Below, piece after piece: positions 1 through 64,000 of a stretch of 64,000 nt of DNA. The DNA is from Herbaspirillum sp. WKF16 (GTDB lineage Bacteria > Pseudomonadota > Gammaproteobacteria > Burkholderiales > Burkholderiaceae_D). The stretch's first letter is position 1. Each line of letters opens with the position of its first letter. The position numbers and the translations under genes are program-made. The notes below the pieces were generated by a model. It searched no databases. It was not told the origin of the DNA and was given only the letters and a program-made list of their open reading frames with translations. The stretch is taken from NCBI RefSeq assembly GCF_028993615.1, contig NZ_CP118632.1, positions 4,922,465 through 4,986,464 on the forward strand, read 5' to 3'.

Positions 1-914
1 ACAACCTGCGTCCGCTGGCGACCCGCATGACCACGCTGGACACCTTCGTGCGCGGCGTGCCGGGTTTCTTCCGGCCGCGCCCGTTCAACCCCTTCGCCAT
101 GGGCCTGCCGGTGCCGCCCGAGGAGGCCAGCTTCTACAGCACCGCCGAGCTGCAGCAGACGCTGGGACGGCTGGTGGACTTCGATTACCTCAACGGCAAG
201 TCCGGCATCCGCATGACGGTGTCGGCGGTCAAGGTGACCTGCGGCACGCTGGTCAAGTTCGACTCGGCGACCCGCCCCATCGGCCCCGAACACGTGATGG
301 CCAGCGGCGCGCTGCCGCCGGGCTTCGCGCCGGTGCGGGTGGACGGCGAGCTGTACTGGGACGGCGGCCTGTACTCCAACACGCCGCTGGAGGCGGTGCT
401 GGGCGACGAGCCGCGCGCCAATACCATGTGCCTGATGGTCGACCTGTGGCATGCCGACGGCCCCGAGCCGCGCACCCTTGAAGAGGTGCAGACGCGCGAG
501 AAGGACGTCACCTTCGCCTCGCGCTCGCAGCGCCATATCGATGCCTATCTCAAGCAATACCAGCTGCGCCGCGCCGCCCATGCGCTCTACCAGCGCCTGC
601 CGCCGCGCATGCTCACCGCCGCCGACCGCAAGATGATGGCCGAGCTGGGCGCCGACACCACCATCCATATCGTGCGCCTGGCCTATGCCGGACGCGACTG
701 GAACATGGCCTCCAAGGACGCCAACTTCGCGCGCGGTTCGGTGCGCTGGCGCTGGGAGCAGGGTTACCAGGACGGCTTGCGCGGCATCGAGATCAGCCGC
801 GGCTGTCCCTTCGAGGAATCTGATGCCGGCATCGTGGTGCATGAGCTGCCCACCGGCGAGACCTACGTCCAGCCCCAGCATGCGTCGTCAAAAGCGACCG
901 AACGTTCGTCTTGA
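1..914 (+). CDS. patatin-like phospholipase, C-terminal part (5' truncated by window)
   Basis: The reading frame is open from base 3 and about 303 residues are visible, so the N-terminal part with the GxSxG nucleophile lies outside the window. The visible part carries the patatin Asp motif DGGLYSNTP, with the DGG codons at 360-368; this Asp is the second member of the Ser-Asp catalytic dyad. The following Glu/Arg-rich helical tail (TREKDVTFASRSQRHIDAYL) resembles the DUF3734 extension seen on bacterial patatins next to polyhydroxybutyrate genes. It probably hydrolyses acyl esters of lipids. The phasin gene follows about 220 bases downstream with its own promoter, so the two are not obviously one operon. 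Confidence 0.85.
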   Translation, partial: NLRPLATRMTTLDTFVRGVPGFFRPRPFNPFAMGLPVPPEEASFYSTAELQQTLGRLVDFDYLNGKSGIRMTVSAVKVTCGTLVKFDSATRPIGPEHVMASGALPPGFAPVRVDGELYWDGGLYSNTPLEAVLGDEPRANTMCLMVDLWHADGPEPRTLEEVQTREKDVTFASRSQRHIDAYLKQYQLRRAAHALYQRLPPRMLTAADRKMMAELGADTTIHIVRLAYAGRDWNMASKDANFARGSVRWRWEQGYQDGLRGIEISRGCPFEESDAGIVVHELPTGETYVQPQHASSKATERSS

Positions 915-971
915 TCGGGCGCAAACCCGCACCGGTATTGAGTCGTATAATTTTCACGTTGTTACAAATTA

Positions 972-990
972 TTTTGTGCAGCGCACAAAA
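972..990. promoter_or_regulatory. palindromic operator candidate upstream of the phasin promoter
   Basis: Perfect inverted repeat with arms TTTTGTGC and GCACAAAA around AGC, ending 5 bases before the -35 box. A second, imperfect copy lies at 1029-1045. Phasin genes in betaproteobacteria are commonly repressed by PhaR, so PhaR is the obvious candidate ligand. This assignment is inference. Confidence 0.5.
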
Positions 991-995
991 TACGC

Positions 996-1023
996 TTGAC
1001 CTCACCAAAGAAGTGCATACAAT
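996..1023 (+). promoter_or_regulatory. sigma70-type promoter of the phasin gene
   Basis: TTGACC (996-1001) and TACAAT (1018-1023) are separated by 16 bases, close to the sigma70 consensus. The promoter sits between the two operator-like sites at 972-990 and 1029-1045, a classical repressor layout. The leader to the phasin ATG is about 105 bases. Confidence 0.6.
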
Positions 1024-1028
1024 GTGAA

Positions 1029-1045
1029 TTGTTGCGGCGCACAAA
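1029..1045. promoter_or_regulatory. second operator candidate at the phasin transcription start
   Basis: TTGTTGCGGCGCACAAA is an imperfect copy of the palindrome at 972-990 and keeps the GC-GCACAA half. It starts 6 bases after the -10 hexamer, so a bound repressor would block promoter clearance. Confidence 0.4.
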
Positions 1046-1135
1046 TCATGATTGTTTTTTGATTCTGGTCGAAAGCCGCTCTCGAAAGCCGATTGTTCCG
1101 GCTGCCTGATTTGCCATTAACACAAGGAGATAGAC

Positions 1136-1705
1136 ATGTTTTCGTACCAAGATCAGTTTTCCGCCGCCACCAAGTCCAACCTGCAGGCCCAGCTGGACCT
1201 GATCAACACCCTGACCGCCAAGGCCTTCGAAGGCGTCGAGAAGATCGTCGAGCTGAACCTGTCGGCCACCAAGGCCACGCTGGAAGAAGCCGCCGCCTCG
1301 GCCAAGCAGCTGGCCTCGGCCAAGGATCCCCAAGAACTGCTGGCGCTGGCCGCCGCGCAAGCCCAGCCGGGCGCCGACAAGGCCACCGCCTACGGCCGTC
1401 ACCTGGCCAGCATCGTGTCCTCGACCCAGGCCGAGTTCACCAAGGCCGCCGAAGCCCAGATCGCCGACACCAGCCGCAAGCTGTCGTCGCTGATCGACGA
1501 AATCAGCAAGAACGCGCCCCCGGGTTCGGAACAGGCCGTGTCGCTGCTGAAGGCGACCCTGACCAACGCCAACGCCGCCTACGAGCAACTGTCGAAGAAC
1601 TCGAAGCAAGCCGTGGAAACCCTGGAAGCCAACCTCTCCAACGCGACCAAGCAATTCACCGCCGCCGCCGAGAAGGCAACCGCCGCCACCCGCGCCAAGA
1701 AGTAA
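1136..1705 (+). CDS. phaP: phasin family protein (PHA granule-associated)
   Basis: 189 residues, almost entirely amphipathic helix rich in Ala, Lys and Glu. The opening MFSYQDQFSAATKSNLQAQL is typical of Phasin_2 proteins of Burkholderiales, and the C-terminus is the usual Ala/Lys tail. Phasins coat polyhydroxyalkanoate granules and control their number and size. The start is supported by AAGGAG 8 bases upstream. The gene is monocistronic, with its own promoter and a strong terminator at 1741-1770. Herbaspirillum is known to carry two phasins; which one this is cannot be told from the window. Confidence 0.93.
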   Translation: MFSYQDQFSAATKSNLQAQLDLINTLTAKAFEGVEKIVELNLSATKATLEEAAASAKQLASAKDPQELLALAAAQAQPGADKATAYGRHLASIVSSTQAEFTKAAEAQIADTSRKLSSLIDEISKNAPPGSEQAVSLLKATLTNANAAYEQLSKNSKQAVETLEANLSNATKQFTAAAEKATAATRAKK

Positions 1706-1740
1706 TCGGCGCAGCATAACTGGGCAAGGCAAACGAAAAA

Positions 1741-1770
1741 GGCCGCTACGGGAAACCGTAGCGGCCTTTT
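1741..1770 (+). terminator. rho-independent terminator of phaP
   Basis: 11-bp perfect GC-rich stem (GGCCGCTACGG / CCGTAGCGGCC) with a GAAA tetraloop, followed by TTTT. Confidence 0.9.
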
Positions 1771-1819
1771 GCTTTTTTACTTGCCGCTCATCGCTGCACG
1801 AGCCGCCGGCGGCATTGCG

Positions 1820-3436
1820 TCAGTGGCGGCCGGACTCGGCAATGATGTCCAGCGCCAGCGCCTCGGCCACGCGGATGCCGTCGATGGCCGCCGACATGAT
1901 GCCGCCGGCGTAGCCCGCGCCCTCGCCGGCCGGATACAGGCCGCGGGTGTTGAGGCTTTGCAGGGTCTGGTCGTCGCGCTTGATGCGGATCGGCGAGGAG
2001 GTGCGGGTCTCGATGCCGGTCAGCACGGCGTCGTGCATGGAATAGCCGCGGATCTGCTTGTCGAAGGCCGGCAGCGCCTCGCGGATGGCGTCGATGGCGT
2101 ACTTGGGCAGCGAGGGATTGAGGTCGCCCCACTTCACGCCCGGCTTGTAGGACGGCTCCACGCTCGCCTGCGCGGTCGACGGCCGGTTGGCGATGAAGTC
2201 GCCCACCAGCTGGGCCGGCGCGTCATAGTTGCCGCCGCCCAGCTCGTAGGCGCGGCTTTCCCACTCGCGCTGGAAGGCGATGCCGGCCAGCGGGTGGCCC
2301 GGATAGTCGGCCGGCGAGATGCCCACCACGATGCCGCTGTTGGCGTTGCGCTCGTTGCGCGAGTACTGGCTCATGCCGTTGGTGACCACGCGGCCCGGCT
2401 CGGAGGTCGCCGCCACCACGGTGCCGCCCGGGCACATGCAGAAGCTATAGACCGAACGGCCGTTGGAGGCGTGGTGCACCAGCTTGTAGTCGGCCGCGCC
2501 CAGGATCGGGTGGCCGGCGCTGGGGCCGAAGCGGCACTTGTCGATCAGCGACTGGGGATGCTCGGCGCGAAAGCCGATCGAGAACGGCTTGGCCTCGATG
2601 TAGACGCCGCGCTCGTACAGCATCTCGAAGGTGTCGCGGGCGCTGTGGCCGATGGCCAGCACCACGTGGTCGGCCTCGATCTGCTCGCCGCCGGCCAGCG
2701 TCAGGCCGCGGATCTTGCCGTCCTCGATCCGCACGTCGTCGACCCGCTGCTCGAAGCGGAATTCGCCGCCCAGCTGCTCGATCTTGTCGCGCATCAACTG
2801 GATCATCTTGACCAGGCGGAAGGTGCCGATGTGCGGCTTGCTGACGTACATGATCTCCGGCGGCGCATCGGCCGCGACGAACTCGGTGAGCACCTTGCGG
2901 CCGTAATGCTTGGGATCCTTCACCTGGCTGTACAGCTTGCCGTCGGAAAAGGTGCCGGCGCCGCCCTCGCCGAACTGCACGTTGGACTCGGGCTTGAGCT
3001 CGCGCTGGCGCCACAGGCCCCAGGTGTCCTTGGTGCGTTCGCGCACGGTCTTGCCGCGCTCCAGGATGATCGGGTTGAAGCCCATCTCGGCCAGCAGCAG
3101 CGCGGCGAACAGGCCGCAGGGGCCGAAGCCGATCACCACCGGGCGCTTCTTCAAGCCGGCCGGCGCGCGGCCGACGAAGTGGTAGCCGGTGTCGGGAGTG
3201 GGGCCGACGTTGGTCTTCTTCCGGTTGCGCTCCAGCACCCGCGCCTCGTCCTTGACTTCGACGTCCAGCGTGTAGGTGAGGATGATGCCGCTCTTCTTGC
3301 GCGCGTCGTAGCTGCGGCGGAACGGGGTGAACGAGACCAGCTCGTCGGCGGTGATGCCCAGCCGCTCCAGGATGGCGGCGTTCAGGTCGTCTTCCGTGTG
3401 ATCCAGCGGAAGGAATAGCTCGTTGATGCGCAGCAT
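1820..3436 (-). CDS. FAD-dependent dehydrogenase of the COG2509 type
   Basis: 538 residues from ATG at 3436, which begins MLRINELFLPLDHTEDDL; the frame is open further upstream, but that part lacks protein-like composition. An N-terminal domain of about 100 residues precedes the dinucleotide-binding motif GFGPCGLFAALLLAEMGF and then ILERG. The later motifs GEGGAGTFSDGKLYS and GLYPAGEGAGYAGGI are typical of this uncharacterised flavoprotein family of about 540 residues. It is a soluble oxidoreductase with unknown substrate. It is transcribed divergently from the MarR-GNAT gene with a 272-base gap between the starts. Confidence 0.85.
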   Translation of the reverse strand: MLRINELFLPLDHTEDDLNAAILERLGITADELVSFTPFRRSYDARKKSGIILTYTLDVEVKDEARVLERNRKKTNVGPTPDTGYHFVGRAPAGLKKRPVVIGFGPCGLFAALLLAEMGFNPIILERGKTVRERTKDTWGLWRQRELKPESNVQFGEGGAGTFSDGKLYSQVKDPKHYGRKVLTEFVAADAPPEIMYVSKPHIGTFRLVKMIQLMRDKIEQLGGEFRFEQRVDDVRIEDGKIRGLTLAGGEQIEADHVVLAIGHSARDTFEMLYERGVYIEAKPFSIGFRAEHPQSLIDKCRFGPSAGHPILGAADYKLVHHASNGRSVYSFCMCPGGTVVAATSEPGRVVTNGMSQYSRNERNANSGIVVGISPADYPGHPLAGIAFQREWESRAYELGGGNYDAPAQLVGDFIANRPSTAQASVEPSYKPGVKWGDLNPSLPKYAIDAIREALPAFDKQIRGYSMHDAVLTGIETRTSSPIRIKRDDQTLQSLNTRGLYPAGEGAGYAGGIMSAAIDGIRVAEALALDIIAESGRH

Positions 3437-3641
3437 GTGCGGGGACTTTCTCAGGCTCAGGATGTGCGGGACTGCGCGGCCCGGACGATCCGGCCCTCCT
3501 CCGGCGCATGGCGTGCGTACGGGACGGGGGCGCTGGCGGACGGAAAAACCCGACGGGCTGCGCGAAAGCCGCCATTTTACTCCAGCCGGGGCGGCCAGCC
3601 CAGCGCGGCGCGGGTTGCAGCGGCGCGACAACGGCCGCAAA

Positions 3642-3697
3642 CCAGTTGCGCATCGCAAGCAGTTGACGGTAAATTGGTTGTACATCGCAACCATTTG
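3642..3697. promoter_or_regulatory. direct repeat of an imperfect palindrome, probable operator of the MarR-GNAT gene
   Basis: Two 24-base copies at 3642-3665 and 3674-3697 share the pattern GTTG-N2-CATCGCAA-N-CA-N-TTG and start 32 bases apart, about three helical turns. The second copy is also an inverted repeat (GGTTG / CAACC) and ends 11 bases before the ATG. The layout suits autoregulation by the MarR domain encoded downstream. Confidence 0.5.
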
Positions 3698-3708
3698 AAG
3701 GAACCGAC

Positions 3709-4689
3709 ATGGACTTTGCCGGACTGGATGCCGCTCCGCGCGAGCAGACCATCCGCCAGCTGCGCGAGCTCTCGCGCAAGCTGGTGCGCGAGCTGGGCTT
3801 CATGCGCAGCACCCTGGCCGGCAGCGAGCTGGCGCCGTCGGCGGTGCACGCCATCATCGAGATCGGCCAGGCGCCCGGCATCCAGGCGCGCGACCTGGGC
3901 GAGCTGCTGTGCCTGGACAAGTCCAACACCAGCCGCCAGGCGGCCAGGCTGGAGTCGCTCGGCCTGCTGCGGCGCGCGGCGGTGGACGGCGACGGCCGCG
4001 GCTGGGGCCTGTTCCTCACCGAGGCCGGCCAGGCCTTGCGCCGGAAGATCGACAAGTTCGCCACCGACCAGGTCTCGGCCGCGCTCACGCGGCTGGTGCC
4101 GGAAGACCAGCAAGGCCTGGTGCGCGCGCTGGCGCTGTATTCGGACGCGCTGGCGCGCGACAACCCCAACATGGCGCCGCGCCCGGCCGCCGGCGCCGAG
4201 GCCGGGGCCCTCCGCCAGGGCTACCTGCCGGGCTGCATCGGCGACATCGCCGGCCTGCACGCGCGCTACTACGCGGCCACGGCCGGCTTCGGCGCTTACT
4301 TCGAAGACAAGGTGGCCGGCGGCCTGGGCGCTTTCGTGCAGGCGCTGCCGGCGGCCGGCAAGGAAATCTGGATGCATGTGGAACAGGGACGCGCGCTCGC
4401 CTCGATCGCCATCGACGGCGACCTGGAACGCGGCGTGGCGCACCTGCGCTGGTTCATCGTCGACGACAGCCTGCGCGGCGGCGGCGTGGGCCGCGCGCTG
4501 CTGCAGCGGGCCATGGACTTCGTCGACGGCCACGGCTTCGAGACCTACCTCTGGACCTTCCAGGGCCTGCAGGCCGCGCGCCATCTCTACGAGTCGGCCG
4601 GCTTCACGCTGGCCGAGGAGGCGCCCGGCGAGCAATGGGGCGCGCGCGTGGTGGAGCAGCGCTTCGTGCGGGCGGCCCGCCAGCGCTGA
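3709..4689 (+). CDS. MarR-type HTH regulator fused to a GNAT acetyltransferase
   Basis: 326 residues. Residues 1-150 form a winged-helix MarR domain (LCLDKSNTSRQAARLESLGLL recognition region). Residues about 165-320 form a GNAT domain with the acetyl-CoA loop RGGGVGRALLQRA and a C-terminal LYESAGF motif. Such fusions are a known but poorly characterised class; the acetyl acceptor is unknown. AAGGAA precedes the ATG at 3709. The repeat just upstream suggests autoregulation. Confidence 0.88.
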   Translation: MDFAGLDAAPREQTIRQLRELSRKLVRELGFMRSTLAGSELAPSAVHAIIEIGQAPGIQARDLGELLCLDKSNTSRQAARLESLGLLRRAAVDGDGRGWGLFLTEAGQALRRKIDKFATDQVSAALTRLVPEDQQGLVRALALYSDALARDNPNMAPRPAAGAEAGALRQGYLPGCIGDIAGLHARYYAATAGFGAYFEDKVAGGLGAFVQALPAAGKEIWMHVEQGRALASIAIDGDLERGVAHLRWFIVDDSLRGGGVGRALLQRAMDFVDGHGFETYLWTFQGLQAARHLYESAGFTLAEEAPGEQWGARVVEQRFVRAARQR

Positions 4690-4704
4690 ACGGCGGGCCA
4701 GCGC

Positions 4705-5904
4705 TCAGAAGCCGGTCGCGTGTTCGTCCGGATAGGCCATGCGCGCCGCGCGCCGGGAACAGGCTTCCCAACCGGCCACCAGCGCCAGCACGGCGGTCGA
4801 CAGGCCGCTGACCATCAGCAGGTCGGTCAGCAGCGAGAGCGGCGCCAGCCCCGCCAGCAGCGCCAGGCCGGCCACGTGCGAGAGGGGGAAGCGGCGATAC
4901 ACGATCTGCTTGTAGATGCCGTTGCCCAAGACGTAGAGCGCCGGCCCCAGGATCAGCACCGCCGCGTGCAGGGCGTCGATGCGCTGGTCGGGATGGGCGA
5001 TCACCAGTTCGTTGCCGACCGCCGACAGGATCACGCCGGCCACGATGATCACGTGCACGTAGTGGAACCAGGCGCCGATGCGTCCGGGGTCGTCGGAGTG
5101 CACGATGGCTTCGCTGCCGTCCTTGCTGCTGGTGTCGAAATACATCCACCACATCGCCACCGCGCCCAGGAAGGTGACGGCGAAGGCGATCAGCACCGGC
5201 AGCTCCCACTCGTGCGCGTGCGCCAGGGTGGCGCCGGTCATCAGCAGGGTCTCGCCCAGGGCGACGATGACGAACAGCTGGCAGCGCTCGGCCAGGTGCC
5301 CGCCTTCGATGGTCCAGTCGCCGGTGCGCGAGCGGCCCATGCCGGGCAACCAGAAGCCGGTCATCGGCGAGACGTACTCGCAGGCCACGGCGGCGATCCA
5401 CAAACCCAGCCGGTACTGCGGCAGCAGGCCGCCGGCGATCCACAGCGCCGCCGAGATCGACAGCCAGCCCAGCATGCGCCGGAAGTTGGCCGCCAGCTCA
5501 TGCTCGCGCCCCAGGCTGGCCAGCACCGCCGCCGTACGCCCGACCTGGATCGCGGCGTAGGTGGCGGCGAACACCAGGGCGCGCTCGCCGAAGGCCTCCG
5601 GCAGCGCCGCCGCCATCACCAGGCCGACCAGCATGATGCCAAACAGCAGGCAGCGCACGGGCAGCGCTTCCGGGTCGAACCAGTTGGTGACCCAGGCGGT
5701 GTACTGCCACGCAAGCCACACCGCGAACCACAGCACCAGGGTCTGGATCGCGCCTTCGGGCGTCAGCTTTTCCAGCAGGCTGTGCGAGAGCTGGGTGACG
5801 GCGAAGACGTAGATCAGGTCGAAGAACAGCTCGACGAAGGAGACGCGGGCCTCATGGCCGTCGCGCACGCGCAGCAGGGAGCTTGAGCGGAGAGAGTGGT
5901 TCAT
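4705..5904 (-). CDS. low temperature requirement protein A (LtrA) family membrane protein
   Basis: 399 residues starting MNHSLRSSS at 5904. The signature VSFVELFFDLIYVFAVTQLSH follows the start, and then about ten to eleven hydrophobic helices such as LWFAVWLAWQYTAW and LFVIVALGETLLMTGATLA. LtrA was named from a Listeria cold-sensitive mutant; its biochemical role is unknown. The frame is open to 5985, but the additional N-terminus has no recognisable start context. It converges on the MarR-GNAT gene with a 15-base gap. Confidence 0.85.
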   Translation of the reverse strand: MNHSLRSSSLLRVRDGHEARVSFVELFFDLIYVFAVTQLSHSLLEKLTPEGAIQTLVLWFAVWLAWQYTAWVTNWFDPEALPVRCLLFGIMLVGLVMAAALPEAFGERALVFAATYAAIQVGRTAAVLASLGREHELAANFRRMLGWLSISAALWIAGGLLPQYRLGLWIAAVACEYVSPMTGFWLPGMGRSRTGDWTIEGGHLAERCQLFVIVALGETLLMTGATLAHAHEWELPVLIAFAVTFLGAVAMWWMYFDTSSKDGSEAIVHSDDPGRIGAWFHYVHVIIVAGVILSAVGNELVIAHPDQRIDALHAAVLILGPALYVLGNGIYKQIVYRRFPLSHVAGLALLAGLAPLSLLTDLLMVSGLSTAVLALVAGWEACSRRAARMAYPDEHATGF

Positions 5905-6113
5905 GGCGCGGTTCCGGGAAAGGCGCCCGGCGCCAGGGGCGGCGCGCGGAGCTGGTTGCGACGGTTCTCGAAGTTTCTCGAACATCGTCGCATGCAGCGC
6001 CCCGCGTCAACAATATCGGGGCCGGGGGTTTCGCGCATTTTTGGCGTGGGTGCGGCAAATCGGCAACGCGGGCGGCGGTGAGACGCAACCAAGGCCACCG
6101 GGTCCCGGCGTCA

Positions 6114-8072
6114 TTACCGATCGTCGTCCGAAGCGACACCCGTCGCCGCGCCCTTGACCGCAAACCGCCCGGGATCCACCGCCGCCAGCAGATCGCGCGG
6201 CAACGGCAAGGGTTCGCGCTCCAGCGAGGCGGCCAGCAATTCGGCCATGAGCGGCGCCCAGATCAGCCCGCGCGAGGCGTAACCGAGCAAGCCGTACAGG
6301 CCGGGGTGGCGTGTCACGCCATCCAGCCGCGCCGCCGCGGCCGCTTCCATGTCCGGCAAGCCGCCCACCAGCGGCAGGCGGTCGGGGGCGATGCAGCGGA
6401 AACCGACCCGGCCTTGCAGTTGCGCATCGGTGGTCGATGGCATGGTGTAGCGCCCATCGATATCCGGCAACATGTGTCGCAGCCGCTCCAGGTTCTCGAC
6501 GTGGCTGGCCTCACGCAAGCCGGTGTCGTCGTCGCGGTCGTAGCTGGCGCCCATGCAGATGCGGCCTTGATATGGCCGGGTCAGGTAACCGTCGCCGCAC
6601 AGAGCCACCGGCAAGGCCGGAAAATCTTGCGCCGGCAGGTGAGTGACCTGGCCACGCACGGCGTTCAGCGGCAAGGCCGCGCTTTGCGCCAACACGCGCG
6701 CTTGGGCGCCGGCGGCCAGGATCACGATCGGCGCCTGGGCGATTGTCCTGCCCTCGCCGTCCAGCGCCAGCCAATCCTCGCCTTCGCGGCGCAGCGCTGT
6801 CACCGTGCGATTGAAATGCGCCGCGACCTCGCCCTGCGCGCGCGCCGCCGCCAGCAGGCGCCGGCAGACCGAAGGCGGATTGAGCCAGCCGGCCTCGGGG
6901 AAGAAGTAGCCTCCGCCCATGGTCGGCATGCCCAGCAGCGCCTCGGTCTCGGCCGCGCTCATCCAGCGTGCGTAGCGCGCCGGGTAATCCCATTCCAACG
7001 CGCCCTGCTCGAAGGACTGCGCCTGCCTGGCGTCGCGCCCGAACTGCAGGACGCCGCAGGTCTCGCCGGCGATGGCCGCGCCCTCATGCGTGCCGACGCC
7101 GCCCAGCAGCCGCAGGTGGCGTGCGGCGAACAGGAAGGCGGCGCGCGTCAGGCGCGCCAGCGGGCTGTCGTCGCGCGCCAGCGCCGGCATGAACAGGCCG
7201 CCGTGGTTGCCCGAAGCGCGCGTGGCGACCTCGGGGCCGGCATCGATCAGGTCGATGCGCCAGCCGCGCGCGGCCAACCGTTCGGCGACGGCGGCGCCGG
7301 CCAGCCCGGCGCCGATCACCAGCGCGTGACGCGCATGGGACGTGCGGCGCGCCAGCGGCGTGTCGGCCGCGGCCACGTGCGAGGGCGGACGGCCCCAGCC
7401 GGGGGCGTAGCGCATGGCCAGCGCGCCGGCCGCCGCTTGCCCGGCGAACCCGACCTGGCGCAGCGCCGCCATCGTCGCTTCGCCGTCGAACACCAGCGCG
7501 CGCGCGCCGGTCCAGGCCAGGCGCGCCAGGCGCTTGCACGCGTGCGGGTTCCAGTCGGAAGCGGCCGCATCGAAATCCTGCTGGCGGCCGTGCAGGTAGA
7601 ACAGGTCGGCCGGCGCTTCCAGCCTCGCCAGCTCTTCATCCAGCGCGCCGAACACCACGGTCAGCGTGACCCGCCCGTCGTCCAGCAGCAGGCGATGCGT
7701 CCCCGGCAGCAGCGGCGGCCAGGCTTGCCGCAATTGCGCCGCGCGGGCGTCCAGGCCGGGCCAGCCGGCATGCGCGGCCGCCAACTGTTGCACGGTGCAG
7801 GGATGCGGCTGGATGGCGACGTAATGCAGGCGCTGAGCGCCGCCCTGCCCGCGCTGCTCCTCGAATTGCGTCCAGGTCTGCAGGAAGGCCAGCCCGGCGC
7901 CGAAATGCAGGTCCAGCACCGCCGCCCTCTCCTGCTCGCGCAGGCAGGCGCGCAAGGCGGAGCCGGGCGCCGCCAGCAAACCGCGCATGAAGGCGGCGTC
8001 GCCCGCGGCCGGATCGGTGCGCCAGGCGGCCAGCAGTTCGTCGGAAGCGGGATGGATGGGGCGAGCGGGCAT
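6114..8072 (-). CDS. mnmC: MnmC-like tRNA modification enzyme with degenerate N-terminal methyltransferase domain
   Basis: 652 residues, near the usual length of bifunctional MnmC. The C-terminal half (about residue 250 on) is a DAO-type FAD oxidase: GAGLAGAAVAERLAARG, RASGNHGGLFMP, and a closing GFRCIAPDRLPLVGGLPD with GLYGLLGYASRGL. This half converts cmnm5(s2)U34 to nm5(s2)U34 in tRNA. The N-terminal half aligns in order with the MnmD methyltransferase but has lost its motifs: FGTGLNFL is FGAGLAFL (57-64), and the catalytic DGFxPxKNPxMW region reads LHGRQQDFDAAASDWNPHAC, placing His161 where Asp is expected. The second methylation step may therefore be missing. Confidence 0.85.
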   Translation of the reverse strand: MPARPIHPASDELLAAWRTDPAAGDAAFMRGLLAAPGSALRACLREQERAAVLDLHFGAGLAFLQTWTQFEEQRGQGGAQRLHYVAIQPHPCTVQQLAAAHAGWPGLDARAAQLRQAWPPLLPGTHRLLLDDGRVTLTVVFGALDEELARLEAPADLFYLHGRQQDFDAAASDWNPHACKRLARLAWTGARALVFDGEATMAALRQVGFAGQAAAGALAMRYAPGWGRPPSHVAAADTPLARRTSHARHALVIGAGLAGAAVAERLAARGWRIDLIDAGPEVATRASGNHGGLFMPALARDDSPLARLTRAAFLFAARHLRLLGGVGTHEGAAIAGETCGVLQFGRDARQAQSFEQGALEWDYPARYARWMSAAETEALLGMPTMGGGYFFPEAGWLNPPSVCRRLLAAARAQGEVAAHFNRTVTALRREGEDWLALDGEGRTIAQAPIVILAAGAQARVLAQSAALPLNAVRGQVTHLPAQDFPALPVALCGDGYLTRPYQGRICMGASYDRDDDTGLREASHVENLERLRHMLPDIDGRYTMPSTTDAQLQGRVGFRCIAPDRLPLVGGLPDMEAAAAARLDGVTRHPGLYGLLGYASRGLIWAPLMAELLAASLEREPLPLPRDLLAAVDPGRFAVKGAATGVASDDDR

Positions 8073-8160
8073 AGGAACAGAAGCGGTAAAGTCGGATGAG
8101 GATCGGGGCCGGAGGCAACGGCCGCCATTCTACGCCGCCCCCATGCGCCGGCCTTGCGCC

Positions 8161-8189
8161 TTGACAAAGCTGCGGCGCAGCAATAATCT
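8161..8189 (+). promoter_or_regulatory. sigma70 promoter of the GntR-AEC genes
   Basis: A perfect TTGACA (8161-8166) and TAATCT (8184-8189) are separated by exactly 17 bases. The leader to the GntR gene ATG is about 65 bases. Confidence 0.7.
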
Positions 8190-8261
8190 GCATACAGAAC
8201 ACGAAAGCTGATTTCATGGCCTGACGCGCTTTCCAGCCCTCCTACTCTTTACCCGCAACCC

Positions 8262-8966
8262 ATGTACAAAATCGACGCCCCGGCGCAACTGATCGAGCAG
8301 GTCTACCACGCCATCCTGGATGCGATCTGCTCGGGCACGCTGGCGCCCAATGAAAAGATCACCCAGGAGGGCCTGGCCGAGCAGCTCGGCGTATCGCGCC
8401 AGCCCATCCTGCAGGCCTTCCAGCTGTTGAAGCGCCAGGGTTTCATCGAGGAAGCCGGGCGCAAGGGCGTGGCGGTCACCGCGCTCGACCCGCGCAAGCT
8501 GATGCAGCTCTACCAGGTGCGCTCGGTGCTGGACGGCCTGGCCGCGCGCGAAACCGCCGAGCGCTGGAAGGCCGACGGCGACCTGCGCGGCGCCGGCGAA
8601 CGCGAGGGCCGCGCGCTGATCGAGGCCGGCCGCAAGCTCGCCGACATGAGCGACCTGTCGGCGCGCATCGTGGCCGACATGAACTTCCACCAGTTCATCT
8701 ACCGCAGCTGCGGCAACCCCATGGTCGGCGAAACCACCGCCATCCACTGGCACCACATCCGCCGCGCCATGGGCGCCATCCTCTCCTCCGACGTGCGCTC
8801 GCACATCGCGGTGTGGGATGAACACGCGGCCATCCTGCAGGCCATCGCCGAGGGCAAGCCGGCGGTGGCCGACAAGCTGGCGCGCCAGCATGCCGAGAGC
8901 GCCGCCGAGCACCTGGCGCGCGTGCTCACCGGCGAGCAATACGCCGGCAAGAGAAAGCAGGCCTGA
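8262..8966 (+). CDS. GntR family transcriptional regulator (FadR-like, FCD domain)
   Basis: 234 residues. The N-terminal winged helix (about 8-72) contains ITQEGLAEQLGVSRQPILQAFQLLKRQGFIE, a typical GntR helix-turn-helix. The C-terminal helical FCD domain keeps metal-binding His residues in MNFHQFIYRSC, IHWHHIR and the WDEHAAILQAIAEG helix. Such regulators bind a small organic acid. The gene precedes an AEC carrier by 57 bases in the same direction, so it may control that carrier. Confidence 0.9.
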   Translation: MYKIDAPAQLIEQVYHAILDAICSGTLAPNEKITQEGLAEQLGVSRQPILQAFQLLKRQGFIEEAGRKGVAVTALDPRKLMQLYQVRSVLDGLAARETAERWKADGDLRGAGEREGRALIEAGRKLADMSDLSARIVADMNFHQFIYRSCGNPMVGETTAIHWHHIRRAMGAILSSDVRSHIAVWDEHAAILQAIAEGKPAVADKLARQHAESAAEHLARVLTGEQYAGKRKQA

Positions 8967-9023
8967 CGCCTCCCGCGCCGGCTCCCGTTCCGCACCCACT
9001 TCCCAGGCGCAGCACGGCTGCGC

Positions 9024-9971
9024 ATGCCCTGCTCGATGCTCGCCATCTTCAACATCGTCTTCCCGATCTTCTCGCTGATCTTCCTCGGCTGGATCTGCCG
9101 CAAGCGCAACATCCTCTCGGCCGGCGCCGCCAGCGAGCTGAACCGCTTCGTGATCTGGCTCGGGCTGCCGGCGCTGCTGTTCGATTCGATGTCGCGCCTG
9201 ACCCCGGCCGACTTCGCCAACCTGCGCTTCATCGGCGTGTTCGCCGCCGGCGTGGCCATCGTGTTCCTGTTGACCGCCTGGATCCGGGTGCGCCAGCGCG
9301 CCGCGGCGCCCGACGTGATCATCGACAGCCTGGGCACCTCCTACGCCAACGTCGGCTTCATCGGCATCCCGCTGTGCTACCTGGCCTTCGGCCACGACGG
9401 CCTGCCGCCGTCGGTGATCGCCATGGTGATGACGGCCTGCCTGCTGTTCGCGATCGCCATCGTGCTGCTGGAAACCTGCATCCACGCCCATGCCGGGCTG
9501 GGCCAGACCATCTCCAAGGTGGGCCGCTCGCTGCTGCGCAACCCGATCATGATCGCGCCGGTGGCCGGCATCGCGGTGGCGCTGACCGGGCTGCAGGTTC
9601 CCAGCGGCGTGCAGCAGCTGTTCAAGATCCTGGGCGGCGCCGCCAGCCCCTGCGCGCTGGTCTCGCTGGGCCTGTTCCTGGCGCTGCCGGTGAAGCACGG
9701 CCAGGGCGCGCCGGTGTCGCTGCTGGTAGCCTTCAAGCTGCTGCTGCAACCGGCGGTGACGGCGCTGCTGGCTTACTGGATCCTGCCGCTGCCGCGCCTG
9801 TGGGCCGACAGCGCGGTGCTGCTGGCGGCCATGCCGATCGGCACCGGCCCCTTCATGCTGGCCGAGCTTTACCAGCGGGAGGTGGCGGGTATGTCGCGCG
9901 CGATCCTGATCTCGACCACACTGTCGCTGCCGACCATCGCGCTGATCCTGGCCTGGATCGCCCACCGCTGA
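9024..9971 (+). CDS. AEC family transporter (auxin efflux carrier-like permease)
   Basis: 315 residues with about ten membrane helices in two five-helix halves, starting LAIFNIVFPIFSLIFLGWICRK and containing NRFVIWLGLPALLFDS and the crossover region TSYANVGFIGIPLCYLAFG. In bacteria these carriers transport small carboxylates such as malate or malonate. Two starts are possible, 9024 and 9036 (MLAIFN); neither has a strong ribosome binding site. It is probably cotranscribed with the GntR gene and ends before the terminator at 9991-10023. Confidence 0.87.
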   Translation: MPCSMLAIFNIVFPIFSLIFLGWICRKRNILSAGAASELNRFVIWLGLPALLFDSMSRLTPADFANLRFIGVFAAGVAIVFLLTAWIRVRQRAAAPDVIIDSLGTSYANVGFIGIPLCYLAFGHDGLPPSVIAMVMTACLLFAIAIVLLETCIHAHAGLGQTISKVGRSLLRNPIMIAPVAGIAVALTGLQVPSGVQQLFKILGGAASPCALVSLGLFLALPVKHGQGAPVSLLVAFKLLLQPAVTALLAYWILPLPRLWADSAVLLAAMPIGTGPFMLAELYQREVAGMSRAILISTTLSLPTIALILAWIAHR

Positions 9972-9990
9972 CGCGGATTCGCCAAAAACG

Positions 9991-10023
9991 AAAAGGCCGG
10001 AGCGGCGACGCCGTCCGGCCTTT
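9991..10023. terminator. bidirectional terminator
   Basis: AAAGGCCGGA and TCCGGCCTTT form a 10-bp stem with an inner CGG/CCG extension, flanked by an A run on the left and Ts on the right. It lies between the convergent AEC and GGDEF-EAL genes. Confidence 0.8.
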
Positions 10024-10047
10024 CCCGATCTTCACCCTTCCCGCCCT

Positions 10048-12888
10048 TCAGCTCATCACCCGTTCCTGGCGCAGGATCTGCTCGAACTTGTCGGCCGGCA
10101 CCGGGGGGCTGAACAGGTAACCCTGGATCTCGTCGCAACCGTAGTGGCGCAGGTAATCCAGCTGCTCGTCGGTTTCCACGCCCTCGGCGATCACGCGCAG
10201 CTTCAAGTGGCGCGCCAGCGAGATGATGGAGGCGGTGATGGCGGCGTCGTCGGCGTCGATGGTGATGTCGCGCACGAAGGAGCGATCGATCTTGAGCACG
10301 TCGATGGGGAAGCGCTTGAGGTAGGCCAGCGAGGAATAGCCGGTGCCGAAGTCGTCGATGGACAGGCGCACGCCCAATTCCTTCAGGCCGTTCAGGATGC
10401 CGATGGCATGTTCGACGTCGGTCATCATCAGGCTCTCGGTGAGCTCCAGCTCCAGCGAGGCGGGCGGCAGGCCGGTGTCTTCCAGCACATCGGCAATCGA
10501 CGACACCAGGTCCTTCTGCAGGAACTGCCCCACCGACAGGTTGACCGAGACGCTGATGCCGTCATGGCCGTCGAGCTGCCATTGGCGGCATTGGGCGCAG
10601 GCCGTGCGCAGCACCCAGGCGCCGATCGGCAGGATCAGGCCGGTCTCTTCGGCCAGGCCGATGAAGCGCGCCGGCGACACCATGCCCAGCTGCGGATGCT
10701 GCCAGCGGATCAAGGCTTCGCTGCCGATCACCTGGCCGCTGGCCAGGTCCACCTTGGGCTGGTAGTGCAACAGGAACTCGCCGTTGTCGAGCGCGCTGCG
10801 CAGGTCGCCTTCGATGCGCAGGCGCTCCAGCGCCTGCTCGTTCATGGCCGGCGTATAGAACTGGAAATTGTTGCGGCCGGTCTGCTTGCCGCGGTACATG
10901 GCGATGTCGGCGTGCTTGATCAGCGTCTCGCCGTCGGTGCCGTCGGCCGGGTAGCAGGCCACGCCGATGCTGCAGGTCATGAACAGCGTGTGGCCGCCCA
11001 GCGTGATGGGCGCGGCCACCGCATCCATGATGCGCTGCAGGCTGCGGGTGTCGAGCGTGAGCTCGTCCTGCTCGGGCAGGATCATGATGAATTCGTCGCC
11101 GCCCAGGCGCGCCACGGTGTCGGCCTCGCGCACCGCCGCGCGCAGGCGGCCGGCCACGGTGCGCAGGAGCGTGTCGCCGGCCTTGTGGCCCAGCGTGTCG
11201 TTGACGAACTTGAAGCGGTCGAGGTCGACGAACACCAGCCAGAGCGCCTGCTTCTGCCGCTCGGCCACGCCGATGGCCTGCTCCAGGTGGTGGCGCAGCA
11301 TGTGGCGGTTGATCAGGCCGGTGAGCGTGTCGCGGCTGGCCTGGAATTCCAGTTCGGCTTCGTAGCGCTTCATCGAGGTGATGTCGTAGAGGGCCGCCAC
11401 GAAGTGGGTCACGGCGCCGTTCTCATCCTTCACCGGGGCGATGTAGAAGTCGTTCCACAGCTCCGAGCCGTCCTTGTGGTAGTTGCGCAGGATGACGTTG
11501 TGCTCGCGCTGCTCGCGCATGGCGATCCACACGGTCTCGAAGCCTTCCGGGTCGCTGTCGCGCCCTTCCAGGAAACGGATGCTCTGCCCCATCGCCTCGG
11601 CCGGGCTGTAGCCGGTGATGCGGGCGAAGGCGGGATTGACGTACTCGATGGTGTAGTCCGGCCCCTGCGCCGAGAGGATCAGGATAGCGTTGGCGCTGGC
11701 CTCGATGGCCTGGTTGCGCAACAGCAAGGCGCTCTCGGCCGAGCGGCGCGCCTTGATGTCGTCCGACAGCAGCGCGTTGGTGTGGCGCAGCTCGGCGGTC
11801 TTGTCCTCCACCAGTTGCTGCACCCGGTGCGAACGCATCGACAGCGCGCGCATGTAGGCCGCGCCCAGCAGGGAGGCGATCACGCCGGCCAGCAGGATCA
11901 GCAGCGAGCCGTAGTGGTCGGCGAACACCGAGCGCGGCGGGATGCTGATCTCCATGTGCCAGGTCTGGCCGGCAATGTCGAAGCTGGTCATGGTGCTGGA
12001 GGGCTGCTGGAACAGGCGCCCCAGCGCCAGCGCCTGGTCCAGCCAGTGGCCTTGCGACGGTGTGCTGTCGTGATGGAAGACCAGGCTGGCATCGTTGGCC
12101 TGCGGGCCGACATAGACGCGCAGGCCGATCTCGCGGTCCTCCATCAGGCCGGCGCCCTCCAGGATCTTCTGCACCAGCTCGGTGACCTGCAGCACGGCGG
12201 AGGTGTCGCCCACCAGCGCCGCGCGACGCGCCTCGACGCTGCTGGGCTGCACGCCGCCGCGGTAGACCGGCTGCATCACCAGCAGGCCGCGCTGGCTAAC
12301 GTCGGATTGCGCCAGCCGCATCGGCAGCGTGGAAGCCGGCCGGCCGCTGTTGAGCGCGATGTCCAGCGTCTGCATCACGATGGGATTGCCGGTCTGGTCC
12401 AGCCCGAGCGCGGCCTCGTTGCCGGCCACCGGCTCGACGTAGTCGACCACCAGGTAGGAGGGCCGCTCCGGCGCGCGCACCGGCTTGCCGTCGGCCAGCG
12501 TGGTGATCTGGAAGCCGGGCACCGCGCCCTGGCGCAGGGCTTCGAACACCAGGCGGTCCTCGTCGGAAACGAAGCGCTGCACGCCGAAGGCGCGCACATA
12601 AGGATAGCGTTCCAGCAGCGGACGGGTGAAGGCCTGGAATTGCTCGCGGGAAGGATCGCCGACGGTGGCGTGGAAATGGTTGATGACCGACAACACCTGG
12701 ACCGCTTCTTCCAGCCCACGCTGGACGGTGAAGGCGCGCAGGGCCGCCCGGCGCTCGAAGTCCAGGTTGACCGCATCATCTTCCAGGTGGCTGGTGGCGA
12801 CAAAGACTGCCGTGGTTGCGCACAGGCCCAACATCAGCGTGAGTGATGCCGACAACGTTGCCCCCAGCTTGTTGATCACACGCTGCAT
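10048..12888 (-). CDS. membrane sensor with CHASE-PAS-GGDEF-EAL domains (cyclic-di-GMP turnover)
   Basis: 946 residues. A transmembrane helix (about 9-31), a periplasmic CHASE domain (about 45-310), a second helix (about 326-346), a short coiled coil, a PAS domain with PAC segment (about 390-510), GGDEF (about 515-680) and EAL (about 690-940). Catalytic motifs look intact: GGDEF at 596-600, the inhibitory RxxD site at 587-590 (READ), EAL at 724-726 and [10 protein letters not shown]. It may therefore both make and degrade cyclic-di-GMP in response to an external ligand. It is a single gene with a palindromic operator candidate upstream at 12939-12960. Confidence 0.93.
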   Translation of the reverse strand: MQRVINKLGATLSASLTLMLGLCATTAVFVATSHLEDDAVNLDFERRAALRAFTVQRGLEEAVQVLSVINHFHATVGDPSREQFQAFTRPLLERYPYVRAFGVQRFVSDEDRLVFEALRQGAVPGFQITTLADGKPVRAPERPSYLVVDYVEPVAGNEAALGLDQTGNPIVMQTLDIALNSGRPASTLPMRLAQSDVSQRGLLVMQPVYRGGVQPSSVEARRAALVGDTSAVLQVTELVQKILEGAGLMEDREIGLRVYVGPQANDASLVFHHDSTPSQGHWLDQALALGRLFQQPSSTMTSFDIAGQTWHMEISIPPRSVFADHYGSLLILLAGVIASLLGAAYMRALSMRSHRVQQLVEDKTAELRHTNALLSDDIKARRSAESALLLRNQAIEASANAILILSAQGPDYTIEYVNPAFARITGYSPAEAMGQSIRFLEGRDSDPEGFETVWIAMREQREHNVILRNYHKDGSELWNDFYIAPVKDENGAVTHFVAALYDITSMKRYEAELEFQASRDTLTGLINRHMLRHHLEQAIGVAERQKQALWLVFVDLDRFKFVNDTLGHKAGDTLLRTVAGRLRAAVREADTVARLGGDEFIMILPEQDELTLDTRSLQRIMDAVAAPITLGGHTLFMTCSIGVACYPADGTDGETLIKHADIAMYRGKQTGRNNFQFYTPAMNEQALERLRIEGDLRSALDNGEFLLHYQPKVDLASGQVIGSEALIRWQHPQLGMVSPARFIGLAEETGLILPIGAWVLRTACAQCRQWQLDGHDGISVSVNLSVGQFLQKDLVSSIADVLEDTGLPPASLELELTESLMMTDVEHAIGILNGLKELGVRLSIDDFGTGYSSLAYLKRFPIDVLKIDRSFVRDITIDADDAAITASIISLARHLKLRVIAEGVETDEQLDYLRHYGCDEIQGYLFSPPVPADKFEQILRQERVMS

Positions 12889-12938
12889 AAGTGAATCGCC
12901 ATCTGATATTCCACTGATAATAATCTGCTCTCCCTCAC

Positions 12939-12960
12939 TATATCGAACTAGTTCGATATA
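12939..12960. promoter_or_regulatory. perfect 22-bp palindrome upstream of the CHASE-GGDEF-EAL gene
   Basis: The arms TATATCGAACT and AGTTCGATATA are exact reverse complements with no spacer. It lies 51 bases upstream of the start codon of the cyclic-di-GMP gene, in an AT-rich patch. The size and symmetry suit a dimeric repressor of the TetR or MarR type, but no candidate regulator is adjacent. Confidence 0.5.
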
Positions 12961-12982
12961 TTTTTAGTGATGAGACAACAAA

Positions 12983-13004
12983 AAGGCAGCCATTTGGCTG
13001 CCTT
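12983..13004 (-). terminator. terminator of the CobW-like gene
   Basis: The stem AAGGCAGCC / GGCTGCCTT has an AATG-type loop and is followed on the minus strand by a T run. Confidence 0.8.
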
Positions 13005-13056
13005 CTTCATTTCTGCCCGGCAATCTTCCCGCCTTGCAGCTCGCCTTGACGACTCA

Positions 13057-14223
<1,167 letters not shown>

Positions 14224-14304
14224 GATGGAATGCTCGACTGCGGAAAGGAAAGAGGGGCGTCACCTCGCATGCTACTCCATGCGTCAAGCGACGAAGACGC
14301 CATG

Positions 14305-14328
14305 AAAAACGGACCGCGCGCGGTCCGT
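14305..14328 (-). terminator. terminator of ribA
   Basis: The self-complementary stem ACGGACCGCG / CGCGGTCCGT is preceded by AAAA on the plus strand, giving a U tract on the minus-strand transcript. Confidence 0.7.
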
Positions 14329-14340
14329 CTCCGGGATGGC

Positions 14341-15033
<693 letters not shown>

Positions 15034-15189
15034 GACAACCTGCTTTCAATACGAATGCGTAGAACCGCGTATCTTACCTTGCGGCCGGGTTTATTTCAGC
15101 GCGCGGGATGCGCGGCGACGCTGCTGCAGATGAAGCCGCAAGCCGCTTTTGCAAGCCGGCCGGCCCGCGCCGGGCCGCCCCCAAAACGA

Positions 15190-15216
15190 CTCAGCCCCGC
15201 CATGGGCGGGGCTGAG
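15190..15216 (-). terminator. terminator of the lipB-lipA genes
   Basis: 12-bp GC-rich stem CTCAGCCCCGCC / GGCGGGGCTGAG with a short loop; the minus-strand transcript continues into GTCGTTTTGG. Confidence 0.75.
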
Positions 15217-15239
15217 CGCGGATTCAGGCGAAAACCGGA

Positions 15240-16235
15240 TTACACCAATCCATGCGCCTGCTGGTCGGCGTGGTAGCTCGAACGCACCATGGCGCCCACG
15301 GCGGCGTGCACGAAGCCCATCTTGTAGGCTTCCTCTTCATACATCTTGAAGGTGTCGGGGTGCACGTAGCGGCGCACCGGCAGGTGGTCGCCGCTGGGCA
15401 TCAGGTACTGGCCGATGGTCAGCATGTCGACGTTGTGGGCGCGCATGTCGCGCATGACCTGCAGCACCTCCTCGTCGGTCTCGCCCAGGCCGACCATGAT
15501 GCCGGACTTGGTCGGCACTTCCGGATGCAGGTCCTTGAAGCGCTTCAACAGGTTCAGCGAATACTCGTAGTCGGAGCCCGGGCGCGCTTCCTTGTACAGG
15601 CGCGGCGCAGTTTCCAGGTTGTGGTTCATGACGTCCGGCGGGGCCATCTTGAGGATTTCCAGCGCGCGGTCCATGCGGCCGCGGAAGTCCGGGGTCAGGA
15701 TCTCGATGCGGGTCTCGGGCGAGAGCTCGCGCACGCGGCGGATGCACTCGGCGAAGTGGGCGGCGCCGCCGTCGCGCAGGTCGTCGCGGTCGACGCTGGT
15801 GATGACCACGTACGACAGCTTCAGCTGGGCGATGGTCTTGGCCAGGTTTTCCGGCTCATTGGGATCCAGCGGATCGGGACGGCCGTGGCCGACGTCGCAG
15901 AACGGGCAGCGGCGGGTGCACTTGTCGCCCATGATCATGAAGGTCGCGGTGCCCTTGCCGAAGCATTCGCCGATGTTGGGGCAGGAGGCTTCCTCGCACA
16001 CCGTCACCAGGTTGTTGGCGCGCAGGATGTCCTTGATCTCGTAGAAGCGGGTGGTCGGCGAGCCGGCCTTGACGCGGATCCAGTCGGGTTTCTTCAGCTT
16101 CTCGCCGGAAACGATCTTGATCGGGATCCAGGCCGTCTTGCCGGCGCCTTTCTGCTTGTCCAGCGGGTTGGTGCGCGCGGCGTTGGCGGCGGCGTTGCTG
16201 GAAGGATCTGCTGCGGGAGTGATTTCGGTAGTCAT
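15240..16235 (-). CDS. lipA: lipoyl synthase
   Basis: 331 residues. A radical-SAM enzyme that inserts two sulfurs into protein-bound octanoyl groups. The auxiliary cluster cysteines are in [12 protein letters not shown] (Cys80, 85, 91), the SAM cluster in CTRRCPFC (Cys106, 110, 113), and the C-terminal RSSYHADQQ supplies the conserved serine. It starts 26 bases after the lipB stop on the same strand, so lipB-lipA is one unit. Confidence 0.97.
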
Positions 16236-16260
16236 GTCGGTATTTCCGGCCCCGGCGGGC

Positions 16261-16965
16261 TCAAGCCATGCCCGCGAAGCGGGCGATCAGTTTCTCGGCA
16301 AGCAGCGCCTGGACGTCGGCCAGGCGGGCATTCTCGGCGCCCAGGGTCTTCATGTCGACCGTGGCCAGTCCCTCGTAGCCGCAGGGATTGATCCCCGAAA
16401 ACGGCGCGAGGTCCATGTCGACGTTGAGCGACACCCCATGGTAAGTGCACCCGTTGCCGCGGATTTTCAAGCCCAGCGCGGCTACCTTGGCGCCCTGCCA
16501 CGGCCCGTCGGCGGCATAGATGCCCGGCGCGCCCTGCTTGCGTTCACCGGCGAGATTATACGCCGCCAGCACGTCGATCACCGCCTGCTCGATGTTGTGC
16601 ACGAATTCGCGCGCGAACAAGCGGGCGCCGGCGCGGTTGCGGCGCAGGTCCATGAGCAGGTAGATCACCGCCTGGCCGGGGCCGTGGAAGGTAACCTCGC
16701 CGCCGCGGTCGGTCTGCACCACCGGGATGTCATGGGGATTCAAGACGTGGGCGCGGTCGGCGCCCAGGCCCAGCGTGTAGACCGGGGGATGCTCGACGAT
16801 CCACAGCTGGTCGGGCGTGTCGGCGTCGCGCGCGTCGGTGTAGGCGCGCATCGCCGCGAAGCTGGCCTCGTAGGGTTCGACCCCGCGCCGCACGATCTGC
16901 GGCAGGCCGGGGGCCGGCGGCGCAGCGGCGGCCGGCGCGGCGGCGATGTGTGTTGCTGTCTGCAT
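16261..16965 (-). CDS. lipB: octanoyl-[ACP]:protein N-octanoyltransferase
   Basis: 234 residues. It transfers octanoate from acyl carrier protein to lipoyl domains, the step before LipA. Conserved [18 protein letters not shown], catalytic Lys160 in [13 protein letters not shown] and catalytic Cys195 in GINPCGYEG are present. The N-terminus has an Ala/Pro-rich extension of about 20 residues, so an internal start remains possible. It is the first gene of the lipB-lipA pair; the expected upstream neighbour ybeD is displaced by DUF2917/LysR. Confidence 0.96.
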
Positions 16966-17065
16966 GCCCGCCAGTGTAGCGAACTTCGGCCGCGTGCGTC
17001 GCCGCGGCGGCGCTTTGGCGGGGAAATTTCCTTTCCGGCAACTTGCCGCGACCGGCCGGCCCGCC

Positions 17066-17410
17066 CTAGAACCAGCGGATCAGCCCGTGCGGCAACAACT
17101 GGCTGATGCGCGGCGCCCCGGCGTCCGGCTGCGGCCGGCAGTCGGCGGCAGCGCAGGGCTGGCGCGCCGGCAAGGGCAGGATCTCGAACTCGGCGCAACC
17201 CTTGACCGCCTCGAACACCGCCAGTCCGCGGCCATGGAAATCGAAGTCGCAGCCCGGCCTCAGCCAGACGTCGGCGCCGCCCCGCTCCACTGTCAGCCAC
17301 AGCAGCCCGCAGCGCACCCGCACACGCACCGGCGAGCGCAGGCGGCGCGCCATGGTCTGGCCTTCCCGCAGGCTCAGCCTGGCGTTTTCTCTTGATAATG
17401 GAATTTGCAT
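17066..17410 (-). CDS. DUF2917 domain protein
   Basis: 114 residues from ATG at 17410, preceded by GAGGGA. The sequence [18 protein letters not shown], then a beta-rich stretch ending [20 protein letters not shown], matches the small DUF2917 family of beta- and gammaproteobacteria. A Cys-containing tail follows (CAAADC). The function is unknown. The gene is divergent from a GcvA-like LysR gene, a common pairing, so it is probably that regulator's target. Confidence 0.75.
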
Positions 17411-17595
17411 GATGCGACTCCCTCGCGTGGCGCCGGGCAAGCCGCCTCCCGGCCGCGAGGCCTTGCGGCGAGCGGGCTTCAGAGGAGAATGACCGGAAAT
17501 GTGTTGAACCGGATTGCATTGTAGGCAGCGCCCCGCCTGCGGCAAAACGATATATATTCCCCCTTCTTGCAAATGAAATTCACAAGGGAAGCGCC

Positions 17596-18516
17596 ATGAC
17601 CGACCTCCGGAAGTTGCCCAACCTCGCGGCCTTGCGCGCCTTCGACGCCGCCGTCCGCCACGGCGGCTTCTCGCGCGCGGCCGAGGAGATCCACGTCACG
17701 CCGGGCGCGGTCAGCCACCAGGTGCGCGCGCTGGAAGAAGAGCTGGGCCTGCAGCTGTTCGTCCGTCACGGCAAGCGCATCGCCGTGACCGAAACCGGCC
17801 AGCGCTTCGCCGCCACCATCCGCAAGTCGCTGGGCGAGATCGCGCTGGCGGCCGAGCACCTGCGCAGCCTGAACCGCCAGCAGCGGCTGGTGATCTCCAG
17901 CACGCCCTCGTTCTCTTCACGCTGGCTGGCGCCGCGGCTGTGGAAATTCATCGACGCCAATCCGGAGATCGAGGTGGTGCTGCAGTCCGGCAGCCACCTC
18001 TCGGACCTGCGGCTGGACGGCGTCGACATCGGCCTGCGCTTCGGGCGCGGCCACTACCCCGGCGTGGTGACCGAGAAGCTGACCGACGACTACTACTATC
18101 CGGTGGCCTCCCCGGCCTATCGCACCAAACGCGGCAAGAAGCCGGCCAGGCCGGCCGACCTGGCGCAATGCGCGCTGCTGCGCATGGATACCCGCGAGTC
18201 CTGGCAACCCTGGCTCAAGCGCGCCGGGCTGGACCTGCCCGAGCCCACCGGCGGCCTGGTGATCGAGGACTCCTCGCTCACGCTGCGCCAGGCGGCCGAC
18301 GGCGGCGGCGTGGCGCTGTCGCGCCATATCATCGCCTCGCAGGAAATCGCCGCCGGCGAAGTGGTGCGGCTGTTCGACGTGGCGCTCAAGGCCGACGAAT
18401 CGTATTACCTGGTGCACTTGCCGGAGGGCGTGGAGAAGCCGGCCATCGCCGCCTTCAAGAAGTGGATCTTCGGGGAGATGAAACTGTTTCGCGACAGCAG
18501 CGGCTGGCCGGGCTGA
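17596..18516 (+). CDS. LysR family regulator (GcvA-like)
   Basis: 306 residues. The N-terminal HTH reads NLAALRAFDAAVRHGGFSRAA with VTPGAVSHQVRALEEELG, a pattern typical of the GcvA/AmpR branch. The effector domain starts near residue 92 (VISSTPSFSSRWLAPRLWKF). It is divergent from the DUF2917 gene across 185 bases and likely regulates it. No link to glycine cleavage genes is visible here. The gene ends at the bidirectional terminator at 18537-18573. Confidence 0.9.
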   Translation: MTDLRKLPNLAALRAFDAAVRHGGFSRAAEEIHVTPGAVSHQVRALEEELGLQLFVRHGKRIAVTETGQRFAATIRKSLGEIALAAEHLRSLNRQQRLVISSTPSFSSRWLAPRLWKFIDANPEIEVVLQSGSHLSDLRLDGVDIGLRFGRGHYPGVVTEKLTDDYYYPVASPAYRTKRGKKPARPADLAQCALLRMDTRESWQPWLKRAGLDLPEPTGGLVIEDSSLTLRQAADGGGVALSRHIIASQEIAAGEVVRLFDVALKADESYYLVHLPEGVEKPAIAAFKKWIFGEMKLFRDSSGWPG

Positions 18517-18536
18517 ACCGCGCCGGCGGAGAAAAC

Positions 18537-18573
18537 AAAAACCCGGCGCGCCATGGCGGCTGCGCCGGGTTTT
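18537..18573. terminator. bidirectional terminator between LysR and ybeD
   Basis: The stem AAAACCCGGCGC / GCGCCGGGTTTT encloses a small inner loop. An A run on the left and T run on the right serve both convergent genes. Confidence 0.85.
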
Positions 18574-18591
18574 CGTTGGCGGCGGGAGGCC

Positions 18592-18882
18592 TTACAGCAC
18601 GAACTTCACCAGCTCGTGCGAGGACAGCGCGCGGTACAGGTTGTCCAGCTGCACGCGGCTGGTGGCGCGGATGGTCAGCGTCAGCGACAGGTACTTGCCC
18701 TGCGAGGACGGCCGCATCTCGATCTTGCCGGCGTGGAATTCGGGGTCGTGCTCGACCACCAGCTCGACGATGGTCTGGGCGAATTCGTCGCGCATGATCC
18801 CGACCACCTTGATGGGGAAGTCGCTCGGGTATTCGATCAGGGATTCTTCGGTTGGAATAGTCATGGCGTTGGTCTGTAGCAT
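18592..18882 (-). CDS. YbeD/DUF493 family protein
   Basis: 96 residues from ATG at 18882, chosen because GGAG lies about 8 bases upstream; ATG at 18864 (MTIPTEESLIEYPSDFPIKV) is an alternative. The ACT-like ferredoxin fold is shown by FPIKVVGIMRDEFAQTIVELV and the C-terminal YLSLTLTIRATSRVQLDNLYRAL. In enterobacteria this gene sits next to lipB and was proposed to affect lipoylation, but the role is not established. It follows dat on the same strand. Confidence 0.9.
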   Translation of the reverse strand: MLQTNAMTIPTEESLIEYPSDFPIKVVGIMRDEFAQTIVELVVEHDPEFHAGKIEMRPSSQGKYLSLTLTIRATSRVQLDNLYRALSSHELVKFVL

Positions 18883-19052
18883 GGTCCGCTCCGGTTTCAA
18901 TGCATCCAAATGGGGATGAAACGCCGGGCTTCAAGCGGACGGGTTGATGCGGTTGGGGGATGGCGCATTGTACGCCATGCCGCCCGCGCATCCGCCAAAA
19001 ACGCGCATGGGCCGCACCCGGCGGCCCATGCGCGAGGCCTGCGCCGATCGCC

Positions 19053-19901
19053 TTACAGGCGCGCCTTGGCCGCCTGGTAGGCGGCATGGATGCGGGCGAA
19101 CACCGGACCGGGACGGCCGGCGCCGACCGGCTTGCCGTCCAGCGCGACCACCGGCAGCACTTCCTTGCTGGCCGAGGAAATGATCAGCTCGTCGGCCGCG
19201 AACACTTCCTCGCGCGGGATGCGGCGCGCTTCCAGCACGATGCCCTGGGCGGCGCACAGCTCCTCCATCAGGCCGTAGCGGATGCCTTCCAGGATCAGGT
19301 TGTCCTTGGGCGGCGCCGAGATCTTGCCGTCCTTCACCACCCACACGTTGGAGGACGAGGCTTCCGACAGCAGGCCGTCGCGGAACTGGATCGCCTCGGT
19401 CACTTCGTTCTCGGCCGCGAACTGCGCCGCCAGCACGTTGCCCAGCAGCGAGGTCGACTTGATCTGGCAGTTCAGCCAGCGGCGGTCTTCCATGGTCACG
19501 CAGGCCACGCCGTTTTCGATGCTCGATGCCGATGGCAGCACCATCGGATTGGTCATGATCAGCACCGTGGGCACCATTTCCTTGGGGAAGGCGTGGGCGC
19601 GCTTGGCCACGCCGCGGGTGACCTGCAGGTAGATCATCTGGTCGTCCAGGCCGTTGGCCTGCACCACGCGCTCAATCAACGCCTGCCACTCGGCCTCGCT
19701 ATGCGGATTTGGAATACCGATGCTGGCCAGGCTGCGGAACAGGCGCGCCATGTGTTGGGCGCCGCGGAAGGCCTTGCGCCGGTACATCGGGATCACTTCA
19801 TAGATGCCGTCGCCGAAGATGAAGCCGCGGTCCAGCACCGGCACGCGGGCTTCCGACAGGGGCGTGAGCTCGCCGTTGAGATAGACGATGGGATCGTTCA
19901 T
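19053..19901 (-). CDS. dat: D-amino acid aminotransferase (class IV)
   Basis: 282 residues from ATG at 19901 (MNDPIVYLNGEL). A fold-type IV PLP enzyme; the lysine Schiff base is expected at Lys148 in WLNCQIKSTSLLGNVLA, with the PLP-phosphate region LSEASSSNVWVV following. It interconverts D-amino acids and 2-oxo acids, for example D-alanine and D-glutamate for peptidoglycan. Gene order dat-ybeD-lipB-lipA is conserved in related bacteria. Branched-chain aminotransferase activity cannot be excluded. Confidence 0.9.
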   Translation of the reverse strand: MNDPIVYLNGELTPLSEARVPVLDRGFIFGDGIYEVIPMYRRKAFRGAQHMARLFRSLASIGIPNPHSEAEWQALIERVVQANGLDDQMIYLQVTRGVAKRAHAFPKEMVPTVLIMTNPMVLPSASSIENGVACVTMEDRRWLNCQIKSTSLLGNVLAAQFAAENEVTEAIQFRDGLLSEASSSNVWVVKDGKISAPPKDNLILEGIRYGLMEELCAAQGIVLEARRIPREEVFAADELIISSASKEVLPVVALDGKPVGAGRPGPVFARIHAAYQAAKARL

Positions 19902-20043
19902 GATGATTTTCCAGTGTGCGGGAATGGAGGGAAGGAGGCCGGCCTGAGGCCGCCACTCAACGATTTTCACATGCGCCAGTGTAAGGGGTTATGCAAAAAC
20001 GGTATTGCGTTTTCCGCGATTGTCCCTCCCGCGCCCGCCGCGC

Positions 20044-21834
20044 TCACAGCGCCGAGACCTCCACCCGGCAGCCCTCTGCTTCGCCCTCACCGGCCGCCAC
20101 GAAAGCCCAGCGCACGCCGTGGAAGCGCGCCAGCGTTTCGCGGTGGGCGATGCTGATCACCGTCACGCCCGGCAGCTCGCGCGGCAGCGCGGTGTACAGC
20201 GCTTCTTCGGCGTCGCCGTCCATGGCGCTGCTGGCCTCGTCCAGGAACAGCCATTGCGGGCGGTTCAGGAACACCCGTACGAAGGCCAACCGCTGCTGCT
20301 CGCCGGGCGACAGCGCCTGGCTCCAGTTGGCGGCCTGGTCCAGCCGTCCCGCCAGGTGCGGCAGGCGGCACAGGCCGAGGTAGCGCACGATGACCGCATC
20401 CTCGAAAGCGCCCTCGGCGGCCGGATAGGACAGCGCCGCGCGCAGCGTGCCGATGGGCAGGTAGCTGCGCTGCGGCAGGAACATCGCGGCGGCGTCCGTC
20501 GGCAGGCCGATGCGGCCGCGGCCGTAGGGCCAGATGTCGGCCACCGCGCGGATCAGGGTCGATTTGCCGCAGCCCGACGGTCCGCTGATGAGCACGTGCT
20601 CGCCCGACTCCACGCGCGCATCCAGGCCGCGCAGCAGCAAGGGCCCCTCCGGCAGCGACAGCTGCAACCCCTCGATCACCAGCGCGCTGCCGGCGTGGCG
20701 CTCGACCTCGATGGTGCGCGCCAGGCCGGCGGCGCGCTCGATGTCGGCGTTGAAGCCGGCCAGGCGGTTCACGCTGGCCTTCCAGCCTGCCAGGGTGGTG
20801 AAGGCGTTGATGAACCAGGACAGCGCGTCCTGCACCTGGCCGAAGGCGTCGCTGATCTGCATCAGCACGCCCAGCGTGATGGCGCCGGAGAAGTAGCGCG
20901 GCGCCGACACCAGCATCGGGAAGATGATCGCGAACTGGCCGTAGAAATTGACGGCGACATTGAGCTTCTTGGTCAGGCGCATGATGTCCCACCAGTTGTC
21001 GCGGATGTCGTCCAGGCGCGCGCCGAGCTGCGCCCGCTCCTGCGCCTCGCCGCGGTACAGCGCCACCGCCTCCGCGTGTTCGCGCACGCGGATCAGGCCG
21101 AAGCGGTAGTTGGCCTCGAAGCGCTCCTGGTTGAAGGACAGCCCGACCAGCGGCCGGCCGATGCGCCAGACGATGCCCGAGCCCACCAGCGCGTAGGCGA
21201 TCACGAACCACACCATGTAGCCGGGGATGTTCCAGTCCCGGCCCAGCGCCGGGAACGACAGCGGGCCGCTCACCGCCCAGAGGATGTGCACGAAGGAAAA
21301 CAGCGTGACGCTGCTGGAGATGAAGCCCAGCACCAGCGTGAGCGTGTCGGAAGTGAGCGCGTGCAGGTCCTCGGCGATGCGCTGGTCGGGGTTGTCTGAG
21401 AGCCGGCCCTGCTGGCCCTGCTCGATGCGGTAGTAGGCGCGGTGCGCCAGCCAGCGCTGCATGTAGCGCTCGCTCATCCAGTAGCGCCAGCGGATCTGCA
21501 ACGCCTGCTTCAGGTACACGCTGTAGATGGCCACCGCGACGAACACGAAGGCCAGCCCGGAGAACTGCAGCAGCAGCGACTTGAACTGCGGGTAGTCGCG
21601 CGACTGCAGCACGTTGTACATGTCGCGGTTCCAGGAGTTGAGCCGCACGTTGATGTAGACCATGCCCAGGTTGAGCGCGAGGATGGCGCCCAGCAAGGCG
21701 AACGCCCGCCACTTCTGGTCGGAGGTCCAGAACGGCTTGATCAGGCGCCAGACGTCGGCGCGGCTGGCGCGGGCGGCTGGCGGGGCGGAGGCTGACGAAG
21801 TGCTGACGGCGGTCATGGCGAAATCCCGGGGCAT
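20044..21834 (-). CDS. ABC transporter, fused permease/ATPase of the SbmA/BacA-like (ABC_membrane_2) type
   Basis: 596 residues. Residues about 25-370 form the transmembrane domain with the family pattern LNSWNRDMYNVLQSRD and YWMSERYMQRWLAHRAYYRI; residues about 385-590 are the ATPase with Walker A GPSGCGKST, signature LSPGEQQRL and Walker B WLFLDEASSAMD. Relatives include YddA and vitamin B12 or very-long-chain acyl exporters; the substrate is unknown. ATG at 21816 (MTAVSTSS) with GGGA upstream is an alternative start. It is divergent from the chemoreceptor gene. Confidence 0.9.
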   Translation of the reverse strand: MPRDFAMTAVSTSSASAPPAARASRADVWRLIKPFWTSDQKWRAFALLGAILALNLGMVYINVRLNSWNRDMYNVLQSRDYPQFKSLLLQFSGLAFVFVAVAIYSVYLKQALQIRWRYWMSERYMQRWLAHRAYYRIEQGQQGRLSDNPDQRIAEDLHALTSDTLTLVLGFISSSVTLFSFVHILWAVSGPLSFPALGRDWNIPGYMVWFVIAYALVGSGIVWRIGRPLVGLSFNQERFEANYRFGLIRVREHAEAVALYRGEAQERAQLGARLDDIRDNWWDIMRLTKKLNVAVNFYGQFAIIFPMLVSAPRYFSGAITLGVLMQISDAFGQVQDALSWFINAFTTLAGWKASVNRLAGFNADIERAAGLARTIEVERHAGSALVIEGLQLSLPEGPLLLRGLDARVESGEHVLISGPSGCGKSTLIRAVADIWPYGRGRIGLPTDAAAMFLPQRSYLPIGTLRAALSYPAAEGAFEDAVIVRYLGLCRLPHLAGRLDQAANWSQALSPGEQQRLAFVRVFLNRPQWLFLDEASSAMDGDAEEALYTALPRELPGVTVISIAHRETLARFHGVRWAFVAAGEGEAEGCRVEVSAL

Positions 21835-22193
21835 TGATTGCCGTCCAGCTTGCCGATCCAGACTTAAGCCAGACTTAACCGCCGCCGGCCATGTCCGGCC
21901 CGTCTCCTGCCGCCCCTTTCTCGCCGCGCGGGATGCGAGCGCCTGTACCGTGCCGACCTATCGCTTCCATCGAAACAATCAATCGCCGCCGCCCCTTGGG
22001 ATCGGGAACTTCGGCGCGCATGTGGGCATGTGTCGAGCTCATCCGCTACGCCCAAAGGCGAGCTTCCTAATACTTCCGTATAGTTGGCGGCCTTGGCGGG
22101 CGGGACAATAATCCACGCGAACCCGCAGCATCGGCAACCGGCCGTACAAGACCATTCGCAGGGCATCCATTTCAAGAGAGGGAGTACAAGAAC
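21835..22193. other. intergenic region between divergent ABC transporter and chemoreceptor genes
   Basis: 359 bases with no convincing open reading frame. It must contain both promoters; no clear sigma28 flagellar-type promoter (TAAA-N15-GCCGATAA) was recognised by eye. GAGGGAG precedes the chemoreceptor ATG. Confidence 0.5.
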
Positions 22194-23906
22194 ATGAACG
22201 CCGTAACCCAACAGCGCGCCTCGTTAAGCGTCGCGGCAAGGCTGGCACTGAGTTTCGCACTGGTGCTGGCGATGATGCTGGTGCTGACCATCGTCAGCAT
22301 CTCCAAGGTCAATTCCATCGAAGGCAGCCTGACCACGGTGAGCGAGGACAACAACGTCAAGCAGCGCTACGCCATCAACTTCCGCGGCAGCGTGCACGAC
22401 CGCGCCATCGCCCTGCGCGACCTGACCCTGGTGAACGACGCCGAGGTGAAGGACGTGGTGGCCCAGCTCAACAAGCTCGACGCCGACTACCAGCAATCGG
22501 CCAAGCCGCTCGACGCGATCTTCGCCGGCGAGCGCGGCCGCCAGGTACGTCCGGAAGAGCGCGCCGACCTGGAGAAGATCAAGGCCATCGAAGCCCGCGC
22601 CATGCCGCTGGCGGCCACCATCATCGCCTCGCGCAACGCCGGCGACATCGAAGGCGCGCGCCAGATGATGCTGACCCAGGTCAAGCCGGCCTTCACCGAG
22701 TGGCTGGCGGCGATCAACAAGTTCATCGACCTGCAGGAGAGCATGAGCCAGGCCGAATCGTCCAAGGCGCGCGCCGTCGCGCACGGCTTCCAGGCCTTCA
22801 TGCTGGTGCTGCTGGCGGCCTCCCTGGTGGCCGGCGCGGTGCTGGCCACGCTGATCACCCGCTCGATCCGCCGCGCGCTGGGCGCCGAGCCTGACGACGT
22901 CAAGGAACTGGCGCTGGCGGTCGACCGCGGCGAGCTGTATCACGAAGTGGCGCTGCGCAAGAACGACGGCGGCGACCGCTTGAGCATCATGGCCGCGCTC
23001 TCCGAGATGAGCGGCAACCTGCGCGCCACCGTCACCGAAGTGCGCGACGCCGCCGCCGGCGTGGCCACCATCAGCGCCCAGATCGCCGCCGGCAACAGCG
23101 ACCTCTCGGCGCGCACCGAAGACCAGGCCGCCTCGCTGGAAGAAACCGCCTCGGCCATGGAGCAGCTGACCGCCACCGTGAAGCAGAACGACGCCAACGC
23201 CCGCCAGGCCAACCAGCTGGCGCACAACGCCTCCGACATCGCCAAGAAGGGCGGCGCCATCGTCAGCGAAGTGGTCGACACCATGGCCGCCATCAACGAC
23301 TCCGCGCGCAAGATCGTGGACATCATCAGCGTGATCGACGGCATCGCCTTCCAGACCAATATCCTGGCGCTCAACGCGGCGGTGGAAGCCGCCCGCGCCG
23401 GCGAACAGGGCCGCGGCTTCGCCGTGGTCGCCACTGAAGTGCGCAACCTGGCGCAGCGCAGCTCGGCCGCCGCCAAGGAGGTCAAGCAGTTGATCGACAC
23501 CTCGGTGGAAAACGTCGAGGCCGGCACCCAGCTGGTCGAGCAGGCCGGCAGCACCATGGAACAGATCGTCAAGAGCGTGCAGCACGTGACCGACGTGATG
23601 GGCGAGATCTCCGCCGCCAGCCACGAGCAGAGCCTGGGCATCGAGGAAGTGCACAAGGCGATCGCCCTGATGGACCAGGTCACCCAGCACAACGCCGCCC
23701 TGGTCGAGCAGGCCAGCGCCGCGGTGGGCACGCTGCAGGACCAGGCGATCAACCTGAACCACGCGGTCGGCGTGTTCCAGCTGGAGTCGCCCTCGGGCGC
23801 GATGGCGCCGTCGGCCTCCAACGTGCTGCCGCTGCGTCCGGTGGACGTCAACCCGGCGCCGGCCCTGGCCCTGGCCCCGGCCTCCAGGGAGCGCGCATAT
23901 GGCTGA
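22194..23906 (+). CDS. methyl-accepting chemotaxis protein
   Basis: 570 residues. A transmembrane helix at about 15-38, a periplasmic four-helix-bundle ligand domain (about 40-195), a second helix at about 198-222, HAMP, and a cytoplasmic signalling domain whose hairpin tip reads [32 protein letters not shown]. No C-terminal NWETF-type CheR pentapeptide is present; the tail is Ala/Pro-rich. It signals to CheA/CheW. Its last 8 bases overlap the following EAL gene, implying translational coupling. Confidence 0.95.
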
Positions 23907-25716
23907 TGCGGCCGTGCGCGCGGACGGCGCCGCCGAGGAAGAACTGCAGCGCCTGGCGGCGCTGCATTCCCTGCACCTGCTCGACACCGGCGCCTCCGAA
24001 GACCTGGATAACATCACCCGGCTGTGCGCCGGCCTGTTCGGCGTCACCGGCGCCTACGTCTCGCTGATCGATGCCGACCGCCAGTGGGTCAAGTCGCAAA
24101 GCGGCCCCGACATGTGCGCGCCCTCGCGCGAGCAATCGTTCTGCCACTACACGGTGGCGCAGCGCGCGGTGATGGTGGTGGAAGACGCGCTGGCCGACCA
24201 GCGTTTCGCCGCCAGCCCGATGGTGGCCGGGCCGCCGCACATCCGTTTCTATGCCGGCGCCCCGCTGCTCACGCCCGACGGCCACGCCATCGGCGCGCTG
24301 TGCGTGACCGCCACCGAGGCGCGCAGCTTCTCGCCGGCACAGCGCAAGCAGCTGCAGCAGCTGGCCGCGCTGGCGATGTCGCAGATGCTGCTGCGGCGCG
24401 CGGTGGGCCGGGTCGACCCGTTGACCGGCATGCCCAACAAATACCAGCTGCAGGAAGACCTGGAGTCGCTCTCGCGGGTGCGCGCGGAGGACGATGCGCA
24501 GCCGTCCGGCCCGCGCACGCTGGCCTACATCGATATGCCGGACGCCAACACCGCCTTCGAGATCGCCAGCGTGCTGGGCATCGGCGTCTACGACGACCTG
24601 GTGCGCAACGTCGGCGCACGGCTGCAGCAACTGGCGCTGGGCCGGGCCGACGTCTACCACGTCACCGACGCGCGCTTCGCGCTGCTGTCGCACGCCGCGC
24701 CGGCCGGCGATTTCGCGCAGGAGCTGCGCGCCATGACCGCGGCGCTCGAGCAGCCGGTGCACAGCATGACGCTGCCGCTGAACCTGCCCAGCTACGGCGG
24801 CATCGTGCGCGTCGAACCGCAGCGCGAAGCCCTGCTGGATGCGCCGCGCAAGGCGGTGGCGGCGTTGCACGAGGCCTTCACCCACCAACGCCGCTGGGCC
24901 GACTACGATGCCGAGGCCGACGTGCGCCACCAGCGCAGCTTCCGGCTCTTGAACGACATTCCCGACGCCATCCAGTCCGACAGCGGTTTCCGGCTGGCCT
25001 ACCAGCCCAAGCTGGATCTCAAGACCGACGCCTACCACGGCGCCGAGGCGCTGCTGCGCTGGCAGCACCACGAACTGGGCGCGATCTCGCCGGCCGAATT
25101 CATTCCCCTGGTGGAGCGCACCGCGCTGATCCGCCCGGTGTCGGACTGGGTGATCACGGCGGCGTTAAAGCAAATGGCCGCATGGCGCCGCGATGGCATG
25201 CACCTGAAGCTGGCGATCAACCTGTCGGCGCCCAACTTCGAGGAAGCCGACATCGTCAAACGCCTGGCGCAAGCCTGCCGCGAAGCCGATATCGATCCGG
25301 CCATGGTGGAGATCGAATGCACCGAGGGCCTGTGGATGCAAAGCCCGGCGGTGCTGAAGATGCTGCACGAGATCCGCGCCCTGGGCATGGGCCTGGCGCT
25401 GGACGACTTCGGCACCGGCTACAGCAACTTCGCCTACCTGCAGCAGGTGCCGGCCTCGGTGGTGAAGATCGACCAGTCGCTGATCCGCAATCTCGACACC
25501 AGCCCGCGCGACCGCCGCATCGTGCAGTCGCTCATCGCGCTGGCCAAGGAACTGGAATACCGCATCGTGGCCGAAGGCGTGGAAACCGCGCAGACGCTGC
25601 AGCTGATCCGCGACTGGGGCGTCGACGAGGCGCAAGGCTATTACCTGGCGCGCCCGCTGGCGCCGGCCGCCTTCGCCACGCACGTGCGCGGCGCGGCCGC
25701 CTCGATGCTGCAATAG
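23899..25716 (+). CDS. GAF - degenerate GGDEF - EAL protein (likely cyclic-di-GMP phosphodiesterase)
   Basis: 605 residues, no membrane segment. GAF (about 20-165, [25 protein letters not shown] pattern), then a GGDEF-like domain opening [16 protein letters not shown] whose active site is replaced by VTDARF (255-260) and so is probably inactive, then an EAL domain (about 345-595) with EAL at 383-385 and DDFGTGYSN retained. The usual ELTES motif reads ECTEG. Predicted role: degradation of cyclic-di-GMP under control of the GAF ligand. The start overlaps the chemoreceptor gene by 8 bases, suggesting a joint chemotaxis/second-messenger module. Confidence 0.9.
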
Positions 25717-25723
25717 CCGGGGC

Positions 25724-26404
25724 TCAGTCGCGCGGCGCCTGCAGTTCGGCCATCATCTCGCCAACGAAGCGCCGCATCCGTTCTTCCCGCTCCCTTGCCA
25801 TGGCCGCGCCGGCGGCGGTCTGGAAGCCGGCCGACAGCGTGAACAGCTTGGCCGGGAAATGGTCCAGCGCGTAGCGGCGATCATCCAGCGCGCGCGCCCT
25901 GGCCTGCGGGTCGGCCGCGTCGTACAGCTGCGAGCCCATGCGCCCTGCCGTATAGAAGCAGCGCGCCACACCGATGGCGCCGATCGCATCGAGGCGGTCG
26001 GCGTCCTGCATGATTTTGGCCTCGACCGACCGCGGCGCGATGCCGGCTGAAAAACTGTGCGCCTCGACCGCATGCGCCACCGCATCGGCCTCATGCGCCG
26101 GCCAGCCCTGCTCCCTCAAGATCTCCAGCGAACGCCGCGCCGACAGCGCGGACGCCTGGCTGCGCAGCGGCGAATTCTTCTCCACCCGCACGCAGTCGTG
26201 CAGCAGCACCGCCGCCAGCAGGATGCGCGGCTCGCCGCCCTCCTGCTCCAGCAGCCGCAGCGCGTTGCGCCACACCCGCAGCAGGTGCGCGAGGTCGTGC
26301 GAACCATCGCCGGCGTCGTCGGCGACATACGGCAGCAAGGCCTGCGCCAGTTGCTCCAAGGGAGCGAAACCGGCGGCGGCGCGTGAAATATCGGGAACGT
26401 TCAT
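25724..26404 (-). CDS. HD domain phosphohydrolase
   Basis: 226 residues from ATG at 26404 (MNVPDISRAAAG). HD motifs are visible: SHDLAHLLRVWRNA, LLHDC and the metal-binding QDADRLDAIGAIGVARCFY. This matches the YedJ-type subfamily of metal-dependent phosphohydrolases, likely acting on nucleotides; the substrate is unknown. The frame is open further upstream to 26650, but that extension is low-complexity and unlike the family. It converges with the GAF-EAL gene with a 7-base gap. Confidence 0.85.
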   Translation of the reverse strand: MNVPDISRAAAGFAPLEQLAQALLPYVADDAGDGSHDLAHLLRVWRNALRLLEQEGGEPRILLAAVLLHDCVRVEKNSPLRSQASALSARRSLEILREQGWPAHEADAVAHAVEAHSFSAGIAPRSVEAKIMQDADRLDAIGAIGVARCFYTAGRMGSQLYDAADPQARARALDDRRYALDHFPAKLFTLSAGFQTAAGAAMAREREERMRRFVGEMMAELQAPRD

Positions 26405-26888
26405 CAATGGCAACACCCTCGGCGCGCTGGAGTCAATGGCCCGGCAGTATGCCTCAAGCCCGCCCCCTCGATTGGATACGATATACCCCGCGGCGTATGA
26501 CGATCGCCCGCAAACCCCGGCCCGGCGCACCGTTCGGATTTCCCGACAAGTGTTTTTCGGCAACGCGCCGCGCGCGCCGGCGGCCGATGTGAGATCATTC
26601 GGCTTCATCTTCTCACCGGCGAAGCTCCGGGCCGCAGCGGCCCGCGACACCGGCAGAGCTTTTGCCTCGCCGGCCGGACGACGATAGCGGAAACCTCAAC
26701 CGCACCCGCGCCGCCGACGCGACACCGGGCCGCCTGGCGGCCCTTGGTCCGCGCACCGGTCATCCCGCCGGCCTGTTCTTTCCGGCGCGCACGACAGAAA
26801 CTGACACCCCGACGCGGCCCGGCCGCCGAGCACCCGCGCCAAGCGCCGGTGCGGCGCCGTCGCCGCCGACTGTTTTTTTGGAGCATGC
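26405..26888. other. 484-base intergenic region
   Basis: It lies between the divergent HD and ABC exporter genes. Overlapping frames are open on both strands but look like high-GC shadows with Arg/Pro/Ala composition. No RNA gene, repeat or confident promoter was recognised. Confidence 0.5.
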
Positions 26889-28748
<1,860 letters not shown>

Positions 28749-28765
28749 AATGAGAAGAGGAAAAG

Positions 28766-28793
28766 GCCCCGTTGAATGACGGGGCTTTTTTTT
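28766..28793 (+). terminator. terminator of the ABC exporter gene
   Basis: The stem GCCCCGT / ACGGGGC with loop TGAATG is followed by eight Ts. Confidence 0.85.
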
Positions 28794-28825
28794 GCTTGCG
28801 TGTTTTTTTGGGCGCGGTGAACGAC

Positions 28826-28930
28826 GCTGGGTCCCGGCCTTCGCCGGGACGACAGTGAAGGAGTGGATAACACCTTTTCATGTTCAAGATAGTTACTACT
28901 TGTCGTCCCGACGAAGGTCAGGACCCAGCG
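28826..28930. repeat. REP doublet A (inverted pair)
   Basis: Two REP-like units in opposite orientation, 28826-28853 and 28902-28930, share the core GCTGGGTCCCGGCCTTCG and its complement and are separated by 48 bases. Each unit can form a hairpin (GTCCCGGC-CTTC-GCCGGGAC). The right unit is diverged. The element lies between convergent genes and resembles doublets B (35586-35692) and C (39946-40052). Confidence 0.75.
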
Positions 28931-28946
28931 GCATCAACAACCGCCA

Positions 28947-29660
28947 TCAAGCAAAGAACGCATCCTCCAGCAACATATCCTCAAAAAATGCGCCGAACGG
29001 CTCCGACGGATGCCGCAAATGAATCTCCAGGATCCAGCGCAGCGGCAGCGGCGCCGCATCGAACTCGGCCAGCGAACCGGTGTGGATGGCGGCATGCGGA
29101 AAGTCCGACACGCGATGCCCCGGCAAGTCGAAGTTGAGCACCCAGCCCCGCGCCGATGCCCATTGCCGGCCATGCTCGTAGAGCTGGCGGCCGGTCAGTC
29201 CCTCGCTCAACCACAAGCGGCGCAGCGCGTGGAACAACGCCTCGGCGTCGGCCGCGCAACGCGCGTACTCGGGCTGTTCGCCGACCACGAAGGCAGCGCC
29301 GCCGTCGCCCTCGAAGGCGTCCATGCGCGGCGCGATGTCGATGAAGAAGATATCGTTCTCGCCCAGCACGACGCCGGGTTCCGACGCCAGCCGCATCGGC
29401 TTGGTGGTGTTGCGCCCGAAGCGCACCCGGGTCGGATGCCACGACAGCGCCAGGCCGGCGTCGCGCAGCACGCCCTTGGCCATCTCCACCGCGTCTTCCT
29501 CGATCATGCCGGGGCGCACCCCGGCGGCGATCTGCGCGATCGCGCGGCGGGTGGCCTGGCGCACGGCCAGCATGCCGTCCACCGAGAAGGCGGGGCCGAC
29601 GCGCTGGGCCTGTTCCAATGGTTGCGCCGATTGCGCGTCGGTTCGTGCTGCTTGCTGCAT
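28947..29660 (-). CDS. M24 family metallopeptidase (aminopeptidase P/creatinase fold)
   Basis: 237 residues, a compact pita-bread domain. The metal ligands are visible in order: Asp in FFIDIAP, Asp in EGDGGAAF, His in LPGHRVSDFPHAAIHTG, Glu in WILEIHL and Glu in FFEDMLL. It may be a peptidase, or a relative with altered specificity. The start at 29660 gives MQQAARTDAQ; a shorter start at MLAVRQATRRAI (29573) is possible. It is divergent from a GlxA-type regulator, which may control it. Confidence 0.85.
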   Translation of the reverse strand: MQQAARTDAQSAQPLEQAQRVGPAFSVDGMLAVRQATRRAIAQIAAGVRPGMIEEDAVEMAKGVLRDAGLALSWHPTRVRFGRNTTKPMRLASEPGVVLGENDIFFIDIAPRMDAFEGDGGAAFVVGEQPEYARCAADAEALFHALRRLWLSEGLTGRQLYEHGRQWASARGWVLNFDLPGHRVSDFPHAAIHTGSLAEFDAAPLPLRWILEIHLRHPSEPFGAFFEDMLLEDAFFA

Positions 29661-29845
29661 GGCTGGCTCCTGTAGCGTTGATGGATGCGTCCATTATCGG
29701 AAGCGCGCCATGCGCCGGCCAGCGATGCATGGGGCCGATTGCGGACAGGCTGGCGGCAAATCCTGCCAGCCCCGGCACGCACGCGCGGCTGGCGTATGAT
29801 CGCTGCCATTGCCGCGCATCCCTGAACCTGCCCAACCTCCACACC

Positions 29846-30817
29846 ATGCCTACGGTCCATCTGCTGGTTTTTCCCGGCGTGCAATCGCTGGACGTTTCCG
29901 GCCCGCTCGACGTGTTCGCCGAGGCCAACCGCTTCCTGCTGCCGCAGGCGCATTACCGGCTGCGGGTGATCGGCGCCGGCGATGGCGCGCTGGAATGTTC
30001 CAACGGCATGCTGCTCACTCCCCACAGCCATTACAGCCGGACCGACGAAGCCGCCGACCTGCTGCTGGTGGCCGGCGGCCCGGTGCTGGTGAAACAGGCG
30101 CCGGACGACGCGCTCGGCGCCTGGCTGCGGCGCCAGGCGCAGGCGGCGAAGTGCTATGGCTCGATCTGCAACGGCGCCTTCCTGCTGGCGCGCGCCGGCC
30201 TGCTCGACGGCAAGCGCGCCACGACCCACTGGGACGACGCCGCGGCGCTGCAGCAGCAGTTCCCGCACATCAGGCTGGAGCCCGACCGTATCTGGCTGCG
30301 CGACGGCAAGCTGGTGACCTCGGCCGGGGTGACCGCCGGCATCGACCTGTCGCTGGCGCTGCTGGCCGAAGAAGCCGGCGCCGAGGTGGCGCTCAATGTC
30401 GCCAAGCGGCTGGTGGTGTTCATGCAGCGCAGCGGCGGGCAGTCGCAGTTCAGCCCCTACCTCACGCCGTATGCAGAAGAAGGTTCGCTGGTGGGCCGCG
30501 TGCAGCAATACGTGCTGGCGCACCTGGGCGAGAAATTGACGGTGGGCCGGCTGGCCGCGCTGGTGGCCGCCAGCCCGCGCAACTTCGCCCGCATGTTTGC
30601 GCGCGATGCGCAAATGACCCCGGCCGAGTTCATCGAGCGGGCCCGGGTCGATGCCGCGCGCGCCATGCTGGAACGCTCCGCCCTGCCGTTGAAAAGCATC
30701 GCCATCGACTGCGGCTTTCGCGACGCCGGCCACCTGCGGCGGGTATTCCAGAAGCGCCTGGGCACCAGCGCCCAGCAATACCGCGACAGCTTCTCGGCCA
30801 ACCCGCCCGCGGCGTGA
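29846..30817 (+). CDS. GlxA family AraC-type transcriptional regulator
   Basis: 323 residues from ATG at 29846 (MPTVHLLVFPGVQSLDVSGPLDVF). The N-terminal DJ-1/PfpI-like domain (about 1-190) keeps the nucleophile-elbow region YGSICNGAFLLA. Two AraC helix-turn-helix motifs occupy about 220-315, ending CGFRDAGHLRRVFQKRLGTSAQQYRDSF. The frame is open upstream, but that part is not GlxA-like. It may control the divergent M24 peptidase gene or the catabolic cluster downstream; the sequence does not decide. Confidence 0.9.
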   Translation: MPTVHLLVFPGVQSLDVSGPLDVFAEANRFLLPQAHYRLRVIGAGDGALECSNGMLLTPHSHYSRTDEAADLLLVAGGPVLVKQAPDDALGAWLRRQAQAAKCYGSICNGAFLLARAGLLDGKRATTHWDDAAALQQQFPHIRLEPDRIWLRDGKLVTSAGVTAGIDLSLALLAEEAGAEVALNVAKRLVVFMQRSGGQSQFSPYLTPYAEEGSLVGRVQQYVLAHLGEKLTVGRLAALVAASPRNFARMFARDAQMTPAEFIERARVDAARAMLERSALPLKSIAIDCGFRDAGHLRRVFQKRLGTSAQQYRDSFSANPPAA

Positions 30818-30858
30818 GCCTGTTAAGCTTGCCGCCATCGGCCACCCGCACGCCCACG

Positions 30859-31806
30859 ATGATGCTCAACAACCTCGCCCGCAAACTCGACCTCACCACG
30901 CTGCGCCTGTTCGCCGCGGTGCAGGAGGAAGGCACCCTCACCCGCGCCGCCGCGCGCGAGGCGATCGCGGTGTCGGCCGCCAGCAAGCGCCTGGTGGAAC
31001 TGGAGGAAGCGATCGGCATGCCGCTGTTCGTGCGCCATGCGCGCGGCATGCAGCTCACGGCCGCCGGCGAGACCCTGTTCGCGCATGCGCGGCGCGTGCT
31101 GCTGTCGGTGGAGGCGATCGGCCATGAGCTGGCCGAGCATGCCCAGGGCGTGCGCGGCTACGTGCGCATGGTGGCCAACCTGTCGGCCATCGTCGAGTTC
31201 CTGCCGGAAGACCTGATGCTGTTCGCGCAGCTGCACGAGCAGGTCAAGCTCGACCTGGAAGAGCGTCCCAGCGCCAGCGTGGTCAAGGGCGTGGCCGATG
31301 GCTGGGCCGACCTCGGCATCTGCTCCGGCGAGGCCGACACTGGCGGCCTGCACACCGAGCTCTACCGGCGCGACCGCGTGGTGCTGGTGATGGCCGCGAC
31401 GCATCCGCTGGCCGGCAGGCGACGCATCGCCTTCGAAGAAACGCTGGACTACGACCACGTCGGCCTGCATGCCGACAGCTCGATCAACCAGCGCACCCAC
31501 CTGGCCGCGCGCAGCTCCGGCAAGCCCCTGAAGATGCGCATCCACGTGCCCGGCTTCGACGCCGTGTGCCGGATGGCGCAGGCCGGCATGGGCCTGGGCG
31601 TGATCCCGGCCGGCGTGTTCGAGGCGATCGGCCGTCCGCTGGGACTGGCCGCACTGGAGATCGACGACGCCTGGGCCAGCCGCGAACTGCGCATCGTGGT
31701 GCGCCATGCCGACGCGCTCTCGCCGGTCTCGCGCGCGCTGTTCGACTTCCTGCGCGGGGCCGAGGCGCGCGCCGCGCCGCCACGCAAGACGCGCTCGCGC
31801 AGATAG
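30859..31806 (+). CDS. LysR family transcriptional regulator
   Basis: 315 residues from ATG at 30859; a second ATG follows immediately. The HTH reads DLTTLRLFAAVQEEGTLTRAA with VSAASKRLVELEEAIG, the pattern of the PA0477/PA2220-like LysR branch. The effector domain starts near residue 95. It lies 101 bases upstream of the CoA-transferase/lyase/MFS genes in the same direction and is the likely activator of that cluster. Confidence 0.9.
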   Translation: MMLNNLARKLDLTTLRLFAAVQEEGTLTRAAAREAIAVSAASKRLVELEEAIGMPLFVRHARGMQLTAAGETLFAHARRVLLSVEAIGHELAEHAQGVRGYVRMVANLSAIVEFLPEDLMLFAQLHEQVKLDLEERPSASVVKGVADGWADLGICSGEADTGGLHTELYRRDRVVLVMAATHPLAGRRRIAFEETLDYDHVGLHADSSINQRTHLAARSSGKPLKMRIHVPGFDAVCRMAQAGMGLGVIPAGVFEAIGRPLGLAALEIDDAWASRELRIVVRHADALSPVSRALFDFLRGAEARAAPPRKTRSRR

Positions 31807-31907
31807 GCCGCAGCGTTCGCCAGCCGCGAACGCTGCTTGCCGAAATGCGGTTGGACGTTCGCCACCGTCTTTTCCTATCCTGCCGTGACAGGAAGAAGGA
31901 GACAAAG

Positions 31908-33101
31908 ATGAGTGGACCGCTCAACGGTATCCGCGTCATCGAAATCGGCACCCTCATCGCCGCCCCGTTCGCGGCGCGCATGATGGCCGAGTTCGGCGCG
32001 GAAGTGATCAAGATCGAAGCCCCGGTGCACGGGGATCCCATCCGCAAATGGCGCAAGCTGCACGAGGGCACCTCGCTGTGGTGGTACCTGCAGTCGCGCA
32101 ACAAGAAATCGCTGTCGGTGAACCTGAAGTCGGCCGAGGGCATCGCCCTGATCGGCCGGCTGGCGGCCGACGCCGACGTGCTGATCGAGAACATGAAACC
32201 GGGCGCGCTGGAGAGCCTGGGCCTGGGCTGGGACGTGCTGCACGCGCTGAACCCCAGGCTGACGCTGGTGCGCATCTCGGGCTACGGCCAGACCGGCCCC
32301 TACAAGGATCGCCCGGGCTTCGGCGCCATCGGCGAGGCCATGGGCGGCATCCGCCACACCACCGGCGAGCCGGACGGCGTGCCGGCGCGCGCCGGGGTGA
32401 GCCTGGGCGATTCGCTGGCCTCGCTGCATGGCGTGATCGGCGCGCTGATGTCGCTGTTGCGCGTGAAGACCGGCCAGGGCGAAGGCCAGGTGGTCGACGT
32501 CTCGCTGGTGGAGAGCGTGTTCAACCTGATGGAAAGCACCGTGCCCGAGTACGACCTGCTGGGCCACGTGCGCGAACGCAGCGGCGGCGCCCTGCCCGGC
32601 ATCGCGCCGTCCAACACCTATCCCACCCGCGACGGCAGCTATGTGGTCATCGCCGGCAACAGCAATCCCATCTTCAAGCGCCTGATGCACGCCATCGGCC
32701 GCGCCGACCTGGCCGACGATCCGGCGCTGGAGCATAACGACGGCCGCGTGCGACAGGTCGCGCTGCTGGACGCGGCGATCGCCGGCTGGACATCGGCGCA
32801 CCCCATCGCCGAGGTGCTGGCGGCGCTGGAGCAGGCCGGCGTGCCGGCCGGCCGCATCTACTCGGTGGCCGACATCGTCGCCGATCCGCACTACCAGGCG
32901 CGCGACATGATCCTCCAGTCGCGCCTGCCCGATGGCGTGGAAGTGAAGATGCCGGGCATCGTGCCCAAGCTCTCCGACACCCCGGGCCAGGTGCGCTGGC
33001 AGGGTCCGGCGCTGGGCCAGCACACCGGCGAGATCCTGGCCGGCCTGGGCCTGGACGAGGCCGATATCGCGCGCCTGCGCGCGCAGGGAGTGGTGCAATG
33101 A
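31908..33101 (+). CDS. family III CoA-transferase (CaiB/BaiF)
   Basis: 397 residues; ATG at 31908 preceded by GAAGGAG. Family features: GIRVIEIGTLIAAPFAARMMAEFGAEVIKIE at the start, the YGQTGPYKDRPGFGAIGEAMGG block, and the catalytic Asp168 in SLGDSLASLHG. It transfers CoA between carboxylic acids through a covalent Asp intermediate. The overlap with the HMG-CoA lyase gene (ATGA) implies that the product is the lyase substrate, for example 3-hydroxy-3-methylglutaryl-CoA or citramalyl-CoA. The substrate is inferred only. Confidence 0.92.
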   Translation: MSGPLNGIRVIEIGTLIAAPFAARMMAEFGAEVIKIEAPVHGDPIRKWRKLHEGTSLWWYLQSRNKKSLSVNLKSAEGIALIGRLAADADVLIENMKPGALESLGLGWDVLHALNPRLTLVRISGYGQTGPYKDRPGFGAIGEAMGGIRHTTGEPDGVPARAGVSLGDSLASLHGVIGALMSLLRVKTGQGEGQVVDVSLVESVFNLMESTVPEYDLLGHVRERSGGALPGIAPSNTYPTRDGSYVVIAGNSNPIFKRLMHAIGRADLADDPALEHNDGRVRQVALLDAAIAGWTSAHPIAEVLAALEQAGVPAGRIYSVADIVADPHYQARDMILQSRLPDGVEVKMPGIVPKLSDTPGQVRWQGPALGQHTGEILAGLGLDEADIARLRAQGVVQ

Positions 33102-34042
33102 ACGCCCCCCATCCCGAGCGCCTGATCGTGCAGGAAGTCGCGCCGCGCGACGGCTTGCAGATCGAACCCACCTGGGTCGGCACCGCCGACAAGATCGCCT
33201 TGATCGACGGCCTCTCGCAGGCCGGCTTCAGCCGCATCGAGGCCGGCTCCTTCGTCTCGCCCAAGGCCATCCCGGCGCTGCGCGACGGCGAGGAAGTGTT
33301 TCGCGGCATCGTCCGCCGCGAGGGCGTGACCTATGTCGCCCTGATCCCCAACCTGAAGGGGGCGCAACGCGCCATCGCGGCCGGCGCCGATGAACTGAAC
33401 CTGGTGATGTCGGCCAGCCAGACGCACAACCGCGCCAACATGCGCATGAGCTGCGAGGCTTCGCTGGCGGGCTTCGGCGAGATCGTCTCCTTTGCGAAGG
33501 ATCATCCGGTGTCGCTCAACGCCACCGTGGCGACGAGCTTCGGCTGCCCGTTCGAGGGCGGCATCGATGAGGATCGCGTGCTGGACATCGTCGCGCATTA
33601 CCTGGCGCTGGGCATTCCCAACGTCACGCTGGCCGACACCACCGGCATGGCCAATCCGGCGCAGGTCAGGCGCATCGTCGCGCGCGCGCTCACGCTGCTG
33701 CCGGCCGCCGCGCTGACGCTGCACTTCCACAACACGCGCGGGCTGGGGCTGGTCAACGTGCTGGCCGCCTACGAGGCCGGCGCGCGCCGCTTCGATGCCG
33801 CCCTGGGGGGATTGGGCGGCTGCCCGTTCGCGCCGGGCGCCTCCGGCAACATCTGCACCGAAGACCTGGTGAACATGTGCGAGGAGATCGGTATCCCGAC
33901 CGGCATCGACCTGCCGCGCCTGCTCGCCATGTCGCGCGGGTTGCCGGCCCTGCTGGGGCATGACGTGCCGGGCCAGGTGGCCAAGGCGGGACGCAACTGC
34001 GACCTGCACCCGATACCGGCGGCGCTGCAGGCTGCCGCCTAG
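33098..34042 (+). CDS. hydroxymethylglutaryl-CoA lyase family protein
   Basis: 314 residues. A TIM-barrel HMGL-like aldolase. The active site is visible: Arg17-Asp18 in APRDGLQ, His209 and His211 in LHFHNTRG, and the signature cysteine Cys242 in GGLGGCPFAPGASGN. The HMG-CoA lyase reaction gives acetoacetate and acetyl-CoA; citramalyl-CoA type lyases share the fold. It overlaps the CoA-transferase stop by 4 bases, so the two are translated together. Confidence 0.93.
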   Translation: MNAPHPERLIVQEVAPRDGLQIEPTWVGTADKIALIDGLSQAGFSRIEAGSFVSPKAIPALRDGEEVFRGIVRREGVTYVALIPNLKGAQRAIAAGADELNLVMSASQTHNRANMRMSCEASLAGFGEIVSFAKDHPVSLNATVATSFGCPFEGGIDEDRVLDIVAHYLALGIPNVTLADTTGMANPAQVRRIVARALTLLPAAALTLHFHNTRGLGLVNVLAAYEAGARRFDAALGGLGGCPFAPGASGNICTEDLVNMCEEIGIPTGIDLPRLLAMSRGLPALLGHDVPGQVAKAGRNCDLHPIPAALQAAA

Positions 34043-34142
34043 AACCGACGCATCACAACAAGAAGAGAAGCTCACCGGCCGCGCCCCGCGCGCGCCGGCA
34101 AGCCGTCCTTACGCCGTCAATTTCAACCAGGAGACAAGCAAC

Positions 34143-35483
34143 ATGAGCACCCACGCCGCCGCGGACCTGCCGCGCCCCACCACCGCGCAAGCCGCGGCTT
34201 CCGACATCGGCGCCATCGTGCGCCGCGCCACCTGGCGCATCATGCCGCTGATCATGATCTGCTACCTGTTCGCCTTCTTCGACCGCATCAACATCAGCTT
34301 CGCCAAGTTCCAGCTGCAGGGCGACCTGGGCCTGTCCGACACCGCCTACGGCCTGGGCGCCAGCCTGTTCGTGGTGGGTTACGTGCTGTTCGAGGTGCCC
34401 AGCAACATGTTCCTCTACAAGGTCGGCGCGCGGCGCTGGATCGCCCGCATCATGATCTCCTGGGGCCTGGCCACGGCGGCCATGGTGTTCGTCACCAGCG
34501 AGTGGCAGTTCTACGGCTTGCGCTTCATCATCGGCGCGATGGAAGCCGGCTTCGCGCCCGGCGTGCTGTATTACCTGACGCTGTGGTTCCCCGACAGCCA
34601 CCGCGGCCGCATCACCTCCATGCTGTTCCTGGCGTCGGCCTTCGCCGGCCTGATCGGGGCGCCGGTGTCGGGCATGATCCTGGGCCACCTGGAAGGCGTG
34701 ATGGGCATCCGCGGCTGGCACTGGCTGTTCATGCTGGGCGGCCTCCCCTGCATCCTGCTGGGCCTGGTGGTGCTGCGCCAGCTGAAGGATCGCATCGAGG
34801 ACGCGCACTGGCTCTCGCCGGCCGAGCAGCAGACGCTGTCGGCGCATGTCTCTTCGCCTGCGCGCCATGAGCGCGGCCACTCGCTGCTCTCGGCGATCAA
34901 GACCCCGGGCTTCCTGATGCTGGGCCTGGTGTATTTCCTGATCCAGGTTGCCTCCTATGGCCTGAACTTCTGGGCGCCGCACCTGATCCGCAGCGCCGGC
35001 ACCCAGAACCCGACCGTGATCGGCCTGCTGACGGCGGTGCCCTACCTGTGCGGCGCCACCGCCATGATCATCGTGGGCCGCCTGTCGGATGCGCGCGGCG
35101 AGCGCCGCCGCTTCGTGATCGGCCTGCTGACGCTGGCCGCCATCGGCTTCTTCGCCGCCGGCGTCTTCGAGAGGCAGACCGCGCTGCTGATCGCGGCGCT
35201 GGGCGTGATGGGCGCCGGCGTGGTGGCTGCCATCCCCGCATTCTGGGCGCTGCCGCCCAAGCTGGTGACTGGCGCCGGCGCGGCGGCCGGCATCGCGCTG
35301 ATCAATACGCTGGGCCAGCTCGGGGGCATCGTCAGCCCGGTGATGGTGGGCCGCATCCGCGACGTCACCGGCAGCACCACGCCGGCGCTGTATGCGATCG
35401 GCGGCATGACCATCCTGTGCATGCTGCTGCTGATGTTTGCAATGCCGGCGAGCTTGCGGGAGAAGGAGCAGGTTGAGGGATGA
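34143..35483 (+). CDS. MFS transporter, anion:cation symporter (ACS) family
   Basis: 446 residues from ATG at 34143, preceded by AGGAGA. About twelve membrane helices; the first loop reads FFDRINISFAKFQLQGDLGLSDTAYGLGASLFVVGYVLFEVPSNM, the hallmark of the ACS family, which imports organic acid anions with protons or sodium. It follows the HMG-CoA lyase gene by 100 bases and probably imports the acid that the CoA-transferase and lyase degrade. It ends at the terminator at 35535-35565. Confidence 0.92.
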   Translation: MSTHAAADLPRPTTAQAAASDIGAIVRRATWRIMPLIMICYLFAFFDRINISFAKFQLQGDLGLSDTAYGLGASLFVVGYVLFEVPSNMFLYKVGARRWIARIMISWGLATAAMVFVTSEWQFYGLRFIIGAMEAGFAPGVLYYLTLWFPDSHRGRITSMLFLASAFAGLIGAPVSGMILGHLEGVMGIRGWHWLFMLGGLPCILLGLVVLRQLKDRIEDAHWLSPAEQQTLSAHVSSPARHERGHSLLSAIKTPGFLMLGLVYFLIQVASYGLNFWAPHLIRSAGTQNPTVIGLLTAVPYLCGATAMIIVGRLSDARGERRRFVIGLLTLAAIGFFAAGVFERQTALLIAALGVMGAGVVAAIPAFWALPPKLVTGAGAAAGIALINTLGQLGGIVSPVMVGRIRDVTGSTTPALYAIGGMTILCMLLLMFAMPASLREKEQVEG

Positions 35484-35534
35484 CGTCGCCGGAATAATTG
35501 TTTATATCATTTTTTGGCGACGGATAAATAACTG

Positions 35535-35565
35535 AGGGCGCACCGTGGGGTACGCCCTTTTTTTA
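35535..35565 (+). terminator. terminator of the CoA-transferase/lyase/MFS cluster
   Basis: The stem AGGGCG / CGCCCT with a loop of about 12 bases is followed by seven Ts. Confidence 0.75.
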
Positions 35566-35585
35566 TACCGGTTCGCGACGAACGA

Positions 35586-35692
35586 CACTGGGTCCCTGCT
35601 TTCGCAGGGACGACACGAAGGAAGTAACTTGAACCTCTGTGCGTTCGAGGCCATCCCTTTCCTGTCGTTCCTGCGAAAGCAGGGACCCAGCG
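35586..35692. repeat. REP doublet B (inverted pair)
   Basis: Units 35586-35614 and 35664-35692 are close to exact reverse complements (CACTGGGTCCCTGCTTTCGC and GCGAAAGCAGGGACCCAGCG) separated by 49 bases. Each forms its own hairpin GTCCCTGC-TTTC-GCAGGGAC. It lies between the convergent MFS and bglX genes. Confidence 0.85.
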
Positions 35693-35718
35693 ACGTTAGC
35701 TCACGTTCAATACCCTGC

Positions 35719-38070
35719 TCACTCCAACACGAACGAAGCCGTCTTCACCGCCTTCGAATCCAGCCCCACCTGCACCTGGAACTCCCCGGGCTCGGCCACG
35801 TATTCCAGCTTGGCGTTATAGAAGCTCAGGGCCTTGCGGTCGATGCTGAAGCGCACTTCCTTCTCTTCGCCCGGCTGCAGCATCACCTTGCGGAAGTCCT
35901 TCAACTCCTTGACCGGGCGCACCACCGAGGCGGCGACGTCGCGGATGTAGAGCTGTACCACGGTGGCGCCGGCGCGGCGGCCGGTGTTCTTCACCGTCAC
36001 GCTGGCCTCGACGCGGCCGTCGGCCTGCATCGTCGGCTGCGAGATGCGCACGTCCGAGACGCTGAACTCGGTATAGCTCAGGCCGTAACCGAACGGATAC
36101 AGCGGGCCGTTGGGCTCCTCGAAGTACTGCGAGGTGTAGTTGCCCGGCTTGCCTTCGGTGAACGGGCGGCCCAGGCGCGCGTGGTTGTAGTAGGTCGGGA
36201 TCTGGCCCACCGAGCGCGGGAAGGTGATGGGCAGCTTGCCGGAGGGGTTGACGTCGCCGAACAGGACGTCGGCGATGGCGTGCCCGCCCTCGGTGCCGGT
36301 GTACCAGGTTTCAAGGATCGCCGAGGCGTTCTCGCGCGCCCAGTTCAGGTCCAGCGGGCGGCCGTTCATCAGCACCAGCACCAGCGGCTTGCCGGTGGCC
36401 TTCAAGGCCTTGAGCAGCACCTGCTGGCTCTCCGGCAGCGTCAGCTGGGTGCGGCTGGAGGACTCATGCGACATGCCGCGCGACTCGCCCACGGCGGCCA
36501 CCACCACGTCGGCGTTGCGCGCCGCCCTGACCGCCTCGGCGATCATGGCCTGCGGGCTGCGCTTGTCCTGCACCACTTCCGGATCGTCCCAGTTGAGGAA
36601 GTTCAAGTAGTCGACGATATGCTTGTCTTCGGTGATGTTGGCGCCGCGGGCATAGCTCAGCTTGCCGCCGGCCAGGGCCGCTTCGAGCCCCTGCTTTACA
36701 GTCACGGTCTGCTTGTCCACGCCGGCGCCGGACCAGCTGCCCAGCATGTCGAGGTGCGAATCGGCCAGCGGGCCGACCAGGGCGATGCGCGCGTTCTTCT
36801 TCAGCGGCAGCGCGCCGTTGCGGTTCTCCAGCAGCACCATGGACTGCTGTGCGACCGCGCGCGCGTCGGCGCGGTGCAGGCGGCTCTCGGCGTTGACCTC
36901 GGCCGGGTCGCCGGACGCTTGACCGATGCGCAGGTAGGGATCCTTGAACAGGCCGAGATCGTACTTGGCGCCCAGGATCTCGCGCACGGCGTTGTCCAGC
37001 TCCTGCTGCGACACCTTGCCGGACTTGAGCAGGCCGGGCAGCTGGCTGATGTAGACCTGGTCGGCCATGCTCATGTCGGTGCCGGCCTTCATCGACAGGC
37101 GCGCCGCTTCACTCTCGTTCTGCGCCACGCCGTGATTGACCAGCTCGGTGATGGCGCCATGGTCGCTGACCGTCAGGCCCTTGAAGCCCCACTCCTTACG
37201 CAGCAGGTCTTGCAGCAGCCAGGTGTTGGAGGTGGCGGGCGCGCCGTTGATCGAGTTCAGCGCCACCATCACCGCGCCGGCGCCGGCGTCGATGGCGGCG
37301 CGGTAGGGCGGCAGGTAATCGTTGTACATGCGCTGCGGATCCATGTTGACCACGTTGTAGTCGCGCCCGCCCTCGACCGCGCCATACAGCGCGAAGTGCT
37401 TGACGCTGGCCATCACGCGATCGGCGGCGATCGGCTTGCTCTCGCCTTGCAGCGCGCGCACCGAGACCTCGGCGATGCGCGAGACCAGGTGCGGATCCTC
37501 GCCGAAGCCTTCCGAGGTGCGGCCCCAGCGCGGATCGCGGCTGATGTCGACCATCGGCGCGAAGGTCATGTCGATGCCGTCGGCCGCGGCCTCCTCGGCG
37601 GAGACGCGCATGGCGCGCGCGACCACGTCGAGGTCCCAGCTGGAGGCCAGGCCCAGGCCGATCGGGAAGGTGGTGCGGTGGCCATGGATCACGTCGTAGG
37701 CGAAGAACATCGGGATCTTCAGGCGCGAGCGCATGGCGCCATCCTGCAGCGGGCGGTTGTCCTTGCGGGTGACGGAGTTGAAGGTGCCGCCGACGCGACC
37801 GGCGGCGAACTCCTCTGCCAGCTTCTTGGCCGGCATGTCGGGGCCGATGCTGACCAGGCGCAGCTGGCCGATCTTTTCATCGACCGTCATCTGGCGCATC
37901 AGGTCGTCGATGAAGGCGGTCTTGTCGCCCAGCAAGGCCATGTTGGCCTGCGACCAGGCCGGCGGCGCCAGCAAGGCGGCGGCGCAGGCCAGCGCGCTCA
38001 ATGCCAGGACATGGCGCGCACGGGGGCGACGCGCAGGCGCGGCCTGCCTCTCGGAAAGCTTGTGGGACAC
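35719..38070 (-). CDS. bglX: periplasmic beta-glucosidase, glycoside hydrolase family 3
   Basis: 783 residues, the BglX length. An N-terminal signal peptide (RHVLALSALACAAALLAPPAWSQA) directs export. The GH3 N-terminal barrel has KIGQLRLVSIGPD and the KHFALYGAVEGGRDYN motif; the nucleophile is Asp303 in GLTVSDHGAI, the BglX-type sequence. The GH3 C-terminal domain and a fibronectin III-like domain (VTVKNTGRRAGATVVQLYIRD) follow. It hydrolyses beta-glucosides. It is divergent from opgG, whose product makes periplasmic glucans. Confidence 0.95.
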   Translation of the reverse strand: MSHKLSERQAAPARRPRARHVLALSALACAAALLAPPAWSQANMALLGDKTAFIDDLMRQMTVDEKIGQLRLVSIGPDMPAKKLAEEFAAGRVGGTFNSVTRKDNRPLQDGAMRSRLKIPMFFAYDVIHGHRTTFPIGLGLASSWDLDVVARAMRVSAEEAAADGIDMTFAPMVDISRDPRWGRTSEGFGEDPHLVSRIAEVSVRALQGESKPIAADRVMASVKHFALYGAVEGGRDYNVVNMDPQRMYNDYLPPYRAAIDAGAGAVMVALNSINGAPATSNTWLLQDLLRKEWGFKGLTVSDHGAITELVNHGVAQNESEAARLSMKAGTDMSMADQVYISQLPGLLKSGKVSQQELDNAVREILGAKYDLGLFKDPYLRIGQASGDPAEVNAESRLHRADARAVAQQSMVLLENRNGALPLKKNARIALVGPLADSHLDMLGSWSGAGVDKQTVTVKQGLEAALAGGKLSYARGANITEDKHIVDYLNFLNWDDPEVVQDKRSPQAMIAEAVRAARNADVVVAAVGESRGMSHESSSRTQLTLPESQQVLLKALKATGKPLVLVLMNGRPLDLNWARENASAILETWYTGTEGGHAIADVLFGDVNPSGKLPITFPRSVGQIPTYYNHARLGRPFTEGKPGNYTSQYFEEPNGPLYPFGYGLSYTEFSVSDVRISQPTMQADGRVEASVTVKNTGRRAGATVVQLYIRDVAASVVRPVKELKDFRKVMLQPGEEKEVRFSIDRKALSFYNAKLEYVAEPGEFQVQVGLDSKAVKTASFVLE

Positions 38071-38285
38071 GGGATTCCTCTCTTTTTTCTAAACTTTGGC
38101 GGCGCGCTGCTTTCATACCGCAGCAGCGGCCCGAAGACTGCTGGGCAGGCGTGGCGCAATGTGTGCTTGTTCTCTATGACGCGCCGACGCCTTGACGGTT
38201 CGCTATATTATTCTGTTTTGATGCTTGCCGGCATGGCAAGCCGCATGCGGCGCCGAGAGGGCGCCGCACCTTTGTGGAGAGATGA

Positions 38286-39866
38286 GTGATTGCCAACATG
38301 CTGAAAATTTCCCCCCTGCGCAGCCTGCTGCTGCTGGCGGCCGTCCTGGCGGCGGCATCGGCCCAGGCGCAGCAGGGTTTCTCGCTGGAACAAGCCACCG
38401 CCCGCGCCAGGACCCTGGCCGACCAGCCTTACCAGAAGCCGGCGAGCAACCTGCCGCCGGTGTTCTCAGGCATGCAGTTCGCCGACTACATGAAGATCCA
38501 GCCCAGGAGCGAGAAGTTCGAATGGCGCGACCAGAAGACGCCCTTCAAGCTGGCCTTCTACCATCAGGGCATGCAATTCAATTCGCCGGTGCTGATCCAC
38601 GAGATCGTCGACGGCCGTGTGCAGGAGGTGGGCTACAGCACCGACCGCTTCGATTTCGGGGACCTGCATTTCGACAAGGAGAGCACCTCGCGCCTGGGCT
38701 ATGCGGGCTTCCGCGTGGTCTATCCGGTCAACCGCCCGGACAAGGAAGACGAGGTCATGAGCGTGCTGGGCGCAAGCTACTTCCGCGTGATCGGGAAGGG
38801 CCAGATCTATGGCCTCTCGGCGCGCGGCCTGGCGATCGACACGGCGATGATGAGCGGCGAGGAGTTTCCCAATTTCCGCGAGTTCTGGATCGAGCGTCCC
38901 AAGCCCGGCGACAAGCAGCTGACCTTCTACGCCCTGCTCGACTCGCCGCGCGCCACCGGCGCCTACAGGTTCACGCTCAAGCCCGGCGAGGATTCCGTGC
39001 TGGACGTGCAGGCGCGCGTGTTCCTGCGCGGCGAGGTGGGCCGCCTGGGCGTGGCGCCGCTGACCAGCATGTTCCTGTTCGGCCCCAACCAGCAATCCTC
39101 GCGGCGCAACTTCCGCCCGGCCATCCACGACTCCAACGGCCTGGCCATCCACACCGGCAGCGGCGAGTGGCTGTGGCGCCCGCTGAACGATCCGCAGAAC
39201 GTGGAAGTGAGCTCCTTCGAGGTGACCAATCCCAAGGGCTTCGGCCTGTTGCAGCGCGGCCGCGCGTTCTCCAACTTCGAGGACCTGAAGGATCGCTACG
39301 ACCTGCGCCCCAGCGCCTGGATCGAACCGCGCGGCGACTGGGGAAAAGGCTCCGTGCAGCTGGTGGAGATTCCTACCGCGGATGAAACCAACGACAACAT
39401 CGTGGCCTACTGGCTGCCGGAGCAGCGCCCGGCCAAGGGCGTGCCGCTGGCCTTCGACTACCGCATCCACTGGACCATGGACGAGCCCGCGATCCTGAAC
39501 AATGAAGTGGGCTGGGTCAAGCAGACCTTCCACACCGACGGCGAGCTGACCCAGGCCAACCTGATCCGCGCCTTCGACGGCACCACCGCCCTGCTGGTGG
39601 ACTTCACCGGCCCGGCGCTGGGCAAGCTGCCGGCCGGCGCGCCGGTGCAGCCGCAGGTAAGCGTATCCAACAACGGCGAACTGATCGACGCCCAGCTGCA
39701 GCCCAACCCCGCCATCAACGGCTGGCGCCTGACGCTGCGCGTGAAGATCAGGAACATCGCGCAGGCCACCGAGCTGCGGGCGGCGCTGGTGTCGGGCGCC
39801 AAGGTGCTGACCGAGACCTGGAGCTACCAGCTGCCGCCAAGGTCGGATGTGCAGCGGACGTTCTGA
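38286..39866 (+). CDS. opgG: periplasmic glucan biosynthesis protein G
   Basis: 526 residues. A signal peptide ([20 protein letters not shown]) precedes the MdoG domain with [14 protein letters not shown], the RGLAIDTA motif and EFWIERP. OpgG modifies the backbone of osmoregulated periplasmic glucans. GTG at 38286 is preferred because GGAG lies 6 bases upstream; ATG at 38298 is the alternative. No opgH follows: the next feature is a terminator and a REP doublet, so the glucosyltransferase must be elsewhere. Confidence 0.93.
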
Positions 39867-39896
39867 TGCGCTGAAATTGTTTATATGATTAATTTG

Positions 39897-39930
39897 AGGG
39901 CTGTCTTCAGGGACGGCCCTTTTTGTTTTT
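39897..39930 (+). terminator. terminator of opgG
   Basis: The stem AGGGCTGTC / GACGGCCCT (one G-U) is followed by TTTTTGTTTTT. Confidence 0.8.
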
Positions 39931-39945
39931 ACGGTTCGTTAACGC

Positions 39946-40052
39946 CGCTGGGTCCCGGCCTTCGCCGGGACGACAGGGAGGGGATAGGCTCGAACAGTCC
40001 AGGGTTCAAGTATTTTCCTCAGCGTCCTCCCGGCGACGGCCGGGACCCAGTG
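39946..40052. repeat. REP doublet C (inverted pair)
   Basis: Units 39946-39974 (CGCTGGGTCCCGGCCTTCGC core) and 40024-40052 (the reverse complement with a few changes) are separated by 49 bases. It lies between the convergent opgG and parB genes. Length and spacing match doublets A and B. Confidence 0.85.
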
Positions 40053-40088
40053 TCGTTCGTCGATCGTCGCCGCTGCCCAAACAAAAAC

Positions 40089-40112
40089 GCCATCCGGTTA
40101 CTACCGAATGGC
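40089..40112 (-). terminator. terminator of the parA-parB genes
   Basis: The stem GCCATTCGGT / ACCGGATGGC (minus strand, one wobble pair) with a 4-base loop is followed by GTTTTTGTTT. Confidence 0.8.
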
Positions 40113-40141
40113 GCCTTACCCAGAGCAGGATCGCAACGCAA

Positions 40142-41056
40142 TCAAGACTCCACCGACTCCCCCCGCAAGCGCGTGATCACGCCGTCCAGCGCATCCAGGT
40201 CGCTGAAGCTGATCACCAGCTGGCCCTTGTTGCGGGCGCCGGTCTTGATGCTCACTTGCGTGGCCAGCAGGTCGGACAGCTCCTCTTCCAGGCGCGCGAT
40301 GTCGCGCGACTTCTCGCGGCCCTCGCGCGGCTTGGCGGCCTGCTCGGCGGAGGCGCGCGTGACCAGCTTCTCGGCGTCGCGCACCGACATGCGCTTGGCG
40401 ACGATCTGGTTGGCCAGCTGGATCTGGGTGGCGGCGTCCACCACCAGCAGCGCGCGGGCGTGACCCATGTCGATGTCGCCGGCCATGAGCATGGTCTGCA
40501 CCGGCTTGGCCAGGTTCAGCAGGCGCAGCAGGTTGGACACCGCGCTGCGCGAACGGCCCACCGCAACGGCGGCCTGCTCGTGGGTGAAGGCGAAGTCGGT
40601 GATCAGGCGGTGGATGCCCTGCGCTTCTTCCAGCGGATTCAAGTCCTCGCGCTGCATGTTCTCGATCAGCGCCATGGCGGCGGTGGTCTGGTCGTCGACA
40701 TTCTTGACCAGCACCGGCACCTCGGTCAGGCCGGCGATCTTGGCCGCGCGGAAGCGGCGCTCGCCGGCGATGATCTCGTAGATGTCGCGGCCGTTCTTCT
40801 GGCCGATGGCGCGGATCAGGATGGGCTGCAGCAGGCCCTGTTCCTTGATCGATGCCGCCAGCTCGTTCAACGCGCCTTCGTCCATGCGGCTGCGCGGCTG
40901 GTACTTGCCGGCCTGCAGTTCGGTCACGGGCATCACGCTGGGCAAGCCGGCCTGGGCGGCCTGGGCTTGCGCCTCTTCGGTGATGTCAGAGGAGCCGCCC
41001 AGGAGCGCGTCTAAGCCGCGTCCCAGGCCCTTGGATTTTTTCAGTGATGTTGCCAT
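40142..41056 (-). CDS. parB: chromosome partitioning protein ParB
   Basis: 304 residues from ATG at 41056 (MATSLKKSKGLGRGLDALLGG, the typical ParB/Spo0J N-terminus). The CTP-binding motif GERRFR is at 98-103, ENMQREDLNPLEEA at 132-145, and the HTH with AVGRSRSAVSNLLRLLNL at about 165-182. The C-terminal dimer domain ends at residue 304. It loads at parS and slides as a CTP clamp. Two perfect parS sites lie at 45941 and 46041. Confidence 0.97.
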   Translation of the reverse strand: MATSLKKSKGLGRGLDALLGGSSDITEEAQAQAAQAGLPSVMPVTELQAGKYQPRSRMDEGALNELAASIKEQGLLQPILIRAIGQKNGRDIYEIIAGERRFRAAKIAGLTEVPVLVKNVDDQTTAAMALIENMQREDLNPLEEAQGIHRLITDFAFTHEQAAVAVGRSRSAVSNLLRLLNLAKPVQTMLMAGDIDMGHARALLVVDAATQIQLANQIVAKRMSVRDAEKLVTRASAEQAAKPREGREKSRDIARLEEELSDLLATQVSIKTGARNKGQLVISFSDLDALDGVITRLRGESVES

Positions 41057-41081
41057 TGGATTGCCTGGTGAAAAACGACGC

Positions 41082-41852
41082 TTACAGCGTCTTGATGCGC
41101 TCGACCATTTCCGCGCCGAACGCGATATAGGCTTGCGCACCCTTGGATTGGGGATCGAAGTTCACGCCCGGTACGCCGTAGGACGGCGCTTCGGCCAGGC
41201 GTACGTTGCGCGGGATGACGGTCTTGAAGACCTTGTCGCCGAAGTGCTGCTCCAGCTGGTCGGAGACCTGCTGCGACAGCGTCATGCGCGGGTCGAACAT
41301 CACGCGCAAGAGGCCGATCACCTTGAGCTCCGGGTTCAGCTTGGCGTGCACCTTCTTGATGGTGTTGACCAGATCGGACAGGCCTTCCAGCGCGTAGTAC
41401 TCGCACTGCATCGGGATGATCACGCCGTGCGCCGAGCACAGGCCGTTGAGGGTCAGCATCGACAGCGCCGGCGGGCAGTCGATCAGGATGAAATCGTAGT
41501 CGTCGGCGACGGTGGCGAAGGCGTTCTTCAGGCGCGCCTCGCGCTGCTCCAGTTCGACCATCTCGACCTCGGCGCCGGCCAGCTCGCGGTTGGCGGGCAG
41601 CACGTCGAACTTGCCGGCCTCGGAGGTGATGCGCACGCTGCGGATGTCGGACATGCCCAGCAGCACTTCATAGATCGAGCCCTGCAGCGTGGCCTTGTTG
41701 ATGCCGGCGCCCATGGTGGCGTTGCCCTGCGGATCGAGGTCGGCCAGCAGGACGCGCTGGTTCAGCTGGGCCAGGCCGGCGGCGAGGTTGACTGCGGTAG
41801 TGGTCTTACCGACGCCGCCCTTCTGGTTGGCGACGCAAAAAATTTTAGCCAT
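41082..41852 (-). CDS. parA: chromosome partitioning ATPase ParA (Soj)
   Basis: 256 residues. The deviant Walker A KGGVGKTTT is at 11-19, then DLDPQGNATMG (Walker A') and FILIDCPPALSMLTLNGL (Walker B). The ATP-bound dimer binds DNA and positions ParB-parS complexes. The stop codon is 25 bases before the parB start on the same strand, so the two are cotranscribed. Upstream, an LysE gene lies 18 bases away, so transcription may come through from mnmG/rsmG. Confidence 0.97.
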   Translation of the reverse strand: MAKIFCVANQKGGVGKTTTAVNLAAGLAQLNQRVLLADLDPQGNATMGAGINKATLQGSIYEVLLGMSDIRSVRITSEAGKFDVLPANRELAGAEVEMVELEQREARLKNAFATVADDYDFILIDCPPALSMLTLNGLCSAHGVIIPMQCEYYALEGLSDLVNTIKKVHAKLNPELKVIGLLRVMFDPRMTLSQQVSDQLEQHFGDKVFKTVIPRNVRLAEAPSYGVPGVNFDPQSKGAQAYIAFGAEMVERIKTL

Positions 41853-41870
41853 GTTGTTGTGATTACTCGC

Positions 41871-42503
41871 TTATTGTGTCGTCAACTTGATGCCGAAGCC
41901 GATCAGGAAAATGCCGGCCGCGCGCGAGGCCAGGCTGGCGATGGTGCGGTTGCGCGCCAGGCGCCGCGCCGCGATGTTGCCCACCAGGACCAGCAGGCTG
42001 CCGTAGAAGAGCGTGCAGCAGCAGATCACCGCGCCCATCGTGACGAAGGTGAGCGCGCCCTGTTGCGTGGCGGGGTCCAGGAACAGCGGGAAGAACGCCA
42101 TGTAGAACACGATGGCCTTCGGGTTGATCAGCGTCACCAGAAAGCCGCGCCGGAAATCCGCCGCGTTGGAAAAGGGTACGACTGTACCACCGCCCTCGCC
42201 TCTTGCAAACAGCAGGCGCACGCCGAGGTAGGCCAGGTAGGCCGCGCCCAGGTACTGCAGGCCGCGGAACAGCAGCGGGTTGGCGTGCAACAGCGCCGCC
42301 ACGCCGACGGCGGCCAGGAACATCAGCACGATGTCGCCCAGCATGAGCCCGGCGATCGCCGAGAAGCCGCCGCGCAGGCCGTGCTTGGCCGAGCAGGTCA
42401 GCACGCAGAAGGTGCCGGGGCCCGGCAACAGCAGGAACACCATGGTGGCGGCGATGAGTTGCCAGACGTCGGTGATGCCGATGGAATGAAACAGTGCCTG
42501 CAT
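41871..42503 (-). CDS. LysE/RhtB family exporter
   Basis: 210 residues with about six membrane helices; the N-terminal MVFLLLPGPGTFCVL corresponds to the conserved PGP motif region, and INPKAIVFYMAFFPLFLD is the family signature. These proteins export amino acids or derivatives; the substrate is unknown. It is inserted between the lipocalin and parA genes in an otherwise housekeeping cluster, on the same strand, 18 bases from parA. Confidence 0.9.
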   Translation of the reverse strand: MQALFHSIGITDVWQLIAATMVFLLLPGPGTFCVLTCSAKHGLRGGFSAIAGLMLGDIVLMFLAAVGVAALLHANPLLFRGLQYLGAAYLAYLGVRLLFARGEGGGTVVPFSNAADFRRGFLVTLINPKAIVFYMAFFPLFLDPATQQGALTFVTMGAVICCCTLFYGSLLVLVGNIAARRLARNRTIASLASRAAGIFLIGFGIKLTTQ

Positions 42504-42569
42504 GTTGCCGTCTCCCTTTGTCTTGTCGGTCCGTGGCGCGCCGGCGCGCGCGTGCTTTCGTGTGCTTTG

Positions 42570-43106
42570 TTACTGCTTGCTCTTCACCAGCCGCGCGGTG
42601 TCGAAGCCCTGCTTGGTGGCGTCGTTGACGGCGTTCTCGTATTGCTCGTCGCTGATGGCGGGCGTGCGCGAGAGTATCCACAGGTACTCGCGCGAGGGGC
42701 TGCCGACGGTGGCCAGCGTGTACTGCTCGTCCAGGGCCATGATCCAGTAATCGCCCCACACCATCGGCACCCAGGACAGCCAGGCCGGCGCGAAGCGCAC
42801 CTGCAGCTTGCTGTTGTTGCTGCCCGGGACGACGCGCGCCACACCCTCGGCCTCGTCGCTGCCGTCGGCGGTCTTGCAGCGGTTGGTGACGCCGATTTCG
42901 CCATCCTCGCGCGCGCGGTATTCGGCGGTGGTGCCGGAGACGCACTTCTTCTGGAAGCCGTTGGGGATCTTGGCGATCTCGTACCACTTGCCGGCGTAGC
43001 GCTTGAGGTCGACCGCGGGGACGGTCTTGACTTCCTGCGCACAGGCGGCGGCGGTGACTGCGAACGACATCAGTGTGGCCGCGACGGCCCGGGCGGGGAT
43101 ATTCAT
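42570..43106 (-). CDS. lipocalin family protein (Blc-like)
   Basis: 178 residues. An N-terminal export signal (AVAATLMSFAVTAAACAQ) is followed by the lipocalin GxW motif RYAGKWYEIAKIPNGFQKKC and YWIMALDEQYTLATVGSPSREYLWILSR, typical of bacterial Blc. Blc in E. coli is an outer-membrane lipoprotein that binds lysophospholipids. Here the Cys in AAACAQ is in roughly the right place, but the lipobox is not canonical. The start overlaps the rsmG stop as TGATG. Confidence 0.88.
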   Translation of the reverse strand: MNIPARAVAATLMSFAVTAAACAQEVKTVPAVDLKRYAGKWYEIAKIPNGFQKKCVSGTTAEYRAREDGEIGVTNRCKTADGSDEAEGVARVVPGSNNSKLQVRFAPAWLSWVPMVWGDYWIMALDEQYTLATVGSPSREYLWILSRTPAISDEQYENAVNDATKQGFDTARLVKSKQ

Positions 43107-43768
43107 CAGGACGCTCTTTCAATAAAGATGAGATGCCGTTCGGCATCCAGTCCGGGCACATGCAAGGGCTGTACCTTCTCCACCTTCCAGCCCGGCGGCA
43201 ACCGGTCGATTTCCTGCTGCGGCATCACGCCTTTCAAGGCGATGTACTTGCCGCCTTGCTGCAACAGGTGGTTCGACCAGTCGATGAAGTCGTTGAGTTC
43301 CGCGAAGGCGCGCGAGGTGATGACGTCGTATTGTTGCTCCGTCGGCAATTGTTCGACGCGTGCATGGAAGACCGAGACATTGCCCAATTGCAACTCTGCT
43401 TTCACCTGGGTCAGGAAGGCGGTCTTCTTCTGCACCGTGTCGACCAGGCTGATCTGCATCTGCGGCTCGGCGTCGGCCGCCCAGATGGCCAGCACGATGC
43501 CCGGCAAGCCGCCGCCGGCGCCTACGTCCAGCACGCGGCGGGCGCCGGCGAAGGCGCCGACCGCGGCCAGCGAGTCCAGCAGGTGGTGGGTCACCATCTG
43601 CGCCGGGTCGCGCAGCGCGGTCAGGTTGTAGACCTTGTTCCACTTGATCATCAGCGCCTGGTAGGCCATCAGCCGCGCCAGCTGGCGCTCGCCCAGCGCC
43701 AGTCCAAGTGCGGCGGCGCCTTCCTTCAGCGTTTGGGTCAGGGTATTCTGGTCAGCCGTGATGCTCAT
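43106..43768 (-). CDS. rsmG: 16S rRNA (guanine527-N7)-methyltransferase
   Basis: 220 residues. The SAM-binding motif DVGAGGGLPGIVLAI follows an HHLLDSLA segment, and VITSRAFAELNDFIDW is conserved in RsmG (GidB). It methylates G527 of 16S rRNA. It is 35 bases after mnmG on the same strand, the classical gidA-gidB order, and overlaps the lipocalin start by one base. Confidence 0.96.
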   Translation of the reverse strand: MSITADQNTLTQTLKEGAAALGLALGERQLARLMAYQALMIKWNKVYNLTALRDPAQMVTHHLLDSLAAVGAFAGARRVLDVGAGGGLPGIVLAIWAADAEPQMQISLVDTVQKKTAFLTQVKAELQLGNVSVFHARVEQLPTEQQYDVITSRAFAELNDFIDWSNHLLQQGGKYIALKGVMPQQEIDRLPPGWKVEKVQPLHVPGLDAERHLIFIERAS

Positions 43769-43803
43769 CCGTATTCCGTCTTGTTGCGTTGGATCGCGGC
43801 CGC

Positions 43804-45735
43804 TCAGGCCGCTTCATTGGTGGCGTTGCGCACGCCCTGCTTCAGGCCGCCCTTCTTCAGGTGCACCAGCAGCAGCGACAGCGCCGCCGGCGTCACGCCG
43901 GAAATGCGCGAGGCCTGGCCCAGGGTTTCGGGCTTGTGCTTGTTGAGCTTCTGGCGCACTTCGATGGACAGGGCCTGGACCTCCATGTAGTCGAGGTCGG
44001 CCGGCAGCTTGAGGTTTTCATTGTGGTCCTGGCGACTGATCTCGCTGGCCTGGCGCGCGATGTAGCCGGCGTACTTGACCTGGATCTCGACCTGCTCGCG
44101 CACCGGGCCATCCTCGATGCCGGGGCCGGCCAGGGCTTCGCCTTCGGCGCCGGTCAGGCTCATCAGGCTATCGTAGCTGACGTTGGGCCGGCGCAGCAGG
44201 TCCAGCAGGTTGTACTCGCGCTCGATGGCCTTGCCCAGCACGCGCTCGGCTTCGGCCGCTTGCAGGATGCGCGGGTTCACCCAGGTGCTCTTCAGCCGTT
44301 CCATCTCGCGGGCGACCGCTTCGCGCTTCTTGTCGAAGGCGGCCCACTGGGCATCGCCGATGCAGCCGAGCTCGCGGCCGATCTCGGTCAGGCGCAGGTC
44401 GGCATTGTCCTCGCGCAGCGACAGGCGGTATTCGGCGCGGCTGGTGAACATGCGGTACGGCTCCTGCACGCCCTGGGTGACCAGGTCATCGACCAGCACG
44501 CCGAGGTAGGCCTCGTCGCGACGCGGCGTCCAGGCTTCGCGGCCCTGGGTCTGCAGCGCGGCGTTGATGCCGGCCAGCATGCCCTGCGCCGCGGCTTCCT
44601 CGTAGCCGGTGGTGCCGTTGATCTGGCCCGCGAAGAACAGGCCGCCGATCTGGCGGGTTTCCAGCGAGGACTTCAGGCCGCGTGGATCGTAGTAGTCGTA
44701 TTCGATGGCATAGCCGGGACGCAGGATGTGGGCGTTCTCCATGCCCTTCATCGAGCGCACCAGCTCCAGCTGCACGTCGAACGGCAGGCTGGTGGAGATG
44801 CCGTTGGGGTAGAACTCGTGGGTCGTCAGGCCCTCGGGCTCCAGGTAGATCTGATGCGAATCCTTGCCCGCGAAGCGGTGGATCTTGTCCTCGATGGACG
44901 GGCAATAGCGCGGGCCCACGCCTTCGATCACGCCGGTGTACATCGGGCTGCGGTCGAGGCCGCCGCGGATGATGTCATGGGTGCGGCTGTTGGTATGGGT
45001 GATCCAGCACGGCATCTGGCGCGGGTGCATGGCGGCGTTGCCCATGACCGAGAATACCGGCACCGGATCGAGGTCGCCCGGCTGTTCTTCGAGGATGGCG
45101 AGGTTGATGCTGCGGCCGTCGATGCGCGGCGGCGTGCCGGTCTTGAGGCGGCCCTGCGGCAGCTTCAGCTCCTTCAGGCGCGCCGACAGGGACACTGCCG
45201 GCGGGTCGCCGGCGCGGCCGCCGGCGTAGTTGTTCAGGCCCACGTGGATCTTCCCGTCCAGGAAGGTGCCGGCGGTCAGCACCACCGCCCTGCCCTGGAA
45301 GCGGATACCGGCCTGGGTCACGGCGCCGACCACGCGGTCGCCCTCGATCATCAGGTCGTCCACTGCCTGCTGGAACAGCCACAGGTTGGGCTGGTTCTCC
45401 AGGCGCGAACGGATCGCCGCCTTGTACAGCACACGATCCGCCTGGGCCCGGGTGGCACGCACGGCCGGGCCCTTGGAGGAATTCAGGATGCGGAACTGGA
45501 TGCCCGCCTCGTCGGTGGCGATCGCCATCGCCCCGCCCATGGCATCGACTTCCTTGACCAGGTGGCCTTTGCCGATGCCGCCGATGGACGGATTGCAGGA
45601 CATCTGGCCCAGGGTTTCGATGTTGTGCGTCAGCAGCAGGGTCTTCTGGCCCATGCGCGCCGCGGCCAGTGCGGCTTCGGTGCCGGCATGTCCGCCGCCG
45701 ACGACAATGACGTCAAATTGTGTGGGGTATAGCAT
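43804..45735 (-). CDS. mnmG: tRNA uridine-5-carboxymethylaminomethyl modification enzyme MnmG (GidA)
   Basis: 643 residues, the family length. The FAD-binding motif [18 protein letters not shown] is at the N-terminus; [23 protein letters not shown] and [14 protein letters not shown] are diagnostic. With MnmE it installs cmnm5 at U34 of tRNA, the substrate of the oxidase half of MnmC encoded at 6114-8072. It heads the mnmG-rsmG-lipocalin-LysE-parA-parB run. parS sites lie just upstream at 45941 and 46041. Confidence 0.97.
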
Positions 45736-45940
45736 GGATCGCCTCTTGGAGAGGTAGGAACGGTGGTGGGAGCAGAGGCGAGATTATAAAGTCTTTTGCC
45801 GGGAGGGGTCGGGGGCCGGATCGGATTAAGGCGAATATAGCCTGGGGTGATGCTGGTTTGCCTCATCCCCCTCCCCTCGCTCGACGCTATTACCGGTTCG
45901 GGACGATAGCCGAAACTGATCAATGAAACATTTTCGCCGT

Positions 45941-45956
45941 TGTTTCACGTGAAACA
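45941..45956. other. parS: parS site 1
   Basis: TGTTTCACGTGAAACA, an exact 16-bp match to the universal chromosomal parS consensus bound by ParB. It lies 206 bases upstream of the mnmG start. Confidence 0.96.
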
Positions 45957-45996
45957 GCGATGACCAATGTGCCTCGGTCAATCACGTTCAAAAATA

Positions 45997-46020
45997 AAAA
46001 CGGAGCCGAAGCTCCGTTTT
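45997..46020. terminator. bidirectional terminator between the two parS sites
   Basis: The stem AAAACGGAGC / GCTCCGTTTT with a CGAA loop has A and T runs on both sides; it mainly serves the TSUP gene reading leftwards. Confidence 0.85.
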
Positions 46021-46040
46021 CATGACGATGTTAGCGGCGC

Positions 46041-46056
46041 TGTTTCACGTGAAACA
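46041..46056. other. parS: parS site 2
   Basis: A second exact TGTTTCACGTGAAACA, starting precisely 100 bp after parS site 1 and 17 bases from the end of the TSUP gene. Confidence 0.96.
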
Positions 46057-46072
46057 GTACGCGCCACATTCG

Positions 46073-46834
46073 CTATTTCAGGAAGGCATCGTAGGCGCTC
46101 TTCACAATCAAGGCGCCCACCACTACGAGGAAGAGCTTGCGCACGAAAACACTGCCGTGTTTCATGGCCAACCGGGTACCTACAAGGGAGCCGCCAATAT
46201 TGAACACGGCCATCAACAAGCCGAGCTGCCAGATGACGTGACCGCTGTAACCGAACCAGCACAGGGCCGCCAGGTTGGTGGCAATGTTGACGAACTTGGA
46301 GACGGCCGAGGCCGACAGGAAGTCGTAGCTGAATACCCGTACGAACAGGAACACCAGGAAGCTGCCGGTACCGGGACCGAACACGCCGTCATAGAACCCA
46401 ACCCCGGCGCCGATCAATGCGGCATAGAACATCTCCTTCGCGCCGGTCAGCGTCGGCGCGTGGGTGGTGCCGAAGTCCTTCTTCTTCAGGGTGTACAGCG
46501 CCACCGCGATCAACACGAAGGGCAAGGCCTTGCGGATCAGGTCGGTCGGCACGTGCGTGACCACATAGGCGCCGAAGAAGGACAAGGCGAAGGCCGCGAT
46601 CGCCGCCGGCGTCACCGTGCTCCAGCGCACCGCCACCTTGCGCGCGAAATTGATGGCCGCCGCACTGGTGCCCATCACCCCGGCCACCTTGTTGGTGCCC
46701 AGCAGCGTGGCCGGCGCCGTATTGGGGAAGACCGAGAACAGGGTCGGCACCAGCACCAGCCCCCCTCCTCCCACCACGGCATCGATCAAGCCGGCGACAA
46801 ACGCGCCGGCGCACAGGATCAGGTAATCAAGCAT
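46073..46834 (-). CDS. TSUP family permease (TauE/SafE, YfcA-like)
   Basis: 253 residues, about eight membrane helices. The N-terminal GLIDAVVGGGGLVLVPTLF and the second-half repeat GVGFYDGVFGPGTGSFLVF are the paired signatures of the TauE/SafE family. Members move sulfite, sulfoacetate or other small anions; the substrate is unknown. It is monocistronic with a terminator at 45997-46020 between the parS sites. Confidence 0.92.
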   Translation of the reverse strand: MLDYLILCAGAFVAGLIDAVVGGGGLVLVPTLFSVFPNTAPATLLGTNKVAGVMGTSAAAINFARKVAVRWSTVTPAAIAAFALSFFGAYVVTHVPTDLIRKALPFVLIAVALYTLKKKDFGTTHAPTLTGAKEMFYAALIGAGVGFYDGVFGPGTGSFLVFLFVRVFSYDFLSASAVSKFVNIATNLAALCWFGYSGHVIWQLGLLMAVFNIGGSLVGTRLAMKHGSVFVRKLFLVVVGALIVKSAYDAFLK

Positions 46835-47128
46835 GGCGGACCACCTGAGCGGAAATACGAGATTGCATTACAGGACTTTCGAAAGTGGATGAGCGAAAGG
46901 AAGGATGACCTGCGGCCGGCCCCACCGGCTGCGGGAGCGATATTCTACCCCGCCCGGCCCAGGCATATTGGCAACAGATCAATGCGTGCGTCGGCTGTTT
47001 CGCAACAGCGCCCGCTGTTATGGCTCGCCAACCGTACGGACAAAAAATTACCGCCGGGAAATCACCTTGCGGTGACTTGCCGGCGGCAAGGACACCATCG
47101 CGGACGATGGCGTCGTTCTCTCTCGAAC

Positions 47129-48112
47129 TCAGTGACCCTGGCTGGCCTTCTGCCCCTTGCCCACCAGCGCCAGGATCTCGCCGACGATGCCCTTGCGGAA
47201 CAGCAGCACGCAGACGATGAAGATGAAACCGGTGACGATGGTGACCGAGTCGCCCAGGGTGTTGAACCACTCGATGTGCGTCACGTTGGCCAACCAATTG
47301 CCGATATCGCCCAGCTTGTTCTCCAGCATGATGATGATCACCGCGCCGACGATCGGGCCGACGATGGTGCCCAGGCCGCCGACCAGGGTCATCAGCACCA
47401 CCAGGCCGGACATGCTCCAGTGCACGTCGGTCAGGGTCTCGAAGCCGAGCACCAGGGTCTTGGTGGAACCGGCCAGGCCCGACAGCGCCGCCGATAGCAC
47501 AAAGGCCAGCAGCTTGTAGCGCGCCACGTCATAGCCCAGCGAGATGGCGCGCGGCTCGTTCTCCTTGATCGCCTTGAGCACCTGGCCGAAGGGCGAGCTG
47601 ATGGTGCGCACGATCAGGGCGAAACCGAACACCGCGATGGCCAGCACCACGTAGTACAGGGTCAGGTCGCTGCTGAGGTCGATGAAGCCCAGCAGCTTGC
47701 CGCGCGGCACGCCTTGCAGGCCGTCCTCGCCACCGGTGAACGGCGCCTGCAGGGCGACGAAGAACAGCATCTGCGCCAGCGCCAGCGTGATCATGGTGAA
47801 GTAGATGCCCTGCCGGCGAATCGCCAGCAAGCCCATCACCAACCCGATCAGCGCCGCCGTCGCGGTGCCGACCACCAGGCCCAGCTCGGTCGGCAAGCCC
47901 CACACCTTCAGCGCCTGGCCGCACATGTAGCCGGCCCAGCCGAGGAAAGCGGCATGGCCGAAGGACAGCAGGCCGGTATAGCCGATCAGCAGGTTGAAGG
48001 CGCAGGCGAAGAGTGCGAAGCACAGCATCTTCATCAGGAACACCGGATAGATGCCGAACGGAGCAGCCAGCGCAAGTATTAACAGAATGACAACTATAAG
48101 TTTCTTGTTCAT
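47129..48112 (-). CDS. livM: branched-chain amino acid ABC transporter permease LivM
   Basis: 327 residues with about nine or ten membrane helices. The characteristic GYTGLLSFGHAAFLGWAGYMCG and the EAA-like loop SPFGQVLKAIKENEPRAISLGYDVARYKL are present. It is the last gene of the liv cluster and starts 13 bases after the livH stop. Imports leucine, isoleucine, valine or related ligands. Confidence 0.95.
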   Translation of the reverse strand: MNKKLIVVILLILALAAPFGIYPVFLMKMLCFALFACAFNLLIGYTGLLSFGHAAFLGWAGYMCGQALKVWGLPTELGLVVGTATAALIGLVMGLLAIRRQGIYFTMITLALAQMLFFVALQAPFTGGEDGLQGVPRGKLLGFIDLSSDLTLYYVVLAIAVFGFALIVRTISSPFGQVLKAIKENEPRAISLGYDVARYKLLAFVLSAALSGLAGSTKTLVLGFETLTDVHWSMSGLVVLMTLVGGLGTIVGPIVGAVIIIMLENKLGDIGNWLANVTHIEWFNTLGDSVTIVTGFIFIVCVLLFRKGIVGEILALVGKGQKASQGH

Positions 48113-48125
48113 GCCGGTCTCACTC

Positions 48126-49010
48126 TCATTTCTCTTTGCCGAACAGGCCGGCCGGACGCACCATCAGGACGATGGCCATGATGATGAACACCACCGTGGC
48201 CGACAGCTCCGGGTAGAACACCCGGGTCAGGCCCTCGATCAGGCCCAGCATCAGGCCGGTCAGGATGGAGCCCAGGATGGAGCCCATGCCGCCGATCACC
48301 ACCACTGCGAACACGGTGATGATCAGGTTCGAACCCATCAGCGGCGACACCTGGATCACCGGCGCCGCCAGCACGCCGGCAAAGGCCGCCAGGGCCACGC
48401 CGAAGCCGTAGGTCAGGGTGACCATCAGCGGCACGTTGATGCCGAAGGCCTCGACCATCTTGGGGTTCTCGGTGCCGGCGCGCAGGTAGGCGCCCAGGCG
48501 CGTCTTCTCGATTACGAACCAGGTTGCGAAGCAGACCACCAGCGAGGCCACCACCACCCACGCGCGATAGTTGGGCAGCACCATGAAGCCCAGGTTGGTC
48601 GCGCCCTGCAGCAGGTCCGGCACCGAATAAGGCTGGCCGGAGACGCCGTAGATGGAGCGGAACACGCCTTCCACCATCAGCGTGATGCCGAAGGTCAGCA
48701 GCAGGCCGTACAGGTGGTCCAGCTTGTAGAGCCAGCGCAGCATGGTCTTCTCGATGATGATGCCGAAGACGCCCACGATGAGCGGCGCCAGGGCCAGCAT
48801 CACCCAGTAGTTGAGCTCGAAATAGCTCAAGCCCATCCAGGCCAGGAAAGCGCCGAGCATGTAAAGCGTGCCGTGCGCGAAGTTGATCACGTTGAGCAAG
48901 CCGAAGATCACAGCCAGGCCGAGCGACAGCATGGCGTAGAAGGAGCCGTTGACCAGGCCCAGCAGCAGCTGGCTCAGCAAGGCTTGCAGGGGAATGCCGA
49001 ATATATCCAT
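48126..49010 (-). CDS. livH: branched-chain amino acid ABC transporter permease LivH
   Basis: 294 residues with about eight helices. The motifs GLVNGSFYAMLSLGLAVIFGLLNVINFAHGTLYMLGAF and the loop KTRLGAYLRAGTENPKMVEAFGIN are classical for LivH. It follows livJ, but an unusually stable inverted repeat at 49089-49126 lies between them. Confidence 0.95.
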   Translation of the reverse strand: MDIFGIPLQALLSQLLLGLVNGSFYAMLSLGLAVIFGLLNVINFAHGTLYMLGAFLAWMGLSYFELNYWVMLALAPLIVGVFGIIIEKTMLRWLYKLDHLYGLLLTFGITLMVEGVFRSIYGVSGQPYSVPDLLQGATNLGFMVLPNYRAWVVVASLVVCFATWFVIEKTRLGAYLRAGTENPKMVEAFGINVPLMVTLTYGFGVALAAFAGVLAAPVIQVSPLMGSNLIITVFAVVVIGGMGSILGSILTGLMLGLIEGLTRVFYPELSATVVFIIMAIVLMVRPAGLFGKEK

Positions 49011-49088
49011 AAAAACCCGTTCATCCAGATGGGTGAAGAACGCAACCGACGGAAACCGCCCTCTTCCGGGCCTCGCTTCCTACAGCAA

Positions 49089-49126
49089 AAATCTGCCATT
49101 CCCGCTTGGACGGAAATGGCAGATTT
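49089..49126 (-). terminator. intra-operon terminator or stabilising stem between livJ and livH
   Basis: A perfect 12-bp stem AAATCTGCCATT / AATGGCAGATTT surrounds a 14-base loop, with TTTTGCTG following on the minus strand. It would reduce read-through into livH-livM or protect the livJ message, giving more binding protein than permease. Confidence 0.7.
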
Positions 49127-49159
49127 CGCGGATTGCCTTTACTGCCTAGAACCGACTGC

Positions 49160-50368
49160 TTACTTCCACGCCGCGCACTTGGACTCAGCCTTGGTGGTCC
49201 ATGCCTGCTCGGCAGGGATGGTTTGCACCAGCTTGTAGTAGTCCCACGGATACTTCGATTCCGATTGCGCCTTGACCTGGTACAGGTACATGTCGTGCAT
49301 CACGCGGCCGTCGGCGCGCAGGTAACCGCCCTTCTGGTACACGTCGTTGAACTTGGCCTTGCGCAGTGCGGCCATGACCTTGTCCGAATCGTCGGTGCCG
49401 ATTTCCTTGACCACCTTCAGGTACTGCAGCGCTGCCGAGTAGTCGGCGGCTTGCAGCGAGGACGGCATTTTCTTGCGCACGGCGAAGTAACGCTTGGCCC
49501 AGGCGCGGGTTTCTTCATTGGCGTCCCAGTACCAGCTGTCGGTCAGGTACAGGCCTTCCGTGGTCTTCAGGGTCAGCGAGTGCACGTCGTTGATGAACAC
49601 CAGCAGGCCGGCCAGCTTGGCGGTCTTGGTGATGCCGAACTCGTTGGCTGCCTTCACCGCGTTGATGAAGTCGCCGCCGGCATTGGCCAGGCCGACGATC
49701 TGGGCCTTGGAGCTCTGCGCCTGCAGCAGGAAGGACGAGAAGTCCGATGCGCCCAGCGGGTGCTTCACGGAACCGACCACGGTGCCGCCCGAGGCCTTCA
49801 CCACGGTGGCCGTGTCGGCTTCCAGCGAGTGGCCGAAGGCATAGTCGGCGGTCAGGAAGAACCAGCTCTTGCCGCCCTGCTTGACCACCGCCGAACCGGT
49901 GCCCTTGGCCAGCGCCACGGTGTCGTAGGCATAGTGCACGGTGTACGGCGAGCACTCTTCATTGGTCAGGCGGGCCGAGCCGGCGCCGATCTGCATGTAG
50001 ACGCGCTTCTTCTCGGCCGCAACCTTGGCCGAAGCCAGCGCGGTGCCGGAGTTGGTGCCGCCGATCAGCATGTCCACGCCCTGCTGGTCGAACCATTCGC
50101 GCGCCTTGCTGGCGGCGACGTCTGCCTTGTTCTGGTGGTCCGCCACCAGCAGTTCGACCTTCTTGCCGTTGATCGAGCCGCCCATGTCGGCGATCGCCAT
50201 CTTGATGGCTTCAGCGCCGCCTTGGCCGTCGATGTCCGAGTACACGCCCGAAATATCGGTGATGAAACCGATCTTGATCACGTCACCCGAGATCTGGGCC
50301 GAAGCCGGCGCCATCGAGAAAGCCGCAGCCGCAGCTGTGACGGCGAGTGCCATTGCCTTAAGTTTCAT
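49160..50368 (-). CDS. livJ: ABC transporter substrate-binding protein, branched-chain amino acid type
   Basis: 402 residues from ATG at 50368 (MKLKAMALAV); GAGGAG ends 6 bases upstream of this ATG but directly abuts the alternative ATG at 50374. The signal peptide is cleaved after about PASA-QISG. The mature type I periplasmic binding fold starts VIKIGFITDISGVYSDIDGQGG. The ligand is uncertain: relatives bind leucine-type or aromatic and other organic acids. It lies between livF and livH in the cluster. Confidence 0.9.
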   Translation of the reverse strand: MKLKAMALAVTAAAAAFSMAPASAQISGDVIKIGFITDISGVYSDIDGQGGAEAIKMAIADMGGSINGKKVELLVADHQNKADVAASKAREWFDQQGVDMLIGGTNSGTALASAKVAAEKKRVYMQIGAGSARLTNEECSPYTVHYAYDTVALAKGTGSAVVKQGGKSWFFLTADYAFGHSLEADTATVVKASGGTVVGSVKHPLGASDFSSFLLQAQSSKAQIVGLANAGGDFINAVKAANEFGITKTAKLAGLLVFINDVHSLTLKTTEGLYLTDSWYWDANEETRAWAKRYFAVRKKMPSSLQAADYSAALQYLKVVKEIGTDDSDKVMAALRKAKFNDVYQKGGYLRADGRVMHDMYLYQVKAQSESKYPWDYYKLVQTIPAEQAWTTKAESKCAAWK

Positions 50369-50566
50369 TTTCATCTCCTCAGTGTTGAAGCCCGCTAATG
50401 GGTGTTGATGCGAGACAGCTTTTTATAGGGCGGAGGAAGGATCGCTCCCCCCGCGAACGTACTTGAACGTACCTGTCGGCCGTACTTCTTCTTATGGTGA
50501 TGCTGGTGTTCTTGTGGTGTGGATCTGTTGCCCGCGGATTGCCGCGCCGATGACACGCCGGGACGC

Positions 50567-51322
50567 TTACACGCCCAGCAGTTCGTTCAGCGTCTGCATC
50601 TTCGCTTCCAGCTGCGAGGACTCGAAGGACTCGACGATCTGGCCATGCTCCATCACGTAGAAGCGATCGGCCAGGGGCGCGGCGAAGCGGAAGTTCTGCT
50701 CGACCATCACGATGGTGTAGCCCTTGGCCTTGAGCGTGGTGATCATGCGCGCCAGGGCTTGCACGATGACCGGCGCCAGGCCTTCGGAGATCTCGTCCAG
50801 CAGCAACAGGCGCGCGCCGGTGCGCAGGATGCGCGCCACCGCCAGCATCTGCTGCTCGCCGCCCGACAGGCGGGTGCCCTGGCTGTTGCGGCGCTCCTTG
50901 AGGTTGGGGAACATGTCGTAGATCTCATCGACCGACATGCCCTTGTCGGTCTTCGACACGAAGGGCGGCAGCAGCAGGTTTTCCTCGGCCGACAGCGACG
51001 AGAAGATGGCGCGTTCTTCCGGGCAGTAGCCCACGCCGTGGTGGGCGATCTTGTGGGTGGCCAGGTTGATGGTTTCCTGGCCGTTGATCTTGATCGAGCC
51101 CTTACGGGTGCCGACCAGGCCCATGATCGAACGCAGCGTGGTGGTGCGGCCGGCGCCGTTGCGGCCCAGGAGCGTGACGACTTCGCCCTGGTGCACGTTC
51201 AGGTTGACGTTGTGCAGGATGTGCGACTCGCCGTACCAGGATTGCAGGTCGCTGATCTGCAGCGCCAGCGGCGCGGTGGAAGTGGATTGGCTCACGGGGC
51301 TGTTCATGGTTGCGGTCGACAT
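50567..51322 (-). CDS. livF: branched-chain amino acid ABC transporter ATP-binding protein LivF
   Basis: 251 residues. Signature RLSGGEQQMLAVAR, Walker B LLLLDEISEGLAP and the H-loop region IVMVEQN are intact. Walker A reads GRNGAGRTT, with Arg59 in place of the usual lysine. The N-terminal segment of about 18 residues is Ser/Thr-rich and unlike the family; ATG at 51307 is an alternative. It starts within the livG stop codon. Confidence 0.93.
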   Translation of the reverse strand: MSTATMNSPVSQSTSTAPLALQISDLQSWYGESHILHNVNLNVHQGEVVTLLGRNGAGRTTTLRSIMGLVGTRKGSIKINGQETINLATHKIAHHGVGYCPEERAIFSSLSAEENLLLPPFVSKTDKGMSVDEIYDMFPNLKERRNSQGTRLSGGEQQMLAVARILRTGARLLLLDEISEGLAPVIVQALARMITTLKAKGYTIVMVEQNFRFAAPLADRFYVMEHGQIVESFESSQLEAKMQTLNELLGV

Positions 51323-52092
51323 CAGTGCGCTCCCTGCAGTTCGGTGGCGGCGGTGCCCATGTAGGCTTCCATCACCTGCGGGTTGCGCGAGACTTCTGCG
51401 TAGGAGCCTTCGGCCAGCACCGCGCCGCGCTGCAGCACGCTGATGCGGTCGCAGATGCCGGAGATCACGCTCATGTTGTGCTCCACCATCAGGATGGTGC
51501 GGCCGGCCGAGACCTTCTTGATCAGCGCGGTGACGCGGTCCACGTCTTCGTGGCCCATGCCTTGGGTCGGTTCATCCAGCAGCATCAGCTCGGGCTCCAT
51601 CGCCAGCGTGGTGGCGATCTCCAGCGCGCGCTTGCGGCCGTAGGGCAGGTCCACCGTGGTGGTCCTGGCGAAGCCGGTCAGGTCGACCTCTTCCAGCAGT
51701 TCCATGGCGCGCTCGTCGAGCTGCTTCAAGCTCTCGCCGTTCTTCCAGAAATGGAAGGACGTGCCGAGCTTGCGCTGCAGGCCGATGCGCACGTTTTCCA
51801 GCACGCTCATGTGCGGGAAGACCGCGGAAATCTGGAAGGAACGGATGATGCCCTGGCGCGCGATCTGCGCGGGAGCGTCCATCGTGATGTCTTTGCCGTT
51901 GAACAGGATCTGGCCCGAGGTCGGCACCAGGAACTTGGTCAGCAGGTTGAAACAGGTAGTCTTGCCGGCGCCGTTGGGGCCGATCAATGCATGAATGTGG
52001 CCGCGTTCAATTTGCAAATTGACTGCGCTTACCGCCGTGAACCCTTTGAATTCCTTCGTCAGGTTCTTTGTCTCCAGAATGACGTCTGTCAT
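51322..52092 (-). CDS. livG: branched-chain amino acid ABC transporter ATP-binding protein LivG
   Basis: 256 residues. Walker A GPNGAGKTT is intact, in contrast to LivF. The LivG-type signature region reads VDLPYGRKRALEIATTLAMEPELMLLDEPTQGM and ILMVEHNM. It is the first gene of the livG-livF-livJ-livH-livM cluster; the ATG at 52092 is preceded by GGGAAAG. The upstream gap (52093-52304) carries an ATACG...CGTAT element at about 52262-52280 that may be part of its control region. Confidence 0.95.
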   Translation of the reverse strand: MTDVILETKNLTKEFKGFTAVSAVNLQIERGHIHALIGPNGAGKTTCFNLLTKFLVPTSGQILFNGKDITMDAPAQIARQGIIRSFQISAVFPHMSVLENVRIGLQRKLGTSFHFWKNGESLKQLDERAMELLEEVDLTGFARTTTVDLPYGRKRALEIATTLAMEPELMLLDEPTQGMGHEDVDRVTALIKKVSAGRTILMVEHNMSVISGICDRISVLQRGAVLAEGSYAEVSRNPQVMEAYMGTAATELQGAH

Positions 52093-52304
52093 GGTCTCAT
52101 CTTTCCCTTTTATGCCCGCGCCGGTGATCCGGTCATCAAGGCCTGCCCTACCGCGAATCTCCTGATGCTTGTGACATGAGGGACCGTCGTTTTTATCTGG
52201 CGAATCGAGAAGCTCGTTTTAATATTTGGCGCATAGTAGCCGAGTCGTACCATTCCTACAATACGTATATATACCGTATCGGCCGGCGCTCCGGGAATTT
52301 GCCC

Positions 52305-53927
52305 TCAACGCCCGGAAAGCACGTGGGCAGCGACTTTCTCGGCGATCATGATGGTCGGCGAGTTGGTATTACCGGATGTGATGGAAGGCATCACGGAAGC
52401 GTCTGCCACCCGCAGCCCGCGCACCCCGCGCACGCGGCATTGCGAGTCGACCACGGCCTGCGCGTCGTCGCCGCGTCCCATGCGGCAAGTGCCCACGGGA
52501 TGGAAGATCGTGGTGCCCACCTCGCCGGCGGCGCGGTGCAGGTCTTCCTCGGTTTCGTAATGAAGGCCGGGCTTGAACTCTTCCGGTTGGTATTTGGCCA
52601 GCGCCGGCGCGGCGGCGATGCGGCGCGTCAGCCGCAACGAGTCGGCCGCCACCTTCAGGTCTTCCTGCGTGGCGAGATAATTGGTGGTGATCCTGGGCGC
52701 CAGCGCATGGTCCACGGACGCGAGCCGCACATGGCCGCGCGAGGTCGGCCGCAGGTTGCACACGCTGGCGGTGAAGGCGGGGAAGGCATGCAGCGGATCG
52801 CCGAACTTCTCCAGCGACAGCGGCTGCACGTGGTATTCGAGGTTGGCGCTGGCCTGAGTGGGATCGGACTTGGCGAAGGCGCCCAGCTGCGAGGGCGCCA
52901 TCGACATCGGCCCGCTCTGCCTGAGCACGTACTCCAGGCCGATCATCATCTTGCCCACCAGCGTGGAAGCCATGGCGTTGAGCGTCTTGGCGCCGGAAAC
53001 CTTGAAGGCGGTGCGGATCTGCAAGTGATCCTGCAGGTTTTCGCCCACGCCGGCCAGCTCATGCACGACCGGGATCTGGTGGCGGCCCAGCAGCTCGGAC
53101 GAGCCGATGCCGGACATCTGCAGGATATGCGGCGAACCGATGGCGCCGGCCGCCAGGATGGTTTCCCGCTTCGACTCGGCGAACCACTCGCCGCCGCCGC
53201 CGGTGAATTCCACGCCGGTGCAGACCGGTCCGTTCTCACCCTGGGAGAATCGCAGCTTCTTTACATGCGATCCGGTCATGATGTCGAGGTTGCCGCTCTT
53301 CATCGCCGGCCGCAGGAAGGCCTTGGAGGCATTCCAGCGAATGCCGCGCTTCTGGTTGACGTCGAAGTAACCGCAGCCCTCGTTGTCGCCGCGGTTGAAA
53401 TCGTCGGTCTTGGGAATGCCGGTCTGCGCCGCCGCTTCGCGGAAGGCGTCCAGGATGTCCCAGCGCAGGCGCTGCTTCTCCACCCGCCATTCGCCGCCGG
53501 AGCCGTGGAACTCGTCGCCGCCCAGGTGGTAGTCCTCGCTCTTCTTGAACAGGGGCAATACATTGTCCCAACGCCAGCTGTCGTCGCCGCTGACGCGGGC
53601 CCACTCGTCGTAGTCGCGCGCCTGCCCGCGCATGTAGATCATGCCGTTGATCGAGGAGCTGCCGCCCAGCACCTTGCCGCGCGGATAGATCAGGCTGCGG
53701 CCGTTCAGTCCGGGATCGGCCTCGGTGCGGAACAGCCAGTCGGTGCGGGGATTGTTGATGCAGTAGAGATAGCCGACCGGGATGTGGATCCAGATGTAGT
53801 CGTCCTTGGCGCCCGCCTCCAGCAGCAGCACCTTCACCCCGGGCTGCTTGGAAAGACGGTTGGCCAGCACGCAACCGGCAGTGCCGGCGCCGATGATGAT
53901 GTAGTCGTATTGCCCTGCCGATTGCAT
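52305..53927 (-). CDS. GMC family oxidoreductase (choline dehydrogenase-like)
   Basis: 540 residues. The FAD-binding [16 protein letters not shown], the second GMC motif [20 protein letters not shown] and the C-terminal HPVGTCRMG with the catalytic His region are present. It oxidises an alcohol to an aldehyde using FAD. It lies 158 bases downstream of mmsA on the same strand, so the pair may oxidise an alcohol to an acid or CoA ester. The true substrate is not shown by the sequence. Confidence 0.92.
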
Positions 53928-54085
53928 GGTGTCTCCGGATTTTCGTTTTTGATTTTGATCCTCCCGTTCGGACTGAGCAGCCGCACAGCGGCGTATCGAA
54001 GACGCAAGGGATGAGCGCCTTCGATACGCGCCCGCGGCGCTGCCCTGTGCGAACGGTGGTCTGTGGAAGTGTTTTCCAGCCGGAC

Positions 54086-55597
54086 TTACTTCGCCACCGG
54101 CATCGTAAATTCCGCCCCCTTGCCGATAGTAGCCGACCAGCGCTGCATGATCGACTTGTAGCGCGTGTAGAAGCGGATGCCCTCTTCGCCATAGGCATGC
54201 GTATCGCCGAACAGCGAGCGCTTCCAGCCGCCGAAGGAGTGCCAGGCCATCGGCACCGGGATCGGCACGTTGATGCCCACCATGCCCACCTGGATGCGGC
54301 GCGAGAACTCATGCGCGGTGTTGCCGTCGGCGGTGAACAGCGAGACGCCGTTGCCGTACTCGTGCGCATTGATCAGCTGCACGGCCGATGCGAAGTCCGG
54401 CACGCGCACCACGCACAGCACCGGGCCGAAGATTTCTTCCTGGTAGATCTTCATCTCGGTGGTCACGTGGTCGAACAGCGTGCCGCCGATGAAGAAGCCG
54501 TTTTCATGGCCCGGCACCTTCAGTCCGCGGCCGTCGACCAGCAGCTTGGCGTCGGCATCCTCGCCGCTCTGGATGTAGCCCTCGACCTTGGCCTTGTGGG
54601 CGGCGGTCACCAGCGGGCCCATCTCGGCGTCGTCTTCCATGCCGTTCTTGACCTTGAGCGCCTTCACGCGCGGGATCAGCGCCTCCACCAGCTTGTCGGC
54701 CACGCTGCCGACCGCCACCGCCACCGAGATCGCCATGCAGCGCTCGCCAGCCGAACCGTAGGCGGCGCCGATCAGGGCGTCGACCGCCTGGTCCAGGTTG
54801 GCGTCGGGCATCACCACCAGGTGGTTCTTGGCGCCGCCCAGGGCCTGCGCGCGCAGCGGGAAGGTGCCGGCGCGTTCGGTCGCCTTGCGATAGATGTACT
54901 CGGCGATCGGCGTCGAGCCGACGAAGGACACCGCCTGCACCTCGGGATGCTCCAGCAGCGCGTCGACCGCCACCTTGTCGCCCTGGACCACATTGAAGAC
55001 GCCATCCGGCAGGCCGGCGCGCTTGAACAGTTCGGCCAGCATCAGCGAAGGCGAGGGATCGCGCTCGGAAGGCTTCAGCACGAAGCTGTTGCCGGTGGCG
55101 ATCGCAATGGGCGCCATCCACAGCGGCACCATCACTGGGAAGTTGAACGGCGTGATGCCGGCGGTCACGCCCAGCGGCTGGCGCAGGTTCCAGTTGTCGA
55201 TGCCGCCGCCGATGTTGTCGGTGAACTGGGTCTTGAGCAATTGCGGAATGCCGGTGGCGAACTCGACGATCTCCAGGCCGCGCGTGACCTCGCCCTTGGC
55301 GTCGGAGAACACCTTGCCGTGCTCCAGCGTGATGGCCTTGGCCAGCGCATCGTGGTTCTGCTCGATCAGTTCCTTGAACTTGAACAGCACCCGCGCACGC
55401 TTCAACGGCGCAGTCTCGGCCCAGGCCGGCGCAGCGGCGCTGGCGGCCGCCACCGCGGCATTGACCTCCGCCACCGACGCCAGCGACACCTTGGCTGCGG
55501 CGGCGCCGGTGGCCGGATTGAACACGTCCTGGCTGCGGCCGCTCTCGGAGCGGGACAGCTTGCCGTTGATGAAATGGTCGATGTGCGGGAGGCTCAT
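54086..55597 (-). CDS. mmsA: CoA-acylating methylmalonate-semialdehyde dehydrogenase
   Basis: 503 residues from ATG at 55597 ([14 protein letters not shown]), preceded by AAAGGAA. An aldehyde dehydrogenase fold of the MmsA class: [37 protein letters not shown] and the catalytic Cys287 in [10 protein letters not shown]. It converts methylmalonate or malonate semialdehyde to propionyl- or acetyl-CoA in valine, inositol or beta-alanine breakdown. It is divergent from a LysR gene that probably controls it; mmsB is not adjacent. Confidence 0.94.
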
Positions 55598-55833
55598 ATA
55601 AGTATTCCTTTGGTGATTGCCGTAAGACCGGGGCGGATCCGTCTCCTGATCCATACGCCCCGGCGTGATGGTTGCCAACGATGCTAAAAAAGACAGACGT
55701 TAGGAGAATATCGCGCCGGAGCGGCACGATCCAATGAGTTATTATCAGCAGTAATATAAGCAATATTTATAAGACTGGCTTCCCGGCTATTTCACGCTGA
55801 TCGCCAAAAAGAACACATTAACCGAAATTGACG

Positions 55834-56718
55834 ATGGATATCGTACAGTTACGCGCATTTATTACAGTCGCCCGTGAAGGCAACCTGACCCGGGCGGCCG
55901 AGAAGCTGCACGTCACCCAGCCCGCCGTCAGCCTGCAGATCAAGGCGCTGCAGGAAAGCCTGGGCCTGCAGCTGTTCAATCGCGGCGCCGGCGGCATGGT
56001 GCTGACGGTGGCAGGCAACAAGCTGCTGCCGATGGCCGAGCGCATCCTGGCCGAGCTGCAGGAACTGCGGCGCCACGCGGCCGCCCTGCAGGCCAGCGCC
56101 GCCCACCTCTCCGGCTCGCTGGCCATCGGCACCATCCTCGATCCCGAATTCATCCGCCTGGGCGCCTTCCTCAAGCTGCTGGTCGAACGCCATCCGCAGC
56201 TCTCCACCAAGCTGGCGCACCACATGTCCGGCTCGGTGCTCAACGAGATCCGCGACGGCCGGCTCGATGTCGGCTTTTTCCTGGGCGACCCGGGCAAGGG
56301 CTTCCACGCCATGACGCTCACGCCCTTCACCTACAACGTGATCGCCCCGGCCGGCTGGAAGAGCAGGGTCGCCGGCCGCGGCTGGAAGGAGTTGTCGCGC
56401 CTGCCCTGGATCTGGACGCCGCCGGAGTCGGCCCACCACCGCCTGCTCTCCAAGGTCTTCGCCCAGCACAAGGTGCAGCCCAACACCGTGGCCCTGGTGG
56501 ACCAGGAATCTTCCATGCTGGACCTGGTGAAATCCGGCGTCGGCCTGTCGCTGGCGCGTGAATCCATCGCGCTGAGCCAGGCGCACGCCCATGGCCTGGT
56601 CATTGCCGACGCGGTCGAGCTCTCCACGGAACTCAGTTTCATTACCCTGGAGAAACGCCAGAACGAAGACGGGTTGAAAGCAGTGTTCCAGGTCTTGCAA
56701 GAGGTCTGGAAAAATTGA
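55834..56718 (+). CDS. LysR family transcriptional regulator, divergent from mmsA
   Basis: 294 residues from ATG at 55834 (MDIVQLRAFITVAREGNLTRAA); a TTG six bases upstream is in frame but less likely. The HTH contains VTQPAVSLQIKALQESLG. The effector domain covers about 92-294. The 236-base AT-rich gap to mmsA contains ATAAGCAATATTTATAA-type sequence suitable for LysR binding. It probably regulates mmsA and perhaps the GMC gene. Confidence 0.9.
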   Translation: MDIVQLRAFITVAREGNLTRAAEKLHVTQPAVSLQIKALQESLGLQLFNRGAGGMVLTVAGNKLLPMAERILAELQELRRHAAALQASAAHLSGSLAIGTILDPEFIRLGAFLKLLVERHPQLSTKLAHHMSGSVLNEIRDGRLDVGFFLGDPGKGFHAMTLTPFTYNVIAPAGWKSRVAGRGWKELSRLPWIWTPPESAHHRLLSKVFAQHKVQPNTVALVDQESSMLDLVKSGVGLSLARESIALSQAHAHGLVIADAVELSTELSFITLEKRQNEDGLKAVFQVLQEVWKN

Positions 56719-56797
56719 TGCTCCTTGCTTCACGATCAGGCACAGCTGCCTGAACCCTCTGGCAGTTCTGTTTCCAGCTTCCCCATTGCCGAACCCA

Positions 56798-56840
56798 AAG
56801 GACTTGCGTTTCAACACTTGTGTTGGCCAAGTCCTTTTTT
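56798..56840 (+). terminator. terminator of the LysR gene
   Basis: The stem AAAGGACTTG / CAAGTCCTTT with a 20-base loop is followed by TTTTTT. Confidence 0.7.
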
Positions 56841-56922
56841 CATTCCTTCTGCCTTTGCCGTTTTTGCTGTTTTTTGACTTGTCCCCGCTGTTCCGCTTTT
56901 TCTGTTCTTTAAATTAAAGAGG

Positions 56923-57130
56923 TATATATAAAGATAGTAATGATTGTTAACGCAGCGATTTTCTGTGGATAACCCGGTTAACCCGAATCGAATCAATTAT
57001 TTACGCCGTTGATAAACGCTTGGTAAGCTTCTGGATTGCTGAAGAACAAATATTGGATAAATTTTCGGCTTGGGATAACTCGATGAGATATACCCAATTC
57101 ACGCAGCAGATATGCAAAGACTTATCCACA
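56923..57130. other. origin-like segment 1 with DnaA boxes (candidate oriC half)
   Basis: Elements in order: TATATATAAA (56923), GTTAAC (56946), DnaA box TGTGGATAA (56964-56972), GATAAACGCTTGG (57011), TTGGATAAA (57053), TTGGGATAAC (57070) and the inverted DnaA box TTATCCACA (57122-57130). The first and last boxes match the consensus exactly. The AT-rich left end would suit DNA unwinding. The same order and spacing recur at 57651-57857. Confidence 0.7.
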
Positions 57131-57193
57131 GGCGGGCCTGAAACCGCCGAAAAGACCAAATAAACAGGCATCCCGACCCAAGCCCCTGCATCC

Positions 57194-57496
57194 ATGAGCT
57201 CCACGCCGCCGTTTTCCATCCTGGTCGAACCTGCCGGACTCCATTTCGAGCAGCGTCCCGGTTTGTCCCTGCTGCAATCGGCGCTGGCGCAGGGGATCCG
57301 TTTGCCCAATTCCTGCCGTAACGGCGCCTGCCGCACCTGCATGTGCAAGTTGGTTTCAGGAAACGTGGATTACCAGATCGAATGGCCGGGATTGACCCGG
57401 GAAGAAAAACAGGAAGGCTGGATCCTTCCCTGCGTGGCCGAGGCGCGTTCCGACCTGGTGATCGAGGTGCCTGATGCGGTCGACCTCAAGAAATGA
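57194..57496 (+). CDS. 2Fe-2S ferredoxin
   Basis: 100 residues. Plant-type iron-sulfur ligands are visible as Cys41, Cys46, Cys49 (CRNGACRTCMC) and Cys80 (ILPCVAEA), with an extra Cys51. The beta-grasp pattern ILVEPAGLHFEQRPGLSLLQSALAQG precedes the cluster loop. It is a soluble electron carrier; its partner reductase is not in the window. It sits exactly between the two origin-like segments, 64 bases after the last DnaA box of the first. Confidence 0.92.
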   Translation: MSSTPPFSILVEPAGLHFEQRPGLSLLQSALAQGIRLPNSCRNGACRTCMCKLVSGNVDYQIEWPGLTREEKQEGWILPCVAEARSDLVIEVPDAVDLKK

Positions 57497-57650
57497 AGCC
57501 TGAGCCCTCTGCCTGGCATCCACGGTCAATCGGGAGGGCTTGCCTCCCATGTTTTCCATCCTGACGAACAGGGAACGGAGCCGGCTTTCCAGAGCGCAGC
57601 GAAGCGCCGATGTGCGCGTTCCGGGTTTTCTGTCTTTTAGGATAAGTTTG

Positions 57651-57857
57651 TATATATAAATAGTAGGTAATAGTTAACACAGGCCCTTTTCTGTGGATAA
57701 CCCGGTTTACCGGAAAAGAATCAGTCAGTTGGGAAAAGGATAAACGCTTGGCAAGGCGTGTATGACCGGCTAACAGTTCGGGGATAAAAAATTCGCCTTG
57801 GATAACTTTCAGGCTTGTCCCCAATCCATAACAAAGTTATCCAGACCTTTATCCACA
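57651..57857. other. origin-like segment 2 with DnaA boxes (candidate oriC half)
   Basis: Elements: TATATATAAA (57651), a TAGTAGGTAATAG stretch, GTTAAC (57673), DnaA box TGTGGATAA (57692-57700), GATAAACGCTTGG (57739), TTGGATAACT (57798), one-mismatch box TTATCCAGA (57838) and inverted box TTATCCACA (57849-57857). Measured from TATATATAAA, the TGTGGATAA box and GATAAACGCTTGG fall at exactly the same offsets (41 and 88) as in segment 1, and the last box at 198 versus 199. Confidence 0.7.
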
Positions 57858-58051
57858 GGCTGAGCTTGGATATGCGGAAAACGTGGGCTCAGGGGCAACT
57901 TTGCGAAACACCGCATTTCTGGCGGTTTGCGCCCGGTTTTCTTGCCGTTTTCCCGCCTGCAGGGGTATTTGGGCGGCATTTTCAGGCGATTCCGGCCGCA
58001 ACAGGATATTTGTGAGTATTTAATTCGATCGAAATGTCGATCGAAAAACGA

Positions 58052-58081
58052 CGAGGCCGGAAGAGTTATCCCCCGGCCTCG
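58052..58081 (-). terminator. terminator of the AsmA gene
   Basis: The stem CGAGGCCGG / CCGGCCTCG with a 12-base loop is followed on the minus strand by TCGTTTTT. Confidence 0.8.
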
Positions 58082-58110
58082 CATGGCTGAAACAGTAACT
58101 TTCCGTATGC

Positions 58111-60159
58111 CTATTTTTTAGGCGCGCTCTTTGCGCCGGCATTGTTACCGGCGCTCTTGCCCGGCGGCGGGGCCTGCGGCGCCTTCTTCACTTCTTCCAG
58201 CAGGTTGGCGCAATCGGCTTTCTGTTCGCCATCGACATTGATCAGCGGCAGGATCGCCGTGACCGGGGCCAGCAGGCCCAGCGCCACCGCGCCGCCGGCG
58301 CGCAAGGCCAGCACGCCGGCATTCACGCCCACGTCCGGATTCTTGAAAGTGCCCTTCACGTACAGCGGCGAACGCAGCGAAATGATGCGCAGGCCCTTGC
58401 TCTTGGGATGCACCTTCAGGTCCAGCTGTTCCTGCTTCATGTCCACCGTGCCGTCCACCACGATCAAGGCGTCCTCGGTATCCAGGATCAGGGTCTTGGC
58501 CTGCATCACGCCGTTGTTGACCGGCAGGTCGCCGGCCAGGCAATTTAGTTTCACCTCCTTGTCGCCGAACAGCTTGCTGATCACCACATTGCCCACGTTC
58601 AGGCCGGCCGCCTCCAGCAGGAACTTGCTGATCGCGCCCTGGCTCACCAGTGTCTTCACCTCACCGTTGGCCGAGCCCAGCATGGCCGCGATGGAGTTCC
58701 CCGTGGCCGAGAGCCTGGCGTCGCCGTTGATCTCGCCGAAGCTGGTCTTGGACGAGGCCAGCTCTGGATACAACTGCTGGATCTTGAGGCGCCGCGCCGA
58801 CATCTTGATGTCGGACTTCATCTGCTTGTCCTGCCCATCGAGGCGGATGGCCGAGCGCAAGTTGCCGCCGGCCACGCCGAAGTTCAGCGGATCCAGCGTC
58901 AGCACCTTGTCCTTCAGCAGCAGGTGCGCCTGCAGGTCGCTGATGGGCAGGTCCTTCTGCTTCAGGATGCGCTTGGCCACCAGCTTGACGTCGGCGTCCA
59001 GCGCACCCCAGGCCTCGGTGCTGAAGGGCTTGACCGGCAATACCTTGTCTGCCGGCTGGCGCTCCTCGGCGCCGCGGTGGGCCTTCTCTTCATTGGAATC
59101 GGCGCCGATCAGCGGCGCCAGGTCGTCGAAGCGCAGCAGGTTCGAGGTAATTGCGCCGTCCAGCCGCGGTCGCGCGCCGGCCGTGTTGTAGAACAGGCTG
59201 CCGCCGATGTCGCTGGCGCCGACCTTGCCGGTGAACTCTTCATAGCTCCATTCGCTGTGCTTGGCGTCGATCTTGCCTACCAGGTGGCCTTCTGTTGCGA
59301 ACGGCGGGGTTTCCGGCAGCAGCACGCCGGTCAGCGGATAAAGGTTGCCCATGCTGGCGCCCGAGACCGACAGCCGCAGGTCCAGCGCCGCCAGCTCGGC
59401 CGGCTTGGTCAGCGTGCCGCGCACGCCGATGGCGGTCTTGCCGACCTTGACGTTGGCCTGCAGCGGATAAGGTTGCTGCTGGTCTTGCAGCGACAGCACG
59501 CCGCCGGCCTTGCCTTCGCCCGAGACTGGCGCGCCGTTGAAGCTGCCCTTGAGCTTCCAGCCCAGGCCGTAGACCTTCTCCTTGTCCGGATCGAGGGTGT
59601 CGACCTCGGCCTTGATGTCGATCTTCTGTGTCGCATCGTTGAGCGCCAGCGTGCCGCTGCGCAGGATCAGCCGGCCCAGCTTCAGGTTCCAGGGCGAAGG
59701 CCCGTCGTCGCTGCTCTTGAAGGTCCAGTTGTTGACGCTGTCCTTGTTGCGCAGGAGCGAGACGTCGGGGTTCCTGATTTCCAGCGTCGGCACCGAGATG
59801 TCATGCACCAGCAGCGGCACCGGGTTGAGCGTGAAGGTGATCTGCTTGACGGTGGCCATCTTGCCGGACTGGCTGAAGGCCTCGGGGTTGGCCAGCGTGA
59901 TGTCCTCGGCCTGCAGGCGCGGCCAAGGGACCCAGCGCGACCAGCCGGTCATCGGCGGCGTGGTGGGCTCGGCGCGCTGCCAGTTCAGCGACAGGTCGCC
60001 GTTGATGGCGAACTCGCGCCCGATCGACTCCGAGACGCGGTGATTGATCCAGGGCTTGGCCCGGTTCCAGTCGAAGGTAAGGATGAAGATGACCGCCGCG
60101 GCGATCACGAGGACAAGGCTGGCAAGCAGCCACAGGAATATTTTTAATGGGCGCGGCAT
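58111..60159 (-). CDS. AsmA family protein
   Basis: 682 residues from ATG at 60159 (MPRPLKIFLWLLASL), with GGAAG upstream; ATG at 60192 is possible. One N-terminal membrane helix (about 5-27) anchors a large periplasmic beta-rich body typical of AsmA/TamB-like bridges, including FDWNRAKPWINHRVSESIGREFAINGDL at the start and the C-terminal DLKVHPKSKGLRIISLRSPLYVKGTFKNPDVGV. The family is linked to outer-membrane phospholipid transport and assembly. It is monocistronic. Confidence 0.9.
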   Translation of the reverse strand: MPRPLKIFLWLLASLVLVIAAAVIFILTFDWNRAKPWINHRVSESIGREFAINGDLSLNWQRAEPTTPPMTGWSRWVPWPRLQAEDITLANPEAFSQSGKMATVKQITFTLNPVPLLVHDISVPTLEIRNPDVSLLRNKDSVNNWTFKSSDDGPSPWNLKLGRLILRSGTLALNDATQKIDIKAEVDTLDPDKEKVYGLGWKLKGSFNGAPVSGEGKAGGVLSLQDQQQPYPLQANVKVGKTAIGVRGTLTKPAELAALDLRLSVSGASMGNLYPLTGVLLPETPPFATEGHLVGKIDAKHSEWSYEEFTGKVGASDIGGSLFYNTAGARPRLDGAITSNLLRFDDLAPLIGADSNEEKAHRGAEERQPADKVLPVKPFSTEAWGALDADVKLVAKRILKQKDLPISDLQAHLLLKDKVLTLDPLNFGVAGGNLRSAIRLDGQDKQMKSDIKMSARRLKIQQLYPELASSKTSFGEINGDARLSATGNSIAAMLGSANGEVKTLVSQGAISKFLLEAAGLNVGNVVISKLFGDKEVKLNCLAGDLPVNNGVMQAKTLILDTEDALIVVDGTVDMKQEQLDLKVHPKSKGLRIISLRSPLYVKGTFKNPDVGVNAGVLALRAGGAVALGLLAPVTAILPLINVDGEQKADCANLLEEVKKAPQAPPPGKSAGNNAGAKSAPKK

Positions 60160-60299
60160 AGGCTCGGTCTTCCCGTAAGGGGTGATCAACATGCGCCGAT
60201 GCCGCGGCCGCCGAAGACTTCCGGGGCAGGCCCATCCGCCCGCCCCAGTCTCCGCAGGGCGGTGGAAGATCGACGGATGTTATGCCTGCGTGCGCCGCA

Positions 60300-61259
60300 T
60301 CAGCGCTTCATGTTGATACGACCGAATTCATCGTGAGTTGTTGCAGAAAGGTGGGCGCGCAGCCATTTATGCGCCGGATTGCGGGCGTCGCGCTCGTGCC
60401 AGAGCATGTCCACGTGCTCTTCCGGGGTCTGGAAAGGCAATTCCTTGACTACCAGCACATCGGCCATGCCGGTCGCCGCCACCAGGTGGCGCGGCAGTAC
60501 GGTCAGCAGTTCCGAACTGGCGACGATGCGCCCGGCCGTGAAGAACTGGTTCACCGTCAGCAGGATCTTGCGCTCGCGGTTCATGCCCGCCAGCACGTCG
60601 TCGATCACCGCGTGCGGCTTGCCCGACAGGCTCACCAGCAAGTGGTCGGCGGCGCAGTAGGTGTCCAGCGTCAGCGGTTGTCCGGCCAGCGGGTGGTTCT
60701 TGTTCATCACGCACACGTACTGGCCGGTATAGAGCCGCGCGTGGCTGATCTGGGTCTTGGCCATGCCCTGGCCGTCGGCCAGCTGCGCCGTCACGCCGGG
60801 GAAGAAGCCCACCGCCAGGTCGATGTCGCCGCGCAGCAGCATGGCGCGCGGGTCGCGCGTGGTCAGCGGCATCATGCGGATCTTGATGCGGGGCGCGTCG
60901 CGCATGATGGTGCGCACCAGCGAGGGCAGCCACAGGGCGGCGGTGGCGTCGACCATGGCCATGCGGAAGGTGTTCTGGGCGCGCGAGATGTCGAAGCTCT
61001 CCGGCGCGATCACCGCTTCCAGCTCGGACAGCGCGCGGCGCACGGTCGGCCACAGCTCCTCGGCGCGCGGGGTCGGCTTGACGCCGTGGGCGGTACGGAT
61101 CACCAGGTCGTCGTTGAGCGTGTCGCGCAGGCGGCGTAGCGCATTGGAGACAGCCGGCTGGGTCATCGCCAGCAAATTGGCGGCGCGGGTCAGGTTTTGC
61201 TCGGTCATGACCGCGTCGAATACGCGCAGCAGGTTCAGGTCCAGGGTCAGGAAGCTCAT
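60300..61259 (-). CDS. LysR family transcriptional regulator
   Basis: 319 residues. The N-terminus LDLNLLRVFDAVMTEQNLTRAANLLAMTQPAVSNALRRLRD is typical of the NahR/NodD/DntR-like branch. The effector domain (about 92-310) follows. It is divergent from the first small-protein gene; that promoter and the one of the second small gene share a sequence that could be its operator. Confidence 0.92.
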   Translation of the reverse strand: MSFLTLDLNLLRVFDAVMTEQNLTRAANLLAMTQPAVSNALRRLRDTLNDDLVIRTAHGVKPTPRAEELWPTVRRALSELEAVIAPESFDISRAQNTFRMAMVDATAALWLPSLVRTIMRDAPRIKIRMMPLTTRDPRAMLLRGDIDLAVGFFPGVTAQLADGQGMAKTQISHARLYTGQYVCVMNKNHPLAGQPLTLDTYCAADHLLVSLSGKPHAVIDDVLAGMNRERKILLTVNQFFTAGRIVASSELLTVLPRHLVAATGMADVLVVKELPFQTPEEHVDMLWHERDARNPAHKWLRAHLSATTHDEFGRINMKR

Positions 61260-61312
61260 AGGGAGGGCCTTTGCGGCTGAAAATGAATCGCGAACAGAGT
61301 TCGTCGATAGCT

Positions 61313-61378
61313 ATTCACGAATTATATAACTGATATCCGAAAAGGAAATTGGTCAAACAAATGTGAGTTCACTACACT
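61313..61378 (+). promoter_or_regulatory. promoter and operator candidate of small-protein unit 1
   Basis: ATTCACGAA (61313), TATAA and CTGATAT (61330-61336) precede a -35-like TGGTCA (61350-61355) and a -10-like TACACT (61373-61378), spacing 17. The following TGC-ATGCAACA matches the corresponding part of unit 2. The upstream block is the best candidate for a LysR site. Confidence 0.5.
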
Positions 61379-61415
61379 GCAATGCAACATAACACACAAC
61401 GTCAAGGATCGAATC

Positions 61416-61649
61416 ATGGCAACCATCGCACAAAGCACCAACAGCACTTTCAAGAGCAAGTTCGCCGCCGTCATGCGCAACATCTTCATCCACTTCGTGA
61501 AGGCCCATGAGCTGCAAGCAGTCGCTCTGGTCGCCGCCGAACAGGATCGCGCTTCCGGCTCGCGCCAACTGAACCGCATGGCCGACAAGTTCGAAGCCAC
61601 CCAGCCGAACTTGGCCGCCGAACTGCGCTTCATCGCTTCCCGCGGCTGA
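61416..61649 (+). CDS. small protein with C-terminal LNRMA-TQP-AAELR motif (unit 1)
   Basis: 77 residues, not recognised as a known family. AAGGA precedes the ATG. Residues about 18-43 are a helix with hydrophobic and Ala residues (FIHFVKAHELQAVALVAAEQ). The C-terminal 30 residues, with S-G-x-R-x-LNRMA and TQPxxAAELRxxA-R, match the C-terminus of the small protein at 62291-62608. The gene has its own promoter and a long 3' region ending in a 30-nt shared element plus terminator. A regulatory or stress-related role is possible but not shown. Confidence 0.75.
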   Translation: MATIAQSTNSTFKSKFAAVMRNIFIHFVKAHELQAVALVAAEQDRASGSRQLNRMADKFEATQPNLAAELRFIASRG

Positions 61650-61860
61650 TTCTCCGCACCGACCGGCCGGCGACTTGAGGCGCCGGCAAGTTGGCAAGCT
61701 GTACAGGATTCAAGTTTTTACCGGTTGCGCGCCATTCGCTGCGCAACTATGCGGAAGGCCCAACTGGCCGCCCGCTGGTAGTAAAGGATTTCGGTTGTTC
61801 CGGCGCGTACGGCGCTTGTGTTGACGCTGATTCGATCAACGCGTCTGGACACCGATCCGT

Positions 61861-61922
61861 TGTCTCCTCCTCCCTCTTTAGGAAGGATTAACCCCGCAGG
61901 CCTCGGCCTGTGGGGTTTTTTT
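61861..61922 (+). ncRNA. candidate 3'-derived small RNA tail with CUCCUCCC motif (unit 1)
   Basis: 61861-61890 (TGTCTCCTCCTCCCTC..., ending GGAAGGATTA) is identical to 62676-62705. It joins an anti-Shine-Dalgarno CUCCUCCC to an SD-like AGGAAGGA and leads directly into a terminator. CUCCUCCC-bearing, 3'-UTR-derived RNAs next to small-protein genes are known in other proteobacteria (CcsR-type RNAs). The 5' end cannot be placed. Confidence 0.45.
61891..61922 (+). terminator. terminator of unit 1
   Basis: The stem ACCCCGCAGGC / GCCTGTGGGGT with loop CTCG is followed by seven Ts. Confidence 0.9.
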
Positions 61923-62154
61923 ATGCGCCTGCGCGTTGGCCTGGGATTGGCCCCGCAGCCGGTCGCGCCACCAGCATTGTGAGTGATATTCACCACCGCG
62001 CGGGAAATCGCCAAGGCGACGTTGTTTTTTGTCGTCGCCGACCGACACGCTGTTTGCCCGCCGCCAAAACTGATACGGGCGGCACGCCTCAATCCCGCTG
62101 CCACACTGCCTTTGCGGGCCGCAGCCGGCCGGGCGGCGCAATTCTCATGATCTC

Positions 62155-62220
62155 ATTCACAAACGCTATATCTGATATGAGAACTCTAAAGTAGTCATAC
62201 AAACGACAAAACCGCATACT
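62155..62220 (+). promoter_or_regulatory. promoter and operator candidate of small-protein unit 2
   Basis: ATTCACAAA (62155), TATAT and CTGATAT (62172-62178), -35-like TAGTCA (62192-62197) and -10-like CATACT (62215-62220), spacing 17, then TGC-GATGCAACA. The order matches unit 1 with near-identical spacings. Confidence 0.5.
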
Positions 62221-62290
62221 GCGATGCAACAACAGTGAGATTGAACGTCGCGCAAGAGATCGCGGCAGACTTATCAAAGGTAGAAATATC

Positions 62291-62608
62291 ATGTCCTTCC
62301 TGAACCTGGCCTTCCCCGCAGAAACCGCGATTCCCTTCGCGCAAACGCTGGTCGGCTTGCTGGCCGCCTACCTGCGCCCGGCCCTGGGTCTGGGAGTGCT
62401 GGTGACCTTCCTGATGGTGTTCAAGCCGCTGATCATGGGTCTGGCGCAAGCCGCCATGCTGCTGGTCAAGCCCCGCAAGTCGCTGGAACAGCGCATCCTG
62501 GCGCACAAGTTCAGCGGCAAGCGCATGTTGAACCGCATGGCCAACGAATACAGCATGACCCAACCGAGTTTCGCCGCCGAACTGCGCAACATGGCCGCGC
62601 GCGATTAA
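62291..62608 (+). CDS. small membrane protein with C-terminal LNRMA-TQP-AAELR motif (unit 2)
   Basis: 105 residues, not recognised as a known family. The N-terminal half is hydrophobic (about 16-58: FAQTLVGLLAAYL, LGLGVLVTFLMVFKPLIMGL), likely one or two membrane helices. The C-terminal part FSGKRMLNRMANEYSMTQPS then FAAELRNMAARD corresponds residue for residue to the end of the protein at 61416-61649. So a shared C-terminal module is attached to different N-termini. AAAGG precedes the ATG. Confidence 0.75.
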   Translation: MSFLNLAFPAETAIPFAQTLVGLLAAYLRPALGLGVLVTFLMVFKPLIMGLAQAAMLLVKPRKSLEQRILAHKFSGKRMLNRMANEYSMTQPSFAAELRNMAARD

Positions 62609-62675
62609 GCGCCCCACCGCCGTTCGAGGCCCCGCCGGCTTCTAGTCGTAGTCTTGAGTTTAGTAGTACGTACTG

Positions 62676-62738
62676 TGTCTCCTCCTCCCTCTTTAGGAAG
62701 GATTAGCCCCGCCAGCGCAAGCTCGCGGGGCTTTTTTT
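62676..62738 (+). ncRNA. candidate 3'-derived small RNA tail with CUCCUCCC motif (unit 2)
   Basis: 62676-62705 is an identical copy of 61861-61890 and again abuts a strong terminator. Sequences upstream and the terminator stems differ between the two units, so the 30 nt are conserved specifically. Confidence 0.45.
62706..62738 (+). terminator. terminator of unit 2
   Basis: The stem AGCCCCGC / GCGGGGCT with an inner AGC/GCT pair is followed by a run of seven Ts. Confidence 0.9.
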
Positions 62739-62825
62739 GTCCGCGCGCGGGATCCGGCGTTTGCGCCGACGGCAATCGTGATAACGTTGGCGCCTCCGCA
62801 ACACCTATTCACGCGTAAGACCACC

Positions 62826-63593
62826 ATGTGCCAGCTCCTTGGGATGAACTGCAACACCCCGACCGATATCGTCTTCAGCTTTACCGGTTTCGCCACCCGC
62901 GGAGGACTCACCGACCACCACAGCGACGGCTGGGGCATCGCCTTCTTCGAAGGCTCGGGCGTGCGCACCTTCGTCGACCACCAGGCCGCCGTCGAGTCGC
63001 CGGTGGCCGAGCTGATCAAGCGCTACCCGATCAAGTCGCAGCACGTCATCGCCCACATCCGCAAGGCCACCCAGGGCCGCGTCACGCTGGCCAACTGCCA
63101 CCCCTTCGTGCGCGAGCTGTGGGGCCGCTACTGGGTGTTCGCCCACAACGGCGACCTCAAGAACTTCACCCCGCAGCTCGACGGCCCGTTCCGTCCGGTC
63201 GGCACCACCGACAGCGAGCTGGCCTTCTGCTACATCCTGCAGGAGATCCGCAAGCGCTTCGGCGACGCGCTGCCGCTCCTGGCCGACCTGCGCGCCGCGC
63301 TGCGAGAGATCGCCGACTACATCGCCGGCCACGGCACCTTCAACATGCTGCTCTCGGACGGCTCGGCGCTCTACACCCACTGCTCCACCAACCTCTACTA
63401 CATCGTCCGCCAGCACCCCTTCGCCACCGCCAAGCTCTCCGACGACGACCTCTCGGTCGACTTCGCCGAAGTCACCACCGTCAACGACCGCGTGGCCGTC
63501 ATCGTCACCCAGCCGCTGACCGAGAACGAAGTGTGGACGCAATACCAGCCCGGCGAGCTCAAGGTCTTCGTCGACGGCAGCGTGGTGGACTGA
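62826..63593 (+). CDS. class II glutamine amidotransferase (YafJ-like)
   Basis: 255 residues starting MCQLLGMNCN, which exposes the nucleophile Cys2 after Met removal. The Ntn fold is shown by HSDGWGIAFF, HIRKATQGRVTLANCHPF and FAHNGDL, and TTDSELAFCYIL. It hydrolyses glutamine or a gamma-glutamyl compound; related proteins include YafJ and EgtC. The frame is open upstream to 62778, but Cys must be residue 2. It is monocistronic with a terminator at 63626-63650. Confidence 0.93.
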   Translation: MCQLLGMNCNTPTDIVFSFTGFATRGGLTDHHSDGWGIAFFEGSGVRTFVDHQAAVESPVAELIKRYPIKSQHVIAHIRKATQGRVTLANCHPFVRELWGRYWVFAHNGDLKNFTPQLDGPFRPVGTTDSELAFCYILQEIRKRFGDALPLLADLRAALREIADYIAGHGTFNMLLSDGSALYTHCSTNLYYIVRQHPFATAKLSDDDLSVDFAEVTTVNDRVAVIVTQPLTENEVWTQYQPGELKVFVDGSVVD

Positions 63594-63625
63594 GGCGCGT
63601 CGCACGATTGTCGCGCGCGTGCGTT

Positions 63626-63650
63626 CAAAGGCCGGGATTTTCGGCCTTTG
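63626..63650 (+). terminator. terminator of the glutamine amidotransferase gene
   Basis: The stem CAAAGGCCG / CGGCCTTTG with a 7-base loop; the downstream T run is short. Confidence 0.65.
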
Positions 63651-63837
63651 TCAGTAAACGGACAGCTAAAAGGGACAAAGCCGCCAGGTCTCCCCAAAGG
63701 CGGCAAGACAGTTACAAAAAACACTGTCCCCATAAAAATACTTGCTCCGGGAGCAAGCAAAACACTCTGTCCCCCTGCGACGTGCGCCCCGCCGTCGCTT
63801 GTCAAAAAGCTAATGCCCCGATCCGGCGTTTACCGCC

Positions 63838-63909
63838 TGTGGATATTATTTTTTACTCTGGCAAATTGACTCGCCGCCTGTGGATAACTTGGCTGCGCCA
63901 AGGTAAAAT
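63838..63909 (+). promoter_or_regulatory. DnaA boxes next to a rightward promoter candidate
   Basis: Two DnaA boxes (63838-63846 and 63879-63887) flank an AT-rich stretch. A palindrome CTTGGC-TGC-GCCAAG (63888-63902) follows, and TAAAAT (63904-63909) could be a -10 element with a weak -35 (TGGATA) inside the second box. This would fit a DnaA-controlled gene to the right; none is visible. Confidence 0.4.
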
Positions 63910-64000
63910 GCGTCCCTCATTTGTGCCGCGGTTCGACGGCCGGGCCGCCGGCTCCGGATCCGCTCCAATGGCGCCGCGCCCCATTCAATAAGAAAGCTTC

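Follow-up and report, generated by a model that had tools for sequence, protein, structure and literature searches.

Bacterial chromosomes are generally held to carry a single origin of replication, and models in which initiation occurs once per cell cycle presuppose a single-copy oriC. The question raised here is what kind of structure is formed by two oriC-like segments, A and B, that lie less than 1 kb apart on the chromosome of Herbaspirillum sp. WKF16. The window analysed is the final 64 kb of the complete 4,986,464-bp chromosome, whose record starts at dnaA (1–1431), and the A/B pair lies 6–7 kb upstream of that gene. An initial annotation had described the two segments as oriC-type, with conserved spacing, on either side of a ferredoxin gene, and had considered them to be either duplicated or the halves of a bipartite origin.

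Segments A and B carry one common series of elements with matching offsets. The element TATATATAAA starts at 56923 in A and at 57651 in B, and from this point CTGTGGATAA follows at +40 in both, GATAAACGCTTGG at +88 in both, and TTATCCACA at +199 in A and +198 in B, exactly as first annotated. Global alignment of A with B gave identity in 152 of 229 columns and a score of 63; 300 shuffles of B gave a mean score of −43 (sd 6.5, maximum −21). The 4.986-Mb chromosome contains the box TTATCCACA at 10 places, four of which are the boxes R1 and R4 of A and B, which stand at an offset of 157–158 from one another. Furthermore, A and B are the only two sites in the WKF16 genome that match the R1-to-R4 pattern (gap of 134–164), and the same pattern read backwards matches no site in that genome. 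Table 1 lists the elements of both units and the surrounding genes.

Table 1. Features of the two oriC-like units and their surroundings in the WKF16 window (window coordinates).
Feature	Position	Strand	Basis
parB	40142–41140	−	–
parA-like gene	41082–41852	−	Pfam AAA_31; NCBIfam ParA models under cut-off
rsmG	43106–43768	−	–
mnmG	43804–45735	−	–
Two perfect parS sites (45941–45956 and 46041–46056)	45941–46056	+	Two in 0/100 shuffles
LysR-family regulator beside unit A	55828–56718	+	Homologues adjoin units in several other genera
Unit A, oriC-like module, full element series	56905–57130	+	Profile match 56894–57135
Unit A, AT-rich stretch with TATATATAAA, TAGTAA and GTTAAC; predicted unwinding element	56907–56951	+	Sequence, family conservation
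Unit A, box R1 (TTATCCACA on minus strand)	56964–56972	−	Exact
Unit A, IHF-type site AATCAATTATTTA, 27 nt from R1 start	56991–57003	+	Consensus match, 0 mismatches
Unit A, weak DnaA boxes at 57007, 57052 and 57070	57007–57078	−	2 mismatches each
Unit A, box R4 TTATCCACA	57122–57130	+	Exact
[2Fe-2S] ferredoxin gene (fdx), Fer2 domain, between units A and B	57194–57496	+	Domain match
Unit B, oriC-like module, full element series	57633–57857	+	Profile match 57623–57862
Unit B, AT-rich stretch with TATATATAAA, TAGTAGGTAATAG and GTTAAC	57634–57678	+	Sequence, family conservation
Unit B, box R1	57692–57700	−	Exact
Unit B, IHF-type site AATCAGTCAGTTG, 27 nt from R1 start	57719–57731	+	Consensus match, 0 mismatches
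Unit B, weak DnaA boxes at 57779 (−), 57797 (−), 57815 (+) and 57837 (+)	57779–57845	Mixed	57837: 1 mismatch; others: 2
Unit B, box R4 TTATCCACA	57849–57857	+	Exact
AsmA-family protein gene beside unit B	58111–60192	−	–
Two DnaA boxes upstream of dnaA	63838–63887	−	One exact, one with 1 mismatch

In both units, R1 and R4, the predicted high-affinity DnaA boxes, bracket weaker boxes in the manner of an E. coli-type oriC. A predicted IHF site lies between R1 and the next box, called by match to WATCARNNNNTTR, which we take to be the IHF consensus. Similarly, an AT-rich predicted unwinding element, recognised on sequence alone, lies beside R1 in A, in B and across the family. The oriC of E. coli (NC_000913.3, 3925744–3925975) presents R1 (TGTGGATAA), an IHF site at +27 and R4 (TTATCCACA) in the same order, and adjoins mnmG. 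It differs from A and B in being single copy, in its R1-to-R4 offset of 180, and, in the sequence of that record, in having many GATC sites and lacking the TATATATA-TAGTAG motif; its IHF match at +27 carries two mismatches to the consensus used here, compared with none in A and B. By their sequence features, A and B are of the E. coli type of oriC.

This likeness was also found by a first, sequence-only profile of 68 units, which was searched over 1.02 Mb. The profile found A, B, both units of Herbaspirillum sp. alder98 (locus L050) and E. coli oriC itself (21.6 bits, E 7.5e-5); its only other lines were an echo on the reverse strand of L050 (E 0.0095) and a match 33 bases long (E 0.95). A leave-genus-out profile of 58 units, made without the WKF16 genus (g1), recovered A at E 8.6e-39 and B at E 3.3e-38. 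The oriC-type assignment made at the outset is thus upheld by the element series and by the match between the unit profile and E. coli oriC.

Herbaspirillum belongs to the Oxalobacteraceae, and the family sampled here (f1) was taken to be the Oxalobacteraceae on that ground; G labels denote genomes and g labels genera. The pattern TGTGGATAA-N(134–164)-TTATCCACA was searched in 300 genomes of the order, and matched seven of 11 family genomes, each at two or more sites, and 14 of the 289 others; read backwards, it matched none of the 300. With a narrower gap (138–160), 171 of 244 family genomes matched. As exact patterns missed diverged units, they were replaced by a sequence profile. At E 1e-8, the profile counted no unit in 10 of the 244 family genomes, one in 43, two in 143 and three in 48, so that 191 carry two or three units and 53 carry one or none; these are matches per genome rather than neighbouring units, and weak matches may have been lost. 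All 22 genomes of genus g143 have three units. In each of the 32 single-contig genomes that were picked for having two or more strong matches, these are no more than 4 kb apart. Outside the family, at least 10 genomes of the order show two weaker, sometimes partial, profile matches from a few hundred bases to ~3 kb apart (for example G282, G147, G026, G090, G190, G160 and G127; on opposite strands in G202, G257 and G116), and the doubling may therefore extend beyond the family.

A set of 116 units from 65 fetched loci shows how constant the module is. Unit length is 165–169 bp in all 116, even though the pattern permitted 156–178. The family consensus reads TTTATATATATAAATAGTAGTAATAGTTAACG, ~10 nt, CTGTGGATAA (R1), an IHF-type site, weaker boxes including GTGGATATCCA, and CTTATCCACA (R4). 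The IHF consensus at +27 from the start of R1 is exact in 39 of the 116 units and has at most one mismatch in 106, and at any other offset it occurs in at most three. The earlier suggestions of a duplication and of spacing under selection are supported.

The triplets beside R1 resemble the DnaA-trios described in a DnaA-trio/BUS survey (PMC8287927): they are of the TAG type, lie between a DnaA box and AT-rich DNA, and read 3′-GAT-5′ from the box. In-frame runs of at least four triplets of this kind occur in 76 of the 116 units, compared with 1% of shuffles. Unit A has TAG-TAA followed by 23 nt to R1, and unit B has TAG-TAG, one base, and TAA-TAG followed by 18 nt to R1. The definition asks for three or more trios, no further than 16 bp from a DnaA box, the limit used in the survey; with a family consensus spacer of 17 nt between triplets and R1, and with short runs in both A and B, the triplets fall outside this definition.

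Two DnaA-box clusters less than 1 kb apart with a gene between them also recall the bipartite origins of Bacillus subtilis and Helicobacter pylori, whose clusters lie less than 2 kb apart, and A and B might be read as the two parts of a single split orisome whose spacer is looped. In such origins, the unwinding element belongs to one of the two parts, and dnaA is usually the gene between them (PMC4285127). Here, the AT-rich element is present in both units with similar conservation, and the spacer is a lineage-specific fdx, with dnaA 6–7 kb away. Furthermore, the arrangement of the units varies in ways that a single split structure would not lead one to expect. Gaps between neighbouring units range from 192 to 733 bp (51 gaps in 45 loci), and reach ~3.2 kb in G502 among the matches listed. 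The units share one orientation in 44 of the 45 two- or three-unit loci, the pair in L120 being inverted, and inverted pairs occur in at least five genomes outside the fetched loci (G405, G434, G444, G454 and G465). Genomes with three units, or with one, likewise fit poorly with two obligate parts. The bipartite reading was rejected as improbable, given an AT-rich element in both units and a variable gap and orientation, and with it went the description of A and B as halves. Fixed unit length beside variable gap and orientation indicates, at the level of sequence, that the unit is rigid inside and the arrangement of units freer.

A midpoint-rooted tree of the 116 units bears on the age of the doubling. 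First units of g3, g142, g143, g147 and g170 cluster together (support 0.62), as do their last units (support 0.97); in g143, identity is 0.87 between same-position units of different genomes and 0.58 between units within one genome. Since first units group with first and last with last across genera, the doubling is, from the tree, old in these five genera. In g1, the units of both positions form one clade, which allows for a separate doubling or for sequence exchange in that genus.

The same divergence raises the prospect, which we regard as rather unlikely but not negligible, that only one unit is the working origin and the other a DnaA-binding control site for titration or reactivation, datA- or DARS-like, that keeps oriC-like boxes. 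In E. coli, control loci of this sort bind DnaA at chromosomal sites separate from the origin. Within a genome, units differ enough (mean identity 0.61 in g1, besides the g143 value above) that their roles may have split, and in several genera first and last units fall into different groups of the tree. However, conservation of the AT-rich/triplet zone is similar in both units, and titration alone would have no need of that zone. Information content was compared outside the end boxes R1 and R4, whose conservation the search pattern imposed; for first and second units of 38 same-direction pairs, it was 0.78 and 0.69 bits per position in the AT/triplet zone, 1.17 and 1.16 in the IHF site, and 0.19 and 0.18 in the far flank. 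In the third units of six loci, the AT/triplet and other zones are conserved likewise, and the narrow length range of all 116 units also argues against a split in function. Elsewhere on the WKF16 chromosome, far from the origin, two exact TTATCCACA boxes lie 365 bp apart on one strand (4391702–4392075); they form a candidate DnaA control site, at which the profile matches an end box alone (E 0.25).

The position of the units on the chromosome was considered next to that of dnaA. In keeping with the origin-proximal location first proposed, mnmG, rsmG, a parA-like gene, parB and two perfect parS sites lie 10–17 kb from A/B; the parS sites were called with what we take to be the parS consensus. 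Between parA/parB and the units, the window at 43804–53927 holds mnmG, an ORF matching PRK10621 (presumably a TSUP-type permease), an ABC transporter of the urea/branched-chain type and a GMC oxidoreductase, and parts of this block adjoin units in other genera. Exact parS sites are also found near the units of G300 (6–9 kb), G414 (4 kb) and G353 (1 kb), compared with 11 kb in the window. None was found in the 20-kb stretches that hold the units of G336 and G525, or in the dnaA stretches L009, L230 and L260; most other loci were only 3 kb long and thus uninformative for this survey.

The two boxes just upstream of dnaA are probably autoregulatory dnaA promoter boxes, to judge from their sequence and place. 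This region was rejected as a second oriC of the same type, as it has two boxes only and no profile match. The WKF16 ORF gap between dnaA and dnaN (~1.48 kb, L009:1432–2910), the place where other families have a unit, gave no unit match at E 1 in the profile search. In two g143 genomes (G490 and G504), the dnaA match is broken into two overlapping parts, as a frameshift would cause; assembly errors may be to blame.

In WKF16, skew and KOPS are noisy, and with dnaA only 6–7 kb away they do not separate the units from dnaA. In many relatives, the units are far from dnaA, which makes a polarity test of units versus dnaA possible. Among 32 single-contig genomes with two or more units (a set that leaves out the single-unit, single-contig G356 and G387), the distance between the nearest edges of units and dnaA is ~6 kb in six, all of g1, 19–66 kb in nine and more than 100 kb in 17, up to 789 kb; four g2 genomes have it at 48–62 kb. 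A skew transition at oriC is mentioned for Herminiimonas arsenitoxidans in one report (PMC5670224), and GGG(C/A/T)AGGG was used as KOPS for Burkholderia in another (PMC4948915). Polarity was assessed in four genomes, with 20 stretches of 20 kb each, by KOPS (GGGNAGGG) and GC skew, and with likelihoods that assume 85% polarity.

Three of the four genomes favoured the units over dnaA. In G414 (dnaA 0.28 Mb away), KOPS numbered 2 plus and 22 minus to the left of the unit stretch and 25 plus and 2 minus from it rightwards, placing the switch at 4300–4366 kb with the units at 4359 kb; the GC-skew switch, at 4858 kb, misses them (lnL −17.0 for units, −27.4 for dnaA). In G300 (0.72 Mb), the best KOPS and GC-skew switches lie at 5424 and 5416 kb, and the units at 5418 kb (lnL −21.2 and −28.1). 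In G336 (0.36 Mb), the best GC-skew switch is at 363 kb and the units at 364 kb, while the best KOPS switch, at 201 kb (189–299 kb), falls between dnaA and units (lnL −34.8 and −40.0). G525 (0.79 Mb) contradicts these results, as KOPS converge at its units and dnaA is the better fit (lnL −59.8 for units, −49.4 for dnaA). In a wider sample of G525, KOPS polarity alternates in large blocks around both dnaA and units, unlike in its g3 genus mate G414; as G414 fits well, our guess is that the G525 chromosome is rearranged or misassembled. The initial annotation had named a skew minimum elsewhere as evidence against an origin at this locus: in WKF16 itself dnaA is too close for this criterion to apply, three of the four relatives with dnaA 0.28–0.79 Mb away place the switch in favour of the units, and G525 does not.

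The initial annotation had also set the ferredoxin gene within the origin and had called for a comparison of the fdx locus across the family. In that comparison, fdx lay between the units in all six two-unit loci of g1 and in Herbaspirillum sp. alder98, the nearest named relative, where two units flank it in the same gene order as in WKF16 (GMC oxidoreductase, LysR, fdx, AsmA, LysR, glutamine amidotransferase; protein identity 70–97%). No fdx match at E 1e-8 was found in the other 39 two- or three-unit loci, and no unit near 36 fdx homologues elsewhere (L051–L086; best matches E 0.95 or worse). A role for the gene was therefore rejected. Among the loci examined, fdx between units is restricted to g1 (and alder98), and by this distribution it is a bystander, or passenger.

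DnaA also regulates transcription, and the units lie in intergenic gaps; they might then be DnaA-controlled promoter or regulatory regions of the LysR, ferredoxin or AsmA genes, with no origin present. This is very improbable, because the flanking genes change between genera while the units persist, polarity switches fit the units better than dnaA in three of four relatives, and the units match both E. coli oriC and the unit in the dnaA–dnaN gap of other families. Thirteen of 20 out-of-family loci fetched with the profile have their unit in that gap. A renewed search of 18 family genomes with one or no unit found a match in 14, placed between dnaA and dnaN in five (five genera), beside mnmG in seven (three genera), between two LysR genes in one, and unplaced in one. 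The simplest history that these placements suggest, drawn up without a species tree, would start from a single unit in the dnaA–dnaN gap, where it sits in other families and in five genera of the present one; the unit would have moved to the mnmG area and then been duplicated and, in some genera, triplicated. In genus g155, partial weak profile matches (E 3e-4) lie just downstream of dnaA (G434:C1:1406–1468 and G444:C1:1681–1806), possibly relics of a dnaA-linked origin.

The A/B pair is very probably the chromosome replication origin, and it appears to be built of two complete modules rather than halves. This reading draws on the elements and their fixed spacing, the family-wide doubling and tripling, the E. 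coli oriC match, and the nearby mnmG, parAB and parS. In the proposed mechanism, DnaA bound at R1 and R4 would extend across the weak boxes, with IHF bending the DNA that separates R1 from the following box, and the DnaA oligomer would open the AT-rich TATATATA-TAGTAG stretch to the left of R1, allowing helicase to load. As the unit is rigid and its gap, and sometimes its orientation, variable, each unit would act independently; either could start a round of replication, the other being copied passively by the fork. Firing from both units is plausible.

Double origins have been proposed elsewhere. Ralstonia pickettii, like Herbaspirillum, belongs to the Burkholderiales. Its strain 12D is among the DoriC chromosomes with putative double origins, each having more than one oriC-like region (Gao 2015; PMC4403523). 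Those are isolated cases, 150–880 kb apart or arising from gene-cluster duplications (PMC4403523), whereas the units described here form a close array in most sampled genomes of a family. Pseudomonas aeruginosa has two autonomously replicating origins on one chromosome, only one of which was reported to be essential, and they are not described as neighbouring copies (PMC4403523). One of the two units here could likewise be inactive, as has been reported of one P. aeruginosa origin (PMC4403523). Among the open-licence literature matches listed, judged by title and start of abstract, none treats tandem origins in this family.

We tentatively propose, as a possibility that falls somewhat short of even, that the whole family replicates from a natural array of two or three oriC modules, each complete and able to initiate independently; the array would have arisen after the relocation and be kept by selection. 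If so, the one-origin rule would here mean one origin locus with redundant origins. The findings point to origin relocation independent of dnaA, and genome records that start at dnaA may misplace the origin by hundreds of kilobases in this family. A family with tandem origins would offer a natural experiment: its sister modules are separated by a few hundred bases, and one could ask how each is licensed, fired and reset and why such redundancy persists.
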